From contig JABANP010000006.1 in assembly GCA_013115135.1 (NCBI GenBank), positions 1 through 64,000 on the forward strand: a stretch of DNA of 64,000 nt, in the 5' to 3' direction. A program made the position numbers and the translations under genes. Shown here one piece after another: positions 1 through 64,000 of the stretch. The notes beneath the pieces were generated by a model. That model was not told the origin of the DNA, made no database searches, and saw only the letters and a program-made list of their open reading frames with translations. Positions within the stretch are counted from its first letter, which is position 1. The number at the start of each line of letters is the position of its first letter. The stretch is from Perkinsus olseni. Taxonomy: Eukaryota > Perkinsozoa > Perkinsida > Perkinsidae.

Positions 1-192
1 ATCATCAGCGTCACTGGTAGATATGAGTTCCCACAGCATACGGGGAGATGCATACCAATTCGGAAGGCATATACCCTTTACAGGCCGTCTTACAGTGGAG
101 GCTGCAGAGCCTTTCAGCTTCAAAGGACGTAGGAAACACTCACGGGGCGACCTGGAGAAACCTGGGGGGCAAGATGAGATATTTGGGGCAAG

Positions 193-236
193 TCGAGAAA
201 TTTCGGGGCGGGGCGAGGAATTTCGGGGCGCGCGGA
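193..236. repeat. two copies of the ATTTCGGGGCG box
   Basis: The sequence GAAATTTCGGGGCG appears twice about 30 bases apart, the second copy followed by CGCGG. It matches the reverse complement of the GCGCCACGAAAT box seen inside introns at 8.8, 15.3 and 16.3-16.6 kb. No gene is recognised in bases 1-823, so it may lie in the intron of a gene truncated by the window edge or in intergenic DNA. Confidence 0.4.
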
Positions 237-555
237 AGAATATTCCTCGGCCAAGTTCCTCCTTCAGGCTTCCAAGGCGATTGCACTTCTCCAGTCTTCG
301 GAGTATTCCCCATAAGAAGCTCATCCTGCCGTTTTGGTATGAGCTTATTGGAGTCGTTCCGTAAACTAGTTCTGAAACTCAGAATCGAATCTGGAAGCGC
401 ATTTCTAGAAGTCTAGAATCGACTTTGAGCTTCGGAACCGAAAGATAGTGGAGAACCCTGAGATACTAGCTCAAGGCGGAGCGAAGGAAATTTAACAGCA
501 AGATGATAACCAAATTCACGCATTGTTGCCCTCAGTCTTCCAGCTAACATCAGTA

Positions 556-640
556 CTGGACAATAGCAGTAGGGAGCCCTTACTGCTATTGTCCAGCGAG
601 CCAGAGAGTCCCTGATGGCTTCTCTCCGTGGAGAGAAGCC
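556..640. repeat. two adjacent strong hairpins upstream of the aminopeptidase gene
   Basis: A 16-bp perfect inverted repeat (556-571 with 581-596, 9-base loop) is followed 20 bases later by an 11-bp perfect inverted repeat (617-627 with 630-640, 2-base loop). They lie about 180 bases before the aminopeptidase start codon. They could be transcribed hairpins, a small foldback element or a structured 5' leader; nothing in the sequence decides this. Confidence 0.6.
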
Positions 641-823
641 CAGTAGGGAGATTACAGGTTCCGATTGATGACTTCATTGTGTGGGACAGTTCGCAGCACA
701 ATAGACGAGTCCTGAATTGGGAATCTTCTTCTAGCTCGGCCCTCGGGTAGAGTACAACCTTGACAGTTTATGTTGACTCGTTCTCTCTGGAGGTGCTCTG
801 TAGCATCTAATCATCTTATTAAC

Positions 824-3800
824 ATGTCTCGTGTCGTACCGCTAGAGGCCTTGTCCGACAGGCTTGCCAAATTCCGTCAGCTCATGCAGCAGAAGCAATT
901 CGGGGCCTACATAGTTCGCCACGATGACGCCCATCAGTCTGAGTAAGCTTGTTCTTGGACACGATTTGTGTAAGTTGTGGTATCGAATGGCAGGTATATT
1001 GCAGCCTGCGACGAACGTGTGGCTTATCTGTCTGGATTCGATGGATCTGCTGGAACATGCGTGGTCACTCCAACTCAAGCCCTCTTGTGGACTGATGGAA
1101 GATATTTTTTACAAGCCCAAAATCAATTCGGGAAAGAATGGTCGTTGATGAAGGACCGCGAGCCCAACACTCCCACAGTCAAAGATTGGCTTCTCAGTAA
1201 TAATTTCTGGGTGCTTCAAGGCAATCAATTTTGACGACTAGAAATTTCGCCGAATGTCGAGCTCTCCTTCTTCGTTCTCAATGAATCGTACTCCGTTTTC
1301 AAAGGACCTTCGTATTCGAGAACTTCGGTTCTTCACTGAGAGACGGTCGGCGGTATGGCGAGTTCACATTACAATTTTATAACAAAATGGTGTTTACCCA
1401 GGGCAACAGTAGCTGTTGTTCGCGTTCGAGTTTGTATCCCTTTCTCTCTCAGAAAATGCTAGGGATGTTGCGATCGGTGTTGATCCGTCGGTGACATCAG
1501 TGGCAAGTTATATGGATTACACCAAGAGTGGTTTGAAGATCGCGATGGAGAAACAGAATTTAGTAGATGCCATATGGGACCAAGATAAGCAGTATCCTAG
1601 GCCCATGCCAGGCAGTGATCCGGTAATAGGATGTGGGAATCTTAGCTCCAAGCTCGAAAGATACGAGAGAGGTTAGGTTGTCTACGTTGCATACTCGTAG
1701 GCGTAGAGAGGGGGAATTACGACTTCCCTCCGGTTGAAATATGAAATTGATTCACAGACGAATCTTTACGTTGAACCTTGCGAGTGCCAGGGAGTCCATG
1801 AGTAGCCTGATCGTCATCGCAGGTCTTCTTCCTCGACGAGAAGTACTCTGGTGAAAGTACTGCATCTAAACTAGAGCGAGCTAGAGAGGCTATGAAGAAG
1901 CAAAACTGCACTGCAATGTTGGCCTCCTCTTTGGACGTCATTGCTTGGACTACCAATCTCAGGGGAACTGATATCGAGTAAGCTATATCATAATTTAATT
2001 TGCGAGGACCTTTCCAATCTTCGAGCTATACTTCAAGGAAAGCTAGATTCTTCCCATGCTTCGTCGTATAAAGACATCGGTGGATAATAATATTGAATGC
2101 ATAAACTATCATATCATTTTCAAATATATTTCTAACATTTTGATACTAAATCTTAATAAGATAAGATGATCTCTTCAATGGATTGATTGAATCATAGTTC
2201 ATTTATTCACGTTGGATATTGGTACATCGTTTTTTGGGTATATATCATATTCTAATAAATTCATATGCAATTGTAGCAGTTATCATCCCCGCCTGCGTAG
2301 TATGTGACCTCTTTGGCATCTAAAATCTCTTTCTAAAATCTCGTTTGCTTCATATCCAGCAGTAAACGACGCGCCGATTTGCTGTCCCAGGTTGTATTAC
2401 CTCCACTCTCCGCGAAATAAAATATTTGATCGTCCGATTGACACCCTCGGCATCAGTTTAGTTTCATTCCAGTTTCTTCCCTCCGTCTCAGATACAACCC
2501 ATTGTTTATGTCGTATCTTGTTATCTTACCCGACACCTGTCTCCTCTTCGTCAACTCATCGCGTTTCACGCAGGACGCTACCCAAGCCATGCAGAAAGCG
2601 GGTGTGCAGTGCAGGCCTTATGAAGAAGTAAGAGGAGAGACGGCATGACTCAGGGCTACGATCGTGTAGTGAGCCGTACCGCATTATTTGGAATTGTCTT
2701 TCGTGTGTCGGTTGTAGCCGATTGAAGCTCTCCTTATACACCGTGCTGTACATGGTACGATCGCCGCGTCTCTCAGCATAAGGGGAGCCGCCGGCTGTCA
2801 TCACGCCGATCCTACGCAATAGTGGTCTTCGAAAGCTCTTCCAGTCGCCAGCGGCTACGGTCTGCTTAGTATCAAGTCCATGCGGTGTCGGTTGTGGCAT
2901 GATAGTCATATCGAACAATTTCGGCAGAATTCCTGTTTCGGCGCAACGCGGTGCACGCTCCACCTTTCATTCACATAATCCAGAGAACTAGACGGTTTGT
3001 GAAACCTTTATCATCTCTCTTGCGCGCGGAAATGTGATTGTATCTCTTCAGGTTTTCTCCTGGTTGAAGTCCAACAGCTCCTCCCTCGGTAAAGTTTGGC
3101 TCGACCCGACTGCTTGCAACATGGCTGTTTATGCCGCGATTGGCGCGGAGACGGAGAAGTATGAGAGCAGATTGCCGATGGTGTTGTGGAAGGCAATCAA
3201 AAACGAGGTTGAGTGCGACGGAGCCCGAGAGGCTCATCGGGAGGACGGAGTGGCGAAGACTAGATACATGTGAGAGTCGTATCTGAGGTTGGAGCATGCA
3301 TGATTCAAAATAAGCCAGGAATAGGCTGTTGTGGGGATATAGCGGAAGTCATTTCGTTCAAAAGCATGATCTTATCCGAGTTAGGTACTGGTTGGAGCAT
3401 CAACTCGCTGAGCTCAAGCGAACTGATCTTGATGAGGTTGATGTCGCCGACAAACTTGAGGAATTCAGGAAGCAGAGTCACAATTTCCGTGGGCTGAGCT
3501 TCACCAGTAATGGGCGCGTGGAGGAATCGCAAGATTGCAAGATCATCAATGTCAGCTATCTCTTCCTTCGGACCTAACGCGGCGGTGATTCACTACAGTC
3601 CGACTAAGGGCTCCGCGAGAGCTGCCAGTGACAAAGAAATGTAAGGCACATGAATATTCTTGCCTGTGCGCAAAGATATATTGCTAGGTATCTCGTTGAT
3701 TCTGGTGGGCAGTATTGGCAGGGCACGACTGATGTCACCCGGACGGTTCATCTCGGCACTCCTACCGCCGCTGAGAAGGACGCTTATACCCGTGTTTTAC

Positions 3801-4438
3801 GAGGCCATATTGCCCTAGCGAAGCAAAAGTTCCCAGTGGGGACTGTTGGCCAGGCCCTGGATTCATTGGCTCGGCAATACCTTTGGCAAGGCGGTATGGA
3901 CTTCAGGCATGGAACTGGTAAGAAGGGAAGACTGGAAATTCCTCTTTCTAGGAAGACGCGGCTCCAACTGATGTTTTAATTCCAGGTCATGGTGTTGGAG
4001 CATATCTTTGCGTTCATGAAGGACCTCAGAACATCGGACCTCCTGGCCGTCCAGGGTACTATAATCGTATTGCCGAAATTCTCCATGGGACTCACTCAGG
4101 ATTCCCGAGCAGTTGAAGCCCGGTATGGTCATCAGCAACGAGCCGGGATACTACAAGGATGGCGAGTTCGGTATCCGTATTGAAAGTCTGATGCTGGTGA
4201 AGGGTGAGCCGGGAGGTCTCGGGTTCGACACGCGCACCCGTTATTTCTTTCAGAGTCTCCTGTTGAACACGCCCTAATCCCCGGCCAGCATTTGCTGGAG
4301 ATGGAGACGCTCACGTTGGTCCCGATACAGAAGAAATTGATCAACGTCGAGGAGATGGCTGACGATGAGATCGAATGGTTGGATGCATATCATGCACGAG
4401 TTTTGGCCAATACCGAAGCACATGTAGTTGGGCATTGA
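824..4438 (+). CDS. Xaa-Pro aminopeptidase (M24B, cytosolic type), multi-exon
   Basis: Cleaves the N-terminal residue from peptides with proline in second position; M24 family two-metal enzyme, expected in the cytosol because no signal peptide is seen. Exon 1 reads [10 protein letters not shown] and ends at a GT-AG intron before [20 protein letters not shown], a typical N-terminal creatinase-fold motif. Later exons carry DVAIGVDPS (about 1.46 kb), [20 protein letters not shown] (about 1.9 kb), [19 protein letters not shown] (about 2.5 kb), and the catalytic domain at 3.6-4.4 kb with metal ligands in [28 protein letters not shown] and the Glu of LLEMETLTL. Introns are GT-AG; the one at 3271-3386 joins TRYM to YWLEHQL. 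The last intron (4204-4253) contains a tRNA-like B-box. Stop TGA at 4436. Exon borders around 1.2-1.7 kb are not fully resolved. Confidence 0.9.
4204..4253 (+). other. 50-nt intron with tRNA T-arm-like core (aminopeptidase gene)
   Basis: Starts GTGAGCC and ends TTTCAG; removal joins ...LMLVK to [11 protein letters not shown] in frame. Bases 4213-4227 read AGGTCTCGGGTTCGA, the variable-loop plus T-arm (B-box) signature of a tRNA in sense orientation. Confidence 0.75.
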
Positions 4439-5008
4439 TTAAATTACCACGGTGTACGTAGTAGTAATAGTCTGGTTTGATGGAAAGTACTTCTTTGAGA
4501 TTGGCATTAAACACTTAGTCTTAAAACAGCGAAGATCAGTAGTTTGAGGATTTATATCTCACCATAGCGAGTAGCTCGGCTCGACCAAACGTACGCCTGA
4601 CCGTTCTTGTGCAGGATGACTTCATATGGAAGGTTCTGTTTGTACTCACTCTCACTTTCCTCGACTTATAATCGCTGAGAGCGTCCACATGGTATCGTTT
4701 GCTGTTCAGATTAAGGACCAGGCTGAGATTGCTTGGTTGAGGGATGCCTGTGCTCCACTCGTAGAGACGTCCCCTCGGAAGCGCAGAGGATCGGCTGGCC
4801 GGTTAACGGGTGTCGATAAGAGGCAAAAGAGTGACTGAAGTGTTTGATTCGTGGTTTCATCCTTTGTCATTCACAGCGTTTAGTTTTGAGTTTGTCAATG
4901 GCTCGGGTAAAACAGGAACACTTCATTGTCCGAAGCTGTAAGAGTTTCGAGATCAGGCGACTCTGCAGATGCCAGAATTGTCCCGGTCCCTAAACTGTTT
5001 TAGCGCGA
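4439..5008. other. spacer without a recognised gene
   Basis: An open frame at 4626-4838 encodes about 70 residues, with a basic C-terminal part ending in TGVDKRQKSD. No family is recognised and no splice partners are obvious. It may be chance or a small gene downstream of the aminopeptidase. Confidence 0.3.
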
Positions 5009-5082
5009 GCTGGAATGGTCTAGTTGGTTATGACGACTGCCTAACACGCAGTAGGTCCCGAGTTCGATTCTCGGTTCCAGTA
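5009..5082 (+). tRNA. tRNA-Val (anticodon AAC)
   Basis: Full cloverleaf: acceptor arms GCTGGAA and TTCCAGT (terminal G:U pair), D-arm with GGTCTAGTTGG, anticodon arm ACTGC-CTAACAC-GCAGT giving anticodon AAC, and T-arm CCGAGTTCGATTCTCGG. No intron. Followed by a T run (TATTTTTCC) suitable as a Pol III terminator. An identical copy lies 1.3 kb downstream. Its 3' half (AGTAGGTCCC then GAGTTCGATTC) closely resembles sequences inside several protein-gene introns in this window. Confidence 0.95.
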
Positions 5083-6318
5083 TTTTTCCTACTCAAGTTC
5101 CGAAACTCTTGACAATTGAGTGTTCTTCTTGGAGTGGTTCAGAGACCGGGACAACTCTGGCATATGCAGAATCGCGTCACTTAGTTTGGCCTGCTCCGCT
5201 ACCGAACCCTACCACACGAAGTCTGGGTGTAGCGCCGCAGCAACCCGCAAAGCGGACCGCTAGACTAGAGCCCGCGACCCGCGCGCCTGCGGACTAACAC
5301 TCCGCCATGCCAGTGGTGATTTGCAGTCGCGGGTGCGCTGCAAGGTGGTGGTGTGATTGAACGGGTCCAGCAGCGCGGGAGCCCCCCGTCGAGTCTGTCT
5401 GGTCTTTCTTTTTACCGCGTTAATCGAGTCCGACCGGCACGGGTGATTTCCTGCGCCACTGCTGCACTGGCGTCGCTGCACGCGCGCGAGGCATCCTTTA
5501 TACTGCGGCTCGGGGCGCGCCAAACTAAACTTGTCAAGCGCGCAAATTACACCTTCCAAACGGGTTTCCGTCTTGTGGCCCCCGGTAATTCTGAATTACT
5601 AATTCATCTCGCCGCTCCGTGAGCGACGGAGAATGACATTCACACAAGCCCGAGATAATCAGAAATCTTCGATTAAAGTGGAAGTCCAATGGCTACGCAA
5701 TCTATTTTGGAATCTCCGCTCAGCGTCGAGAATTTCGCTCTGCGTCATCTCTCGTTCTCTCAGCTTAGTCAGTATCAAGCCGTAAAAGGAAACTGTAGGG
5801 TGCGACGGCCGGCCTGAAATAAGATTATTCGGAGGGCCTTAGTGAAGTAGCTGCTGATCATTTATCAGCCATCAACGCACAGCAAAATCCTACTCAAAAA
5901 CGCCAAATGCCACATTCTTCGCACTGCGAAGTTCGCAGGTGGCGATTTGACGGGAAGCATTCGGAACACAGCGTCCCGCGAGCACCTACCAATGATTTCG
6001 AGTCCTTCACTCAGCATTCGCCGCAACACATCAACTCGCCTCCGTCGGACCCTTGGCTGGATCGCCTGGTTGAATCGAGATCACCACCGGAAAGATCAGT
6101 CCCGGTCTACATCATCGTCCGATCGTTGCCGAGCAACTCCGGCCGACTCGTTTTCCTCCGCTTCGGTATCCTCCTCGACATTCGATTGGACGAAGCCGTC
6201 AGACATCTCTCCAGGCGGGGTCACGCGGGAGGACTCGACGCTACTCTCAGACTCACCCGGAGCAGGCAAGGCGGGTTGAGGGGCTGACAGTTAGCAAAGA
6301 CGAGTACAACGCGCAACA
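5083..6318. other. spacer between the tRNA-Val genes, no gene recognised
   Basis: Open frames here (5353-5622, 5907-6287) are Arg/Pro/Ser-rich and match no family I know. They look like chance frames in GC-richer DNA. Confidence 0.35.
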
Positions 6319-6392
6319 GCTGGAATGGTCTAGTTGGTTATGACGACTGCCTAACACGCAGTAGGTCCCGAGTTCGATTCTCGGTTCCAGTA
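6319..6392 (+). tRNA. tRNA-Val (anticodon AAC), second copy
   Basis: Identical over 74 bases to the copy at 5009-5082, including acceptor stem, AAC anticodon and T-arm, but the flanks differ after a few bases, so this is an old or purified duplication rather than a fresh tandem copy. The following TATATTCTT gives a weaker terminator. Confidence 0.95.
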
Positions 6393-8363
6393 TATTCTTA
6401 CCCGCCTGGTCCTCCACCACTTCGCGGATATCCTCTTCCCGGGTTTCTGGACGAGTGTCCACCTGAAGTACGCAACAGAAAGAAGAGACCACTCAGACCA
6501 CTTACAACGTCTTGCTCGAGAGACGAATTGAAACGGCAGCCAGGACAATTGCACGGAAGAAGAAGAAAAGCGCCAAGGAGATGGCGCGCGAATTTAAAAC
6601 GAGCAATCACGGCGAGAACGAGCTCACCTGAGAAGATCCTCCTCTATTCTCGGCTTCGTCGGCGGTGCAGAAGGCCCAACCGAGATGCTGATCGGAGACG
6701 TGGATACCATCACTCTATAATGATGTTCTCATGAGCGATTATATAAAAGAACGCCGCGACCAGGGACCCTCGCTCGACCGTACAGACCGAATTTCATTCC
6801 TCTTTTGATGCATGTAGAAGCGAAGCGTGAAATCGTCCAGCTCAGACGGCAAGCCTCGGAAGAAAGATATTCTGGCAAAACTGCAGAGCGTGGTCAAGAG
6901 GATATGCGCCTCACTGACAGAACCGAAGAGCCCTCGCGATAAAGTCCTCAAGGGAAGTAAGATGAATTCCACAACTCTCGCACTCGAATATCATGAATTT
7001 ACACACACAGAATGGTAAGCCAGGAATTATCGCCCAAAGGGGTTTAAAACTCTCACGCGTATTACCACTCCGCAAGTGTTACAAAGCGCCATCATCCACA
7101 AATACGGTGGGAACCAACTGACAAAGAATGTTCCGAAATTAGCTGCACAAGTATTTACCTGAACTCTTCCTGAGGAGGGTTGGTTACTCTGATGCCACCG
7201 TGTGCGAGTTCGGCTGGATTCGCTCGGCAGACGTCGAATCGATACTCGTGGGGATTCGTGGCGCTGCGGGAGAGACCACGAGTCCGAGAACTTTGCCGGA
7301 CACGTCAGACAAGGGAAGACAGGCGAATGCATCAGCCGTTTCACAGTGAAACGGTTCGAATGTGATTTCATCAAATATGATTCTCCTCACCTGTAACACC
7401 AGGCGGGATCTTCTAGTACGTCAAGCTCGTACGAGTAGACAACTTCTTTGTAAATACCCTCGTACCTGACGAATCGATCAACCGTTTCATACACATATAC
7501 GCCATGTCGATGAACCGTTTTTTACATTTATACGATAAATCGATCAACCGTTTCATACATATATACGCCATGTCGATCAACCGTTTCACACATGATATAT
7601 AATTGAACTGCGGTACAGTTGAGCTCACACGAACTTCAAATTCCACAGCTCGAGTCAATCACTAATGGACGACTTCTCACTTTTCTCGAATAATCTGATC
7701 TCTCCCAACAACTGGCATTTGACAGAACTGGCAAGCAAGATACCTGGCCGTTGAGAAAATGCAAGATTGCAAGATTTATAACATTAACCTCAGGCCATGG
7801 TTGCTAGAATCCGTAAAAGCAACCCTCGAAGCCGAAATCATTGGTGAGCATACGCCCACGCTAAGCGAGCTCACACACAGCGAATCATTAAAATCATGCG
7901 TTTAGATTCATACCAATGAAACGGCGAGGAATCTTTTGCTGCTACCAATGTCGAGGTTCGACCTTCCCCTCCATCTGTTTCGCTCCGCCTTTTTCTAGCG
8001 GCTCGGACGAAGACTCGGTCATGGGGTGAATAAATGATCCGCTGACCATACAGAGAAATCTTCGGAGTGCGCTGGCTATTCACATAGTATCTTTCATTTC
8101 GTAATACGCACGCTCAACCTGCTGCGTTCGGAGTGAGCCCCGTCACCGTGCCTGTGCGATGTTCTCTGCGAAGTTCTGTACCCCTAAAGTAAGCCTCTTC
8201 CCTTTTTCAGGATCGAAGTCAGGCCGCCGAGCGAAAAGCGAATACCTAATACGATAACAATTCTGTCAACAACCCAACACACCACAATGAAAGTGAAATG
8301 AATCATAAAAAATGACTCCGCTGGGGATCGAACTCGGGACCTCATTTGAACACAGTGTGAGCA
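6393..8363. other. region without a confidently recognised gene
   Basis: Contains an open frame at 6827-7018 (+) rich in Lys and Ser (CDS-like KDILAKLQSVVKRICASLTE, unknown), the 33-bp tandem repeat at 7474-7605, an AATGCAAGATTGCAAGATT block near 7755, and an antisense tRNA-like piece at about 8326-8350 (GGGGATCGAACTCGGGACCTC). The last two are typical intron contents here, so an unrecognised split gene may exist. Confidence 0.35.
7474..7605. repeat. 33-bp tandem repeat, four copies
   Basis: Four units begin at 7474, 7507, 7540 and 7573 with TCGATCAACCGTTTC or close variants and continue with ATACATATACGCCATG-like sequence. The period of 33 keeps the minus strand open through all four copies (11-residue repeat like MKRLIDMAYIC), but no gene context supports translation. 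Confidence 0.85.
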
Positions 8364-9136
8364 CTACGTAAAACTCCTTCTTGTAGCCGTGAAAGAGTCA
8401 CCGAACTTCTCAATGCCTGCTTTCTTCAGCACAACCTGATAGTATCCGTAGGACCCCATCCTCACCCCGATGGCATCTTTTATCATGCGCTAATCCTGGG
8501 ATCAACCACTATATCACTTATACGGAATCTTCTTTTTTATCAACTGCTCGCTCAACCTCATCGATGGTATCTTTGATTATGGGCTACATCCAAGTCTTGG
8601 ATTCCAAGATCATTTTCGCATATTCCATACACGGTATCTTTTATTTCATGAAATCCCAGCTCAACCTCGCATATTACTCCTGGCCCGCTAGAGTATGCTT
8701 CCAAATCATCCATACTATCAACAACGTATCTTGCAACCAGTTTTAGGGGATCTTCAGCGTCCGTCAGGACCTGAATAAATCCGTCACCGCGCCTCAAAAT
8801 GATCCATCCTCAATTTCGTGGCGCGCGGTAATATCTGACCTCAGCCGAAGAGAATCCTTCATTCTTCATAACCTCAGCCACGTGTCCTTGATTCACCAAC
8901 CAGCCGAAAAATCTTTTGGCCGTTTCGTCATCCTTGCATTTCACATTGACCTCGTAGATAACCTGAAAGTATCTTTCACAAAACTTCTGTCCCGACCTTG
9001 AGAGATTTCCGAGATTTTCCGAATTCGTCGTGGAAAATATTACCTGCGTTCCGGCGGGACAGCATCCAACCGACCGTTGAGACATGACACCAAATCTTCC
9101 GCGTGCGAGGTGGAAGATACTCGGGCGAACGAGCAT
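8364..9136 (-). CDS. DUF4286-like small protein, four exons
   Basis: Exons on the minus strand: 9136-9044, 8962-8840, 8770-8678 and 8435-8364. All three introns are GT-AG and phase 0, and the product is 127 residues. Residues 1-31 (MLVRPSIFHLARGRFG...) are basic and could target mitochondria. The core VIYEVNVKC...FFGWLVNQGHVAEVM...GFSSAE, then LVARYVVDSMDDLEAY, and the end GIEKFGDSFTATRRSF match the DUF4286 pattern (YEVN..., HVAEML..PGF, Y.V.S...L..Y, RFGD.F.A.RR). Molecular role is unknown. Intron 2 (69 nt) carries an inverted GCGCC box pair; intron 3 (242 nt) carries two GAGGTTGAGC...AAAGATAC blocks. The start was chosen as the first Met after an unlikely upstream extension. Confidence 0.85.
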
Positions 9137-10197
9137 CACAACAACTATCAGTTGAAAATTTCTTGCCAAATTTTCCGTCTTAATATCTTGAATCAATGAT
9201 GGTGGCCAGAGAGATACTCGATACTACCACCCTCATAGAGATTGATAATCTATAGTGAAATTACCGCTGCGCCACGAAAATACACCTTCGACTTTTGTTT
9301 CCCTCACCTGAGGGAAACTTTAAGAAGTTCCACCTGCTAATGATGATGGCACTGAGTATCTTACAAATACTCACGAAATGCATACATGGGTAAAAATCCC
9401 GGTCTACCGTCCGCGAACTCGCTTAACATTGGGAAGAGAGCTCGTGTCGCGAATCGAACAGCCGGGGAGAAGGCACTTCTGCCTGGCGACCCCCCTTCCT
9501 TGAGGGAGGGATGGGCGGGCGCAGAAAATCTACATCGCACCCGACAACAGAGTGTCCGACACCGACTCGTCAGTGAACGCCTCGGCGGTGACGTTCACTC
9601 TCCTGCACGCAAGCACACAGCTGTCTCCTGAGGCGGACTGCCTAGGATTTTCCCTCGACACACGATGTTACTGTACGTATCTTCGAGATCAAAACTAACC
9701 TGGCTCTCACTTTAAATTGACGGTCATGACGTTAAATAACAGAGTTTATTCATAACCTCCTCACAAGATACCCAGTTTGTAACAACTTCTACCCCAGAGG
9801 AAAGCAGTCCGCGTATCAATCGCAACAGAGAGCCTCAGCTGAGCACATCGGCGAGAGTATAAGGCGGAACCGGCGTTGGACTATAAACCCACCCACACAC
9901 CTTGTAACTTGCACGACTAAGAAGTACCCCATGATCTATGCATGACTGTTGAATTTGAAAAACGGCCAGGTTCCCACTATATTGAACTGGGAACGCAAAA
10001 GCAGGAGAGTATTGAGAGTAACAGTAGTAACGGAGGCTGGTAGCGGAGTGCTTTAACTCGCCACAAAGGTAACACGCCTTCACACACTCTCACTGTTGTT
10101 GTTGATGATGATGCTTCGGAAAATAGTAGTAATTGTTGTTGTTGTCTTTGAGAATATTAATACATCGTAAAATGTCGATTATCGTTGACACCACAAG
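9137..10197. other. spacer, no gene recognised
   Basis: Contains a GCGCCACGAAAATAC box at about 9274-9290 and GTT/GAT trinucleotide runs at about 10090-10146. Minus-strand open frame 9835-10083 (about 80 residues with CYLCGELKHS) has no recognised family. Confidence 0.35.
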
Positions 10198-12762
10198 CTA
10201 GCTTTGCGGCGATCCATCCCTATTGTGTAGATCCTCGATCGATGGTTCCGGTGGTATCTCGCTTGAGGACGGCCTGGCTTCAGGCGAGTTTGGTGGTGCC
10301 GTACTCGAGAACACACTTCGGGGCGTGATAAAATCATCAGAGGGAGGAGATGACGAAGACAGTGATGGTGACGGTAGACGACCAAGGCCAGCCTCGATGA
10401 GCTCCTCCGGAGGGTGCTGGTTCGGTGGGATGTCCGGACGCACATAGGGCACCTTCAAGGCTTGCTGACGATATTCACCAGACCACTGGTTGAAGTCAAA
10501 TTGTGTAATTTTGCTTCTTTCCATGTCGATCTCGACACACGTCCTCGACGGCAAGTAAACGGCCACTCGGAAATGTTGTTGTTCCAAGTACAGCCAGAAC
10601 AATATCGTACCAATGAAAAGAGGAACCATCAGAGGCGAGGCGACAGCGCCTTCCTTGATAGCTAGTACAGCCATAACGGTGATCTCAGCCACAATCTCAC
10701 AGAAGATAATGAAACGCATCGCCCTCGTCCACATCTGCCCACCACTATCATTACTAGGGTCATAGATGAAAGCATACTGATTCTTATAAATCAGGGACTC
10801 ACACGCAAAAGCAAACGCCATCACAAATGCCACGATCGGCGAAGTCACCGCGTAGACGAAAAGAATCATGAAAAACAACATGACCGTAGATAGCAACGCT
10901 GGTTGGTCCAAAGTAACCGGATTGGTCAACGGCTGGAGACCGAAGAAAGGCTGGCTTCGCTCCTTCTCCGTTAACCTAGGTCCCAGCTTCTCTCGGATGA
11001 GGGCCTTCACATAGGGTGTATAACGTAATAGCTCGGCGCCGAGCGGTGGACCAACTTGTACAAATACAAAAGACATAAAGTAGTTCGACTGCTGCGGCAA
11101 ATTGTTACCCAAAATATCCTGGATCGTCCCCCAGGGGTCGACGGAGAGCTCATGTAAACTCGCCAGCAAACTACCAGCGATGGCACTCACGAAGAAGGTC
11201 TGTATGATATAGAAGGCAGCCAGCTTAGCAAACAGAGAGGCGTTTAACGTGGAGTTGGAAATATGCCCTTCCAGCTGTGAGAACAGCTTCAGAAAGACCA
11301 CCAACAGAGAGTTAAGTATTGCCAGAAGAATAGGGGAAATCTGCTGAAGCAAAACGTCGATACCGGGCCAGGCTTCCGACCAGTCTTCAAGAAAAGGCAG
11401 CTCCTTCTTCAGATTCTGAACTTGAGACACCGAAGATACAAACGCTACTGGCACCGTCCAAAACACACACAGAACGACCGTAAGAACAATAGAAAGTAGC
11501 ATGCCCAACTCTTGTCTCATATGTGGCATACCGACATTATCCCAAAACACATCATCGGGCAAGGGGGCCGGCATAGCACAGATTTTGAACGGCGTACCAG
11601 AGTGCAGCATCTGCAAGGCGGACATGGAGGCTTTGAGTGAGCGGAAAGTTACAAAACCGTCAGCCCTGACTTTGAACTCGGGCTTGTCACCAAATGGTAG
11701 CAAATTGGTCGGATTTAACGCCTTTGGGAGAGGGACAATATCAGCGACATCTTTCACGATGTTAACAGGGGCCTTGGTAAGACTCTTCAGCTGCCCTGCG
11801 AGACCGTCTTCAACCTCGACTTCCTTGTCGAATCGCTCTTGGAAGAGTTCATCAGCCTTCTCCTGGAAATCCTCAGCCGATCGAACCGTCCTCTCACAAT
11901 ATCTGTTCAGAGCCGCCAGTCGTCTCTCCAAGACCGTGATAGTATCCATCTTTTCTTTACCGCACATTTTCACCTTCATCTCGGGACGCTCTCCCTCGTA
12001 CTCTGCCACATTATAAGCATGCTCAAGCTTCGGTATTATCTTCGATCTCTCAGCCTCCTGTTTCTCGAGCTCGTCGATATCCAACGCCACACGAGCGTCC
12101 AAAACCTGGCCCGGGGCAACGTCTTCGAAGAAATTCCTCAACGCACGATTCGAGCGCATATCTTCTGGCAAGCCTCGCACAAAAACAGTATAGTTGTCCA
12201 ACCTCATTCGTGCAAGGTACTGATGTCTCCGACTAAGATACCAGCTAAACTCATGGTAGATCAGGTACATAGAGTAACCGTAAAAGACATAGGAAGCCAA
12301 CAAAGTAGCGATCATGGCCGTGTCACCATTCAGAAGGTTCCCCAGACTCCAAGACTGCATAGGGTCGCTTTCACCAGGACTCTTCTCACGATCTTGATAC
12401 TTGTAAATCGGTATAAGATAAATTGAGTTAAAACAACCCACACACGATATTTTTATCCCCATTCTCAACATCCTGATGAAGGCAGCCGCATCGAGACCAG
12501 CATATGCAACCAGCTCATCATCACTGATCAGGACCGCGTTCCGTATCCATGACCATTTTCCCGTTTTTCTATCAGATAGAGGGCAACTGAGCTCGGGGAT
12601 ATTCTGTCGACAATTATAAAGCGCCGGGGCCTTCGACTTCACCAAACAGTATACCAAGACCATGATGGCAAAGATACCAATGTAGATTCCAAAGGAAATC
12701 AGGACGGCCATCGAGGTGGTGGTCTTACTCGAGCCGTCGCCAGAGGAAGAAGAGTCAGCCAT
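10198..12762 (-). CDS. CSC1/TMEM63-type calcium-permeable cation channel
   Basis: Osmosensitive or mechanosensitive ion channel family of the plasma or endomembrane. An intronless frame of about 854 residues from MADSSSSGDG; an upstream in-frame Met would add 34 polar residues. The N-terminal helix (MAVLISFGIYIGIFAIMVLV) is followed by the late-exocytosis-type region, a cytosolic RSD-like loop with NYTVFVRGLPEDMRSNRALR and VRADGFVTFRSLKASMSA, then the membrane core with FWDNVGMPHMRQELG, LNSLLVVFLKLFSQLEGH, NYFMSFVFVQVGPPLGAELLRY and several more helices. The tail is Pro/Ser-rich (EARPSSSEIPPEPS). Length and order of domains fit the family. It is the only long intronless gene besides 51.4-52.6 kb and is free of the intron motifs seen in its neighbours. 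Confidence 0.93.
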   Translation of the reverse strand: MADSSSSGDGSSKTTTSMAVLISFGIYIGIFAIMVLVYCLVKSKAPALYNCRQNIPELSCPLSDRKTGKWSWIRNAVLISDDELVAYAGLDAAAFIRMLRMGIKISCVGCFNSIYLIPIYKYQDREKSPGESDPMQSWSLGNLLNGDTAMIATLLASYVFYGYSMYLIYHEFSWYLSRRHQYLARMRLDNYTVFVRGLPEDMRSNRALRNFFEDVAPGQVLDARVALDIDELEKQEAERSKIIPKLEHAYNVAEYEGERPEMKVKMCGKEKMDTITVLERRLAALNRYCERTVRSAEDFQEKADELFQERFDKEVEVEDGLAGQLKSLTKAPVNIVKDVADIVPLPKALNPTNLLPFGDKPEFKVRADGFVTFRSLKASMSALQMLHSGTPFKICAMPAPLPDDVFWDNVGMPHMRQELGMLLSIVLTVVLCVFWTVPVAFVSSVSQVQNLKKELPFLEDWSEAWPGIDVLLQQISPILLAILNSLLVVFLKLFSQLEGHISNSTLNASLFAKLAAFYIIQTFFVSAIAGSLLASLHELSVDPWGTIQDILGNNLPQQSNYFMSFVFVQVGPPLGAELLRYTPYVKALIREKLGPRLTEKERSQPFFGLQPLTNPVTLDQPALLSTVMLFFMILFVYAVTSPIVAFVMAFAFACESLIYKNQYAFIYDPSNDSGGQMWTRAMRFIIFCEIVAEITVMAVLAIKEGAVASPLMVPLFIGTILFWLYLEQQHFRVAVYLPSRTCVEIDMERSKITQFDFNQWSGEYRQQALKVPYVRPDIPPNQHPPEELIEAGLGRLPSPSLSSSSPPSDDFITPRSVFSSTAPPNSPEARPSSSEIPPEPSIEDLHNRDGSPQS

Positions 12763-13144
12763 AGTGTATGTTGACAGAGAGAAGGAGACGCACTGAACGT
12801 GACTTCGGAAAGTATACGGAAAAATCTCCCGGAAAAATATTTTTTCGTCGCTTCTGACCGGCAATAGTATCCAACGAAGAGTTTCCTCACCTATGACACC
12901 TGAACTCTCTGAGGCTTCCTCAACTATTATGTCCTCCAGTTATGTTACAGTCTAGGTTACTTCCAACTACGTGGAATCTTTCATAGGGGGGGGGATAGGG
13001 ACATCCCACACAAAAGCTGTAGCGCGCAATTCTGGTGGGTCCTTAAATTCCGTCACTGCGCCACAAAATTCGTCTCTCCCACAGGGAGCTTTTCTCCCAA
13101 ACGCAACGGAGAAAATTGTCAAAAGTTTCGCACGTCGAAAAATT
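12763..13144. promoter_or_regulatory. short spacer upstream of the channel gene
   Basis: Between the channel start and the end of the next minus-strand gene. Contains a run of G (12985-12996) and a GCGCCACAAAATTCG box at about 13058. No promoter motif can be asserted. Confidence 0.2.
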
Positions 13145-14297
13145 TTACTCTGACTTCTTCTTCCGGCCGAACACCTCGACACAGTAGCTACAGACAGGAG
13201 TACCGGTGACCATAACCTGAGAAAATGCAAGATTGAACAAGATTCCAAGATACATGACACTTACCACAATCGACATGACTGCGATCGTGAGATGCAGCAC
13301 GTGGGTGGCGAGACAAATCGGCGAGGATTTTCCGCAGAGGTCATGATTGGGCATCCCGGGAATATCCGCAGCGAGATCGGACACGTATCTTTGAACATCG
13401 TGATAAGCATGCTCAACCTCAAGATTCGAGCATTTCTGCATTTCACAAATGTTCAACGTAAACAGACTGTCAGAATCATCTAGAGCATATCTTTAACGGT
13501 GCACAGTGCACGCTCAACCTCACGGCAGTAAGTCTTTCCGATGGTTTTCTATTGCCCGCTTGATTCTGATGACAGCTAGATCCACACAAGACGTATCTTA
13601 CGTGAAGGGCATGCTCAACCCTTCATTCACAGATAAAATACCCCCACGGGGATTCGAACCCGGGACCTACTCCGCGCCAATCATAGTAATCAGCATCCAC
13701 AGCGCTCCAACAACCGGCTGGAAGAAGATACTCATCGCGCTGGCAATGTGCGCACAGCCCATAATCTTCATCAGCTGCGGCACGGTCGCAATCCCACAGA
13801 ACTTCATGGCGTCCTGCAAAATCTAATTTCGAGGCGCGCGAGAAAAACGGATCATCCTTTCACCTTCATAAACTCGGTTTTAGCAAAGTAGGAGTAGGCC
13901 ACTGGAAGATATGCCTGGAGATCCGACGGAGCGATGTCGTACGCACAGGCAATATTGGCGATGCCAGAACCTGAAAGATGACGAATTGATTGGAATTGAC
14001 ATGAAAGATACGCCACGAGATCGAGGTCAAAGATACGCCACGAGATCGAGGTCAAAGATACTGCATGGAAATAAGAGGCGATTTGAGCTAACGTCAATAA
14101 GTATGCTTGATCAGATACCTCGATAGGCATTGACTGGAAAGACTCGAGTAATGAGCATGATACGATACCCGTTTGACGTCGTGAGTATTATTACCAAGGA
14201 AGATGATCATTAATCCGAAGTAGCAGCCTACGGCCACTGTCTGGAAGATTAACTTGACCATAACAACGGAAGAAGAAGAAGCTAACATCACGACCAC
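13145..14297 (-). CDS. small multi-pass membrane protein, family unknown
   Basis: Several short exons on the minus strand: one with helix VKLIFQTVAVGCYFGLMIIF; one reading GSGIANIACAYDIAPSDLQA to KTEFMK; one reading DAMKFCGIATVPQLMKIMGC with helix FFQPVVGALWMLITMIG; and a last part with ICLATHVLHLTIAVMSIV followed by VMVTGTPVCSYCVEVFGRKK and the stop at 13145. Three or four helices and several Cys recall a tetraspan architecture, but I do not recognise the family. The intron between KTEFMK and DAMKFC is only about 50 nt and carries a GCGCGCCTCGAAATT box. The intron at about 13566-13670 begins with a tRNA 3' half. The exact exon borders at 13.4-13.6 kb are uncertain. Confidence 0.55.
13566..13670 (-). 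other. intron beginning with tRNA-like variable loop and T-arm
   Basis: Reading along the gene, the intron starts GTAGGTCCCGGGTTCGAATC, nearly the same as tRNA-Val positions from its variable loop (GTAGGTCCCGAGTTCGATTC), followed by a GGTTGAGCATGC...AAGATAC block. The 3' end may be at 13576 or 13566. Confidence 0.7.
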
Positions 14298-14794
14298 TCT
14301 CTTACGTACTAATGATAATACTCACATATCTTCTACTACATGCTATATACGTTATTCGTATCTTTAGGTCACCCGCGCAAGTTTTACTGTATAAAGATAC
14401 TCACATAAATATATTGATCCGTGCATCACAATTTCTCAATATTTACCATATCCACTACCATCGCCCTCTCCCCTGGGAAAGGAAATTCATTCTTTGTTCC
14501 CTACTCGACCTTGACCAGGCGAGAGGCGGAAGAAAGCCGACTACGTGACGCACGGACTCAAGAACGTCTGTCATCCCGAAGCGACCTGCCCTAGCAGCAC
14601 AGCTCCGGGGTTACAACCAGCAACACAACGGTTGTCCCCACAGGGCAGAAGTGCCCGAGTGAACTAACTCGAGCTGCGGATGGCGAGTGAAAGCCATAGA
14701 AAAAACGATACCCGCTCATCATTCAACTGAACGCAACTGAGAACTCAAAACTATTGATAAACGGAGATTATCAATCGTAAAATTCAACTTGACA
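14298..14794. other. spacer, no gene recognised
   Basis: AT-rich, with no family-level coding signal on either strand. Confidence 0.3.
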
Positions 14795-17700
14795 TTATTC
14801 GTTCGGCCCCTTCAAGGACTCACCTTCTTCCATATTGACCAATTTCTTTGATCGTTTCCCGCGCGCCAGAAAAATATAACAACAACTAGCCAGAAGAAGA
14901 CCGGCGAGCAATCCTCCTGACGACGCTAGAAAAATCGCCAGGAAGTTATTCGATCCAAATCGATCAAGTGATCGATTCTGACACTCGGCCTCATCTGGGA
15001 CGAGAGAGCGGAGATGATCCAGAACCGACGTGACGTTACAAGTAGATCTGAGAAAGACAAACCTCGAGGAGCAGACAAAGTCTATTAGAATAAAATCTTG
15101 CAATCTTGAATTTCCTCAAACTATGCCACAAGCAAAACTTGCTCTCTCTTACTTCCCTCGGCATTCCTCAACGCCATCCGCTGTGGCAACTCGGCCGTTG
15201 TAAATAAATCTTGCCGAATTGTCGGAATAAAACTCGACGATGAGCATTGACCCAAAAGTAGGCCAAATCGATGAACATAACTTACCCGAATCCTGCCCTG
15301 AACAGAAACCAGATGCCTTTCACCGCGCCACAAAATCCTTCACCGCGCCACGAAATTAGGATGAAAATCTCTGGAGCAAGATAAGCTCCTCTCGTGCAAC
15401 TGGTATTTGGTTGGGAGTGGCGAATGCGACGTCAGAAAATGGGGTGAAGAAACCACAAAACCGGAATAATTTTCCCCTTACATCGTAGTCCCAACGCAGA
15501 GAGCATTTCACCCATCGGGCCCGTATCGTGACCAGAATAAAGAGAGAAGCTGCGGCCCGAGATCGTCAAGTCGTTGAAGACATCCTGAGAGAACGAAGTA
15601 ATGCCACCAAGGATCTCAAAACATGAAAACGGGAAGCACGTCGAAGCTGTCTCTTCGACCACCTTCGAGGCAGCAGTCGATTCTCAACCAAAGACGCGTC
15701 TTGGAGATCAGAAGAAGCATGAAGACTGTCGATTGCTTACTCGAATAAGCGGCCCGATCGAATACCGCAGTAAATCCGGAGTGACTTGATATCGACCGAT
15801 CGACCAGAACCTGCAGAGAATCCGATGAACTCGGGCAGGAGAACACTCCAAAGACACGCTCACATATCAAAGAAGGCAAAGTTTTCCCCATACACTCCCA
15901 CGTCAGTCGTGAGAAGGTCTGTAGCCAACCGAGAGGTCCCTGGTTCGAACCCTGCTCACGTCGCTTCATTCACTATATGATTCCATAAGTCACCGCCAAT
16001 CTCTAATCCAGTAGGCAGCTTTTTCGGCTCACTCGGTACGGTAGAGCAAGCATGGCTCATCAGACAGTCCTGAATATCTTGCAATCTTGCATTTCCTCAA
16101 CGCAATCATATTACCAGCATCCTCCCATAAATCTTGGCAAGGTTAGCCGGGTCGCCGTTCATCCAAGCGTCACTGCGCCCCGTAATTTTCCCGATTTTCT
16201 CTCTCATTCTTTCCGAGTTCCTCACATGCTCTCTGGCTTCTTTCGACTCCAAGAAAACTCTCTCTGCCGCAGAAAATGCTGGGCAAACCTGCGAAAAAAT
16301 TGCTTGAGTAATTCCGTCACGCGCCACGAAATTCCCAACGCGACTCACATCCGGATTCGGCTCCATACCATCCACCGTACGGTCTGGTACAACAACTTCA
16401 AAGGCTGTGTTATTTCCTGAGGCATATCAGGTATTGTAATTTCGCTCGCCCCAAATTAGCAAACCGTCCAAAACACGCCTTCGCTCGAAGATTACACGGT
16501 GGATGAGGATTCATAAAGCATGCCACTGTAACGCAGATCCAAAGGCATTCCACATCATCTATCACACGACCGCGCGCCACGAAATTCGCCCCCGCCAGAT
16601 GAGAAGGCATTACCATCATCATTCGGAAACATGCCCATCGTCAAGGCTTGCGCACTCTCGATCGTCCGAGGGCAGTCATCCGCTCGAATCATTACCTTGG
16701 GGTTAGCAGGACTCTAACGGAAACGAATGAAGAGAGTTGAGACTACGGGGAGGGGAACTCACCTTGTCCAGTTTGAGCGTTTCGCCATAAGCGTTCCTCA
16801 ATGCTTGTCCATTCGCTATTTGCATGTCAATTCCCGAGTCAACTAATTGGCCTGGAAAAAGGGAGCAGGGATAGAACTATGGATCTCGGGATTGAAAGTT
16901 TGCCGAGTTGCCCACTGCGCTATTTTACCTAATATGCAGTTGCCACGGAGGCTGCCGAGGTCGCCGCGCACTCGTAAAAACTTCGGAGAGAATGAACCTT
17001 CCAATCGCTCATAGCCGGAAAACGTTTGGCTGTTGCAAGAGTATCTAAGGTTGAACCATGGAAGATACACAAAAACTCAGCTGCACCTTACACCGTTTCA
17101 TCCCCCTCCCAGCATCCTTTACTCTGAGTCAAAACTCGACTACCATGGCGAACGAAAGTCAGGACGCGAGACTGAAACAACACACCACCACATAGCATAC
17201 TCGATCCCTCGCTTGGAATGATAGGTCAATCCAAAGGTCTTCCCAAAGGGGTCCGAGGGTGCCTAGAACCAAAGGGGTACGGAGGTGAACGATAACTGCA
17301 AGCCGTAGCCCACAGCACATTGACCTATCCACCCAACTCAGGGTCCCTAGAATGCGCGTCTTATCTGAAGCCCATTGCGGTTCCAGTAGAAACTTATCAC
17401 ACGCACGATCCACATCCACACGCTGCCTCGTCAAAGTACAAAGTACGGGAGTACGGCCACCGAATCTTGTTGAAGCGATTTCGCCCCTAGGGGTGGCTCC
17501 ATCGGCTGAGGCAATCGCCACGTCTCTCAGCACAAAGGGTTTCATTGGACTCGGCTGTATCGGGAATACCCCTACGTAACCCTCTCTGGTCCCCCGGTCG
17601 CAACAGGTGTGAGTGACACTGGACACTCCGTAGACATAGGAGAGAGAGCATCCCCAAACGGCCTTGGCATCACAAAGCCCCGGACCAGATGCTGTTCCCG

Positions 17701-18112
17701 TATGCTAATCAACATCTGTCGTTTCCCGAGTCGATATTATCATCGCTCCCCTCAGGATCGGTAAAATAAGACTACTTCAACTGGGACGACGAAAAGTTGC
17801 TGAGGATTTGTTACGCGGTGTCACCAACCAGTGGTTGGCAACCACTTTCAAAGTGCCCAAAATTTCAATTTTCTAGGGGAAACAGTAATTTCGAGTTGGA
17901 CTAAAGTAACAACTATTCCCATCCATTCAAACTACTACCACTGTGCTGCCTCTATTCTCCACAAGTGGTGGTGTCGGCCATTTGAGATCTGCGTGACAGT
18001 AATACAGCGGCTCATCCTCGGGGAAAGCTTCGATGATGGGGGCCCATAGTAATAGTGGAAGGAGGAAGGTTAACAACATAATAACTGGCACATCGGGCAG
18101 CACTGTAATCAC
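14795..18112 (-). CDS. histidine acid phosphatase, type I membrane, multi-exon
   Basis: Branch-2 histidine phosphatase, hydrolysing phosphomonoesters through a phosphohistidine. On the minus strand the order is: likely signal peptide exon (MLLTFLLPLLLWAPIIEAF, about 18.08 kb); the catalytic RHG in LTFVRHGSRVLTQS (RHG codons at 17150-17142); QALRNAYGETLKLDKV (about 16.8 kb); VMIRADDCPRTIESAQALTM (about 16.65 kb), the usual substrate-pocket Arg block; the proton-donor HD motif in SLYSGHDTGPMGEMLSALG (about 15.5 kb); and a C-terminal part with helix FLAIFLASSGGLLAGLLLAS and a basic KRSKK tail, as in lysosomal-type acid phosphatases. Introns hold GCGCCACGAAAT boxes (15.3, 16.2, 16.3, 16.6 kb), GTATCT/AGATAC palindromes and an antisense tRNA-like piece (about 15930-15960). 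The link of the signal-peptide exon is inferred. Confidence 0.75.
17041..17068. repeat. GTATCT...AGATAC palindromic block within phosphatase intron
   Basis: GTATCTAAGGTTGAACC is followed by ATGGAAGATAC, so the ends form a GTATCT/AGATAC inverted repeat around a GGTTGAACC core. Related blocks occur at about 3280-3300, 38893 and 50624-50680. Confidence 0.6.
17824..17844. repeat. 21-nt W-N-rc(W)-W' unit (W=CCAACCA, N=G)
   Basis: Exact match: 7-mer, one base, its reverse complement, then bases 2-7 of the 7-mer. Lies in the phosphatase gene between the signal-peptide and RHG exons, so presumably intronic. Confidence 0.85.
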
Positions 18113-18902
18113 GGGGTATTGCCGCTGATCCTATCTTGCTCGCTGACGCTGAGCTAAGTCCTAGATGATGCGAAGACAACAGTTCAAGGATGGGAATCCA
18201 TATGAGAAAACCCGGGTGTTGTAATCTCAACCCGCCAGTATCTTTTACTGAATGCCATCTTCGAACCGTATCTCTTTCCTGCTCCTCAATAATCATTTAC
18301 TTCAGTGAAGAGAGAAATCCAGCAGCCGACCCGTTCCCTTTGAACTGAACCCCAAGGGTTAGGCTTATCCTAGACAGCGACTACGACGAAGCACGAGGTT
18401 TGCCGGCGCTCCTTCGGAGCTTGGGAGAGTCACTCGGAACGAAATTGAGTTGGCAGCACTCGTCGATGGACTGTGATGCTGTCAACGTTCAGGATACACC
18501 GGCCTCAGTTTGCTTTCTCTTCCCCAATATTGCTAAGTCAGCAATGCTAACTAAGGCTTGTGCGCTCCAAAATCACCCTCAGCCCCACCTGTGGAAGAGT
18601 TGCCAACTCCAGAGTATCCCGCGTCAAAATCTGTGAAGTACGTTGATGCCACCACCACCACCACCTCCTCCACTCGTTCCGGCGTATCGCGATAGGTGTA
18701 ACAAACCATGCAAGCGAAATACTGGTACTTACTACTAATCAGACAGTACTGCGTTTTAGAGCAGCAATATCTCAGTCTAGGCTGCAGCCCGTACACCAGA
18801 GACTGTAGCTATGAGCTGACTTTGGTATAATGGTGGGTGGCGAAACGGCCAGCCTACAATAGTCGGACTTCAGAATCCGTCACGGGAGCGAAATAGGATC
18901 TA
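18113..18902. other. spacer, no gene recognised; CCA microsatellite
   Basis: A CCACCACCACCACC run lies at about 18650-18672. Minus-strand frames across it are Val-rich translations of the repeat. No family recognised. Confidence 0.3.
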
Positions 18903-19749
18903 CTACCGGCGAATTCGATTTCCACATTTCGTCGAAATTGGAGTTACTTCGGGCGTACCGGCGAAATCGATCTTACTAATCGCGGAATAGGCCTTTGAAA
19001 GAAGTGGACAGCCTTGGCTGAAGATGACTCCTTCGACTATGATGCAAGGTGAGTAGTCGCTTGAGTTGATGATGGTTAACAGAGACCGAATACGGGACGA
19101 CCAAAGAAAGGCCACCAAAGCACGGTTGAACTGGCGATAACCTAGCCTGGCAAGCACTGAGACCATCAGGCAAGATACCAGAACAGGAAAAATTGTCAAC
19201 AATTACCTTCCTCGCAACATAGACTCGCAGCCTCCATCCACCCGAACACGATTGTCGGTAGGAGTGGTATGACAAGAGCACCGGACAAGGCACTAAGTGG
19301 ACACATGGCTGAGGACGATATTAACCCACAGAGGTTGGAACGTGTGAAGGGCATAGTCATGAGCGTTCCACAAGGCCCCTTCCTCAGTGGACTCCAACGA
19401 GCCCAACATCCTCACCTTCCCAACTGATATGAGCATCCACCATGTTGGAGATACAACGACGAAATAGGCTGATGATGAAAAAGCCTTGCTGAAGCAAGTG
19501 AGTATCCATAGACAGAGCGAGAAGTGAAAGTGCGAGTGGGCTCCTGAGTCGAGGAGGAGGAGGACCACCTTCAGTCTGAGTAAGTTGGAGATGCAAAAGG
19601 CTATCATACGGAGACGACCAGCTCATTGGGGTACGTGATAACGAGAACAACGAAAATATAATGATAACAATAACAACCATCACAGCATCATCAACATGGA
19701 AAGCCATCATAAGAGCTGAAAGAAAGTCGGAATCGAATAGCGAATCCAT
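18903..19749 (-). CDS. hypothetical membrane protein, possible 2-3 exon gene
   Basis: Minus-strand frames: MDSLFDSDFLSALMMAFHVD with hydrophobic AVMVVIVIIIFSLFSL, a middle part near ISWEGE where a GTGAGG donor could lie, and a later frame starting LLTIFPVLVSCLMVSVLARL and ending GNRIRR at 18903. Candidate introns would be short. No family is recognised and the exon chain is unproven; this could be several chance frames. Confidence 0.3.
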
Positions 19750-19839
19750 GGTGAGAGACGCCAGTTCACAGAATGATAGACCACCTCAATGCCAGTATAA
19801 TACCATAACTTCCCCAAATCACAATAACTAAGACACTGA

Positions 19840-20253
19840 TCACCAAGGGCATTCACCCGGGCTCAAGATTTGGGGGTTTGCCTCGACCGACATCTGGATG
19901 GTATTAGTTTGCCAATAGAAATCGAACTTGAAGAAATCATTGTCGTCGAAGTGGTAATTGGGGCAGTCATCCCTGACCTCCCTCATGAAAGCGTCGTACG
20001 CCTCTGTGCTACTGTTGTCGATCTCGTAATGGAAAGGGGTAGTCTCTCGGACGTGGACCTTTTCCAATGTCCTAACCTCGGTCACACAGTTCAATAGGAG
20101 GCTGATGTGGTCACCCTCGAACCATTCCACTTGAATGCACTCAAAGAAAGGGCCGAGTATTTTGAAGTACTTCCCTCTTGGTGGACCAGCTCGTGCGAGT
20201 ACCGGTTGGAGTGGTACGATAAGGGAAGCGCACAGGGCAATAAGGAGCAACAT
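19840..20253 (-). CDS. small secreted protein, unknown family, single exon
   Basis: 137 residues with a clear signal peptide (MLLLIALCASLIVPLQPVLA) and a mature part rich in aromatic and acidic residues (FKILGPFFECIQVEWFEGD, CPNYHFDDNDFFKFDFYW) with about four Cys. It is presumably exported. Divergently placed to the CNNM gene, 238 bases from its start. I do not recognise the family. Confidence 0.7.
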   Translation of the reverse strand: MLLLIALCASLIVPLQPVLARAGPPRGKYFKILGPFFECIQVEWFEGDHISLLLNCVTEVRTLEKVHVRETTPFHYEIDNSSTEAYDAFMREVRDDCPNYHFDDNDFFKFDFYWQTNTIQMSVEANPQILSPGECPW

Positions 20254-20491
20254 GACAGTTTGTGGATGATGCCTGAGGAATGTTTGGAGAATTGAGGAAA
20301 TGCAAGTGAGCCCAAGAGAGCCAAGATTTCTAGCAGGTGTTTATGTGATAGAGCATCGATTGTGGGGCTAATTAAATTCTTCTCATCTGACAGCCAGACT
20401 TTCACTTGTCCGTAGAGGCGTTAATAGTAGGATATCCGAGGTTGAAGCTGGTTAGATACAGAACAGGTTAAGTTGTGAGCTATTGTTGTTA

Positions 20492-23400
20492 ATGATCCGT
20501 CCTCCACTCTCGATCTTTCTTTCTGTCGTAACAGCCACACTTGCTGCTGCAGCTGACAGCGAGTGGCAGACTGTGACAGCAAAGTTCAATCCGAAAACTA
20601 ACCAAATTGTGTATAACGATGTCAAGTTCGCTGGACCGGAAGTCTTGGACCACACGCACTTCGCCTTCAACACGATCATGACGGTCGTCTGTGTGGTAAT
20701 AACAAAACCCTACAGATTTACTATCTTCCCTCTACGGTAGTCGAGCTCGAGGGTCTTAGAACTGTATGGGATACCTTTCGTACTCACTATTGAGTAAGAA
20801 GTATCAACTCATCTTGACTAAGAACTTTGTCCTTCATTAAGTACGAAGTGGCAGTTTCATATAAGGTAGAATGGTTGATGACGGAAGTTAAGCATTTATT
20901 GAGCTAGTATGTGCACGTCAACTCTGAGCATGCGCGCGGTTTTTTGGAGGTATCTTTTTTCATGCGGGTTTCATGCACACCAACCTCGTTTCATCTATAG
21001 TCGTATAAACTTGAGCGTATAGTTTTTACTCTCGTCGTTCTTGCTGTTCAGGTCTGCGCTGCTCTAGCCTCCGGTTTGACGATGGGATTGGTATCTTTGG
21101 ACGACTTCGACCTTCGAATACTCATGGAATCCAGTGAGGATGATGTTCCCGACCCTGCTGATAAAGCTGAGATGAGAAAGGAGAAGCAAGCTGCTATTAA
21201 GTTGTAATATTGACCGTGTTGTCGCTGCCCATGCTTGTACTCACCTCCTACGAAAACCTTCGCTGTGCGCTCTTCGGGGTATCTTTGACCGGTTCCAGCT
21301 GCCGAGATTGTGTATCTTGCGGTTTGCGTAAAGAGAGCTCACCGCGCGTATTAGAGTTTTTCGTTTTTTTATGTCAGGCATCCGTTGATCTCACGTCACC
21401 ATCTCCTGCTTGTGACTTTACTTTTGGTGAACTCGCTGGCAAACGAAGCTTTGCCGCTTTTCCTGGACCAAATAGTACCTCCATACATGGCAGTGTTGGT
21501 GTCAGTCACTCTGGTAATAATAAAGGGGATATCTTGCACGCGTGCGCAAAATCTTTTCGCTGCGCTTCATTGACCTATCTTGAAGTTGTACAGTAGTGCG
21601 CTATTAGTCTTTTCTTCGAAGGTTCTCATGAGGGTTGGGGAATCTTCACTGTGCGCGCTGAGTATCTTTCCGTTTCTATGCTCATCAGGTGTTAGTATTC
21701 GGCGAGATAATCCCATCGGCGGTATTCACAGGGCCTAATCAACTATCAATAGGAGCAGCCTTCTCACCGTTAGTCAAGTAATGCGGGACCGGTGTCTGTG
21801 CTTGAATTTGAACCCGGGATCTCGTTTGGACTTGCGGTATAAGGGGGCCTCGAGCTTCCAGGGGTCGCCATTCGTACTTGTTGACACGTGGGTTCGAATA
21901 ACACCGAAATGTGTATCTTTCGATCGAAGGTCGACTTCCCCACGAATTCCGATAGAAATGACCCAACCGGGGTTCGATCCAGGTTCATGATGATAGTAGT
22001 TTACCCGGTGGCGGGTCCGGTCGCCTGGTGCCTCGATAAGACGCTGGGAGAGGAGCACAAGGGACGGTACAATAAGGCGGAGTTCAAGGCGTTGTTGAAC
22101 TTACATCAATATGACGACGTACTGGGGGAGGTATCTGGTTCGATCCTCGGTGAAGGCATTCTCATCGCTTTTATGGCGTCTCTGAACTGAGAATATCGCG
22201 CCATTCGATGTGCGGTCAATGAGTGGTTGATAGTCGGCTATTAGATGTCTCCAAAATGAGCGTTGCGCACGTTGAAGGATTCTGAAATTGGCGATGCGCA
22301 GTTCAACACTTGTTTGTTCAGACTGGAGATGTTGATATAGAGACGGGTATAAGCGGTCAGTCTTCACCTTTGGATACCCACACGACTACAGGAGGAGATG
22401 GTCCAACCGGGAGAGGGGAAGTCCATCATCATGTAATGAGCGAGGTCGTGGGTTCAAATCTAGTCGGAGTAAAATGAAAATTTCCGTCATTTTCCCGTCC
22501 ACAATTTTGTCTTTAACAGGGAAATGAAACTCTCAAGTTCTAGTTCGGGAGTGACAATTTCGGAGAAGCATAATCACGATTCGACCCTCGCCACTTGAAA
22601 CTTACGGTAGTCCGCAGATGTGTTCAGGCTAGAAATTCTAGCTGGCCTTCTGACAGCCGGGCCGAGTAGTCGACGTTTTACTACGCCGAATGAGTTTCCA
22701 TAATTCTGAGTTTACTTCTTGTCGATCGATTGTGACGGAGAACTAGCTCACTGGAAATGCAAGATTTCACGTTGGATTTCCTATTCCGTTGTGATGATAT
22801 TTGCGTGCTCGGATGAATTCTGGTCAGGTCCAATTGCATTCCCGCGGTGGCATCACGAAGGAAGAGCTCCGGATGATGCAGGGGGCGTTGGAATTACATC
22901 GTCTCAAAGTAAAGGATGTAATGACACCGTTGGACCAGGTAATCGTGGAAGAGAGGGCTCGTTGAATGATGTGCGGAAGGAGTGGTATGGTTGGTTATAT
23001 CAATCCAGCGGATTGATGGTGAATTGGTGGATCAAATACACCGTATTGTTCACCATCATGTTAGCGCATCAAAGAATTTTAACGCTGATGTGTCGGTCAC
23101 CTCGAATTTGCTTACGGAAAATGCCCGATACGCGCAATCGATCAAAATGGCACGCGCTTTGTGCGACTCAGGTAGCCATGTACCCAGCGGACCAAGTTCT
23201 GGATTCCAAGACACTCCAGGATATCATGGAGAAGGGTCATTCAAGATTGCCGATTTACCAGGGCCATCCGCACAACGTAGAAAGACCGGGCGTGGGAGTC
23301 GAACCAGGGACCTTCGGGATGAGAGTGTTGAACAGGTGCATGGCATGCTGCTCGTGAAGCGTTTGATTGTTTTAAATCCAGAAAATAAAGTACAAATAGG

Positions 23401-25103
23401 AAACACAGATTTGTTGGAACCGATGGTAGGTGACCGGGCGAGCGTTTTTCGTTTTTCACAAAATTGTGAGTTGGTCGGAGCGAAGCGAGTCGTGCTTGTC
23501 AGATTTGCGATATGGATACTACGCTGCTGGATATGCTCTATGAATTTTCAACTGGCAGAAGCCATTTAGCAGTAGCGACGGATGATCCTGAGAGGGTAGA
23601 AGGTTCATACCAACTTTTTCACAAATCGTGGCGCATCTTTTCAGGTTATCCAAGCCATCCACGACGACAAACAGATTCCGTGCAATATTCACATGGCGGG
23701 AATCATCACGTTGGAAGATGTGATTGAGAGATTGATAAAACATGACATTCAAGGTAGGCGTTAAAACGTTTGGATATAATGGCGTGAAAAAATCCGGATG
23801 AGTTCAGCCTGTTCGAAGCGGGCATGAAGATTGTATCCGGTTGATGTATGGCTAGACGTACTGCGTTTGTTATGGAAGTGTGTTACGTCTCAGCGTATCT
23901 TAAAGTCGACCCTGAAAGATACAAATGAGGTCGATCTATTTTCAGATGAGAGTGATATATCAGTGACGCTACAGCCTGTGCTGCATCTACCGACCTCAAG
24001 CGGAAGCAAGATCAAGATGTAAGATTCTTTCATTTCTGATTGTAGTGTAGTTCAGCGTACGTGAAGATGAGGTTGAGATTCCGAGCCAGCCTAGCTCTTT
24101 GAAAAGTATAACTCGTTCTACTTTACCGCAGTATAACTTTTGGCGCAGTATCGGCCCAGAGTATCTTTTTAACGCTCCCACCCTTTGGAGATCCACGTGA
24201 TGTATGACAGTCGCAGTGGTTGCAGTAATCGAGAAGCAACCATTTTGTTTGGAAATTCCTGCTCTCCGTAACGGATCGGCGGCGTCCGTTCGCCACCCTG
24301 ATGTGTTTCGTTTTTCTATTCTGTGGAACTTCTCTCTCCGTTCACTGACCTTTATCATTGCCACATACTCATCGTCATGCTCCCCGAAAATGGCCTCCCT
24401 TCCTTAGAGAGGCAATGCTCGACGTTTGTCCAGAAAATCGAGCTATGCGGGGTGCGCATCTTTGTTCACTCGGATTGGCATCCAGGCGTTGTGGCTGTCG
24501 GTGGAATATTCATCGTTATTCGTGTTGTTCCTGTCAGTCCCCCTTCTCCGCGTGGTCGTAGCATCAGGGTTAACGCCCCATCGGGTGTGTTGTCGATAAA
24601 ACATCAGCCGGCTAACGGAGTTGGAAGTGGGTTCCTCTCCTCTTCTGAGTATCTTGAGATGCTTGTTATCCTAGGGTCGACTTCAGCAAAAGTGTTGCAC
24701 TCCTCGTCATCACAGGCGGGAAAGGAGAGTCCTTCACTCGTGGTGAGTAATTGGTTAGGACTCGCGATCTTCATTTGAGAGGTCCCTGGTTCTATTCCCG
24801 CTCGATGAATTTTTATCCTCAGACGCCTCTGCTGAAGGACGCGTCTCCTATGAATCACAGTCCGATGCCGGTAATCTCCGAGTCATCGCCAATGTCTGGC
24901 CACTCCACGTCTTCATCCAAAAGTGAGTTGATCGCTTCGATCTTGCTAATCTTGCTCACCTTGCAATTTCTCTAGGCAAGAAAAACCCCTCTGTTGGCCC
25001 CTCAACGTTGCCACCGAAACCCATGGCGTCTCCCGAATTAGGGAAAAAAGTAAAAAAGGACGTCAAAAATACAGCAGGTGAGGAGGTATCTTGTTTTCCG
25101 TGA
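20492..25103 (+). CDS. CNNM/CorC-type membrane protein (DUF21 plus paired CBS domains)
   Basis: Proposed Mg2+ or divalent-metal transport protein (ancient domain protein family). Signal peptide and lumenal part (MIRPPLSIFLSVVTATLAAA), then DUF21: LASGLTMGLVSLDDFDLRI, LISRHHLLLVTLLLVNSLAN, VLVFGEIIPSAVF, FSPLVK, YPVAGPVAWCLDKTLG, KALLNLHQYDDVLGE. The CBS part follows: ITKEELRMMQGALELHRLK, VKDVMTPLDQ, LQDIMEKGHSRLPIYQGHPH, MLLVKRLIVLNPEN and MAGIITLEDVIERLI, all diagnostic of CNNM/CorC proteins. The Ser/Pro-rich tail ends at TGA 25101, unless another exon is used (open to about 25330). At least ten introns. Those at 21.78-22.0, 22131-22827, 23277-23335 and 24743-24822 contain tRNA-like B-box segments; others contain TATCTT...GCGC pieces. 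Confidence 0.9.
22131..22827 (+). other. CNNM intron with sense B-box at its 5' end
   Basis: Starts GTATCTGGTTCGATCCTCGG, so the T-arm-like B-box sits six bases after the donor. A second one (CGTGGGTTCAAATC) lies at about 22446-22459. Splicing to 22828 joins YDDVLGE to VQLHSRGGITKEE in phase 0. Confidence 0.65.
23277..23335 (+). other. 59-nt CNNM intron equal to an antisense tRNA 3' half
   Basis: GTAGAAAG...GTTGAACAG. The reverse complement reads CTCATCCCGAAGGTCCC then TGGTTCGACTCCCACGCC, i.e. anticodon-arm side, variable loop and T-arm. Nearly the whole intron is covered. Splicing joins IYQGHPHN to VHGMLLVKRL in the CBS domain. Confidence 0.75.
24743..24822 (+). other. 80-nt CNNM intron resembling a whole degenerate tRNA
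   Basis: GTGAGT...CCTCAG. Inside are a D-arm-like TAATTGGTTAGGA, an anticodon-loop-like ATCTTCATTT, then GAGAGGTCCCTGGTTCTATTC as variable loop and T-arm. Splicing joins KESPSLV to TPLLKDASP in phase 0. Confidence 0.7.
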
Positions 25104-25711
25104 AGAGCATGGGGGAACCTCGATAGTTGTTCTGGTGGAGCAACTTTCTCGGAATGGTTATGACTAGTGTGTGAGTCGGCTAGCCCTGCGTATACATTTT
25201 GGGAAAAACAAAGGATTTTTCGGTGTATCGAAGATGCTTACGAGAGCAAGAAGTTGGTCCTGCGCGAGTTTCCCGGCCACCTGCAATGCATCTTCGGTCT
25301 CTACTGTCAACGACGAGCACTCTGACTGAGTTTATTATCGCATCCGTCGCAAGAGCATCACGTTTAGGGGGACAGGGGGATGAATCATGTCATGATGGTG
25401 AATGATCATACACAGATGAAATGCTTCTGCGTAGTTGCGGTTTTTTTGAGAACCAGCAGTGCGTGGGCAGTTTAGATCTGCTAAGAGGCTCTTTCACGCC
25501 GGAAGCGTTAGTCGGATCGAAAACGTCTTGTATGCTGCTGTTATTGTTGATAGACTCGGGGAGTGGGGATAAGGCGGTAGTGAACCCTCCGCGGAGTGAG
25601 CGCAGGAGATCACTAAGTGAGAGTTGTACCAGTTTTCGTAACTGCGACTGTGTTGATCAGGTGAGAACGAGGAGAGTGTAAGATGTCGAGCGAGAAGTGG
25701 GACTGAGGAGT

Positions 25712-25735
25712 GCTGCTGCTGCTGCTGCTGCTGCT
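25712..25735. repeat. GCT trinucleotide microsatellite
   Basis: About eight consecutive GCT units. They read as poly-Ala (+) or poly-Ser (-) in chance frames. Confidence 0.9.
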
Positions 25736-26549
25736 GTAGACTTGTTGATCATTCATATACTTTCGACTGTCCTGAATAGCCAACGGCCGAATGATTGGTT
25801 TCTTCGACAGATAGAGGTCTCTTGGGTTCAGTTCCGTCGTCAAACCGTTGTGACGGACGTAAGTTGTGGCTGCTTGCTGTGATGCAGAGCGCAGAGGTTC
25901 CTCTATTGGAGCACTAGAGAGAAGTGTCTAGCACACCCACGCAAAGCACATCGCTCATCTACCCCTCTCTACCGGTTTGCTTTTGAATACCCCATCAACT
26001 CAAGTGAACAACCAGCTCCTTCCCTAAGGCTCTGACTGCAAGTGTGCAATGTAAAGGTTTGAAGCTTCGAGCTGAAGACACCGAGCGTGCTGGATGCCCG
26101 CTAACCAACTCCACTCGTCTTGGTGTGGCTCTGATACGGAATTTTGCTCCACATTTATTCCGATGATTCTTTCCGGTTCACTTAGCGAGGTCGCATTGAG
26201 TTCGGATTATATCCCAGTATGGTGCCGAGTTTGAGTATGTGAGAGGCTTTCATACTCACAGCTGGCCTCCAGCCCACAGTGGGCTAGTGATAGGTCGCAG
26301 CGTTCCCTGGAAGTTCTCAGTTTAGCTGAGTAAAGCCGTCATTGTGACGAACCTACACTGTGGTTCGAGTTACGTCGAAGGTGGGGCATTCTTGTGCTTG
26401 GCTGCAAGTACGTGTTGACCTACTATCCGGGATTTTGTCAAGTGAATACAGGGTAGAGGTTAAGTTGATGATTTCCTATTGGCAGGGTAGGTGGTTCGAT
26501 TCTGGGCAGCAGCATCCTGTAATTTCTGCAAGCCTAGCCCTCATGCGGT

Positions 26550-26570
26550 GGTGAATTATTCACCGTGAAT
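26550..26570. repeat. 21-nt W-N-rc(W)-W' unit (W=GGTGAAT, N=T)
   Basis: Exact match, intergenic upstream of the P450 gene. Confidence 0.85.
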
Positions 26571-27104
26571 AGTCCCGTAGTTGGTCTTTTAACCCCGCTC
26601 AATTCCGCCGACTAATCATGAATAGGGAAGAACTTACCTGGGCCCCGTAGGGCCCTTTACGATACCCCCCTTGAGAAACCTTCTCCTTGAACATGCTCGT
26701 GCTGTGCTACACTTGTTGACTTCGGCTTCGCCAATTCTGCCTTTCCAAGTCACTCGAGCGCCGCGGTTTCAATCGACGCCCTGTTCTCGTAACTAGTGAG
26801 GTCAAGCCATGTACCCGTAGCGCCGCGGACTGCCCTCATTAGGATGCCTCGGTTGAGTAGAGTGTGAGCGGACTCGAAACCCACGAGGGGAGCTAGTGGC
26901 GCACAGGATAGATTGTGGTACCTTGTACGCTAGAAGCGTTTGCAAATTAGTAGCGCGATATCGATTGTGTCGCGCCCGAAATGACATATCGTGCAACTTT
27001 CAGCGACTTGTGTCGACCACCTATTCAAGCTTATGGTGTTTTTGAGTGGCGGGATGATACCTGTCTTTTCTCTATCATATTCGTTCTCAGCTGATTTGTT
27101 GCTC

Positions 27105-29088
27105 ATGCAGTCTCCAGCCCTTCTCCGTATCAATCCGGAGCTTCTGAGTGTGCTCCGTCGCTATGCTCCGGTGACTATCGGAGGAGGTGCGGCTCTGCTT
27201 TTGAGCTTCCTACTCGGGAAGCTTGTGAAATCTATAGCCCGCACTTTCAAGCCGCTGCCTTTCCCTGGACCGAGGGTAAGATGTTTTGACGGATGTTGTT
27301 AAGTTTATCTTCGCTTCAGGGCTCGCCTATCGCTGGAGTGGCCTTTGAACTCGATCCGAGTAGCGCGTTGTCACGGATGCGCGAGTGGGCCGAAGAGTAT
27401 GGCAAGACGTTCGCCTTCAGGTGAGTGGATGACTGCTATTCTCCCATACCATGGGCATCTCTTATTTTTCTCTCCTCTAGGGTGTTCTCTACGACCTACG
27501 TCATGACTAAGGACACGGAGACCATCAAGCAGATCCTGAAGGACTCCAACAAGGGAGTTTTCATGCGGCAGATGAACACTCTGAGTTTATTGCCAAAGTC
27601 CGGGATCTTCCTGACTGATGGTGATGCTTGGAAGTACAACAGAAGAACAGTCGACCCAATCATCGCTGAGCCGAACGTTCGAGGGATGGTCCCGATAATG
27701 GGACAGATGTCTCGAAGATTGGTAACCACTTCTCCTATTGTAAACGGTGAGTCGATATTCTGTCGTTTACTCAGGTTAACGTCGTGTCGGCCTTGGCTGA
27801 CCCGTCTGGCAACATTCATGACTGGGAGCCTCATAAATTGCTTCAACTGGCTGCACTCGACTTTACAGTTGCCACGCACTTTGGGAAGGACTACAACCTC
27901 CTCAGTCCTCTCGGTAAGCACCTTATGATTGATGTTTCGCTCCGCTAAGTATTTCTGGTCAGATACCAATGGGTCGGCTGAGCGAGAGAATGTTCACAAA
28001 ACGTTCCAAAATTTTCTCGAAGGTTTTGACTTCATTCTTAAGCACATCCAGTTGGGTCCTTTCATACAGAATAGGTATCCTTTCAAGCTGAACAAGGATG
28101 TCGCCAAAGTGAGTAGTTGTCGACCTCTCCGAAGCGCTTCTCGTCTCGCAGTTCATTTTCATTTAGTTTTACTCCGCTGTTGATAACGTGGAGAAGTACT
28201 CTAAGGAGATCATAGCCCGAAGACAGCAAGAGTTGAAGAAGGGCGCCACACCCGAGTGCAACATTCTCGACAAGTTGATATTCATGGGCAAGCAAGACTT
28301 GATTTGGAATCTTGTTACGTGAGCGTCTTCACATGATCTTCAACAACATCGTCGATCTTTTGATGATCAGGTTCACCCTGAGTGGCGGTTCTTCGGTCCC
28401 TTCTACGATCGAGTGGTTCCTTTACCTTATGTGTGTCCACCCAGATGCTCAGAAGAAGGCCCGAGCGGAAGTCGACGCCCTCGGTAAAGATCCGACCGAC
28501 AACGATGACCTCGACAAACTACGCTATGTAGAGGCCTGCGTCTTGGAGACGCTTCGTGTAAGTGTATCTTAGGCTGATTCTGGTGCAAGGCGTGTAGGTT
28601 GATTGATTGCCGAAGATTCTCTTGCCTTTCTTTGTAGATGAATAACTCGACCCCTGGCCCCCTGCCATATGTCACTGTTGCACCATACGTCATCGAAGGA
28701 AAGGAGGTTGACGTGGGGACGGTAGTTACACTCATGACCGGCGAAGCGATGAAGGGCGAAGATGAGGGCGGTCCTGAGTTCAAGTGAGTCCCGCGTATGG
28801 CGATAGCGGCGATAGAGTGTTGTCCTCGTCAGGCCCGAGGCTTGGTTCCTTCCCGGTACCAAAGACATCGATCGCCAGCGTTCACGCAATCACTGGGCGT
28901 TCACTGGAAGCCCTCGTAAATGCCCTGGCCAATACCTCGCCATGAAGGAGTGTGTTGTTATGGCAGCAACTCTTCTGAGGCATTTCGATGATTTCCATTT
29001 CACCGTCGGTTATGATGATGTCGGAGAGACCACTTACATTAACCGTATACCCGTCAACCTTCGTTTGAGTATGAAGGCGAGGCAGTGA
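27105..29088 (+). CDS. cytochrome P450 monooxygenase, multi-exon
   Basis: Haem-thiolate monooxygenase anchored in the ER by an N-terminal helix (VTIGGGAALLLSFLLGKLV), followed by the Pro-rich hinge PLPFPGPRGSP. Further marks: WKYNRRTVDPI (C-helix), I-helix region FTLSGGSSVPSTIEW, K-helix ETLR (ExxR), KPEAWFLPG (PERF-like), and haem loop FTGSPRKCPGQYLAMKE with the Cys ligand. Odd points: the usual acidic-Thr pair of the I-helix is replaced (GGSSVPST) and the fourth haem-loop position is Ser instead of Gly. Introns are plain, about 45-70 nt, GT-AG, without tRNA-like cores. Start at 27105 chosen because the anchor follows directly; an upstream Met at 27032 is possible. The reductase gene follows after 548 bases on the same strand. 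Confidence 0.88.
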
Positions 29089-29636
29089 CAAGAGCGGTTT
29101 GTTCGAAGCACGATGATCTCCACTATGAGAGCATTCACTAATCTATAGTAGTATATCATGACTGCTAGCTATTCTCACCGTCTTCGTCTTTTGAGCATCT
29201 GGCCGTCAATCTGCCTTTTATAATCGTAATTCTGCTGTAGTCCTCTCCTGAGAGAACCTACCGCGTTATTATGGTCAGCGTCTGGTCACCATCAGATTCT
29301 CAACTCTGAGAATATTTGACTTTTTGATAGTAAAGAAGGCCAGGAGCGACACTCTTTTTAATACCGTGATTTGTAACTGCGACTAATACTACACTAATAG
29401 TACTTAGTCTGCTCCACTGTGATGGCTCAATAACCCGTACTTCATCTGAAAGAGTACTTTTTGAACACGTAATATTGTTGAGTTCATGCGTTCACTGCGC
29501 TGGAGGTGGTTGGGTCGAATCTAAGGGTTGACGTTCGGCTCAGTTTCCTCCGTACGTCCTGGTCGTAACGATCTTGATTTTCAAGGTGCAAGGTCGCGCA
29601 GAATGTGACTGAGCAACTCCCGGGTTTAGTTTGAGG

Positions 29637-32600
29637 ATGTACAGGCTTGGCAACATATCATTCTTCGTGGGCAAGTTTTTCGTCGCTCGATACATGCCCA
29701 AGATAAGGAAATCTTCGACTTCTCCTTCTTCCAAATGCAGCGAGGATGGTCCGAAGGAACCCGTCACAGCGCTGGACGTCGTTGACAGTAAGCTGATGTG
29801 CCGGGCGTATCAGATGTGGTGACCGGTCGCCTACTGATCAAATCACGAGTAATGTTACTAGTATAACTTCGGAGCAATAACAACAGCCACAAGTCCGCCT
29901 GAATGCTGATGCCATCATCAGCGTTGGCTCTTTGAGAGTCCTCAGTGGTTTAGACTGATCTACAGTAGTTATCGCATATGCTCGAGGAATGCTATTGCTT
30001 TGACTAGCTCTATCATGAGTTGGCGTTCCATGCTCCCCACTAGGACGCTGAGTGGACGCTATCCTGGATCGTCTTCACCGGACTACCGCAGATAGCGACT
30101 CTGAAGGGCATGGAGTTAGCATCTCAAAATCGGATACGATATGTGTATCCTTCTCAGCTACTGCGTACATCGACGGGAGCTACTTCACAGACGGGGACGG
30201 CCGAGGCGTTCGCGATCCAATTTGGTAGTAATAATAATACTAATGTGGGATGACTTGGTCGTAGCGTCAATCGATAGTGTGCCACATCGCTCCGTCGAAA
30301 ATTGACGATGCGTTCGAGTGCAAAAACTAAAATACTCGGCATCGACCGTGTCCAACAGTAACTGATGATAATAATATTCTGGGTTGGTTTTGACGTTGCG
30401 TTCGGTCACAGGCGAGGAGGCCACCGAAGAACAGATACCGAACAAGGTCTGCGACCTGGCCGACTTCGACCCGGCGGTTTTCAGTACTCACAGAATTGTG
30501 GTAATTCTTCTTATAAGCTTCCCAGCGGATTGAAGAGGTCTTGGCAGGTTTTGATACTCGCTACGACAGGAGAGGGCGATGCGACTGATAACGCTATTAA
30601 ATTCGATAAATACATCAATCACAAGTCCACGCCGGTGAAAAAGCTGCCGCGTATTCTCGATCAGGGAAACAAGTATTTTCTCAGAAAGACGCCCTCTCTG
30701 GCGTCCATTATTGCATTTTTGGCCTCGGCGATTTGAACTACATCCAGTTTAATGGGATGGCTCGGCGGAGCGATGCGGCAATGCAGCGAGTTGGTGCAGT
30801 TAAGATGCTCGAAAGGTGAGGTACAAGAACTGTGGGTGGATTAACTTTGGACAGACGGTGCCGCGGGAGCTCTGGTGGAAGTTCTGGGTTCGACTCCGGA
30901 TGGATGCTATCCTTTCCTCAGGGGCATCGGTGATGACTGCCAGGATATCGAAGAAGATTTTCGAAAGTGGATAGACACCAGCGGGGTTTTCGAGAAGCTG
31001 AAGAAAGTTGCCAGTGAGGCGACTCCCTCCCGCTATCTTGATCTGACAATTGGCATCAGAGGAGCTCCAAGCAGCTCCCTCGCCTGGTCCCGCCCAATCC
31101 AACGGCAGCTCTACAATGGAGACGACGAAAGATAGCGGGTATATTTCTGTAGAGCGCCCGAATGTGGATCGAAGTAGGCACGTGAGACAGTACCACTATC
31201 ACAGTGAAGCAGTATTATCGGGCCCGACTGTTTGAAGTATACTGTGAGTCGTGAGACTGACTTGACTCAGCGGTTCAACCACCGTAGCCATTGCCGAGCG
31301 ACTCTTGAGGCTCCCCTGCGAACGGTCTCAATCTATAAGAACTGCGAGCCATGTTTGAGCGGAAGGTCCATTCGAGTCTTCTTGAATCAGGATCGATCGA
31401 TGGAGATGATACTCTGTCGAAGGCAATCATCAAGTGCTGCAAAACGAAGGTTGTGTCGGTGGAGAGAATGGGTTCTAGAGCAGTTCACATCGATGTTGAG
31501 ATTCCTGAGGGAATGAAGTGAGCTATCATGGAGATGGAAGGGGGGACGGCCTCTCCCAGAATTAGACAACGAGATATAATTTATCTCCATAGCACCGTGC
31601 GGATTCACGGCCGGAATTTTTGTTCAGCCGTTTCGTCGGCTGGAGGAGGCGAGGATCTCGCGAATATATCCCTTCTCGATCTTCGTGAATTTTCGTAATA
31701 AGTTTCTCTTGAGATCGTAGGTTATCCGTTAGCAGCCGGAAACTACCGCAGCGACTCGCTGCCAGCGAGCGGAGTTCTTTACCTCTTCGATATTCGTTTA
31801 CTCGATCACTTCCTAGTTCAAGTTACTGTCCTTCAGGTATGCTACCGCTGATACCATCGAGGTGCTCCCAGCAAATTCACAGGAAGATGTGGAGTACTTT
31901 GTGAGAACCTTCGAGCTATCTGGGAAGCTGGATTATTGGATTGATTTCGAGCCGATCGATGGAAAGTAGTGTATCGTCCTCGGTGGACAGTCGGCGACCG
32001 TCGGTCGCTCATGGTGACCCAGCAATATCGCATATTGCTGGCGACTGAGTGCCGTCGAACACATGAAATCGTTTCAGAATGTTGTTCATGCAGTAGTGAC
32101 GAAAGTTTGCATGAATGAATCCTACTCGGACAATCTCATGAGAAACTCCGCTCCCTCCGGGTGGTGATTCGTGCCCTCCTGATGCTGAACCGTGCCCTCC
32201 TGATGGTGAGCCGTGCCCTCCTGATGCTGACGCCATCGACTTGACCGACTCTGATACTGCTGTTGTCGCCCATCGGAGGGGCCCCCTCCCTAGTAGGGAG
32301 TCCCTACGCCGCCTCAGAAACTGATGCTCAGGCTACTCCGAAGTTTGGAGTCCGCAGGCACAGTGGCGTGATTGGCGTGATTACCAACTGGCTCGCCAAC
32401 TGACGAGAGAGAATGATCGTTCGGTTGCTCTTCGCGAGTGTGCAGAGAAAACAGCGAGATTGTTTCTGGAGAAATCTATGGTACACGAACTGGGGTATCA
32501 TTTGGGACCTCGTGAGGTTCTGAGATTATTGTGCAAAGTGCTCTCAGAGGGGCATTGTCCTCTCAGAGGTGCCTTGTGATCACAGAGGCGCATTGGGCTG

Positions 32601-34847
32601 TGCTTTGATCATTGCACAGCTGCTGTAAGTGTAATCAATGTTTAGTAGGCCTGAGGGGCAGCTTCGCGGAGGGGCGGGAAGGTAAGACTCATCATACCGT
32701 CACTGCTTCACTCATTCCTGATCTCTCAATTCCACCTCGGCTAGCTGGAGACGAGAAGGCGGGGTACTGTTGGTCGCCGAGTGACAGAGGAAGCCATACT
32801 AATATTAGCTCACCTGTGGACCGTTCATGCGGTACTCAGTTGTCAACCTGCGTGGCAGTTCGTCGAAGTCCATGACGCACATCTCTCAGTCGGGCGACGC
32901 ATACATGGCGAATTGCAAGTCCATGTCTAAAAGAGTGGAAAAAATAGGACGGCGAGCAAGCAAAAACTTGTGAAGCTGAGCATTCTCGCCCAGAAGCCTG
33001 CAACTGTACTGCATTCTCTCACATCTTTCCAGCACATTCTTGCGTTTCCCGTTCTCGGCCGATCATGCGAGCGGGTGACGGCCCGTCACTGACGGGTCAC
33101 CTGTCAGGAGGAGCCCTTGTGTAGCTTTCGTAAAATATTATGGTCAACTTTAAGTGAATATCCCCGAACGGCTTGTAATGTCTTCAGATGCCCTTTTCCG
33201 GTCCCATCTACAATCAGAGAGGTTCTTCTCTAGTGAGTCGGGAATGTTCTCGGAGGGGAGTACCGTTATCGCGTTTCTGCAGTTACTTGGACTTGCGCTC
33301 GCCTCCGAGTCGTCAAATGATATCAGCCTTGGCTCGGTACGATCCCGCGCTGAAGGAAGTGGTTGGACTGCAGAAGCAGATGCATTCTTCCGGCGTACGC
33401 GGTGGCCCCTATCACAGTCTCTATCGGTCTCTTGTGGGTAACCACGCCTTTGCCAAAGGCCCTCTGGCCTTTGTCGTGGATTCGTAACGCGGATACAGTA
33501 CGGCGCGAAATGTACATTTGGTGAGGAGGTGTAGGCCGGGATCGGATCAGCCAGGGTCCGCGGCAGACGTTGGGGATCTCTTCCGTGCGAGAGGTTGAAT
33601 GTTGAAGTGGAAGAGCTCGGATGTCTCTCTCTTAGGTCCATCTTTCCCTGGCAGAGTTCTTCGACCTTTTCCGTGTTGATACATCGTCTATCAGCTTTGT
33701 CGAATTTGCCAAGATTTGTACCAAACAGAAACTAAGAAGTTACACCGGAGCCAACCCGGGCACCTCTGGTGAGAAGGCCTATCTGAAACCTATGGTAGTA
33801 ATTGAAATTAGTCTTCTTGTAGGTCTTGCCGGCATCTGTTGCTCGTTCCTCTCCAACGCCCTGCCCTCCAAGTTACCTTCGAAATTCATGCATTCGTGTC
33901 GAGTCACGCTCCTCGATCGAGAGCTCGGGCATATGAACCCTCGGCTTCAAGGGGCAGATGCTTACACCGGCGTCGCTAGCAACTATCTATGCGGGGCCAT
34001 CAAGGCTGGTGACGAAATGTGAGTGCCCCCACTGTGAGCTTGGGGCTTTCAAAAACGGTGGTCGTGGGAGTGCTTTTGCCTCCTACACGTTTGTGAGGTT
34101 GTTCATGAAGTGCATTCGCTGCCGAGATTTCTCTTTCCTCAGTCGATTGAACATCCGACCCTCCACTTTCAAGCTGCCAGACCCGCTACCACTCGGGCCT
34201 ATTGTTATGGTTTGTACTGGTGCTGGCATTGCTCCCTTCAGGTGAGTATTGCAGCCTAGCCCTTGGCTTTCCTTATTCCAACTCTCAAGGCTGCTGATGT
34301 ACCAGGAAAATTGTCCCTCTCCAGAGCGACTCACCTTCTCCAGCCGAGAGTGTGTTTCAGAGTCTGTCTTCTCATTACAGGGCGATGCTTTCTGAGCTCT
34401 CCACTAGCACACGATGTCACCTAGTTTTCGGTTGCCGGACTCGCGAAGACATCCTGTATGACACCGAGATCGCTGCCTGCGAAAACATCTGCTTCCATCT
34501 GGCTCTATCACGGGAGCCTGGCGTCCCCAAGCGCCATGTTCAGGATGTACGCAAGTGGATGATGATCGATCCATCATTCCCTAGTTCCATGGAACACTCA
34601 GATTTTACGTTCTTCCGACACTCTGCGCGCGGCCCTGCGTGATGCGCTGAATTCGACGGAGACCCCGGGCTTGGTCATGGTCTGTGGTCAAACTGCTATG
34701 TGCAAGGAGGTTCGTGCGTGGCACTCGTCTCCATCGGAAAGAGCGATGCCCGTTCAGGTCCTCGCCACCATTCGCGAAGTTGCCGGGAATGTCTCTATTG
34801 AGAAGCTTCAAAAAGACCATCGGATTATCGTTGAATTCTTTGGGTAA
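29637..34847 (+). CDS. NADPH-cytochrome P450 reductase-type diflavin protein, many exons
   Basis: Passes electrons from NADPH via FAD and FMN to P450s. FMN domain: ATSQTGTAEAFAIQFG (about 30.18 kb, the SQTGTAE phosphate loop), VCDLADFDPAVF, LATTGEGDATDNA, SGVHYCIFGLGDLNYIQFNG, GIGDDCQDIEEDFRKW. Connecting/FAD part: TADTIEVLPANSQEDVEYF, PFPVPSTIREVLL, GVASNYLCGAIKAGDEM. NADPH domain: VNIRPSTFKLPDPLPLGPIV then MVCTGAGIAPFR, CHLVFGCRTREDILYDTEI, VMVCGQTAMCKEVR and the C-terminal FFG. A stretch at 32.1-32.6 kb appears to insert a repetitive segment. Introns at 30816-30921 carry a tRNA-like T-arm; two 21-nt units lie at 32286 and 33075 and a third near-exact one at 33446. First exon and start are the least certain part. 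Confidence 0.82.
30816..30921 (+). other. reductase intron with sense tRNA-like T-arm
   Basis: GTGAGGTAC...TTCCTCAG; contains TTCTGGGTTCGACTCCGGA at about 30882-30900. Removal joins AVKMLER to GIGDDCQDIEED in frame. Confidence 0.75.
32170..32232. repeat. 21-bp tandem repeat, three copies
   Basis: Units start at 32170, 32191 and 32212 with CGTGCCCTCCTGATG. Seven-codon period, so it can stay in frame; in the plus frame it reads CPPDAEP-like repeats within the reductase gene. Confidence 0.85.
32286..32306. repeat. 21-nt W-N-rc(W)-W' unit (W=CTCCCTA, N=G)
   Basis: Exact match inside the reductase locus, 54 bases after the 21-bp tandem repeat. Confidence 0.85.
32541..32598. repeat. imperfect 19-20-bp tandem repeat, three copies
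   Basis: CTCTCAGAGGGGCATTGT is repeated with changes as CTCTCAGAGGTGCCTTGT and ATCACAGAGGCGCATTGG. Confidence 0.65.
33075..33095. repeat. 21-nt W-N-rc(W)-W' unit (W=GTGACGG, N=C)
   Basis: Exact match, inside the reductase locus just before the PFPVPSTIRE exon. Confidence 0.85.
33446..33466. repeat. 21-nt unit with one mismatch (W=GCCTTTG, N=C)
   Basis: Final hexamer CCTCTG instead of CCTTTG; reductase locus. Confidence 0.7.
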
Positions 34848-35079
34848 AACCATGTGTGATATTTGCCTGCTGTTCCTCGGATGAGCCCGTTTTTTATTCA
34901 CTTTTGTTGTTGCGTTGTGGAGGTTCGGAGGCGCAGCCCCGTCCATCACAGCCCATCACGAAATAGCAATAGTGCTGAATACGGCAGATTCAGTTGCGCG
35001 ACAAAGGCGGGGAGAAGTTCTACCGAGAGAAATCGACCCTCTAAGGGCCGGGATCGGCATATTTCAGTTGACCGTCTAT

Positions 35080-36064
35080 ATGAGCTCGAAGTCTCCGAGG
35101 GAGAGCCCGCATGAATCATCCTCGAGTGCGAGTTTCTCCTCAACCGATTCGGAGTCGGAAGACTCTGCACTGGCGGACCTGCCGAGGTTTAAGATAGTCG
35201 TCATTGGCATGCCCTCCGCTGGCAAAAGTTGCCTGATACATCGTTTTGCGAAGGACCGGTGGGCTTCTTGTCCGATAGCCTCTGTTCATATTGCTGCTAT
35301 GCTCAGGTGCATCTGCGACGATGCAGAGCAGCACGCTGTTGGTGTGACGTTCATGCGGAAGACCGTAGCGATCCCTCCTGGTGTCCGCATAATGCTTAAG
35401 GTGGCCGCATTAATTCTCCCTCGCCGTCCCTTCAGTCCGTGTCACCATAGGTATGGGCTATCAGTTTCGAGGAGGACCTGCTCAGTATGATTCCGCATGT
35501 GCTGCATGGTGCTAGCGGAGCTGTTATTGTGTATGACCAGAGCAATGAGGTGGAGGGCTATACATCAGTACACGAGTAGGTCTTGCCGAGACTCCGGGTT
35601 CGATCCTCGGGGAGGGCGTTTCTCTCGCGTTCTCCATCATTCACTGCCTCTCAGGATGCTGGATCTCATCCATACCAATGAGCCGTCTATACCTGTCGCG
35701 TTCGCGGGCAACAAGGCTGACCTCTGCCGACAAACTGCAGACAACGGTGCAGCCGTAAGTCGGGTCTTCCCCTCTCGGCGGTCACGATTGCGTGTTCCCT
35801 TCTCAGCTTTTCACGTCCTTCGATTCCTCTACAGTTCCTCTAACATCGATGAACCCCATCTTGGGATTCTATCCTACCTCGGCCCAGACAGGTGACGGAG
35901 TCTGGGACGTGTTTCTTGCTGTGGCAGAGGCCGCCTATCGGAAGTGTCCGACCGGGCTCAAGTCGTCCATGAAACGTCGAAGTCGCTCCTCGAGCCACCG
36001 AAGGCAGCATAAAAGGAAGAGCTTCAGCAAGGCGATACGATCCTTATCTAAGCACTGGCATTGA
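35080..36064 (+). CDS. Rab-like small GTPase with divergent switch II
   Basis: Small GTPase fold. Residues 1-35 are a Ser/Asp/Glu-rich extension; P-loop GMPSAGKS at residues 43-50 in FKIVVIGMPSAGKSCLIHRF. Then VGVTFMRKTVAIPPG (switch I to beta-2), VWAISFEEDLL where WDTAGQE is expected, GASGAVIVYDQSNE, GNKADL (the NKxD guanine motif), FYPTSAQTGDGVWDVF (SAK/SAQ motif) and a Lys/Arg/Ser-rich tail without a C-terminal prenylation Cys. The DxxG of switch II is absent, so GTP hydrolysis may be altered. Introns are GT-AG and short; the one at 35576-35654 starts with a tRNA-like segment. Starts 233 bases after the reductase stop. Confidence 0.78.
35576..35654 (+). other. GTPase intron beginning with tRNA-like T-arm
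   Basis: GTAGGTCTTGCCGAGACTCC then GGGTTCGATCCTCGG: the donor GTAGGTC equals the variable-loop start of tRNA-Val. Ends TGCCTCTCAG; removal joins EGYTSVHE to MLDLIHTNEPS. Confidence 0.8.
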
Positions 36065-36539
36065 CGTGACAGTGACAGTGAACATCTTATTACTAATGTC
36101 CCTATTTTTTCAAGAACTTGTAGTCGTGTTATGAAAGTGAGGTTCTTGTGCCATGAAAGTTGTGTCTGCGTGTTAAGTCCAGTGAACGCGAGAATGTGTC
36201 TCTTACGAAGGTGCGCAGATTGACACACCGGAATAATTACTGGCCGTGCTATAACTCAACTCATAAGAGCGATAGTATCGCTGCGATACACCCATTTCTC
36301 ACATCACCAGAATCAACGCCCGCGCGATCTTCCGATCGAGGCCTCATCCTCATCACATCATCATACGAGTATCTTCGTACCTTAAGCGATCGACAGTCTG
36401 CCTGTTGACCACAGACACAACCCAACACACGACGAGGAGGCACTAAGCTGTTCTGTCCCGTCATTGTGTATTAGCGTCTCCATTATCTCCTCAGCATCAT
36501 CGCTCACTCACTCACTTCCCCTTCTTTATTCCGGCCACT

Positions 36540-38730
36540 ATGTTCGTAGGGCGTTATTTCTTCCTTATTGGGGTCGTTGCTAGGCTGGTATCCTGCACTG
36601 TTCAGTCCGCAGTGGAGCGTCTTGAGGAGGCCTTCCCTGGCCAAGTCCAGACTAAGAACATTCCACCACCTTATAATGAGCGCTTCGATGAAGCCCACGG
36701 TTACCGTCCAGCCGCTATGGTCAACGTTAGCTCTTCAGATGACGTCATAGGCGTCCTTGAGATTTGCCATGACGAAGATACCCCCGTCGCAGTTCGCAGC
36801 AATGAGGGTAGCTCTTATATCGGTCAATCGACCATCAACGGTGGCATCGTTATGGACCTCGAGAAGCTCACTGACTTCGATGTGGTCGAGGAAGATGGTC
36901 AATACATCGCCTCCTTAGGTGCGGGTTTGAGGCTCCTAGAGGTGTACTCGCGCCTGGCCCGTCACGACCCCCCGCTAGGTCTTGCTGGTGGCTCTGGTCC
37001 TACGGTCGGTGTCGCCGGTCTGATCTCAGGAGGAGGTCATGGTCTATCGTCGGCCAAGTACGGGGTAACAGCGGATAGGCTTGTCTCTGCTGATGTTGTT
37101 GTCTACGACGACGCTACTGAGAAATTCCAATTGGTAACAGCGACAGCTTACAACGAGTACTCTGACCTTCTCTTCGCCTTGCGAGGTGGCATGGGCGGCA
37201 ACTACGGCGTTATTGTCACACTACGTTACCGAGCGTTCCCCGTCTCCAATGTGGTGGTCATCTCCGGCAAGAACGCTGATATCAACCCCTCCCTTCAAGC
37301 TCGGCGTATCAAGTCTTTCCAAACCTTCATGCACTCCTCTGCTGCTGGTCCTGAGATGTTCGGCATCGGCAAGTTCCTCGGTGGTGGTGCGATTCAATAC
37401 AGCGCTCAATGCATCTGTGATGAAGTGCGATTGCACTTCATGCCAGCAGAAGGTCCAAGCCCTAGCTGATACGGTCGGTATCGAAAAGTACTCCATCATT
37501 CAGCAGAGCTTCGGCAAGGCCATGTGGTTCTGGGCGGACTGCACTGCGGCCGCCTGGATGGACTTCTACCCTCCCAATGGTTTGCAACACTGCACCGAAA
37601 GTGAACTCGAGAAGTCCATGAACGAGTGCTGGGATTGGAGCAAAAATAATGCCAACCCGTACAAGGCGAAGTCCCTCTACTTTCCCGAGGACGTCGATCT
37701 CGGCACCCTGGAGGCGATGGCTGAGCTCAGTCTCGACCCCATCTGTCGGTGGAACACCGAGTGTGTTTTGCAGTTCGATTTCTACGGTCATGCCATGAGC
37801 GAGGAGCCTCAGGACTGCGACCCGTCCCAAGGCAAGTGCACTGCGTTCGACCATCGCATCAGTGGCTGGCACTTGCAAATGATTGCCAGTTGGTACGCCG
37901 GTGAGGCGGTCCCCGAGGCTAGGATTGAGTGGCTTCATAAGGCTTATGATGCTGTTCTTCCGGTGTCGCTCAACCAGGCTTATCAGAACTACATCGACTC
38001 TGACTTGAGCAACCACTATGAGTGGATTCAGCAGTACTTCCCTAGCGCCAGTACGTATCCTAGGTTGCAGCAAGTGAAGTGCAAGTACAACAGCATCGAT
38101 ATGTTCAGCTTCTCTCCCATTGAGGACATGACCATTCAAATCGATGACAAGATTTGTGGTAGGACGCTCCCGACGAGTGCGGTGACGACTACCGTCTCTA
38201 CAACCACTCCCTTCTCTCACGCTACCTCTACTGCTACCACCACTTCCTCCACTACTGTGCAACTCACTACCACCACTACTACCGCAACACACACCTCTGC
38301 GACGACTACCCGGGCCTCAGCAACAACAACAACAACAATAACTACAACAACTCTGTCATCAACTACCGCGGCATCAACATCAAACGCGGAGACCTCTACC
38401 ACTGGTGCATCGGGTGATTGCTCTGTTGCAGATGCCAAGTGCGCTGCCTACTACCCCGGATCATACTGCAAGACTGACCAGAATCCACCAGTATGTTGGG
38501 GTAGCAATGAGCCTTGCCACTGCGGTGGAACTTCGAAGACTACATCTCTCACCACCTCAGAGCCCTTCACTACTTCTTCGACCGTATCACCAACGACATC
38601 GTCGTCTACTGTGCAACCGAACTGCAGAAAAGCTGACAGTGAGTGCGCAGCCTCGTTGCCCGGGTCTTATTGTATGTACTGGAAGTCCCCTTCTTTGTGC
38701 TGGGGCTCCAGCAAGGCATGTAAGTGCTGA
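36540..38730 (+). CDS. berberine-bridge-type FAD oxidase with C-terminal Cys-rich modules
   Basis: Secreted flavin oxidase (FAD-binding type 4 plus BBE domain). Signal peptide MFVGRYFFLIGVVARLVSC; FAD domain with YRPAAMVNVSSSDDV, VAVRSNEGSSYIGQS, GLAGGSGPTVGVAGLISGGG and LRGGMGGNYGVIVTL; then the BBE substrate part and C-terminal NHYEWIQQYFP. The usual covalent-FAD His (RSGGHSY) and Cys (GTCPTVG) are both missing, so flavin is probably bound non-covalently. A Thr/Ser linker (about 38175-38400) leads to two six-Cys modules, DCSVADAKCAAYYPGSYC... and NCRKADSECAASLPGSYC..., separated by another Thr/Ser linker; these could be surface- or polysaccharide-binding. The frame changes at 37425-37446, explained by a 22-nt GT-AG segment: exons 36540-37424 and 37447-38730 are both whole codons (722 residues). 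Confidence 0.85.
37425..37446 (+). other. candidate 22-nt intron in the oxidase gene
   Basis: GTGCGATTGC...ATGCCAG. Skipping it joins SAQCICDE to QKVQALADTVG and restores one frame. It overlaps a 9-bp hairpin (ATGAAGTGC with GCACTTCAT). A 25-nt alternative ending at the next CAG also works. A sequencing or assembly error or a true frameshift is the alternative. Confidence 0.5.
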
Positions 38731-40062
38731 AGGGTTTTTCCTTCTTGAATAGTCCAGCGAATAAGGCTGGTTAGCCCGTTGTGGAATGTTATACCCTGTT
38801 TATCCAGCGTTCATGTCAATGTCGAGTTGTGTTCCTAACTGAGTCTGGAGATGAGGATGAGGAAACGACCTGGATCCTGCCGGGAGGAGAGAAAGTATCT
38901 TAGGTTTGCCTCAGCGCTACTTTCTGTGCTCAATAGACTTCCCTAGCCTCATCCCCCTTGAGAAAAGTCACATCGGTTCTAGTCTGACTCAGCCGGTTTT
39001 CGGCGTTAGACTTGAAACTCACACACAAAGGAATCGACAACTCGACCTTCGTTGACCCGAGACTCGTTGCCTTCACGAGTGTCTTCTGATCGGCCGCGGA
39101 AGGATCTCTCAAAGATTGGTGAATCATATTATACGATTGAACATTTACTGATAACCTATCGTTATCCCAATCGTTAATCGATCACATCGTGATATATTCC
39201 GTTTTCTTACGAATCGGTTCTGCGAGTAGGCGCCGTGATATCTCACTCTGGCTACGCAACTCACTAAGAGACAGAAACTTGAGAGACGTCAAGACTCTCG
39301 AGCGAATACTCTGAAGTCAATGCTCAGCAGGAGGATCCTGTTTCAAGAGGATCAGCTTTGAGCCCGGCCCTCCCGCAAAACGACGATATCAGGACCTGGC
39401 ACTTCGCTTGATCTCAGAAATTGTCTCGGAATGCTATAAATAGGGGAGGCTGCAGGCCTTACAAAATAGCGACAGATCCGGAATCCGGAGTCCGTGTGCT
39501 GGGCTAAGCTGGTTTGATAATGATGGTTGCGATTGCCAATACGTTCTACATGAGGTCCCCGAGTTATTTCGCTGAGCTTTCTCTCACATGCGTGCTAGCT
39601 AGCCGTTAAGCTGATGGGCACGGTAGGTTAGCTGCGAATGCCAAACCTTAGATCTCGGCGCCGCCTTTCGTCATTCCTTCCTTACTTCAACCCTTGACTT
39701 CATTGAAAGACTTCTCCTGGTTGCGCGCGATGAATAAGTTCAACCAACACGGATATAGTGACATGAATAGCAATGATGCCTCGCATTTGTTGTGACTCAC
39801 TGAACCTGGCTCAGAAGCTAAGTACTTGCGTGCGAATAAGAATAGCTGACACTGTGTCACAAGTGCTCGCTTGTCTCTTTGAGCCGTAGTACAGGGCCGC
39901 TAGTTCCAGTAAAAAGAATAAGCTCAGAATAAGAGACTCCACACTTCTAGCCTGGCGTCTACCAGAACGACAGTGGAGAACCAGCAGGGGGATTTTTTCG
40001 GATTGTGTATTTGTTGCGCGGTGCTCGATTCATCAGGTGCAGCCGACACTCCGCTCTTTCAT
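38731..40062. other. spacer, no gene recognised; dispersed repeat
   Basis: Bases about 38795-38850 (CTGTTTATCCAGCGTTCATG, then TCAATGTCGAGTTGT) recur at about 42860-42915, and a further piece (GGAATCGACAACT) recurs near 39030 and 42940, indicating a dispersed or duplicated segment. A GTATCTTAGG block lies at 38893. Confidence 0.4.
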
Positions 40063-40159
40063 ATGGCCTTCTTTGCTACCCTAGTCTACGTCGTTCTCTC
40101 CCTAGTCCCTCGTGGCATAGTTGGTGATGAGGATATTAACTCGTCTGTGACTTACGACT

Positions 40160-41797
40160 GACTTTCGTTCCAACACCACATCAAGGTTAAATGTGCCGAA
40201 GCCAAAGCCAAGTTAGGCAGGCTGAGGCACCTGGGCTGGGCACGTGCTGGGATCACCGGCAAGAAAGTGATTAAAACCTATAAGGTTGCGATCGTTCCTG
40301 CCCTCAGTCACGCTGTCGCAGCATGGAAGGAGGGGCTGGAGTCAGTCACAGCCAAGTCTGCCCTGCTGCAGGTCTCGGCTATGGTGGCGAGGATAGCCCT
40401 CCAAGCTCCACGGAACAGCTCCAACGCGGCACTCTGCGTCGCGGCTGGTATCTTGCCAGCACACTTGGAGCTCGGTAGAATCGCGGCCACCAGACTCGCT
40501 GCGCTTGGGTGCGCTACGACGCTGGACCGAATTCTCTCGGTCAAGGGCTTGACTGTGCATGAGGGTCGCGATGGCGGTGATACAGTGCAGCGCTGGAGGG
40601 CTTTGCCCACTCAACCTTGGCACCCCTGGGTCTCGACTGCCATCATGGAACGTGAGGAGGCCAAGAGCCACGCACTCGAGGCTCTCCGAACCAAGAATGC
40701 CATTTTCACGGATGGCTCGGTGGTCAAGGACGTCAAGACCGGCGCTGCAATGGTCGTTTATCGTGAGGGCGGAGAGGTCTACTCCAATTTCTGGAAGCTC
40801 TCCCCCTACGCTACTATTACGGATTGCGAACTCCTAGGAGTTCTGGAAGCAGTCCGCTGGATTGTGTCGACAGCGGGTGACGAGGCCTGGGAGATCTTCA
40901 CGGACTCTCAGGCGGTACTCAAGATCCTGTCGTCCCGTGCATCCACGGCCCGGTGGGATAAGGCGAGACAGATCTATCTGTCCTTGTCCGAAATCCCTGG
41001 TAGGGTATCCCTTCGATGGGTACCGGGGCACAGTTCCATCAGTGCCAACGAGCGGGCCGATGAGCTGGCAGCCAAGGGTGCCTCCATGAGGGAAGTCTCT
41101 GCGGAGACGGAAATCAGTGTGAGGACTCTTCGGCGGTATCAAGGAGAAGCTGGCCGCCTGTCATTGCGCAAGTGGTGGTCAGACAAGAGAGCCAGCCTGG
41201 GCACTTCTGTCAATGACTTCTTTTACTGCGCTTCACACGCTCGTTTGTGGATCCGCGGGGAAGTCACGGCAGCTAGCAGTGCCGTTGTATTCGGAAGGGC
41301 CCCAACCCCAGCCCATCTCTATAGATGCGGGGTGGTCAACTCGCCAGAGTGTGACTGTGGGGCGCCGGTGGGGAACACGCGGCACTACCTCTTCTCCTGT
41401 CCGCTCCTGCAGCAGGCTAGGAGTAGGGTCAAAGGTGGTGTCCCCAACCATTTATATAAACTAATTGTTGATTTGAAGCGACGCAAGTCCTTCAATCAAC
41501 TTTGTTCGGCCCTCATGCAGTATCTCGATGCTCGCAGGGGCTTATTGTAGTGCCGGGCAGGCACAACTTTTGGTTTTCCGCCTCTGTTTTGTACGAGGCC
41601 CACCATTGAATATTTGCTGTGAAAAGAAAAGAAAAAAAAACAAAATAGCAGCGGCTGGAGCAAGCGTCGGAGGACTGGCGACTGGGACGGTGACCGCGAG
41701 GATGGAGGAAGATGCAGAAGAAGTCGGTCGAAGCCTTAGAGCAGGAAGACGTGATGACTAATTCATGTATTGCTCGTTATTAAGGAACGTTTCAATC
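40160..41797 (+). mobile_element. 5'-truncated non-LTR retrotransposon with 12-bp target duplication
   Basis: Flanked by TGACTTACGACT on both sides. It begins in the C-terminal part of a reverse transcriptase (HHIKVKCAEAKAKLGRLRHL, about 40175) so the 5' end is missing, as usual for target-primed reverse transcription. It includes an RNase H domain and a 3' region with an A-rich run (about 41622-41645). About 150 bases lie between that run and the right target copy, which could be element 3' UTR or transduced flanking DNA. Confidence 0.75.
40267..41550 (+). CDS. retrotransposon RT C-terminus with RNase H domain
   Basis: 427 residues, open and intact over the retained part. Residues after MIKTYKVAIVPALSHAVAAW resemble the post-RT thumb region of LINE-type ORF2 proteins. 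RNase H I follows with all acidic motifs: IFTDGSVVKDVKTGAAMVVY (first Asp), ITDCELLGVLEAVRW (Glu), IFTDSQAVLKIL (second Asp) and WVPGHSSISANERADELAAK (His and last Asp). The C-terminal part has a zinc-finger-like C-X-C...H...C pattern (PECDCGAPVGNTRHYLFSCP), as in many non-LTR elements. The Met at 40267 is only the first in-frame Met; the real ORF would begin far upstream. Codon use is GC-richer than the host neighbours. Confidence 0.85.
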   Translation: MIKTYKVAIVPALSHAVAAWKEGLESVTAKSALLQVSAMVARIALQAPRNSSNAALCVAAGILPAHLELGRIAATRLAALGCATTLDRILSVKGLTVHEGRDGGDTVQRWRALPTQPWHPWVSTAIMEREEAKSHALEALRTKNAIFTDGSVVKDVKTGAAMVVYREGGEVYSNFWKLSPYATITDCELLGVLEAVRWIVSTAGDEAWEIFTDSQAVLKILSSRASTARWDKARQIYLSLSEIPGRVSLRWVPGHSSISANERADELAAKGASMREVSAETEISVRTLRRYQGEAGRLSLRKWWSDKRASLGTSVNDFFYCASHARLWIRGEVTAASSAVVFGRAPTPAHLYRCGVVNSPECDCGAPVGNTRHYLFSCPLLQQARSRVKGGVPNHLYKLIVDLKRRKSFNQLCSALMQYLDARRGLL

Positions 41798-41940
41798 TGA
41801 CTTACGACTCCTACTGCAGCCTCAAGGCTTTGAAACTGGGATGCTCTCCGGAGCAAGCATACTGCAACCCTCAGACGTCCTACTGTGGAATGCAGGACGG
41901 CTCCTATTGCAAAGGACTTGACAAGTTCTACTGCGAATGA

Positions 41941-43845
41941 TGACCCGAAAAAACGGCCTGTCTGCCGCTCTTCTGCCAATCATGAGTCACTCATGTCACT
42001 TATGTCTGGTGTAATGCTACCACATCATCGACGATTATCGTCGATGTTTACGAAGAGTTGCTGCCTGTTAGCCCTTTGGCAGCTGTTATCAGATTTAGAT
42101 TTTCTTCTACTCAAGCTAAGTTTTTATGAATATTCAGTTGCCACAACTGGTGTTGTCACACCATTTCCGATGAGGGCGATGGCCCTTGGTGTAGCAAAGG
42201 GCCGCCAAGGCCTTGCCTGTAGGTACGTAGCGGGGTAGTGTTGCATGATGATGTTTAGAGAATGGTATTCTCAGTATGGCCTCATATATTTCCGTTGGCC
42301 GCCACTGGCTGTAGTGTCTGTACCTTTTCACGCATAAACGAAGCTTTCTTCGCTCATTCCCTCAGTACTGTGTTGAAGATCAGCGCGTGTTTCCGGTTGC
42401 TCAGCAGTCGACGATTCCTGCCGAAGCTGGAATCTTCGACCACGGGTAGCAACTAACGTGAGGTAGAATAGAGTTTCCATACATTCCGGTGTTCACTCGT
42501 CAATCGGCAATTCCGGTGGCGTGCTGTTTCCCTGCGATGACGTGTGGGTCGCACCGAAGAACCGGTCAGTTTCTTTGCGAGCTCGACTCGCCCTCCACGA
42601 ATAAACCGAGGCTTCGGGGAGCATTCTCTACACTATTCGAGGCACGACTTCGACACTGCTGTTAGCTGTTGCGAAACAGGCTGCCATTCAGAGATGGTGT
42701 GAGAATGTACTCAGGCACCCACCTGGCCCTCAAGTTACCGCGGTGCGTTGGGTATTGTTACTGCTACCATCTCAGATCCTCAAGTTAGTCGAGTTTTTCT
42801 ACCCTCACGTCCCCAGACTGTGGGGCCCAGAGCCAGAGGCTTTCCCGCTCTGGGATGTAATACTCTGTTTATCGAGTGTTCATGTCAATGTCGAGTTGTT
42901 CGATACTACTGAGTTGGTGAGAGAATCTCCCTCATCGAGGAATCGACAACTTCCATGGTGGGAACGACGGAAGCTATACAAGTGGAGAAGTGGGCTATAC
43001 AATAATTATACAATGATTACTGGATTTTACAATAAGTGGACTATGAACTTACACCCACGAGTTCGAGATTTGACAGTGTTCGCGCGTAGTCTCGTGATGA
43101 TTGCTCAGGGTTTCAGATAGTTTGAGGAACAACGATCTTGAATGTTCATTCCACAGTATCACACCGATTATCCGCCCGCACTGGAGGTTGCTTCCCGCTT
43201 TTCACCAGTCTCCTTCTCTGTTCTTTTCGGCTTTCTACCCTACTCACAAAACAAAACCCGTCTAATACCAATCGATAATCACAGGCAGACTAACAGTAGG
43301 GGAAACTTGAAAGTAATGTAACAGAGTGGCGGTGGTAAAATGTGCAGCTTCACACTATCAGCCCAGCAGCGACGGTCTCTCCTCTGTCACGCAATACGAC
43401 CCTTGACAGACTCGTCGCCTTGGCGAGTGACCCTTTGTGAGCTGAGCAAAGATGATGGACGAGTAAATCAACGATATCATCCTACCTATCGGGTCGGTAC
43501 AGATCGGATGCTGTAGCGTCAGCTCTACCGTGCAACAATCACCCTTGGTCAGACACCTAGAATGAAAACAGCATCACATGAACGATCATCAAGCCTTTCG
43601 ACATTCCCAGAGAATTCGGAACTCAAAATCGATCTTGGAAGTTCCAAGTTGGAACTGATTTTTATGCGCAAAATTCCATTCCAGAATCGATTCTGGATCT
43701 CAGAATTCGTTCATTGAACGCCCCCGCAGTGACTGATGGTGTCGTGATATCGGGGAGACATCTTCACAGGGTGTGAGGCATCGGCAATCAAGGTAACAAA
43801 GTAAAACCCCCTTTCAGACTATCCACTCGTAAACTAGGGCAGAGC
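41941..43845. other. region without a recognised gene
   Basis: One open frame (42743-43120, +, about 125 residues, WERRKLYKWRSGLYNNY) matches nothing known and overlaps the dispersed repeat of 38.8 kb. AT-rich GGAATT-type sequence lies at 43610-43720. Confidence 0.35.
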
Positions 43846-46800
43846 TTACTTGATAGGTCTCGGTCGAACGCCCGGTGGAGGAGCCTTCTTCGCCTCCAGC
43901 GCTATGAATCGCGTTACCGTCGCAGACTCCACGCACGCATGCGCATACAGCATGACCTGGAGGTTGCCATCACCCAGAAAACGCAGTCGATGCATATTCT
44001 CTTTTCTCACCTGCTGACCCTTGACGATCGGAACGGACGTGTCGAAGACGACAATCTTGGCTCGGATGACACTGGAGACTCGGCAAGCAGTAGCATTGTT
44101 GGCGCAGAGCACGGAGCCTCTAGCTACCATATAGGGGTCCACACCTACCAAGGGCAATCCCATCCAGGAACTAAGGTCGGATCGCTCTCTCATACACCGC
44201 GCACGATCAAGAAGGGACCCTTCGTTCGCCCCGGCGTTCAAAGCACGGAATGCAGGAATAAGGAATCCCTGCGAGAAGATCAGTCCAATCACCTTGTAAG
44301 GTCGCCAGGTCGATGTAGTCCCCCGGGCAGCCCTCAGCATTCACGCCCATCTGAACATCCTCACCATTACGATACCTAAAAAAGGAGACGCAAGTGACCT
44401 CGTCACGTTGCTATCGTAAAGCCCTAGTCAACAGCTGACGTTCACGATCTCCGAAGTTCCGAAGTTCTCTTGAACTTTCATGGAGGCCGAAAAACAAAAT
44501 CTTGCGCGCAAGAGTTGAAATGCTACATACCATAAAAGGAGCAAATCGTCTTCCAGCGTGAACGAATACGTTCATGTTATTCATCACCGAAAGCTCATCG
44601 TCGAAAGCAATCTAGCTGCTACCATCTGATACGAGGCAGAAAGGTATCCGCATGGGGATACAGCCTATAGTACAGAATCTATACTGTGCGCCGTTGTTCA
44701 TGACAAGCTAACTAGGATACCATCACCAGTGGCGATTCGCCACCAGCAAGGACCTACACATTCTTGATTGTGCATGCGCTTGAGTCGTCCCCTCGCCCAG
44801 GAAGAACAACAACTTTTTGTCCACTCTTGAACATCCCCTGCTCCACACGACCAGATATCTGAGTCACCACGGCAGCAATCGACTCCGACCTCTTTCGTAT
44901 CCTGCCAGGTTCAACCTCGGATATCCTCACCTGAGCCCCACTGCTAGATTTGTATACATCTGCCACTGCTATTCTCAAAGGTGCTGAGAGCGAAGCCTTT
45001 GTAGCTGCACCGTCCATGGCCGCCGATTCAGCAAGCTTATCGATGGCCGTCACCAACGTGTCACCTGTCACCACTCTTATCATGACCACGAGGGCGTCAA
45101 TGGCTTTATACAGATAATAAATATATAATTTCGTTTGAATACTACGCGAAAGAGATTACGAATGAATCCGAGAGATCGCAGAGTCTCACGACTATGATGA
45201 ATGGGAGAGCGATGATGATGACCATCTCGTTTCATTGTTCATTACTGCATCTTTAGTGGATTACATAGGAATATTGTAATGAATACAGCAGCGAGAAGAA
45301 AAACATCAGGACCACCATCGCAGTGTAAACTTTGCAACTAAGTAACCAAACACATTAAAACAAATCATAGGACGAGTGTGCTATGGGAGAGGGTGGAAAA
45401 AGCGTATCAGTGAAATAGACGAAGACTCCTGTGGCGAGTAGTAAACTTATAAGTCTCGTAATGAAGGTATCCCTCGATCTTCCAGGGTAACAACAAACTG
45501 CCCCAAGCTATACTTACCCGCCCACCACGCGTTCAACTTTGGATTCTCTCGTTTAACCAAATTCTCCCCCACAAATCCCGCGGTAGGTAACTGACAATTT
45601 AGGCGTTAACATACCCAATTCTCAACAAAAACGACCGCTGAAAGACCACATCGCTCTCGCGAGCTCGGGCGCAAACCAGTGAAGACGCACCGATTCGACT
45701 CGAAAGCGCTCCACGATTCCAAGGGTAAGCCTTAGACAGATCAGACCCATCAATCCCGCCAAAAAATGACCATTTTTGAGGCTCCCGGCTGCATTAACCC
45801 TGGCCGAACGATCATCGGGTGATTCCAGCGATGGTTCGAGTTGCACTACGTAGGTGACATTGTGGCCCTTGAAACCACACTCCCCCTCGATGAACGTCTG
45901 CAGCTCATCGTGGACTCTATCATACCGGTCTTGGGAATAATCTGAAAATGCATAACCTTTGCAGTCAATACACCCCGGGGTTTGATCCTGGGTGAAAGGA
46001 TAATGAACCATGAACTCCACCACCGGACCATATTTCCACGCCCGCAAAAGAAGCCCTTTGGGAGTAGCGAAAAAATTTGGAGCTTCAGCTGAATCATTGA
46101 AGTCATTCCACTCCGATCATCAATATCTCCATCACTCCTACCGCAAACGTTACACGTCTCCCCTCTCCATTCATACTACACCCGATACTACCCACTAAGT
46201 CCATCTTATTAATCGCTACTATAATCTTGGTAATCCCAAGGGCCCTTAGCAATCTGATATGCTCTTTGGTTTGACCTGACAATAATGATCAACTCGTATT
46301 GAAAACAAGACTTGCTTAGGTGACCAAGTTGAATTAAATTGTCTAACAAGTTCAGAGACTCAACTAACTACCACAGCGACTGTTAATCACACTGAGGGTG
46401 ACAGTGTGCCGCTGGACCTCTTCACCGTCCCACGTCTATCCCGTACTTTCCTAGCAGCGAGCCAAGATTCGCTCTTCAAAACGATCGCAGAGAATCGACC
46501 GCAAGGTATTAACGACGGCACTCTGTTGCAGAGCGTCTGGCTGAGCGCAAGACCCTCACGCCACCACAGCAAGGACCCACGACAAGAAGCTGTCCGCTAT
46601 CTTCACGAAAATATGTCAATCTTAAGCCACATGTAGGTCTATAGGGCAGCAGTGACTCCGATGAGATAGAATAATCAGCCAACGTGTCTCGAGCCTGGCT
46701 CCTTCACGATGGGACAATGCTCTCGGTGGAAATTGTATCAATGGATGGGAGGACTCATTAGTAGGAGTGAAGTCAGCCCGCTAATAATACCGTTCCTTGG

Positions 46801-48727
46801 CCGACCGGGAGTTGAAACCCTTCTATACGTCTCGAAAAAATGACACAACTCGTGACACACGACTCCAACCTTCACTCAAAAACATTTTCGCGACGCGCCC
46901 TCCTGCTTTCTACTACCCCCTCGGGTGAAGCCTTTATCGAAGTCCTTTACATCAGCCAAGACTATGGCAAAGTCGGCTTGGACTGCCCCCAGCAACATAT
47001 TAGGGACGAAGTCCTTGTGTCCGGGGGCATCCAGTAGAGTCACCTAGAAAAGGAAATCTCGCTAGAGGAAGATACAGCACCGTTTTTCGAAGGGTGAAAT
47101 TATCCGAGGTCGAAGGTGGTGTTTCATACCGAACAAAGATACCACTGATAATTACCCTCGTTCCTTTAGGCGTGGTGAAGTGCTTGACACAAACGTCGAT
47201 AGTGACGCCCCGCTCCCGCTCATCTGAGCCTTCATCTAGCACCTGGAGGGGGTATCGTCGGGATGATTCCGCGGAAAGGTGGTATCCATTATCATGATGG
47301 GATTATGAGGAAATGACTAGCCATCAAGATACACTCACCCAAGCGTATTCAAAACTCTGCTTGCCACACGCTGCAGCGTCCCGTGCGAATCGGTGCATTT
47401 CTCGGGAGGATACATGGCCCTGGCACGACGGAGGTATCGGGTTCGATCCCCGGTGGCGGAATGTGCACTTACCAGTTCAACGAGAAGATGTCCCATCAAT
47501 GTGCTCTTCCCGGAGTCTACATGACCAACAACCACTAAGCACATCTTCGGAATATGAGGGGCCTGATTGATGAGACTATCCGACCAATTCTGTATCTTCC
47601 CCAGATGAACCTAAGATTCTCCGATAATACCTGCGCTGTCACTTCCTCTTTCTTCGATTTGATCTCTTCCACATCTTGTTTGACAAGCTCTTCCGCCCGC
47701 GACAACGACCGCGAGGACTGTCGCACCAACTGCTGCATCTACCACACGAAAGATACCCTCGGGGGGAATCGAACCCGGATGGCATCACCCTTCCCTTCGG
47801 CAGAAGCCCTGCGTCCTTCACGCGACCATGCAGCTCCTCAGCGACCTCGTCGTGACTTTTACTTTGTTGAGAAGTACCTTCATAAGTACCCGACTCAAAT
47901 TCAACACGGAGGGTCGCGACAGCCATCAAGACTTCACTGCTGCCATCTAGTGTCACTGAGGCTTCAATACGGTATTCATACCATTATGGTATGACTATTG
48001 ATCACTACACGATGTATTCTTGATATCATACGTTGCCTATATATTCTATATTGGAATATAGAAGATATGATCTATTACGCAATACTGATATTTTGTACGA
48101 TGTGATATGGCAGGCTTCATTACTCGCCCCAACCAGGACTACTCGGTGTTTTTGCCGCTGCTGCTTTTTTCGGCGTCGTCTTCTTCTCTCCTCCAGAATT
48201 ATTCTTCACTCCTGCCGCTGGTTTGGAATCGGTCTTACCTGCATTATCACCATCATCGGCCGACAGGAAGATCCACACTGCTACAACTGGTAGGATTTAC
48301 GGCGTTTGTTTTCAATCGTCAAAGGATGTATGATTATCGTTTAACAGTTAAAGTCCGATAACGGCAGTCGACGACACTGACTCACCTTTAACAGCCTTGC
48401 TAGCCTTGCTTTTAGATTTTGCCTTTGGCTGAGGTTGGTAGGTCCTGGAAATACCGAAGTTAGGGACTACCCCGAGTAACGTGCAAAGTGGATTCATTCC
48501 GCAATCGGAAGCACCGGTTTGACCACAGCTTTGGAGATCCCTTCGTAACAAGCGAACCAAATGAAACAGGAGAGCATCGCTTCGCTTGGTACGAACTCCC
48601 CTTAGTACCAATTGCCATCGTCTCCGCCCCAGTAATCGTCCCCGCCGTAATCATCACCGTAGTAGTCATCGTAATACCCGTGCTCGTCTTCATCATAATC
48701 TATATTCTTTACTCGTCGATGAGCCAT
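43846..48727 (-). CDS. HBS1-type translational GTPase (ribosome rescue), multi-exon
   Basis: eEF1A-like GTPase that with Pelota/Dom34 releases stalled ribosomes. On the minus strand: N-terminus [20 protein letters not shown], the HBS1-type acidic Tyr-rich start; a basic Ala/Lys/Pro linker ([16 protein letters not shown]); [19 protein letters not shown]1 [18 protein letters not shown] (about 47.5 kb); switch I in [13 protein letters not shown] (about 47.2 kb); G3 [15 protein letters not shown] (about 47.0 kb); G4 [18 protein letters not shown] (about 46.2 kb); domain II with [11 protein letters not shown] and [14 protein letters not shown] (about 44.8-45.0 kb); domain III with [27 protein letters not shown] and [19 protein letters not shown] (43.85-44.2 kb). 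Introns at 47371-47472 and 47733-47788 are tRNA-like. HBS1 rather than eEF1A because of the N-terminal extension. Confidence 0.87.
47371..47472 (-). other. HBS1 intron with antisense tRNA-like segment
   Basis: The plus strand reads GGAGGTATCGGGTTCGATCC then CCGGTGGCGGAA, a tRNA 3' half, so it is antisense to the gene. Donor GTAAGTGC, acceptor GCTGCAG; removal joins MGHLLVEL to [11 protein letters not shown]. Confidence 0.75.
47733..47788 (-). other. 56-nt HBS1 intron with sense tRNA-like T-arm followed by GGGTATCTT
   Basis: Starts GTGATGCCATCCGGGTTCGA, continues TTCCCCCCGAGGGTATCTT and ends GATGCAG. Removal joins GLLPKGR to [15 protein letters not shown]. It connects the B-box directly with the GTATCTT motif that recurs in other introns. 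Confidence 0.8.
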
Positions 48728-49052
48728 GGTGGAAGGCCAATAAGTGGTATTATTGAAAAGAATGTGAAACTGTCATTGTTCGGGGGCCGTGTGGAGACAC
48801 GTCTCTCAGGAGACGAATAGACGAGAACAATAAAACTACCACGAAAACGCAACGCGCGAAGGAACACACGGGCCAAGCACTGAAAGACAGCATTGAGCTA
48901 ATAATATTTGATAGGTTGATGGGAGACCCGGGTTTGGATCAAAACTAGCTTTAATGAGACGAGTTGGCAGGGACAGTGTAACCGTTACGGGGTGGTTAGG
49001 AAAACGCGCTAAGAGAATCACAGTGGGCCAGAGAGGAGAGCAAGCTCCTATC

Positions 49053-49124
49053 GGCTGTGTGGTCTAGTGGTATGATTCGCGCTTCGGGTGCGCGAGGTCC
49101 CGGGTTCGATTCTCGGCTCAGCCC
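49053..49124 (+). tRNA. tRNA-Pro (anticodon CGG)
   Basis: Acceptor GGCTGTG with CTCAGCC (one T:T mismatch), D-arm GGTCTAGTGGTATGATT, anticodon arm CGCGC-TTCGGGT-GCGCG giving CGG, T-arm CCCGGGTTCGATTCTCGG. No intron. Lies upstream of the HBS1 gene and points away from it. Confidence 0.93.
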
Positions 49125-49859
49125 TTCATGAGAAATGAATAGACGTTAAGTATTTTACTTATGCACCTCTTCTCTTTCAAGTTATCGGACTGATAGACTT
49201 TGTAGACCTCTATTTAACCGACATCCCCAAGTATGAGCTCTCCGCACTCAAAGGCAAATACGTCCCGATACGGGCTGAAGCACGAAGCATGTTCAATCCG
49301 TTCAAATTGAAAATTAGTTCAATTTAGGGCACCAACTTGCTCGGCAAAAGTCTTTATACGGAGGGAGAAGTTGTACAATAGTCTTGGAAGTCAATAATCA
49401 TTCTGTTTTCAAGTCCAGTTCTTCAACAGAAGTAGCTCTCTGAAAAGATAGCAGGCTTCTCAAAAGATTGGCCACCTTTCATAGCGCGAACATCCACCGA
49501 TGCCTACTCTCAACACAATCCAAAAGAATTTAAAAAGTCTGATAAGCTCAACGAATAACAAAACGGTTAGAGCAATGAAACCAGACGCAAGAGCATGGAA
49601 TACTCGTGCAACGACACATCATCATCGAATCAGTCTCCATCAATTGGAATTCACCGAATCGCTTCATTCGTTCGATGCTCGAGACCATTCTCTCTTGTCG
49701 GAGTCACCCAGCCCTTAGGCTCTCTCTGATACATACCTGAAGAAGCCAAGACTCCGCAGGAATACATCGCCAAGTCAGACCGGAAGGAAGATACGTGAAT
49801 CAAAGAATGAAAGAACCAACTAGTTAAGCGAATCAGCACTAGCTCCTCAAGACGCCAGC
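49125..49859. other. spacer, no gene recognised
   Basis: AT-rich, with short frames only; nothing identifiable. Confidence 0.3.
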
Positions 49860-50801
49860 CTACTTGTCAACGGCTTCCTCAGCTCTCTTAGCCGCCAAAG
49901 AAGCTTGTTCTTCACTGCCACCAAGAGCCTTCACAACACCACTAGCGTCGAAGGACTCACTGTTAGCCAACGAGTAACTGAAGTCGAACGAGTAACAGAC
50001 AACGTGGCGACCGAAAACGTACAGAACTTCAGCTCCCTTGCCATCCGCGGCCTTCTCGAGAACCACCACAGCAGAACCGTTGAGGCTACCACCCTTATAG
50101 TTGTGATTGAATGCACCCAATTTCTGACAGGCAAGTTTCAATGATGAACACCTCGCAATACCAAACCCCTCACTTACCTTGAAGAAGCTCCTGCTCATGA
50201 ACTCCCCCTGAGTGAGAGTTTTCACCATCGACCAACCACCATGAGCACTACAAGCTCGGTACCTGTCAACGACGATAACAATGAGAACGAAAGAAGCGTG
50301 TAAACTTACAATTTGTCATCAGAGGCAGAGAACAGACGAGTAGGGTCAGAGACCTGAGGATAAGCCAAATCACTTAAGCCACCACAAGCAGATGAACTCA
50401 CTTTCGCATCGTTGAAGTTTTCCAAGGCATTCGCGTCGCCTTGTTGCCATGTTACTAGAACATGGTCACAATTGAATTCCGCAGCCAGCATCTGCACAGT
50501 GAAAGCCGTTACCAAACAGCACACGAAAGGCGACTAACCTCAGAGATCGCAGAGAGCCTCAGGGCTGCGTATTGACATAAACCTCAGCCAAGACGACGTA
50601 CTAGATACCTGACAAAAAGACGTATCCAAGGTTGACCATGGTATCAAACAAGGGACTAAGATACTTACACAAGGCATCTAGGCTTCCTCGCGAATACAAC
50701 CTCCTTCAGAGAAGAAGTACTCGCAGCCCCAGAATCAACTGGAGCTTCGGACTTGATGGGTGCCGAGAGGAAAGTCTTTAAGTCAACGGTTGTTGAGGAC
50801 A
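49860..50801 (-). CDS. hypothetical protein, at least five exons, start not found
   Basis: Minus-strand exons in order: VSSTTVDLKTFLSAPIKSEA ... VFARKPRCL (from 50801); YAALRLSAISE (about 50.55 kb); MLAAEFNCDHVLVTWQQGDA ... ASDDKL; YRACSAHGGWSMVKTLTQGE ... RSFFK; and KLGAFNHNYKGGSLNGSAVV ... AKRAEEAVDK, stop at 49860. Donor and acceptor sites are GT-AG, introns about 45-130 nt. One intron holds the block GTATCTTAG...GATACCATGGTCAACCTTGGATAC. The protein is soluble-looking with a few Cys and an amphipathic C-terminal helix; no family is recognised. The N-terminal exon lies above 50801 but cannot be fixed. Confidence 0.6.
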
Positions 50802-51388
50802 CTTTGAAAAAATACTAACACCAAAAAATTACTTTCACAACTACGAAGTAGGTACCAGTGCAAGCAGAGGCAAAATGGATCGTGAAAAACTCTAGCCATA
50901 CGAGACAGCTACGAGGTGATTCAATCGTCTAGCTCCTATAGTTGCACAGTGCTACTAGAACTTGTGATAAGTAGCGCTACAGGGGTTGTGTTAAAATCTT
51001 TCTAAAATTGGCGTCTATTGGTAAGGCATTCTGAGCAGTACATAGCTGTCACTGATTCCATTCCATTTTCCATTTCCATTTTGCCAAAATTTTCCCAGTG
51101 GAAAATTCCATAATTTTTTGGATGGGAAATTCTCACCAATGACTAACTCCTACGAGTAAAATTACGACGGACCCTCGCGTACGAACTCAACACAGATTTG
51201 ACGAAACTTAGAAGGCATTGTCTTTCCTAAGTAACCAACTTTTACAAAATAGCTGAGTGTTAAAAACTAGCTGTACGATGATGAACGGTGCAGATGTATC
51301 AATCTCAACTGAGTTCTCTGTGAACTGGTAAGCTGAGACTTCATTAGCCTGCACAATAGTTAACCCGATACTCGAGCTTCACTCAATG
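50802..51388. other. spacer, low-complexity GGAATTTT-type sequence
   Basis: Bases 51055-51135 contain overlapping near-palindromic TTCCATTTT/AAAATTCC sequence similar to that at 43610-43720. No gene recognised. Confidence 0.35.
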
Positions 51389-52603
51389 TCAGGCTCCTCC
51401 TGACGAGCAGGTACCGGTGAGGCAGAGTAGACAGGCACTATGACTGCCAAACATCAGTAAAGACGACAGGCCCACCGCCAGGTAGGAGCTGAAGGTCGCC
51501 ACGAAATTAGACATCTCTCGAGCTCGTCGCGAGGCCACCAGTAGAACCCCGATGATTGAACCGGGAATGTTTCCACCAAAGGCTATGACCAGAATAGAGG
51601 CAGCACAGGCCACGTTGAATTTAACGAACGTGTAGTGCGGCGCTGCTACCAGTAGTGCCACGAAGAGCATCTTGAACACGTCCGGGCCGCTCTTGTGCCC
51701 TCGATCCTCCTCTACCACAAGTGATGCGCTTGGCGTCAATCTCGAATAAAAATAATCCTCAATCCAGGACTGTAAATTTTCACTATCGTCATCGCTGTGG
51801 AAGTAGGCGTCACCATGGCTATAGTCTAGGAGCTGAGTTTCGTTATCTCCATCAGATTGTTGAACCACTAAAAGCTGCCTTCTACACAAAGGAGTGTCTT
51901 CTCTTAAACTCAACGGGTTGCAGTATCCACTAGCGTTGTGGACCGGGCGAACTCTCCGAGAATGATGGTGACACCCAGTATGCTGGTGGGCTCTCATGTC
52001 AGCTAGATACCCATAGGAAAGCGCCCCAGAGGGCGCCCTCTCAGTGCTCATGATCAGCAGTGGTAGCCCTCGCTCGACCGCCGTCTGGAGAAGCCATTCC
52101 GGTATGTGGTCATAGTGTGACAGTGGTAGGTCGACCTCGACCAACCACTCAGGGAGGAGATGAAACGCCGTCCGAGGCGTCAGTTGAAGGGAAGCTTGGC
52201 AGTCCTTGCCGATAAACACAGTTATGCGTGCTTGCCGCGGGTCAACCTTGGATGGGCGGATGAATCGTACCCGGGCGAACTCCGGGTCACCAGCGACCGA
52301 AGCTGCTATCCGATCGAGCTCAGCGCTGATGTCGTGAGAGATCTCTCCCTGATCACCCACATGGTCAGCCCCGAACACTCGGTTGAGCTCGCAGTGGTTC
52401 GAGTAGTCGAGTAGGCCGTCACTATGCAGAACAACGGCGACTCGCGGTGGGCCTGTAGACGCCGTTGAGCTCCACTTGGCCACTTCCACTACAAGTTGCT
52501 CCGACGGAGACACCAATAAATTACTGAGCTGGGCGTCGCAGAATAGGGGTAACAGGAGACATAATATGAAGAAGAGCCTCAGGCATGTAGTAGCGATTAA
52601 CAT
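51389..52603 (-). CDS. predicted secretory-pathway membrane protein, single exon
   Basis: 404 residues from MLIATTCLRLFFILCLLLPL, a strong signal peptide; the upstream Met (52666) would place 21 residues before it and is less likely. A long lumenal region (about residues 30-310) has scattered Cys, a His-rich patch (QHTGCHHHSRR) and acidic DDDSE stretches. Then come three C-terminal helices: MLFVALLVAAPHYTFVKFNV, ASILVIAFGGNIPGSIIGVL and FSSYLAVGLSSLLMF. No introns. No family recognised; a receptor-like or transporter-accessory role cannot be claimed. Confidence 0.75.
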   Translation of the reverse strand: MLIATTCLRLFFILCLLLPLFCDAQLSNLLVSPSEQLVVEVAKWSSTASTGPPRVAVVLHSDGLLDYSNHCELNRVFGADHVGDQGEISHDISAELDRIAASVAGDPEFARVRFIRPSKVDPRQARITVFIGKDCQASLQLTPRTAFHLLPEWLVEVDLPLSHYDHIPEWLLQTAVERGLPLLIMSTERAPSGALSYGYLADMRAHQHTGCHHHSRRVRPVHNASGYCNPLSLREDTPLCRRQLLVVQQSDGDNETQLLDYSHGDAYFHSDDDSENLQSWIEDYFYSRLTPSASLVVEEDRGHKSGPDVFKMLFVALLVAAPHYTFVKFNVACAASILVIAFGGNIPGSIIGVLLVASRRAREMSNFVATFSSYLAVGLSSLLMFGSHSACLLCLTGTCSSGGA

Positions 52604-54735
52604 CTTCAACTGACTTGCGTCAAACGATAACAATAAGAAAGGCATGAGAGCTCCGCACGTGGGCATCGCAAACAGTCAATCTTCTAAGACGGTGGTCAAA
52701 CCTGCTGCACCCACGCCAAGTACACTCCGGCGAAAAATTAGTCAATTTTGAAAAAATTTTACTATTATTAATGAAATTTTATTGGTCGAAAGATCTATTA
52801 CCTCAATTTTTTTATCCACAGGTATGTCTTTATTCGAACGATAACAGCAGGTTTCATGATTGACGTAATCTTCACTTCAGGGGAGACGAACGCATTCGGT
52901 AACGATAATTCGGTCGCGAAGGCACGATCCATTTCCTCGCCGCCAAGTACCCCCTATGCTGTGCTATGGGGGTACTGTTTCGAAGGCAAATTCAAGCAGG
53001 GCAATGTGAAAAACACCAGACGATAACAATTCCGTTGTTGCTCGTGTGATGTGGCATTAGTGCGGTACTGCCCATCTTCAACATTGGTGCTGCTGTCGTC
53101 GAAGATTGACGATCATGAATCGGCAAGAATAACGAGTTCTCCTCGTCCAAGCCATGGAAGAGCTGTGAGAGGCGATAAAACGCAGATTCAATCGACAATA
53201 ATCCTCCGGGAGGATTACAAATAAATTCTACTGGAAGGAGCTTGGCGAACTTGGCCCTTCAATTCGACCTGATACTGCTGCCAAGGCCATCGAGGGATCA
53301 AATTATCAGAATCGAGAAACGAAAAATTGTCCTATAGCACGAGAAGCCTAGACCTGGTGGCATCTACCGCAAACGCTCTGTACGCAATGACAATCTTGCA
53401 CACTTGCAATTTCTTACCGACCTCGGCGAATCTTCACTCACCGCTCGCCCTAAAATACATGCGAAGTGGCTCAACCCTTCAGAAGCTTCGAATGTCGTTG
53501 AATGCAAGTCATACCATCGATGATGGCTGCGGCTGACTCAGTCAATCTGAGTCAGATCATCTGACTGCCACTGACTGATGATACCAATAACGATTCGGTT
53601 GAGTCACCCGGGGTGACCTTCAATCTCCAAAGTGAGAGTCTCACCAGTGTCAGTTTTACCCACTCTGTTGAGGATATGTATGCTCTGAGGGTCATGGCCT
53701 GGGCCACTGCCACAAATTCGCGTGGTCTCGTCCCTGAAATAAGCAGTTCGATGCCCACCGTGCCGTTTTGACGGCGAAGGTACGCTCTGAGTACGTCTCA
53801 GCAGTGTGGGTTCAGCTCCGGACCCTTTTACTGGTCTTCATGATGATGAAGGCTTCATGATCAATAAAGGGTTTATCTGATGAAGCTCATCACTTTATCG
53901 CAAAAAGTGTGTTCGCGTGTTTCCCCGGTAGTCTCCTGTTCAGCCTTATGACAAGGGCGTTTTAGCTGTTCAACACAGTAACTCAATGGCCAGTGTGATG
54001 ATGAAGTTCATCATTTGGCTGAGCGAATGGGCAGTCATATGGTAAGTGTGTTTTGGATAGGCTGGAATGTACCGGTGATAATGATGAGTTGCTCAGTATA
54101 GCAGACTTCGATGACCATGGTCCCAAGTTCTACACATGGACATGTCATTTTCTTGGGCAAACCCATATATGGAGGTATTACCCTAGAACGAAAAGACCGA
54201 CGAGTGATCTCAGAGCATTTCACGATGAAACGTCCGCGTATTGAAAAAATCCTGGTCGAACGAGCGAAAACGAAAAAAAATAGGAGAAACGCGCACAGTT
54301 TCGTCGGACGAAAATAACTGAGACGAAGTGAACGATGGCTCAAACACTTCGGCACCGAACAAAGCCTGAACGAAACGTTCATGGACGAATCGCGCGACAC
54401 CCATATAAACATACTGTATGAAGTGGAACTGTTCGAGCCTCGAACTTCGAGGTAATGTTGTACGGGCTGAAACAGTTCCAAATTATCCAGTGAGAATTGA
54501 ACTGTACCAAATTGCCTTGTATTTCTTGATACTGTACCGTTGGGCACTGTACTATCTGAAACAGTTTCAGACTGAACTGAACCCGAACTGAAACTTTCAG
54601 TTGTCATCTAATGGTGTGACCAGTACCGAGGAGTTGTGTATCAAAAGTTGTTGTTCGCAAACCTACCTGTACCGCTCACTGAAGCGATGCGAAGTGAACA
54701 GTCAGGATACCTAGTGGTTCCCTTGAGCATTGAAT

Positions 54736-54756
54736 ATCAACAATGTTGATTCAACA
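54736..54756. repeat. 21-nt W-N-rc(W)-W' unit (W=ATCAACA, N=A)
   Basis: Exact match in gene-poor DNA. Confidence 0.85.
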
Positions 54757-55291
54757 TTGAAGGGATAAAGGCCAAAACAGCCAAGTCACAGCCCGACTAG
54801 CGGGTGCCAGTGAGCTGGCTCTTCCGGAGTCCGAGACGACTGGACCGATGTCTGATGTTTTATCGCATCATCCGCAAGACTGGAATGCTATCACTCGTTC
54901 GATCATCGAACTTCCATGTCAGTGTAAGAACTGGGGTATTTTTTCTGGCTCCAGATCGAGGCATTTTCCTTGACTCGAGATATAGCTGCTGATCTCGCAG
55001 AGCGGTCAGTGTGATCCTCGCCCGATATGAACCGTTTACTCATTCTTTGGGTATCGGGCTTGCTGTATACCAACCTTTGGAACTCACTGTCACCTCTCGA
55101 GGTCGTGGGGCACGGCTCTCCTTCTAGCGCCCTGTTTGTGTGTGCATGAGATGTTCGACGAGCGGCTACGTCGACAATCGACACAATCTGTGACATCTAC
55201 GGGTCCCATAGTACGGGGGGAGGCAGCCCGCCCTTTAATCGTGACCCGATCGCGTTAGGGCAAACTTATCTCAGTGCCACTGAGTCAGCGG

Positions 55292-55312
55292 GACTATCGG
55301 ATAGTCACCATC
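55292..55312. repeat. 21-nt unit with one mismatch (W=GACTATC, N=G)
   Basis: Final hexamer ACCATC instead of ACTATC. Confidence 0.7.
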
Positions 55313-57288
55313 TCGCTTTTCAACCTTAGCAATTCACCCACACACACGAGAGTTTGAACGACTCTTGTCCTTCTGGGAGCGATTACGCACTCGTCATCGG
55401 TCGATTACGTCATCGGTTACTCATACGGGCCTCTTGGACAAGTTATGGTTCCGTGATGTGGAGCCGTTGCACGCATGCCCCGATGGGGAGAGTGACCATT
55501 CAACGCAATATGTTCTCACAGAACCAGCTGACGATCCCAAGTTGGATTCCCAACCCAATGGGACTGCTCGGCGATCTCGAGTGCGAATGCGCCAGCGTCG
55601 TAGGTACCAGCATTGAGTACGACAAGGGCTCATACTAAGGCAGCGCGTTTCGTGGAGCTCACGCGTGCTCTTACGCATGTCCAATGTGAAGTATCGGGGT
55701 GGCCTTAGCAGAACCGAAGGAAGGGGGAAGTCGATGTAGACAAGTCTGAGTGGTTCGCCTGGAAGGCCTCAATCCCAAATACTTGGAACTCGAAGTCAGA
55801 GGTGTAGTAGTTGAAAGGTCGGGTTGAAGAGATCAAATATCACGTAGGAGGAGTCCCACAGTGGCAGCAAATGAGCAAACTCGTACTAGAGTCTCTCTCT
55901 CACTCGAAATCTCAGCTTAGGGGCCCACCCAAAAAAATGAAACGGCCGACGGTTATATGTAGACAACTGAGGCGCGCGCCAACTACCGTGCGCGGTCCCC
56001 TCGAACCAGCGGTTCGTCACACCAAACACATGCCCGACGCTAGATAACGCATGACTGCGCAGGATACGTAATCGCCTATAACTTCATAGCCAGAGCGCTT
56101 ATAGCTAGCTGAGGGTAAGAACGAACCGGTAACTTCTCCCATACCTACTGCCCGAATTTCAGTCTCATATCTGCTACGCACTAAGAATAGAGTAACATGA
56201 TACCAAGAATCACGATTTGCTACTACTAGTCCATGGGCCTTGCAGGGTCCGTGGGGTGACTTTCTTCAGCGGATAAACGAGTAGTTTATCTGGGTTAAAA
56301 CCGGCGCGGAGAGACGCCGTGTTATGTTGTGCGCACAGCGGGACACCTAGTGTCCCGACTGCGCCTCCCACGCTAGCAAGCTAGTACGCCGACTACCGGC
56401 TTGAGTTATCAGGTGCTTGCTAACGGCTCGGAAGTCGAGCGTCGTCCTCTTGACGCTCTCTCTTTTTTTTAACCGAGGTCTTCGAGAGGCAACTTGTGCC
56501 TGCCGAACCGCGATCGCCACTTGCAGCATCGCCTTCGGCCTCGGCACAGTTTGCCTTCGCGTTTCCCTCGCTGCCGTCGTGAGGTCCCGTCGACCTTTCC
56601 GACGCTGGCTTGGTACCGCGCCTTGCCCCATCCCGGAGACCAGAGGTTTTAGCGCTCACCCGGGGGCCCCAACCTCCCTGAGCGCGAAAGAGCGCCTTCG
56701 GCGTACACTTAAGCTTTTGGCAAAGCAAGTTCGCGGCCAAAGCAAGTTCGCGCCTGCACCCAGAGCGATTTTTCTGGAAGAACGTCTCTCATCTCCGAAT
56801 TTTGTACGACAACCAACATGAGCACTGCGCGCTGAGTAGACTCCTAGTGGTCGCGTGAAATGCCAGAGGCCGCGGAGAGCAAACCGCTTAACACAGCTGA
56901 GAAGCTGCGCGCCAGCGCACACTAGCGTTGGCTTGCTCTGGGGACACGCTTATCTCCGCAGCGAATGATGCTTCCTCCTCCGTCCAAGCTCATAACGCGC
57001 CAAGTATAAGATGTATTCTTCAATATTTAGAGTGTTGTATTCTGATAGGTATCCGCTCAACATAGTGGTGAAAAGAAGGGCTGAAAAAAGTATCAGTATC
57101 AATAAATCAATGGTGACCTTGTCTAACGGGGCAAGAGAACAGAGGAGACAGATGCAACCAAGTAACGCAATACTCTACCATTAATTGCCCATCACGCATG
57201 CCATCACCATCATACCAACATAATAGTAACTGTTGAGGCTACACGGAATCACGTCGTGGTGTACTTTTGTTGATGTGTGCGTTACTAT

Positions 57289-57309
57289 GGCCCCTCAGGG
57301 GCCGCCCCT
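57289..57309. repeat. 21-nt W-N-rc(W)-W' unit (W=GGCCCCT, N=C)
   Basis: Exact match in duplication copy 1. Copy 2 (62198) reads ATGTCCCCTGTGC with no insertion, so this site shows the empty and filled states. Confidence 0.92.
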
Positions 57310-57339
57310 GTGCTAGGCTAGCACGCAATCATAGCTAGA

Positions 57340-57360
57340 GTCTGCTAAGCAGACTCTGCT
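57340..57360. repeat. 21-nt W-N-rc(W)-W' unit (W=GTCTGCT, N=A)
   Basis: Exact match in copy 1; copy 2 (about 62236) reads GGAGTCTGCTTCCGACG without the extra 14 bases. Confidence 0.92.
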
Positions 57361-57711
57361 TCCGACGTCACGTCGGTTGTATCCGTTGATATCCACTGAT
57401 TTTCTACCATAGATATCCTCATCCTATCTTACAAATACAGTAACTGTCGGGTTCGAGCTTCTACGCACCCTGCGCGCTCGGGTCTCATCATCAATTATCG
57501 ATTTTCGATTCGCTAAACCTGTAAAACAGTGGCGCCAGGTCCGTGCGTGCGAGTTGGCCCGACATCGAGACACGGTCGATTCGCGCATAGCTGTAAAGCG
57601 GCAAAACGCTCAAGATATATCTATTTTTGCTTTGAATCGGGTAGCTTCGAGTTGTGTGACATCCACATTGTGAATATGCACGGATGTGGGTCAACCTCGG
57701 TTGCCTGCTCG

Positions 57712-57732
57712 CTGGTAAATTACCAGCGGTAA
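57712..57732. repeat. 21-nt unit with one mismatch (W=CTGGTAA, N=A)
   Basis: Final hexamer CGGTAA instead of TGGTAA; copy 1, upstream of the secreted-protein gene. Confidence 0.75.
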
Positions 57733-57805
57733 TCATTCGGGAATGTAGGTTCTCGCCTGTATTGGTTCGCTGATTTGGCTACCGAGCTCAGCTTACTGAA
57801 TGAAC

Positions 57806-58195
57806 ATGAAGTCCCCCTTCCTTGTGACAACCTTGCTCGCCGTTTCTGTAGCCGTTGTCATCCAAAACGATGAGTCCGCGACCAAGGATGTGAAGGAATT
57901 CATCGCCAACCACGTTACGCTGGAGGACGTCGTAAGGAACCACTACAAGTTCAGAGATGACTCCGTCGTAAACAGCGCTCAAGCTCATGTTGCCGGTCGC
58001 TCGCTGTTGCCTTTTGAGCGCTCCGGTTGCGAGGTATGCACCTGGTACCGTTTTGACACCAATGGGATTCGGACTTGTTTAGCTAAATGCACTGGCTTCA
58101 GTGCTGGTCAAGGTGTCGGTGGCGGTTCCTTTAGGAGAAGCCTGACAGAGGGCACAACTGCAGATGCCGTGATGGCCGATGGCGCGGATGATTAA
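57806..58195 (+). CDS. small secreted Cys protein, paralogue A
   Basis: 129 residues, one exon. Signal peptide MKSPFLVTTLLAVSVAVVIQ; mature part with NHYKFRDDSVVNSAQAH, CEVCTWYRFDTNGIRTC, KCTGFSAGQGVGGGSFRRSL and an acidic end ADGADD. Start at 57806 rather than 57800 because the paralogue at 62728 aligns from there. Four Cys, a Gly-rich loop and no known family. The N-terminal third is more diverged between paralogues than the VVNSAQAH...SFRRSL part. Lies in segmental duplication copy 1. Confidence 0.78.
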   Translation: MKSPFLVTTLLAVSVAVVIQNDESATKDVKEFIANHVTLEDVVRNHYKFRDDSVVNSAQAHVAGRSLLPFERSGCEVCTWYRFDTNGIRTCLAKCTGFSAGQGVGGGSFRRSLTEGTTADAVMADGADD

Positions 58196-58359
58196 CTTGG
58201 CTGTTATGGCACCGCCTCCTTGCGGTGGATTATACTATGGTTACTAAAGCCTGTGATGTCTCTACGTTGGGTGCTGTAACTATATAGTGACCAGGTCAAG
58301 GGTCTGCGCGCAGGCGAATCATTTTCTTTTTGTTATATACTTAATTGGTACATAACCAG

Positions 58360-58640
58360 TTAGGTAATCCGTATTCATTCAGATGCAGTGGACAATTCTG
58401 TACCTCTCCGTTGTGCGTGCAATCACGTAGGGAGAGCCCGCTCATCCGGACTCTGCTGTGACCAGCCGCACGCTCACTACGATCGCCAGTCTACACTGAA
58501 CTGCTTTCTCAGCAAAGGAGTAGTTCTCGCGTTGGATCAGTCGGGGCCCTCGACTCGGGGGCTCGCTGCAAGTACTATACGGATGGCGGATAGTGAGTCC
58601 GGAGCACGATATTTCGATAAGTTGGTACCGCTTAGTCGTG
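58360..58640. repeat. downstream block, copy A of three
   Basis: Begins GTAATCCGTATTCATTCA and shares CAATTCTGTACCTCTCCG, the TCACTACGAT...CAGTCTA segment and TTTCGATA...GTTGGT with 59830-60115 and 63310-63590. It follows each secreted-protein gene; the middle copy has lost the gene. Confidence 0.8.
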
Positions 58641-59522
58641 GTGGCGTGAGCTGAAGTCCGCGACGGTCCGGGACTTCGGCAAGACCCTCGAATGAGGCTC
58701 ATTCATCGGCCGATTGTCCCCCTCAGGGTTAAGAAGTTTCTAGTAACTTCCAACTTGCGTTGGCTTTTGAACGATAGATACCCACGAATCGCAAAAAGGG
58801 CCAACAAGAAACGGCCTGTGAGAGACTCAGCAGCTGGCTCCCGCTGATGCCGCTGCGATTCACGAGGAGGTCTTACTGAGGTAAATCCCGCAGGGTTTTA
58901 TCGACGGTGAAACCGGCACGAAAGGGGACAATATTTGTGGAGTGAATCCATATTTCTGAGGAGTTTTCCGGTATCCTGAGGATGGCTTTGGAGCTCGCCC
59001 GACACTACTAACACCTTACACTGCGCGGCCTTCGAGTTTTTGGTGAAGGACCTGAGTCGGGTTTCGGGTTGACGGGGGTTACGGTCCGCACTCCACTAGG
59101 TCTCGGTCAACTCTTTTAAACCGTAACAGCCTTACATCCGAGCTACGAACACGCCCATTCTACTGCCGTGCGAACTCACAATACTTCAATCCAAGGCGGG
59201 CGAAATACCATTCCTCACGATTCTACTTTTTTCCTCAGAGAACCGACTTTACTCATATTTGTGTGCTAGCAACATTGGCTAGAGCGCTAGCCAGGACGGA
59301 TTCACCTTCTCGTGATACTGACCGTTGTCAGGGTGTAAGATCCTAGTACTGTCGCGGTACTACCGCGGTATATCTTCCTCGACGAAAGGAAGGCGGTTCT
59401 GCTAAACGCGTGAACCCAAGCCACCTTTCGTTTGTCAGTTCGTCATCATGTTTTCTTGGTAACGATTTGAGCGACCCTGCAGCCTCTGCGCGAGTCGATC
59501 AATTTGTCTTCAAGAATCTTGA

Positions 59523-59555
59523 CCGCATTATCTTGAATCAAGATAATGCAGTCAT
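59523..59555. repeat. 12-bp perfect inverted repeat with 1-base loop
   Basis: GCATTATCTTGA, one A, then TCAAGATAATGC. It lacks the third hexamer of the 21-nt units. Confidence 0.75.
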
Positions 59556-59689
59556 AGCCGCAGGACTCCCGGTGGCTGGTCTGCGCCTCGCCATAGAGGA
59601 CGTCGTCATCACCCCTAGTCCCCTCTCTTTTCGTCTAGGACCCCAATCTGAGCGGCTCTGCAGTCTTTGCGTGAGCAGATCAATCCCAC

Positions 59690-59726
59690 CCTACCCACTA
59701 ACCGAGAGTCTCGGTTAGTGGGTAGG
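59690..59726. repeat. 37-bp palindrome, 18-bp arms and one-base loop
   Basis: Left arm 59690-59707 (CCTACCCACTAACCGAGA), single G at 59708, perfect complementary arm 59709-59726. Same one-base centre as the 21-nt units but longer arms and no third copy. Confidence 0.9.
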
Positions 59727-59811
59727 TCCGAGACTACGGGTGAGCCTGGACCTACCCCAATATCCGGGTGTAGGTCCTCGCTGGGCTGGCCGCTACACGC
59801 GTACGGGTTGT

Positions 59812-59832
59812 GTACCCGCTGTGGCACAGCGG
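59812..59832. repeat. 10-bp inverted repeat with one-base loop
   Basis: ACCCGCTGTG, G, CACAGCGGGT, sited exactly where the middle duplicate block begins. Confidence 0.75.
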
Positions 59833-59955
59833 GTAGTCCGTATTCATTCAAATGCAGTAGACAATTCTGCACCCCTCCGGTGTGCGTGCTACCACGTAGG
59901 CGGAGCCTGCTCAGCAGGACTCTGCTGTGGCCAGCCGCATGCTCACTACGATAGC

Positions 59956-59976
59956 CTGTTTAGTAAACAGTGTTTA
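59956..59976. repeat. 21-nt W-N-rc(W)-W' unit (W=CTGTTTA, N=G)
   Basis: Exact. Copies A and C read CAGTCTA directly followed by the next homologous bases, i.e. unfilled. Confidence 0.9.
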
Positions 59977-60033
59977 CTCTGTATTGCTGTTTCAATCAAC
60001 TTGGTTGGACCAAGGAACTGTTCTCGCGCTAGG

Positions 60034-60054
60034 TCAGTCAATGACTGACAGTCA
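60034..60054. repeat. 21-nt W-N-rc(W)-W' unit (W=TCAGTCA, N=A)
   Basis: Exact match in copy B only. Confidence 0.88.
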
Positions 60055-60151
60055 TGGGACAAACGCTATACGGGCGGAGAACAGGGGCTCCGGATCTCGA
60101 TACTTCGATACGTTGGTGTCGTTTGGTTGTAGTAGGCGGCGCGGACATAAG

Positions 60152-60172
60152 GTCCGCGACGCGGACTCCGCG
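60152..60172. repeat. 21-nt W-N-rc(W)-W' unit (W=GTCCGCG, N=A)
   Basis: Exact match in copy B; copy A has AAGTCCGCGACGG without it. Confidence 0.88.
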
Positions 60173-60287
60173 TAGGTCTGAGGCCTTCGGCAAGGCCCTT
60201 GAATAACGCATTGAATGAGCATTCGCGATGCGTCGCCAAATTCGCAGCAGGACGAAAACAAGTAGTGACTCCTCAGGAGTCTAGCGC

Positions 60288-60308
60288 AATGATTCAATCA
60301 TTATGATT
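60288..60308. repeat. 21-nt W-N-rc(W)-W' unit (W=AATGATT, N=C)
   Basis: Exact match. A plain 7-1-7 palindrome (GACTCCT, C, AGGAGTC) lies 21 bases upstream at 60267-60281. Confidence 0.88.
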
Positions 60309-60592
60309 CGCGTTCTCTATTCCAGGATAATAGTTTACTCGGGATATTGGCGTCAGCACTCTGAATTATCGACAAGCAAGGAGCTGCCGAGGAACTACCG
60401 GACGGAATACTGTGCAATAGAGTTCGAGCAGTCGAGATGGAACAGCCAGTCTAACCCCATAGGGATAAGGATGTGATTCTTGCTGGTCTGACTGTATGCC
60501 AAACACCGCATGGGGCTGGTTCTGGGAACAAGCCAGACCGGAGGCCTCTTCTCAATGGCACTGATCCTCCTCGCCCAGCGGCCTCCCGCAGC

Positions 60593-60613
60593 CTCCGGGT
60601 CCCGGAGTCCGGG
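60593..60613. repeat. 21-nt W-N-rc(W)-W' unit (W=CTCCGGG, N=T)
   Basis: Exact match in unannotated DNA. Confidence 0.88.
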
Positions 60614-61058
60614 AGAGCAGGGAGTTCCGCCATGAAAGTACCTCGTTCCGAGTCGCCGAGCGCCGGTCACTCCTAATAATCGAAGCACAAGATGTCTGGT
60701 GACATCAGACTGATGTTGACTACACCGTGTAGTATATTTATCTGGCAAGTCTTCGTCCCTGAGTATGTTTAAGTCACGTCCGTTACAGAGTATGCAACTC
60801 AGTATTTGGCAAGTTCCGTGTCATGTGTATGCGTACCACTGCCATGATTGTGGCTGACCGATTCGCTCACCGGTGTCTGACGGACACCGTGTAGCGTTCG
60901 GTGCTTGCCCAGGTTCATGATAGGGCCGCTGCTGATTACCCAAACTTCGCAGGTATGGTTGGAGACTCGCTAACTAAGTACCGGTTACGTAGTAGGCGCG
61001 TTTAGTTACGAGGCGGAGACAAATTGTCTCAGACAATAGCACAATTGCGTCCGCTCAG

Positions 61059-61079
61059 CTCGGCGGCGCCGAGTCGGCG
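61059..61079. repeat. 21-nt W-N-rc(W)-W' unit (W=CTCGGCG, N=G)
   Basis: Exact match in unannotated DNA, 22 bases after a plain 7-1-7 palindrome at 61023-61037. Confidence 0.88.
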
Positions 61080-61488
61080 CTTCGCGAGCTGGGTAGCAAA
61101 GTGGTGCAACCGTTCTGTGGTTGGCCAGTGCACATCGTCAGGTTTCTATATCTCATAGCCTATTCGTTATACCGACTGTGGTTCCATCGAAAGCCACAGA
61201 TCATGTATGAAAGACGGCACTACTGTACCTAGCTAACCAACGATTGCGCGCGCTGGGTACGACTTCTGCCACTGGACTGATGAGCCAGACCAATCTGGCG
61301 CAAGCTTTTGGTAGTTTGGGGTAACCATCGACAAACTATAGACATCTGTAACCATCAGACATCTGACTTACAGTGGTCACGGTTTCGCGCAATTCCTTGG
61401 ATAAACGCGCTGCCTCCAATATCGTTAGAAACGGCTCGTTTTCGAAGATTTGCACGGTTTCGAGAATAACACCTTTTCTCGTGATATT

Positions 61489-61563
61489 CCCGCGATATTC
61501 TCGCAAACCTGCCATGCTCCCTATGCTCTTTCTCGTTCTCTCTCGTGAGAAGAGAATATCGCG
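61489..61563. repeat. separated 12-bp inverted repeat CGCGATATTCTC
   Basis: CGCGATATTCTC near 61491 and GAGAATATCGCG near 61552, about 50 bases apart, with CTCGTGATATTCCCG next to the first arm. Confidence 0.6.
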
Positions 61564-61630
61564 AGACCCATCCTTCTCGAGACTCGCATGCCGGGGTATG
61601 GCCATACTGTCACAGTACTACAGTCGCGGG

Positions 61631-61651
61631 AAGCTAAGTTAGCTTAGCTAA
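61631..61651. repeat. 21-nt W-N-rc(W)-W' unit (W=AAGCTAA, N=G)
   Basis: Exact match, a few bases before duplication copy 2 begins. Confidence 0.88.
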
Positions 61652-61959
61652 CCCTGAACGATTTTTTCTGCAAGAACGTCTCTCATCTCCGAATGTTGTA
61701 CGACACCGAGCATGAGCATGGCGCACTGAGCAGATTCCCAGCGCTCGCGTGAAGTGTCAGAGGCCGCGGAGCGTGCCGCTTAGCGCAGCTGAGAAGCTGC
61801 GCGCTTCACTAGCGTTGGCTTGCTCTGGGCACATGCTGCTCTCAGCAGCGGATGACGAGGAGCTTCCTCCTCCGTCTAAGCTCGCAACGCGCCAAGTATA
61901 AGATGTTGCTATTTAGAGCGTTGCATTCTGATAGGTATCCGCTCAACATAATGGTGAAA

Positions 61960-61980
61960 TGAAGGAGTCCTTCAGAAGGA
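61960..61980. repeat. 21-nt W-N-rc(W)-W' unit (W=TGAAGGA, N=G)
   Basis: Exact match in copy 2; copy 1 (about 57073) reads AAAGAAGGGCTGAAA without the 14 extra bases. Confidence 0.9.
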
Positions 61981-62727
61981 CCGAAAGAAACTTGATGGTG
62001 AGAAAGATACAGAGCAGTCAGAGCAGTGGCGACCTTATCTAACGGGGCGAGAGAGCAGAGGAGATGCATGCAACAAAGTGACGCAAAATACTTGATCATT
62101 AATCAGCCATCATGCATGCCTTCACCATCATACCAACATAATAGTAAGCTACGCGGAATCACGTCGTGGTTAACTTTCGTTGATGTGTTCGTTACTATGT
62201 CCCCTGTGCTAGGCTAGCACGCAATCATGGCTGGAGTCTGCTTCCGACGTCACGTCGGTTGTATCCCTTGCTATCCCGTGATTCTCTCTATAGATGTCCT
62301 CATCCTATAGTTACTGTATCATCAATACAGTAACTGCTGGCTTAGAGGCGCTACACATCCTGTATACTCTGGGCTGATATTCTAGTATTACTTTTCTACT
62401 CGTTAAACCCGTAGGACCGGTGCAACTGCCTCTCCATTGTTACGACAAGTGGTGCTAAGTTCGTGCGTGCGAGTTGGCCCGATCAGCGAGACATGATTGA
62501 TTTCTGCATAGCTGAAAAACAGCCGAAGTTTGAGGTATATACCTCTTTTGCCTTGCATGATGGAAGTTGCGTCGGGTAGAGTCGAGTTGTGTGGCATTCA
62601 CGTTGCGGATGTGCATGGATGCGGGACAACGTCGATTGCCAGCTCGGTGGGAATTAGTCAGAGCAGTGAGGGTCTAGCCTGTCCTGGTTCGGCGGGCTCG
62701 CTATTGCGCTCAGCTTGTTGTATCCGC

Positions 62728-63126
62728 ATGAAGTTCTCCTCCGTTGTGCCAACCTTAATCACTGTTTCTGTCGCCATCGTTATTCAGAACGATGAATCCG
62801 CGGTCAATGATGTGGGAGAGCTCAACGCCAGCCACATTGCGCAGGATTACGCCGTGGGGAACCACTACAAGTTCAGTGATGAATCCGTCGTAAACAGCGC
62901 TCAAGCTCATGCCGCCGGTCGCTCGCTATACGCTCTTGACGACTCCGGTTGCGCGGTATGTACCTGGTACATTATTGAAACCAATGGGATGCGGACTTGT
63001 TTGGCTTACGAGAACAAGTGCACAGGCTTCAGTGCCGGTCGAGGTGTCGGTGGCGGCTCCTTTAGGAGGAGCCTGACGGAGGCCGCCTTTGCAGATGCTG
63101 TGATGACCGACGGTGTGGATGATTAA
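62728..63126 (+). CDS. small secreted Cys protein, paralogue B
   Basis: 132 residues, one exon. Signal peptide MKFSSVVPTLITVSVAIVIQ, then NHYKFSDESVVNSAQAHAAG, CAVCTWYIIETNGMRTC, KCTGFSAGRGVGGGSFRRSL and an acidic end. It has a three-residue insertion (YEN) before KCTG relative to paralogue A; the four Cys are conserved. The frame stays open upstream to 62530, but homology starts at 62728. Function unknown. Confidence 0.78.
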   Translation: MKFSSVVPTLITVSVAIVIQNDESAVNDVGELNASHIAQDYAVGNHYKFSDESVVNSAQAHAAGRSLYALDDSGCAVCTWYIIETNGMRTCLAYENKCTGFSAGRGVGGGSFRRSLTEAAFADAVMTDGVDD

Positions 63127-63140
63127 CTTGGCTGTGATGA

Positions 63141-63161
63141 CACCGCCAGGCGGTGACCGCC
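63141..63161. repeat. 21-nt W-N-rc(W)-W' unit (W=CACCGCC, N=A)
   Basis: Exact match, 15 bases after the stop of paralogue B; copy 1 reads GGCACCGCCTCCTTGC here with no insertion. Confidence 0.93.
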
Positions 63162-63408
63162 TCCTTGCTGTAAATCACACTATGGTTATCAAAGCCTGTG
63201 ATATCTCTAACTTGGGTGTTGTAACTATATAGTGACCAGGTCAAGGGCCTGCGCACAGGCGCATCATTTTCTTCTTGTCATGTTCTTCAGTGGCACATAA
63301 CCAGTTAGGTAGTCCGTATTCATTCAAATGCAGTGGACAATTCTGTACCTCTCCGTCGTGCGTGCTATCACATAGTCAGCTCAGCTTGACTCTGTTGTGG
63401 CCAGCCAC

Positions 63409-63429
63409 GTGCCCAGTGGGCACTGCCCA
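63409..63429. repeat. 21-nt W-N-rc(W)-W' unit (W=GTGCCCA, N=G)
   Basis: Exact match in copy C; copies A and B read ACGCTCACTACG and ATGCTCACTACG, unfilled. Confidence 0.92.
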
Positions 63430-63553
63430 CTACGATCGCCAGTCTATACTGTACTGTTTGCTCAACCGAGGAAGCGTTCTCGCGTTACAAACGCGACTGA
63501 CCTAACAGTCGCGAAGCAAGGGCTATATGGATGGTGGATAGTGTGGCTAGAGC

Positions 63554-63574
63554 TTTCGATTATCGAAAACCGAT
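63554..63574. repeat. 21-nt unit with two mismatches (W=TTTCGAT, N=T)
   Basis: Final hexamer ACCGAT instead of TTCGAT. Copies A (ATTTCGATAAGTTGG) and B (CTTCGATACGTTGG) lack exactly these 14 bases. Confidence 0.8.
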
Positions 63575-63590
63575 AGGTTGGTGTCTCTTC

Positions 63591-64000
63591 GTTGAGGTAA
63601 GCCGCGAAGGACCGGGGCCCGGTCACCGGGCCCACGAGTGAGGCGCGTTCCGCGGCATCGGAACAAGCCTAGGGCGGGCAGCGTGATGAAGCCGTGCGCA
63701 CGCTCCCGACGAAAACACGACAATAATAAAGGGAGCCGATACTGAATTACTGTTGTGAACAAAACTGTCACCATCAGCCCAGAGACGCGATGGCTTCCGC
63801 CACGACAACGTCTTCAGCGATCCAGTATGAAGTATCGCCCCAGGTTGCCCCCACGGCACGGGGACGCACCTGACTGGAAGGTCGGTAGTAGAGGCCGATG
63901 TCCTCGGGGACAATGCTGTAGCGTCGGCCCGACGCCGTCGGGGCCATTCTGATTCAGAATTTCTGAATCGACCCAATATGAGAGACTCTCTGGAGTTGAC
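63591..64000. other. end of window, no gene recognised
   Basis: Contains GCCCGGT-C-ACCGGGC (63619-63633) and a 9-bp inverted repeat with a one-base loop (GATTCAGAA, T, TTCTGAATC, about 63951-63969). No family recognised. Confidence 0.4.

Follow-up and report, generated by a model that had tools for sequence, protein, structure and literature searches.

Judged from its sequence, each of the short 22-nt units described here is very probably the repair scar of an excised hAT-type DNA transposon whose insertion had duplicated 8 bp of target sequence (X), and many thousands of such scars, most of them of a single form, seem to be present in the Perkinsus genome. The unit is strand-symmetric and is built entirely from one octamer, X = w1..w8, in the order X[1-7] rc(X) X[2-8]. 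The support for its origin in hAT excision comes from this geometry, from the net gain of 14 nt in relation to empty sites, from a hAT-like target preference, and from the presence in this genome of hAT elements flanked by 8-bp duplications.

The unit was initially annotated in the window, i.e., the whole 64,000-nt stretch of Perkinsus olseni DNA analyzed here, as a 21-nt form with a 7-1-7-6 layout (w1..w7, one free base, the reverse complement of w1..w7, and then w2..w7), with 17 exact copies and four near-matches, all of which were recovered as claimed. The pattern scan in fact returned 28 exact copies on the + strand, while five Markov shuffles of the window returned none, and 57289-63574 is only the densest part of a distribution that extends outside it (Table 1). 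The - strand likewise has 28 exact copies, 27 of which are the same objects as those of the + strand, the strand-specific exceptions being 60288 (+ only) and a copy at 53545 (- only). When the arm was varied from 4 to 10 and the loop from 0 to 5, the combination 7/1 stood out as the sharp peak that had been anticipated, given that the 28 matches at 6/3 and 28 of the 32 at 5/5 begin at the 7/1 units themselves. The middle base, on the other hand, is not free, as had been supposed, but is the complement of the base following the tail (w8) in 27 of the 28 units, with the exception of 60288.

Similar results were obtained in a 263-kb sample of the genome, where 100 perfect units were found against none in the shuffles, and units with 0, 1, 2, and 3 mismatches number 100, 70, 81, and 137, versus 0, 0.1, 1.6, and 25 in shuffles. 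A crude extrapolation gives approximately 19,000-26,000 perfect scars genome-wide, and no units were found in 50 kb of E. coli K-12. When the octamer length was varied from 5 to 12 and the offset from 0 to 3, length 8 with offset 1 (the 100 units) was by far the largest long class, followed by 10/3 with seven matches (five of them overlapping a length-8 unit), 8/3 with two, and 9/3 with one, whereas the short classes 6/3 and 5/2 reached 103 and 83, with 60 each in the shuffle. The 6-nt stagger, filled to duplicate w2-w7, that was first proposed is rejected, as the duplicated block is the 8 bp of X.

The absence of a conserved motif holds, given that the 100 units contain 97 distinct X, and a tandem or dispersed repeat family was rejected on the same grounds. 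A functional DNA or RNA hairpin element under selection would account for the strong inverted symmetry, but its probability is negligible, as the sequence differs nearly everywhere, the copies decay, and their presence or absence varies between paralogues and even between homologous contigs that are approximately 95% identical, where three of the five fully covered sites are empty on C940.

The comparison of related copies shows how a unit arises. All 38 of the distinct 14-nt inserts found between related copies, from approximately 32 sites, are the unit within three mismatches, whereas inserts of 13 and 15 nt number only two and three, and those of 6, 7, and 8 nt number eight, six, and four, respectively. 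The partner copies have X in place at these sites, either plain or with point changes, and each unit is thus an insertion of 14 nt derived from the octamer at its own site.

Table 1. Positions of the units and related features in the window; "additional" marks the eleven exact copies beyond the 17 first annotated.
Feature	X	Positions	Observation
Unit	GTAATTCA	5585..5606	exact; additional
Unit	CTTCGCAG	5917..5938	exact; additional
Unit	ATCCAAGA	8588..8609	exact; additional
Unit	CCAACCAC	17824..17845	exact
Decayed unit		18530..18551	1 mismatch
Unit	GGTGAATA	26550..26571	exact
Unit	GCAGCGAG	31748..31769	exact; additional
Decayed unit		31987..32008	1 mismatch
Decayed unit		32268..32289	1 mismatch
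Unit	CTCCCTAC	32286..32307	exact
Unit	GTGACGGG	33075..33096	exact
Decayed unit		33446..33467	1 mismatch
Unit	AGCGATAC	36268..36289	exact; additional
Decayed unit		42811..42832	1 mismatch
Unit	CTTGGAAC	43634..43655	exact; additional
Decayed unit		44722..44743	1 mismatch
Decayed unit		53544..53565	1 mismatch; exact 7-1-7-6 on - strand only
Decayed unit		53596..53617	1 mismatch
Unit	GTTCGAGG	54431..54452	exact; additional
Unit	ATCAACAT	54736..54757	exact
Decayed unit		54897..54918	1 mismatch
Decayed unit		55270..55291	1 mismatch
Decayed unit		55292..55313	2 mismatches over 22 nt
Unit	GGCCCCTG	57289..57310	exact; paralogue at 62.2 kb without 14-nt insert
Unit	GTCTGCTT	57340..57361	exact; empty site: plain X in paralogue at 62.2 kb
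Decayed unit	CTGGTAAT	57712..57733	1 mismatch; C11 without insert
Decayed unit		58540..58561	1 mismatch
26-nt insert		59702..59727	reads as longer-foldback scar variant (one base unexplained); C510 without insert
Unit	CTGTTTAC	59956..59977	exact
Unit	TCAGTCAT	60034..60055	exact
Unit	GTCCGCGT	60152..60173	exact
Unit		60288..60309	one pivot base changed (exception to 8th-base rule); exact 7-1-7-6 on + strand only
Unit	CTCCGGGA	60593..60614	exact
Decayed unit		60695..60716	1 mismatch
Unit	GAGACAAT	61016..61037	exact; additional
Unit	CTCGGCGC	61059..61080	exact
Unit	AAGCTAAC	61631..61652	exact
Unit	TGAAGGAC	61960..61981	exact; empty site: plain X in C11
Decayed unit	CTTGCATC	62552..62573	2 mismatches; C510 without insert
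Unit	CACCGCCT	63141..63162	exact; empty sites: plain X in C11 and another copy
Unit	GTGCCCAC	63409..63430	exact; C750 without insert
Decayed unit	TTTCGATA	63554..63575	2 mismatches; plain X in C11
Unit	GACCGGGC	63610..63631	exact; additional; empty site: plain X in C750
Unit	GCGTCGGG	63921..63942	exact; additional; empty site: plain X in C11
Unit	ATTCTGAA	63946..63967	exact; additional; empty site: plain X in C750

In the proposed mechanism, the starting state would be X - transposon - X, and the transposase would place a nick in the non-transferred strand of each flank, one base in, and link this strand to its opposite at the border of the transposon, which would leave each flank hairpin-ended, with w1..w7 w8' w7'..w1' on the left and w8'..w2' w1 w2..w8 on the right. 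The opening of these hairpins 8 nt or more from the tip would give the left flank a 3' tail of rc(X) and the right flank a 3' tail of X, and the two would be complementary over exactly 8 nt because both flanks carry the same X. Annealing of the tails, followed by gap filling, the trimming of longer tails, and ligation, would yield X[1-7] rc(X) X[2-8], leaving the site 14 nt longer than before the insertion and free of transposon sequence. With a duplication of constant length (8 bp) and a constant offset of 1, the geometry would be fixed while the sequence varies. This model retains from the initial annotation the enzyme-made, staggered and hairpin-ended break, in which a duplicated part is combined with a folded-back part, while the length of the duplicated block is replaced. 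The single base is the complement of w8, the position expected for it if a hAT-type enzyme cuts the flank one base in.

The scars contain flank sequence only, in the form of P-nucleotides whose center, in 27 of the 28 units in the window, is complementary to the base that would have adjoined the element. When the products are written as w1..w7, left P(a), right P(b), and w2..w8, there are 100 cases with a+b=8, and the remaining cells with a+b of at least 3 sum to 44, versus approximately 7 in shuffles (the cells are not exclusive). Shorter P-nucleotide scars do exist as a minority, the classes with a+b of 3-4 summing to 27 against approximately 6 in shuffles. Products without P-nucleotides are indistinguishable from ordinary tandem hexamers, which number 244 versus 58.7 in shuffles and, after the removal of simple repeats, occupy 100 places versus 37-61, with 23 in 50 kb of E. 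coli. No claim is made for simple +6 footprints of this type, given that the tandem hexamers exceed the shuffles but not the E. coli control.

Within the hAT excision model, it is possible, if rather unlikely, that the transposase or a partner cuts each hairpin precisely where the duplication ends, 8 nt from the tip, and that the clean 8-nt sticky ends are simply ligated, with no random opening, annealing, or trimming. The uniformity of the products, with 100 at a+b=8 and few others, is consistent with this, as is the finding that the 263-kb scan contained no exact class of 11-30 foldback bases, whereas the shorter a+b classes, the longer variant at 59702, and the one 10-base foldback found in that scan suggest that the place of opening varies, and the dominant form is already predicted by annealing through X alone. 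A more far-reaching version, in which Perkinsus would have a dedicated and possibly domesticated hAT-derived excision-and-rejoining system, with hairpins opened exactly at the duplication edge to give 8-nt sticky ends and excision routinely sealed as a stereotyped +14 scar, used tens of thousands of times and perhaps purging insertions, is a long shot.

Formally, the same product may also arise with no transposon, through polymerase template switching, in which the fork copies w1..w7, jumps strand at w8, goes back to w1, and returns at w2. This would also fit the variant at 59702 and the two length-10/offset-3 matches that do not overlap a length-8 unit, but fixed lengths are not expected from this process, yet one length and offset dominates, and X has a hAT-like target motif, so that template switching is extremely improbable.

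This motif was found in the octamers themselves, given that T2 and A7 occur together in 31 of the 130 strand-collapsed X, versus 7.6 expected (P approximately 2e-11), and in 16 of the 254 flanking octamers. Available excerpts on Hermes and hobo give 8-bp target duplications with the pattern nTnnnnAn (PMC2803484, PMC10368747, PMC11226609); the likeness lies in the length and the preference, although those data refer to insertion sites, whereas the Perkinsus X are read from scars and show the preference only in part.

The scars might alternatively derive from another superfamily with long target duplications, such as Mutator-like elements, whose matches outnumber those of hAT (38 for PF10551, 32 of them over the cut-off) and which would accord with a multi-copy element of 315 bp in the window that has a 9-bp duplication. 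A 9-bp duplication would be expected to produce scars of length 9, but the 263-kb sample has none with offset 0-2 and one with offset 3; hairpins on the flanks are described, in the accessible part of the source, for hAT elements and V(D)J recombination (PMC6900584), and the motif of X fits hAT. Given this, a Mutator-like origin is very unlikely.

The hAT excision reading is accompanied by elements of this type in the genome, where a profile search located PF05699 matches at 21 places, with none in 14 control genomes, together with six PF14291 matches. Elements with perfect 8-bp duplications, for which element-free counterparts exist, are found on C941 (TAGGGCTT), with an open 668-aa frame containing Dimer_Tnp_hAT and DUF4371, and on C816 (CCTGATTC), and there is an 8-bp duplication on C209 (GTCCGGAG). 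Exact TAGAGATGGGCA ends number 35, versus five for the reversed-pattern control, and at C206:42977 a foldback of CTGTCCCC adjoins a hAT-type terminus, while an element-free paralogue has plain CTGTCCCC. A scan for TIRs with 8-bp duplications returned three candidates (L010, L030, and L045), of which L010 is taken as an element, with L021 as its duplicate (one mismatch), and L030 may belong to a larger inverted repeat; a looser TIR scan added a further candidate, L008 974-2853 (GTCTGATG), with hAT-like ends around a PF05699 match. As a separate observation, a search for Ku (PF02735), directed at a possible lack of classical end joining, gave one weak partial match of 28.3 bits.

The flanks of 12 TAGAGATGGGCA ends were searched for element and scar pairs, with 41 matches (40 of 110 candidates being scored). 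No scar was found at the junction in the 14 element-free counterparts read, i.e., ten of six hAT-type TAGAGATGGGCA ends and four of two young hAT elements, and no locus among them has element and scar as alternatives. The distal-flank search located the far end for one of these six ends, that of the L009 element, which is truncated and has no matching duplication. Searches with 53500-64000 of the window and C1:1-10000 (39 candidates scored each) showed no element-sized gaps at units. A further point against the hAT scar is that the perfect scars, in their crudely extrapolated number, far exceed the hAT copies seen, whether counted by profile matches or by exact TAGAGATGGGCA ends.

The initial annotation knew of no described element of this form, but the P-nucleotide excision footprint of hAT transposons is a described process. 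While this kind of footprint is already known, the dominance of one full-duplication form, in approximately 19,000-26,000 copies by crude extrapolation, appears to be new, and a literature search of partial coverage found no title dealing with this unit or with Perkinsus hAT footprints. If the hAT reading is correct, past hAT excisions may be counted from sequence symmetry alone, without the transposon, and each scar would keep a record of its own target octamer, providing a fossil record of cut-and-paste activity. The scars would also allow hairpin-end repair in an alveolate to be studied in a large natural sample. As +14 changes that shift the reading frame and are often polymorphic, they would in addition be a class of variation that shapes the Perkinsus genome, and the question arises of why one P-nucleotide product dominates there.

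V(D)J coding joints carry P nucleotides, and the off-center opening of their hairpins leaves palindromic additions. The coding ends share no duplication, so that a fixed full-length fold-back is not expected. The likeness to the Perkinsus scars lies in these additions and in the hairpin on flanking DNA, which the available part of PMC6900584 gives for both RAG and Hermes. Another hairpin-forming system is Kat1, a domesticated hAT transposase that makes hairpin-capped breaks; it acts at one locus, in mating-type switching by gene conversion, and the accessible part of its description mentions no such scars (PMC4763223).

Finally, a close likeness is found in the Ac/Ds footprints of yeast, plants, and Candida albicans, which, in the excerpts at hand, involve microhomology-assisted joining with no transposon sequence remaining (PMC5873905, PMC1978519, PMC4561436) and a pivot base complementary to the one that adjoins the transposon (PMC5873905). 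The same excerpts report 28 types among 128 footprints in C. albicans (PMC5873905), arms of up to 20 nt in S. cerevisiae (PMC5873905, PMC1978519, PMC4561436), and, in one Arabidopsis line at one site, 11 identical footprints out of 17, with a very short product (PMC1978519). These differences count against the hAT scar, given that the published Ac/Ds products, as far as these excerpts go, are mixed or, where one dominates, short, whereas in Perkinsus the foldback of the full 8-bp duplication is the main P-nucleotide form, genome-wide.

The 17 exact and four near copies of the initial annotation were all confirmed in the window, where the exact form, made up of a heptamer W, one base, the reverse complement of W, and bases 2-7 of W (7-1-7-6), occurs 28 times on the + strand, versus none in five shuffled controls. 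The − strand also yields 28, of which 27 are the same objects. The middle base, which had been described as variable, is not free, given that it is the complement of the base following the tail in 27 of the 28 copies, and the unit is thus strand-symmetric. The 7-1-7-6 layout stands except at the end of the tail, where a seventh base had been overlooked, and the unit may be restated as X[1-7] rc(X) X[2-8], in which X is an octamer, w1 to w8, and the total is 22 nt. The only exact copy to break this rule and the two other scars of its kind (Table) give the impression that the other hairpin strand was the one retained.

A 263-kb sample, formed by the window and 20 stretches (five of them picked because they contained earlier matches), contains 100 perfect units, and 97 different X occur among them. 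The stretches come from contig starts and do not constitute a random sample. When lengths of 5-12 were scanned at offsets of 0-3, the other long classes were represented by seven 24-nt matches at 10/3, two at 8/3 and one at 9/3, while the short classes 6/3 and 5/2 reached 103 and 83, against 60 each in the shuffle. Five of the 10/3 matches overlap a length-8 unit, and a chance match of two outer bases would be enough to create them; the other two overlap none. Units with one, two and three mismatches add 70, 81 and 137 (0.1, 1.6 and 25 in shuffles), which we read as decay.

In the 15 stretches that were not picked for matches, 46 units occur over 150 kb; scaled to the genome (61,483,535 bases in 968 contigs), this gives about 19,000 units, or about 26,000 if the density of the window itself is applied. 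In the window, density peaks at 52-64 kb, a region that is partly multi-copy. No perfect unit was found in four long ORFs (7.4 kb in all); an 888-aa protein encoded in the window has its best match in a Perkinsus olseni protein (98% identity), and we regard the source as that species or one very close to it.

Related copies in the sequence covered by this comparison were aligned (70-99.5% identity, at least 150 nt, no second gap nearby) and their isolated indels were collected. After the removal of duplicates, 38 distinct 14-nt inserts remained, at about 32 sites by our own count, as some are variants of one site, and all 38 are the unit within three mismatches. Other lengths were scarcer, with two inserts of 13 nt, three of 15, eight of 6, six of 7 and four of 8. 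The insert-free partners carry X at the site, either unchanged or with point changes. For example, the copy at 57340 reads GTCTGCT.AAGCAGAC.TCTGCTT, and its paralogue at 62.2 kb reads GTCTGCTT; contig C940, which is homologous to contig C1, is empty at three of the five unit sites that it fully covers. These empty-site comparisons show that insertions of 14 nt, each formed out of its own octamer, have recurred and account for the unit.

Table. Individual features of the window, and one interval of contig C1 (stretch L028)
Position	Size	Strand	Feature
40267-41550	427 aa		ORF with RNase H domain, which we take to be perhaps a piece of a non-LTR retrotransposon
53545		−	Exact 7-1-7-6 on this strand only
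55685-56021	~337 bp		Multi-copy insertion; contigs without it align across with a 4-nt overlap, resembling a short target duplication
56265-56647	~383 bp		Multi-copy insertion; as preceding
56758-58533 and 61651-63486			Diverged segmental duplication (~74% identity); more copies on contigs C510, C11 and C750
58940-59254	315 bp		Element flanked by the 9-bp direct repeat ATATTTGTG; ends GAGTGAA/GAGTAAA; missing from C510, matched on other contigs; possibly a non-autonomous Mutator-like element
59702	26 nt		Insert that reads as a fold-back running further before rejoining
60288-60309		+	Exact 7-1-7-6 on this strand only; sole exact copy violating the eighth-base rule; on the opposite strand, one of three scars in 263 kb with w1 in place of its complement (w1') at the pivot
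L028 831-1744	914 bp		Missing from the homologous contig C940; no target duplication

This form may be derived from the excision of a hAT element inserted at X and thereby bordered by X on either side. Hairpin formation would then give a left strand w1..w7 w8'..w1' and a right strand w8'..w2' w1..w8, and the opening of both hairpins 8 nt or more away from their tips would expose the complementary tails rc(X) and X, whose joining should yield exactly X[1-7] rc(X) X[2-8]. From a duplication length of 8 and an offset of 1, the 7-1-7-6 layout would follow, as would the seventh tail base. In a grid of products by left (a) and right (b) P-nucleotide length, whose cells are not exclusive, a+b=8 gives 100 matches, and the other cells with a+b of at least 3 sum to 44 by our own addition, where shuffles give about 7. 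Scars with fewer P-nucleotides are thus present, as a minority class. One base on each side (a=b=1) is at chance level (3 versus 5.3). Products lacking P-nucleotides altogether (a=b=0; 244 versus 58.7, or 100 places versus 37-61 in shuffles once simple repeats are removed) were dropped as a footprint class, because any tandem hexamer qualifies and 50 kb of E. coli contains 23. Annealing across the whole duplication would in principle suffice to make one product dominant; precise hairpin opening is a rival and less likely version of the same model.

The excision of hAT elements is very probably the source of the scars. Among 130 strand-collapsed octamers from all the sequence covered at this step, 31 have T2 and A7 jointly (7.6 expected), against 16 of 254 flanking octamers, and these positions match nTnnnnAn, the target pattern of hAT elements. 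The genome has 21 matches to the hAT dimerisation domain. An element on contig C941, with an open 668-aa frame containing Dimer_Tnp_hAT and DUF4371, is flanked by the perfect duplication TAGGGCTT; a relative on C816 has CCTGATTC, and a third element, on C209, has GTCCGGAG. At C206:42977 (stretch L018), CTGTCCA GGGGACAC TGTCCCC stands just before a hAT-type end, and the element-free paralogue has a plain octamer and reads CTGTCCCC. This single case is an octamer fold-back immediately adjoining a hAT-type end, and it could represent an aborted excision or a re-insertion; PMC11226609 describes a hobo insertion whose target duplication is involved in a short triplication.

None of the four element-free counterparts of the C941 and C816 elements (two each) carries a scar, one of them having point changes within X, and the scar is absent from all 14 element-free counterparts examined, out of many more matches. 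At no locus was one copy found to hold the element and another the scar. Compared with the hAT copies that can be seen, the scars are more numerous by orders of magnitude. Such an excess calls for excision over a long period, for non-autonomous elements that have escaped recognition, or for a different agent whose duplication is 8 bp long. Matches to MULE elements outnumber those to hAT (38, of which 32 are above the cut-off), but length-9 units are almost missing.

Finally, returning to hAT excision, the literature, as covered in part through titles and the openings of abstracts, yielded no genome with a stereotyped full-duplication footprint in such numbers. The hAT P-nucleotide footprint is already known as a kind.
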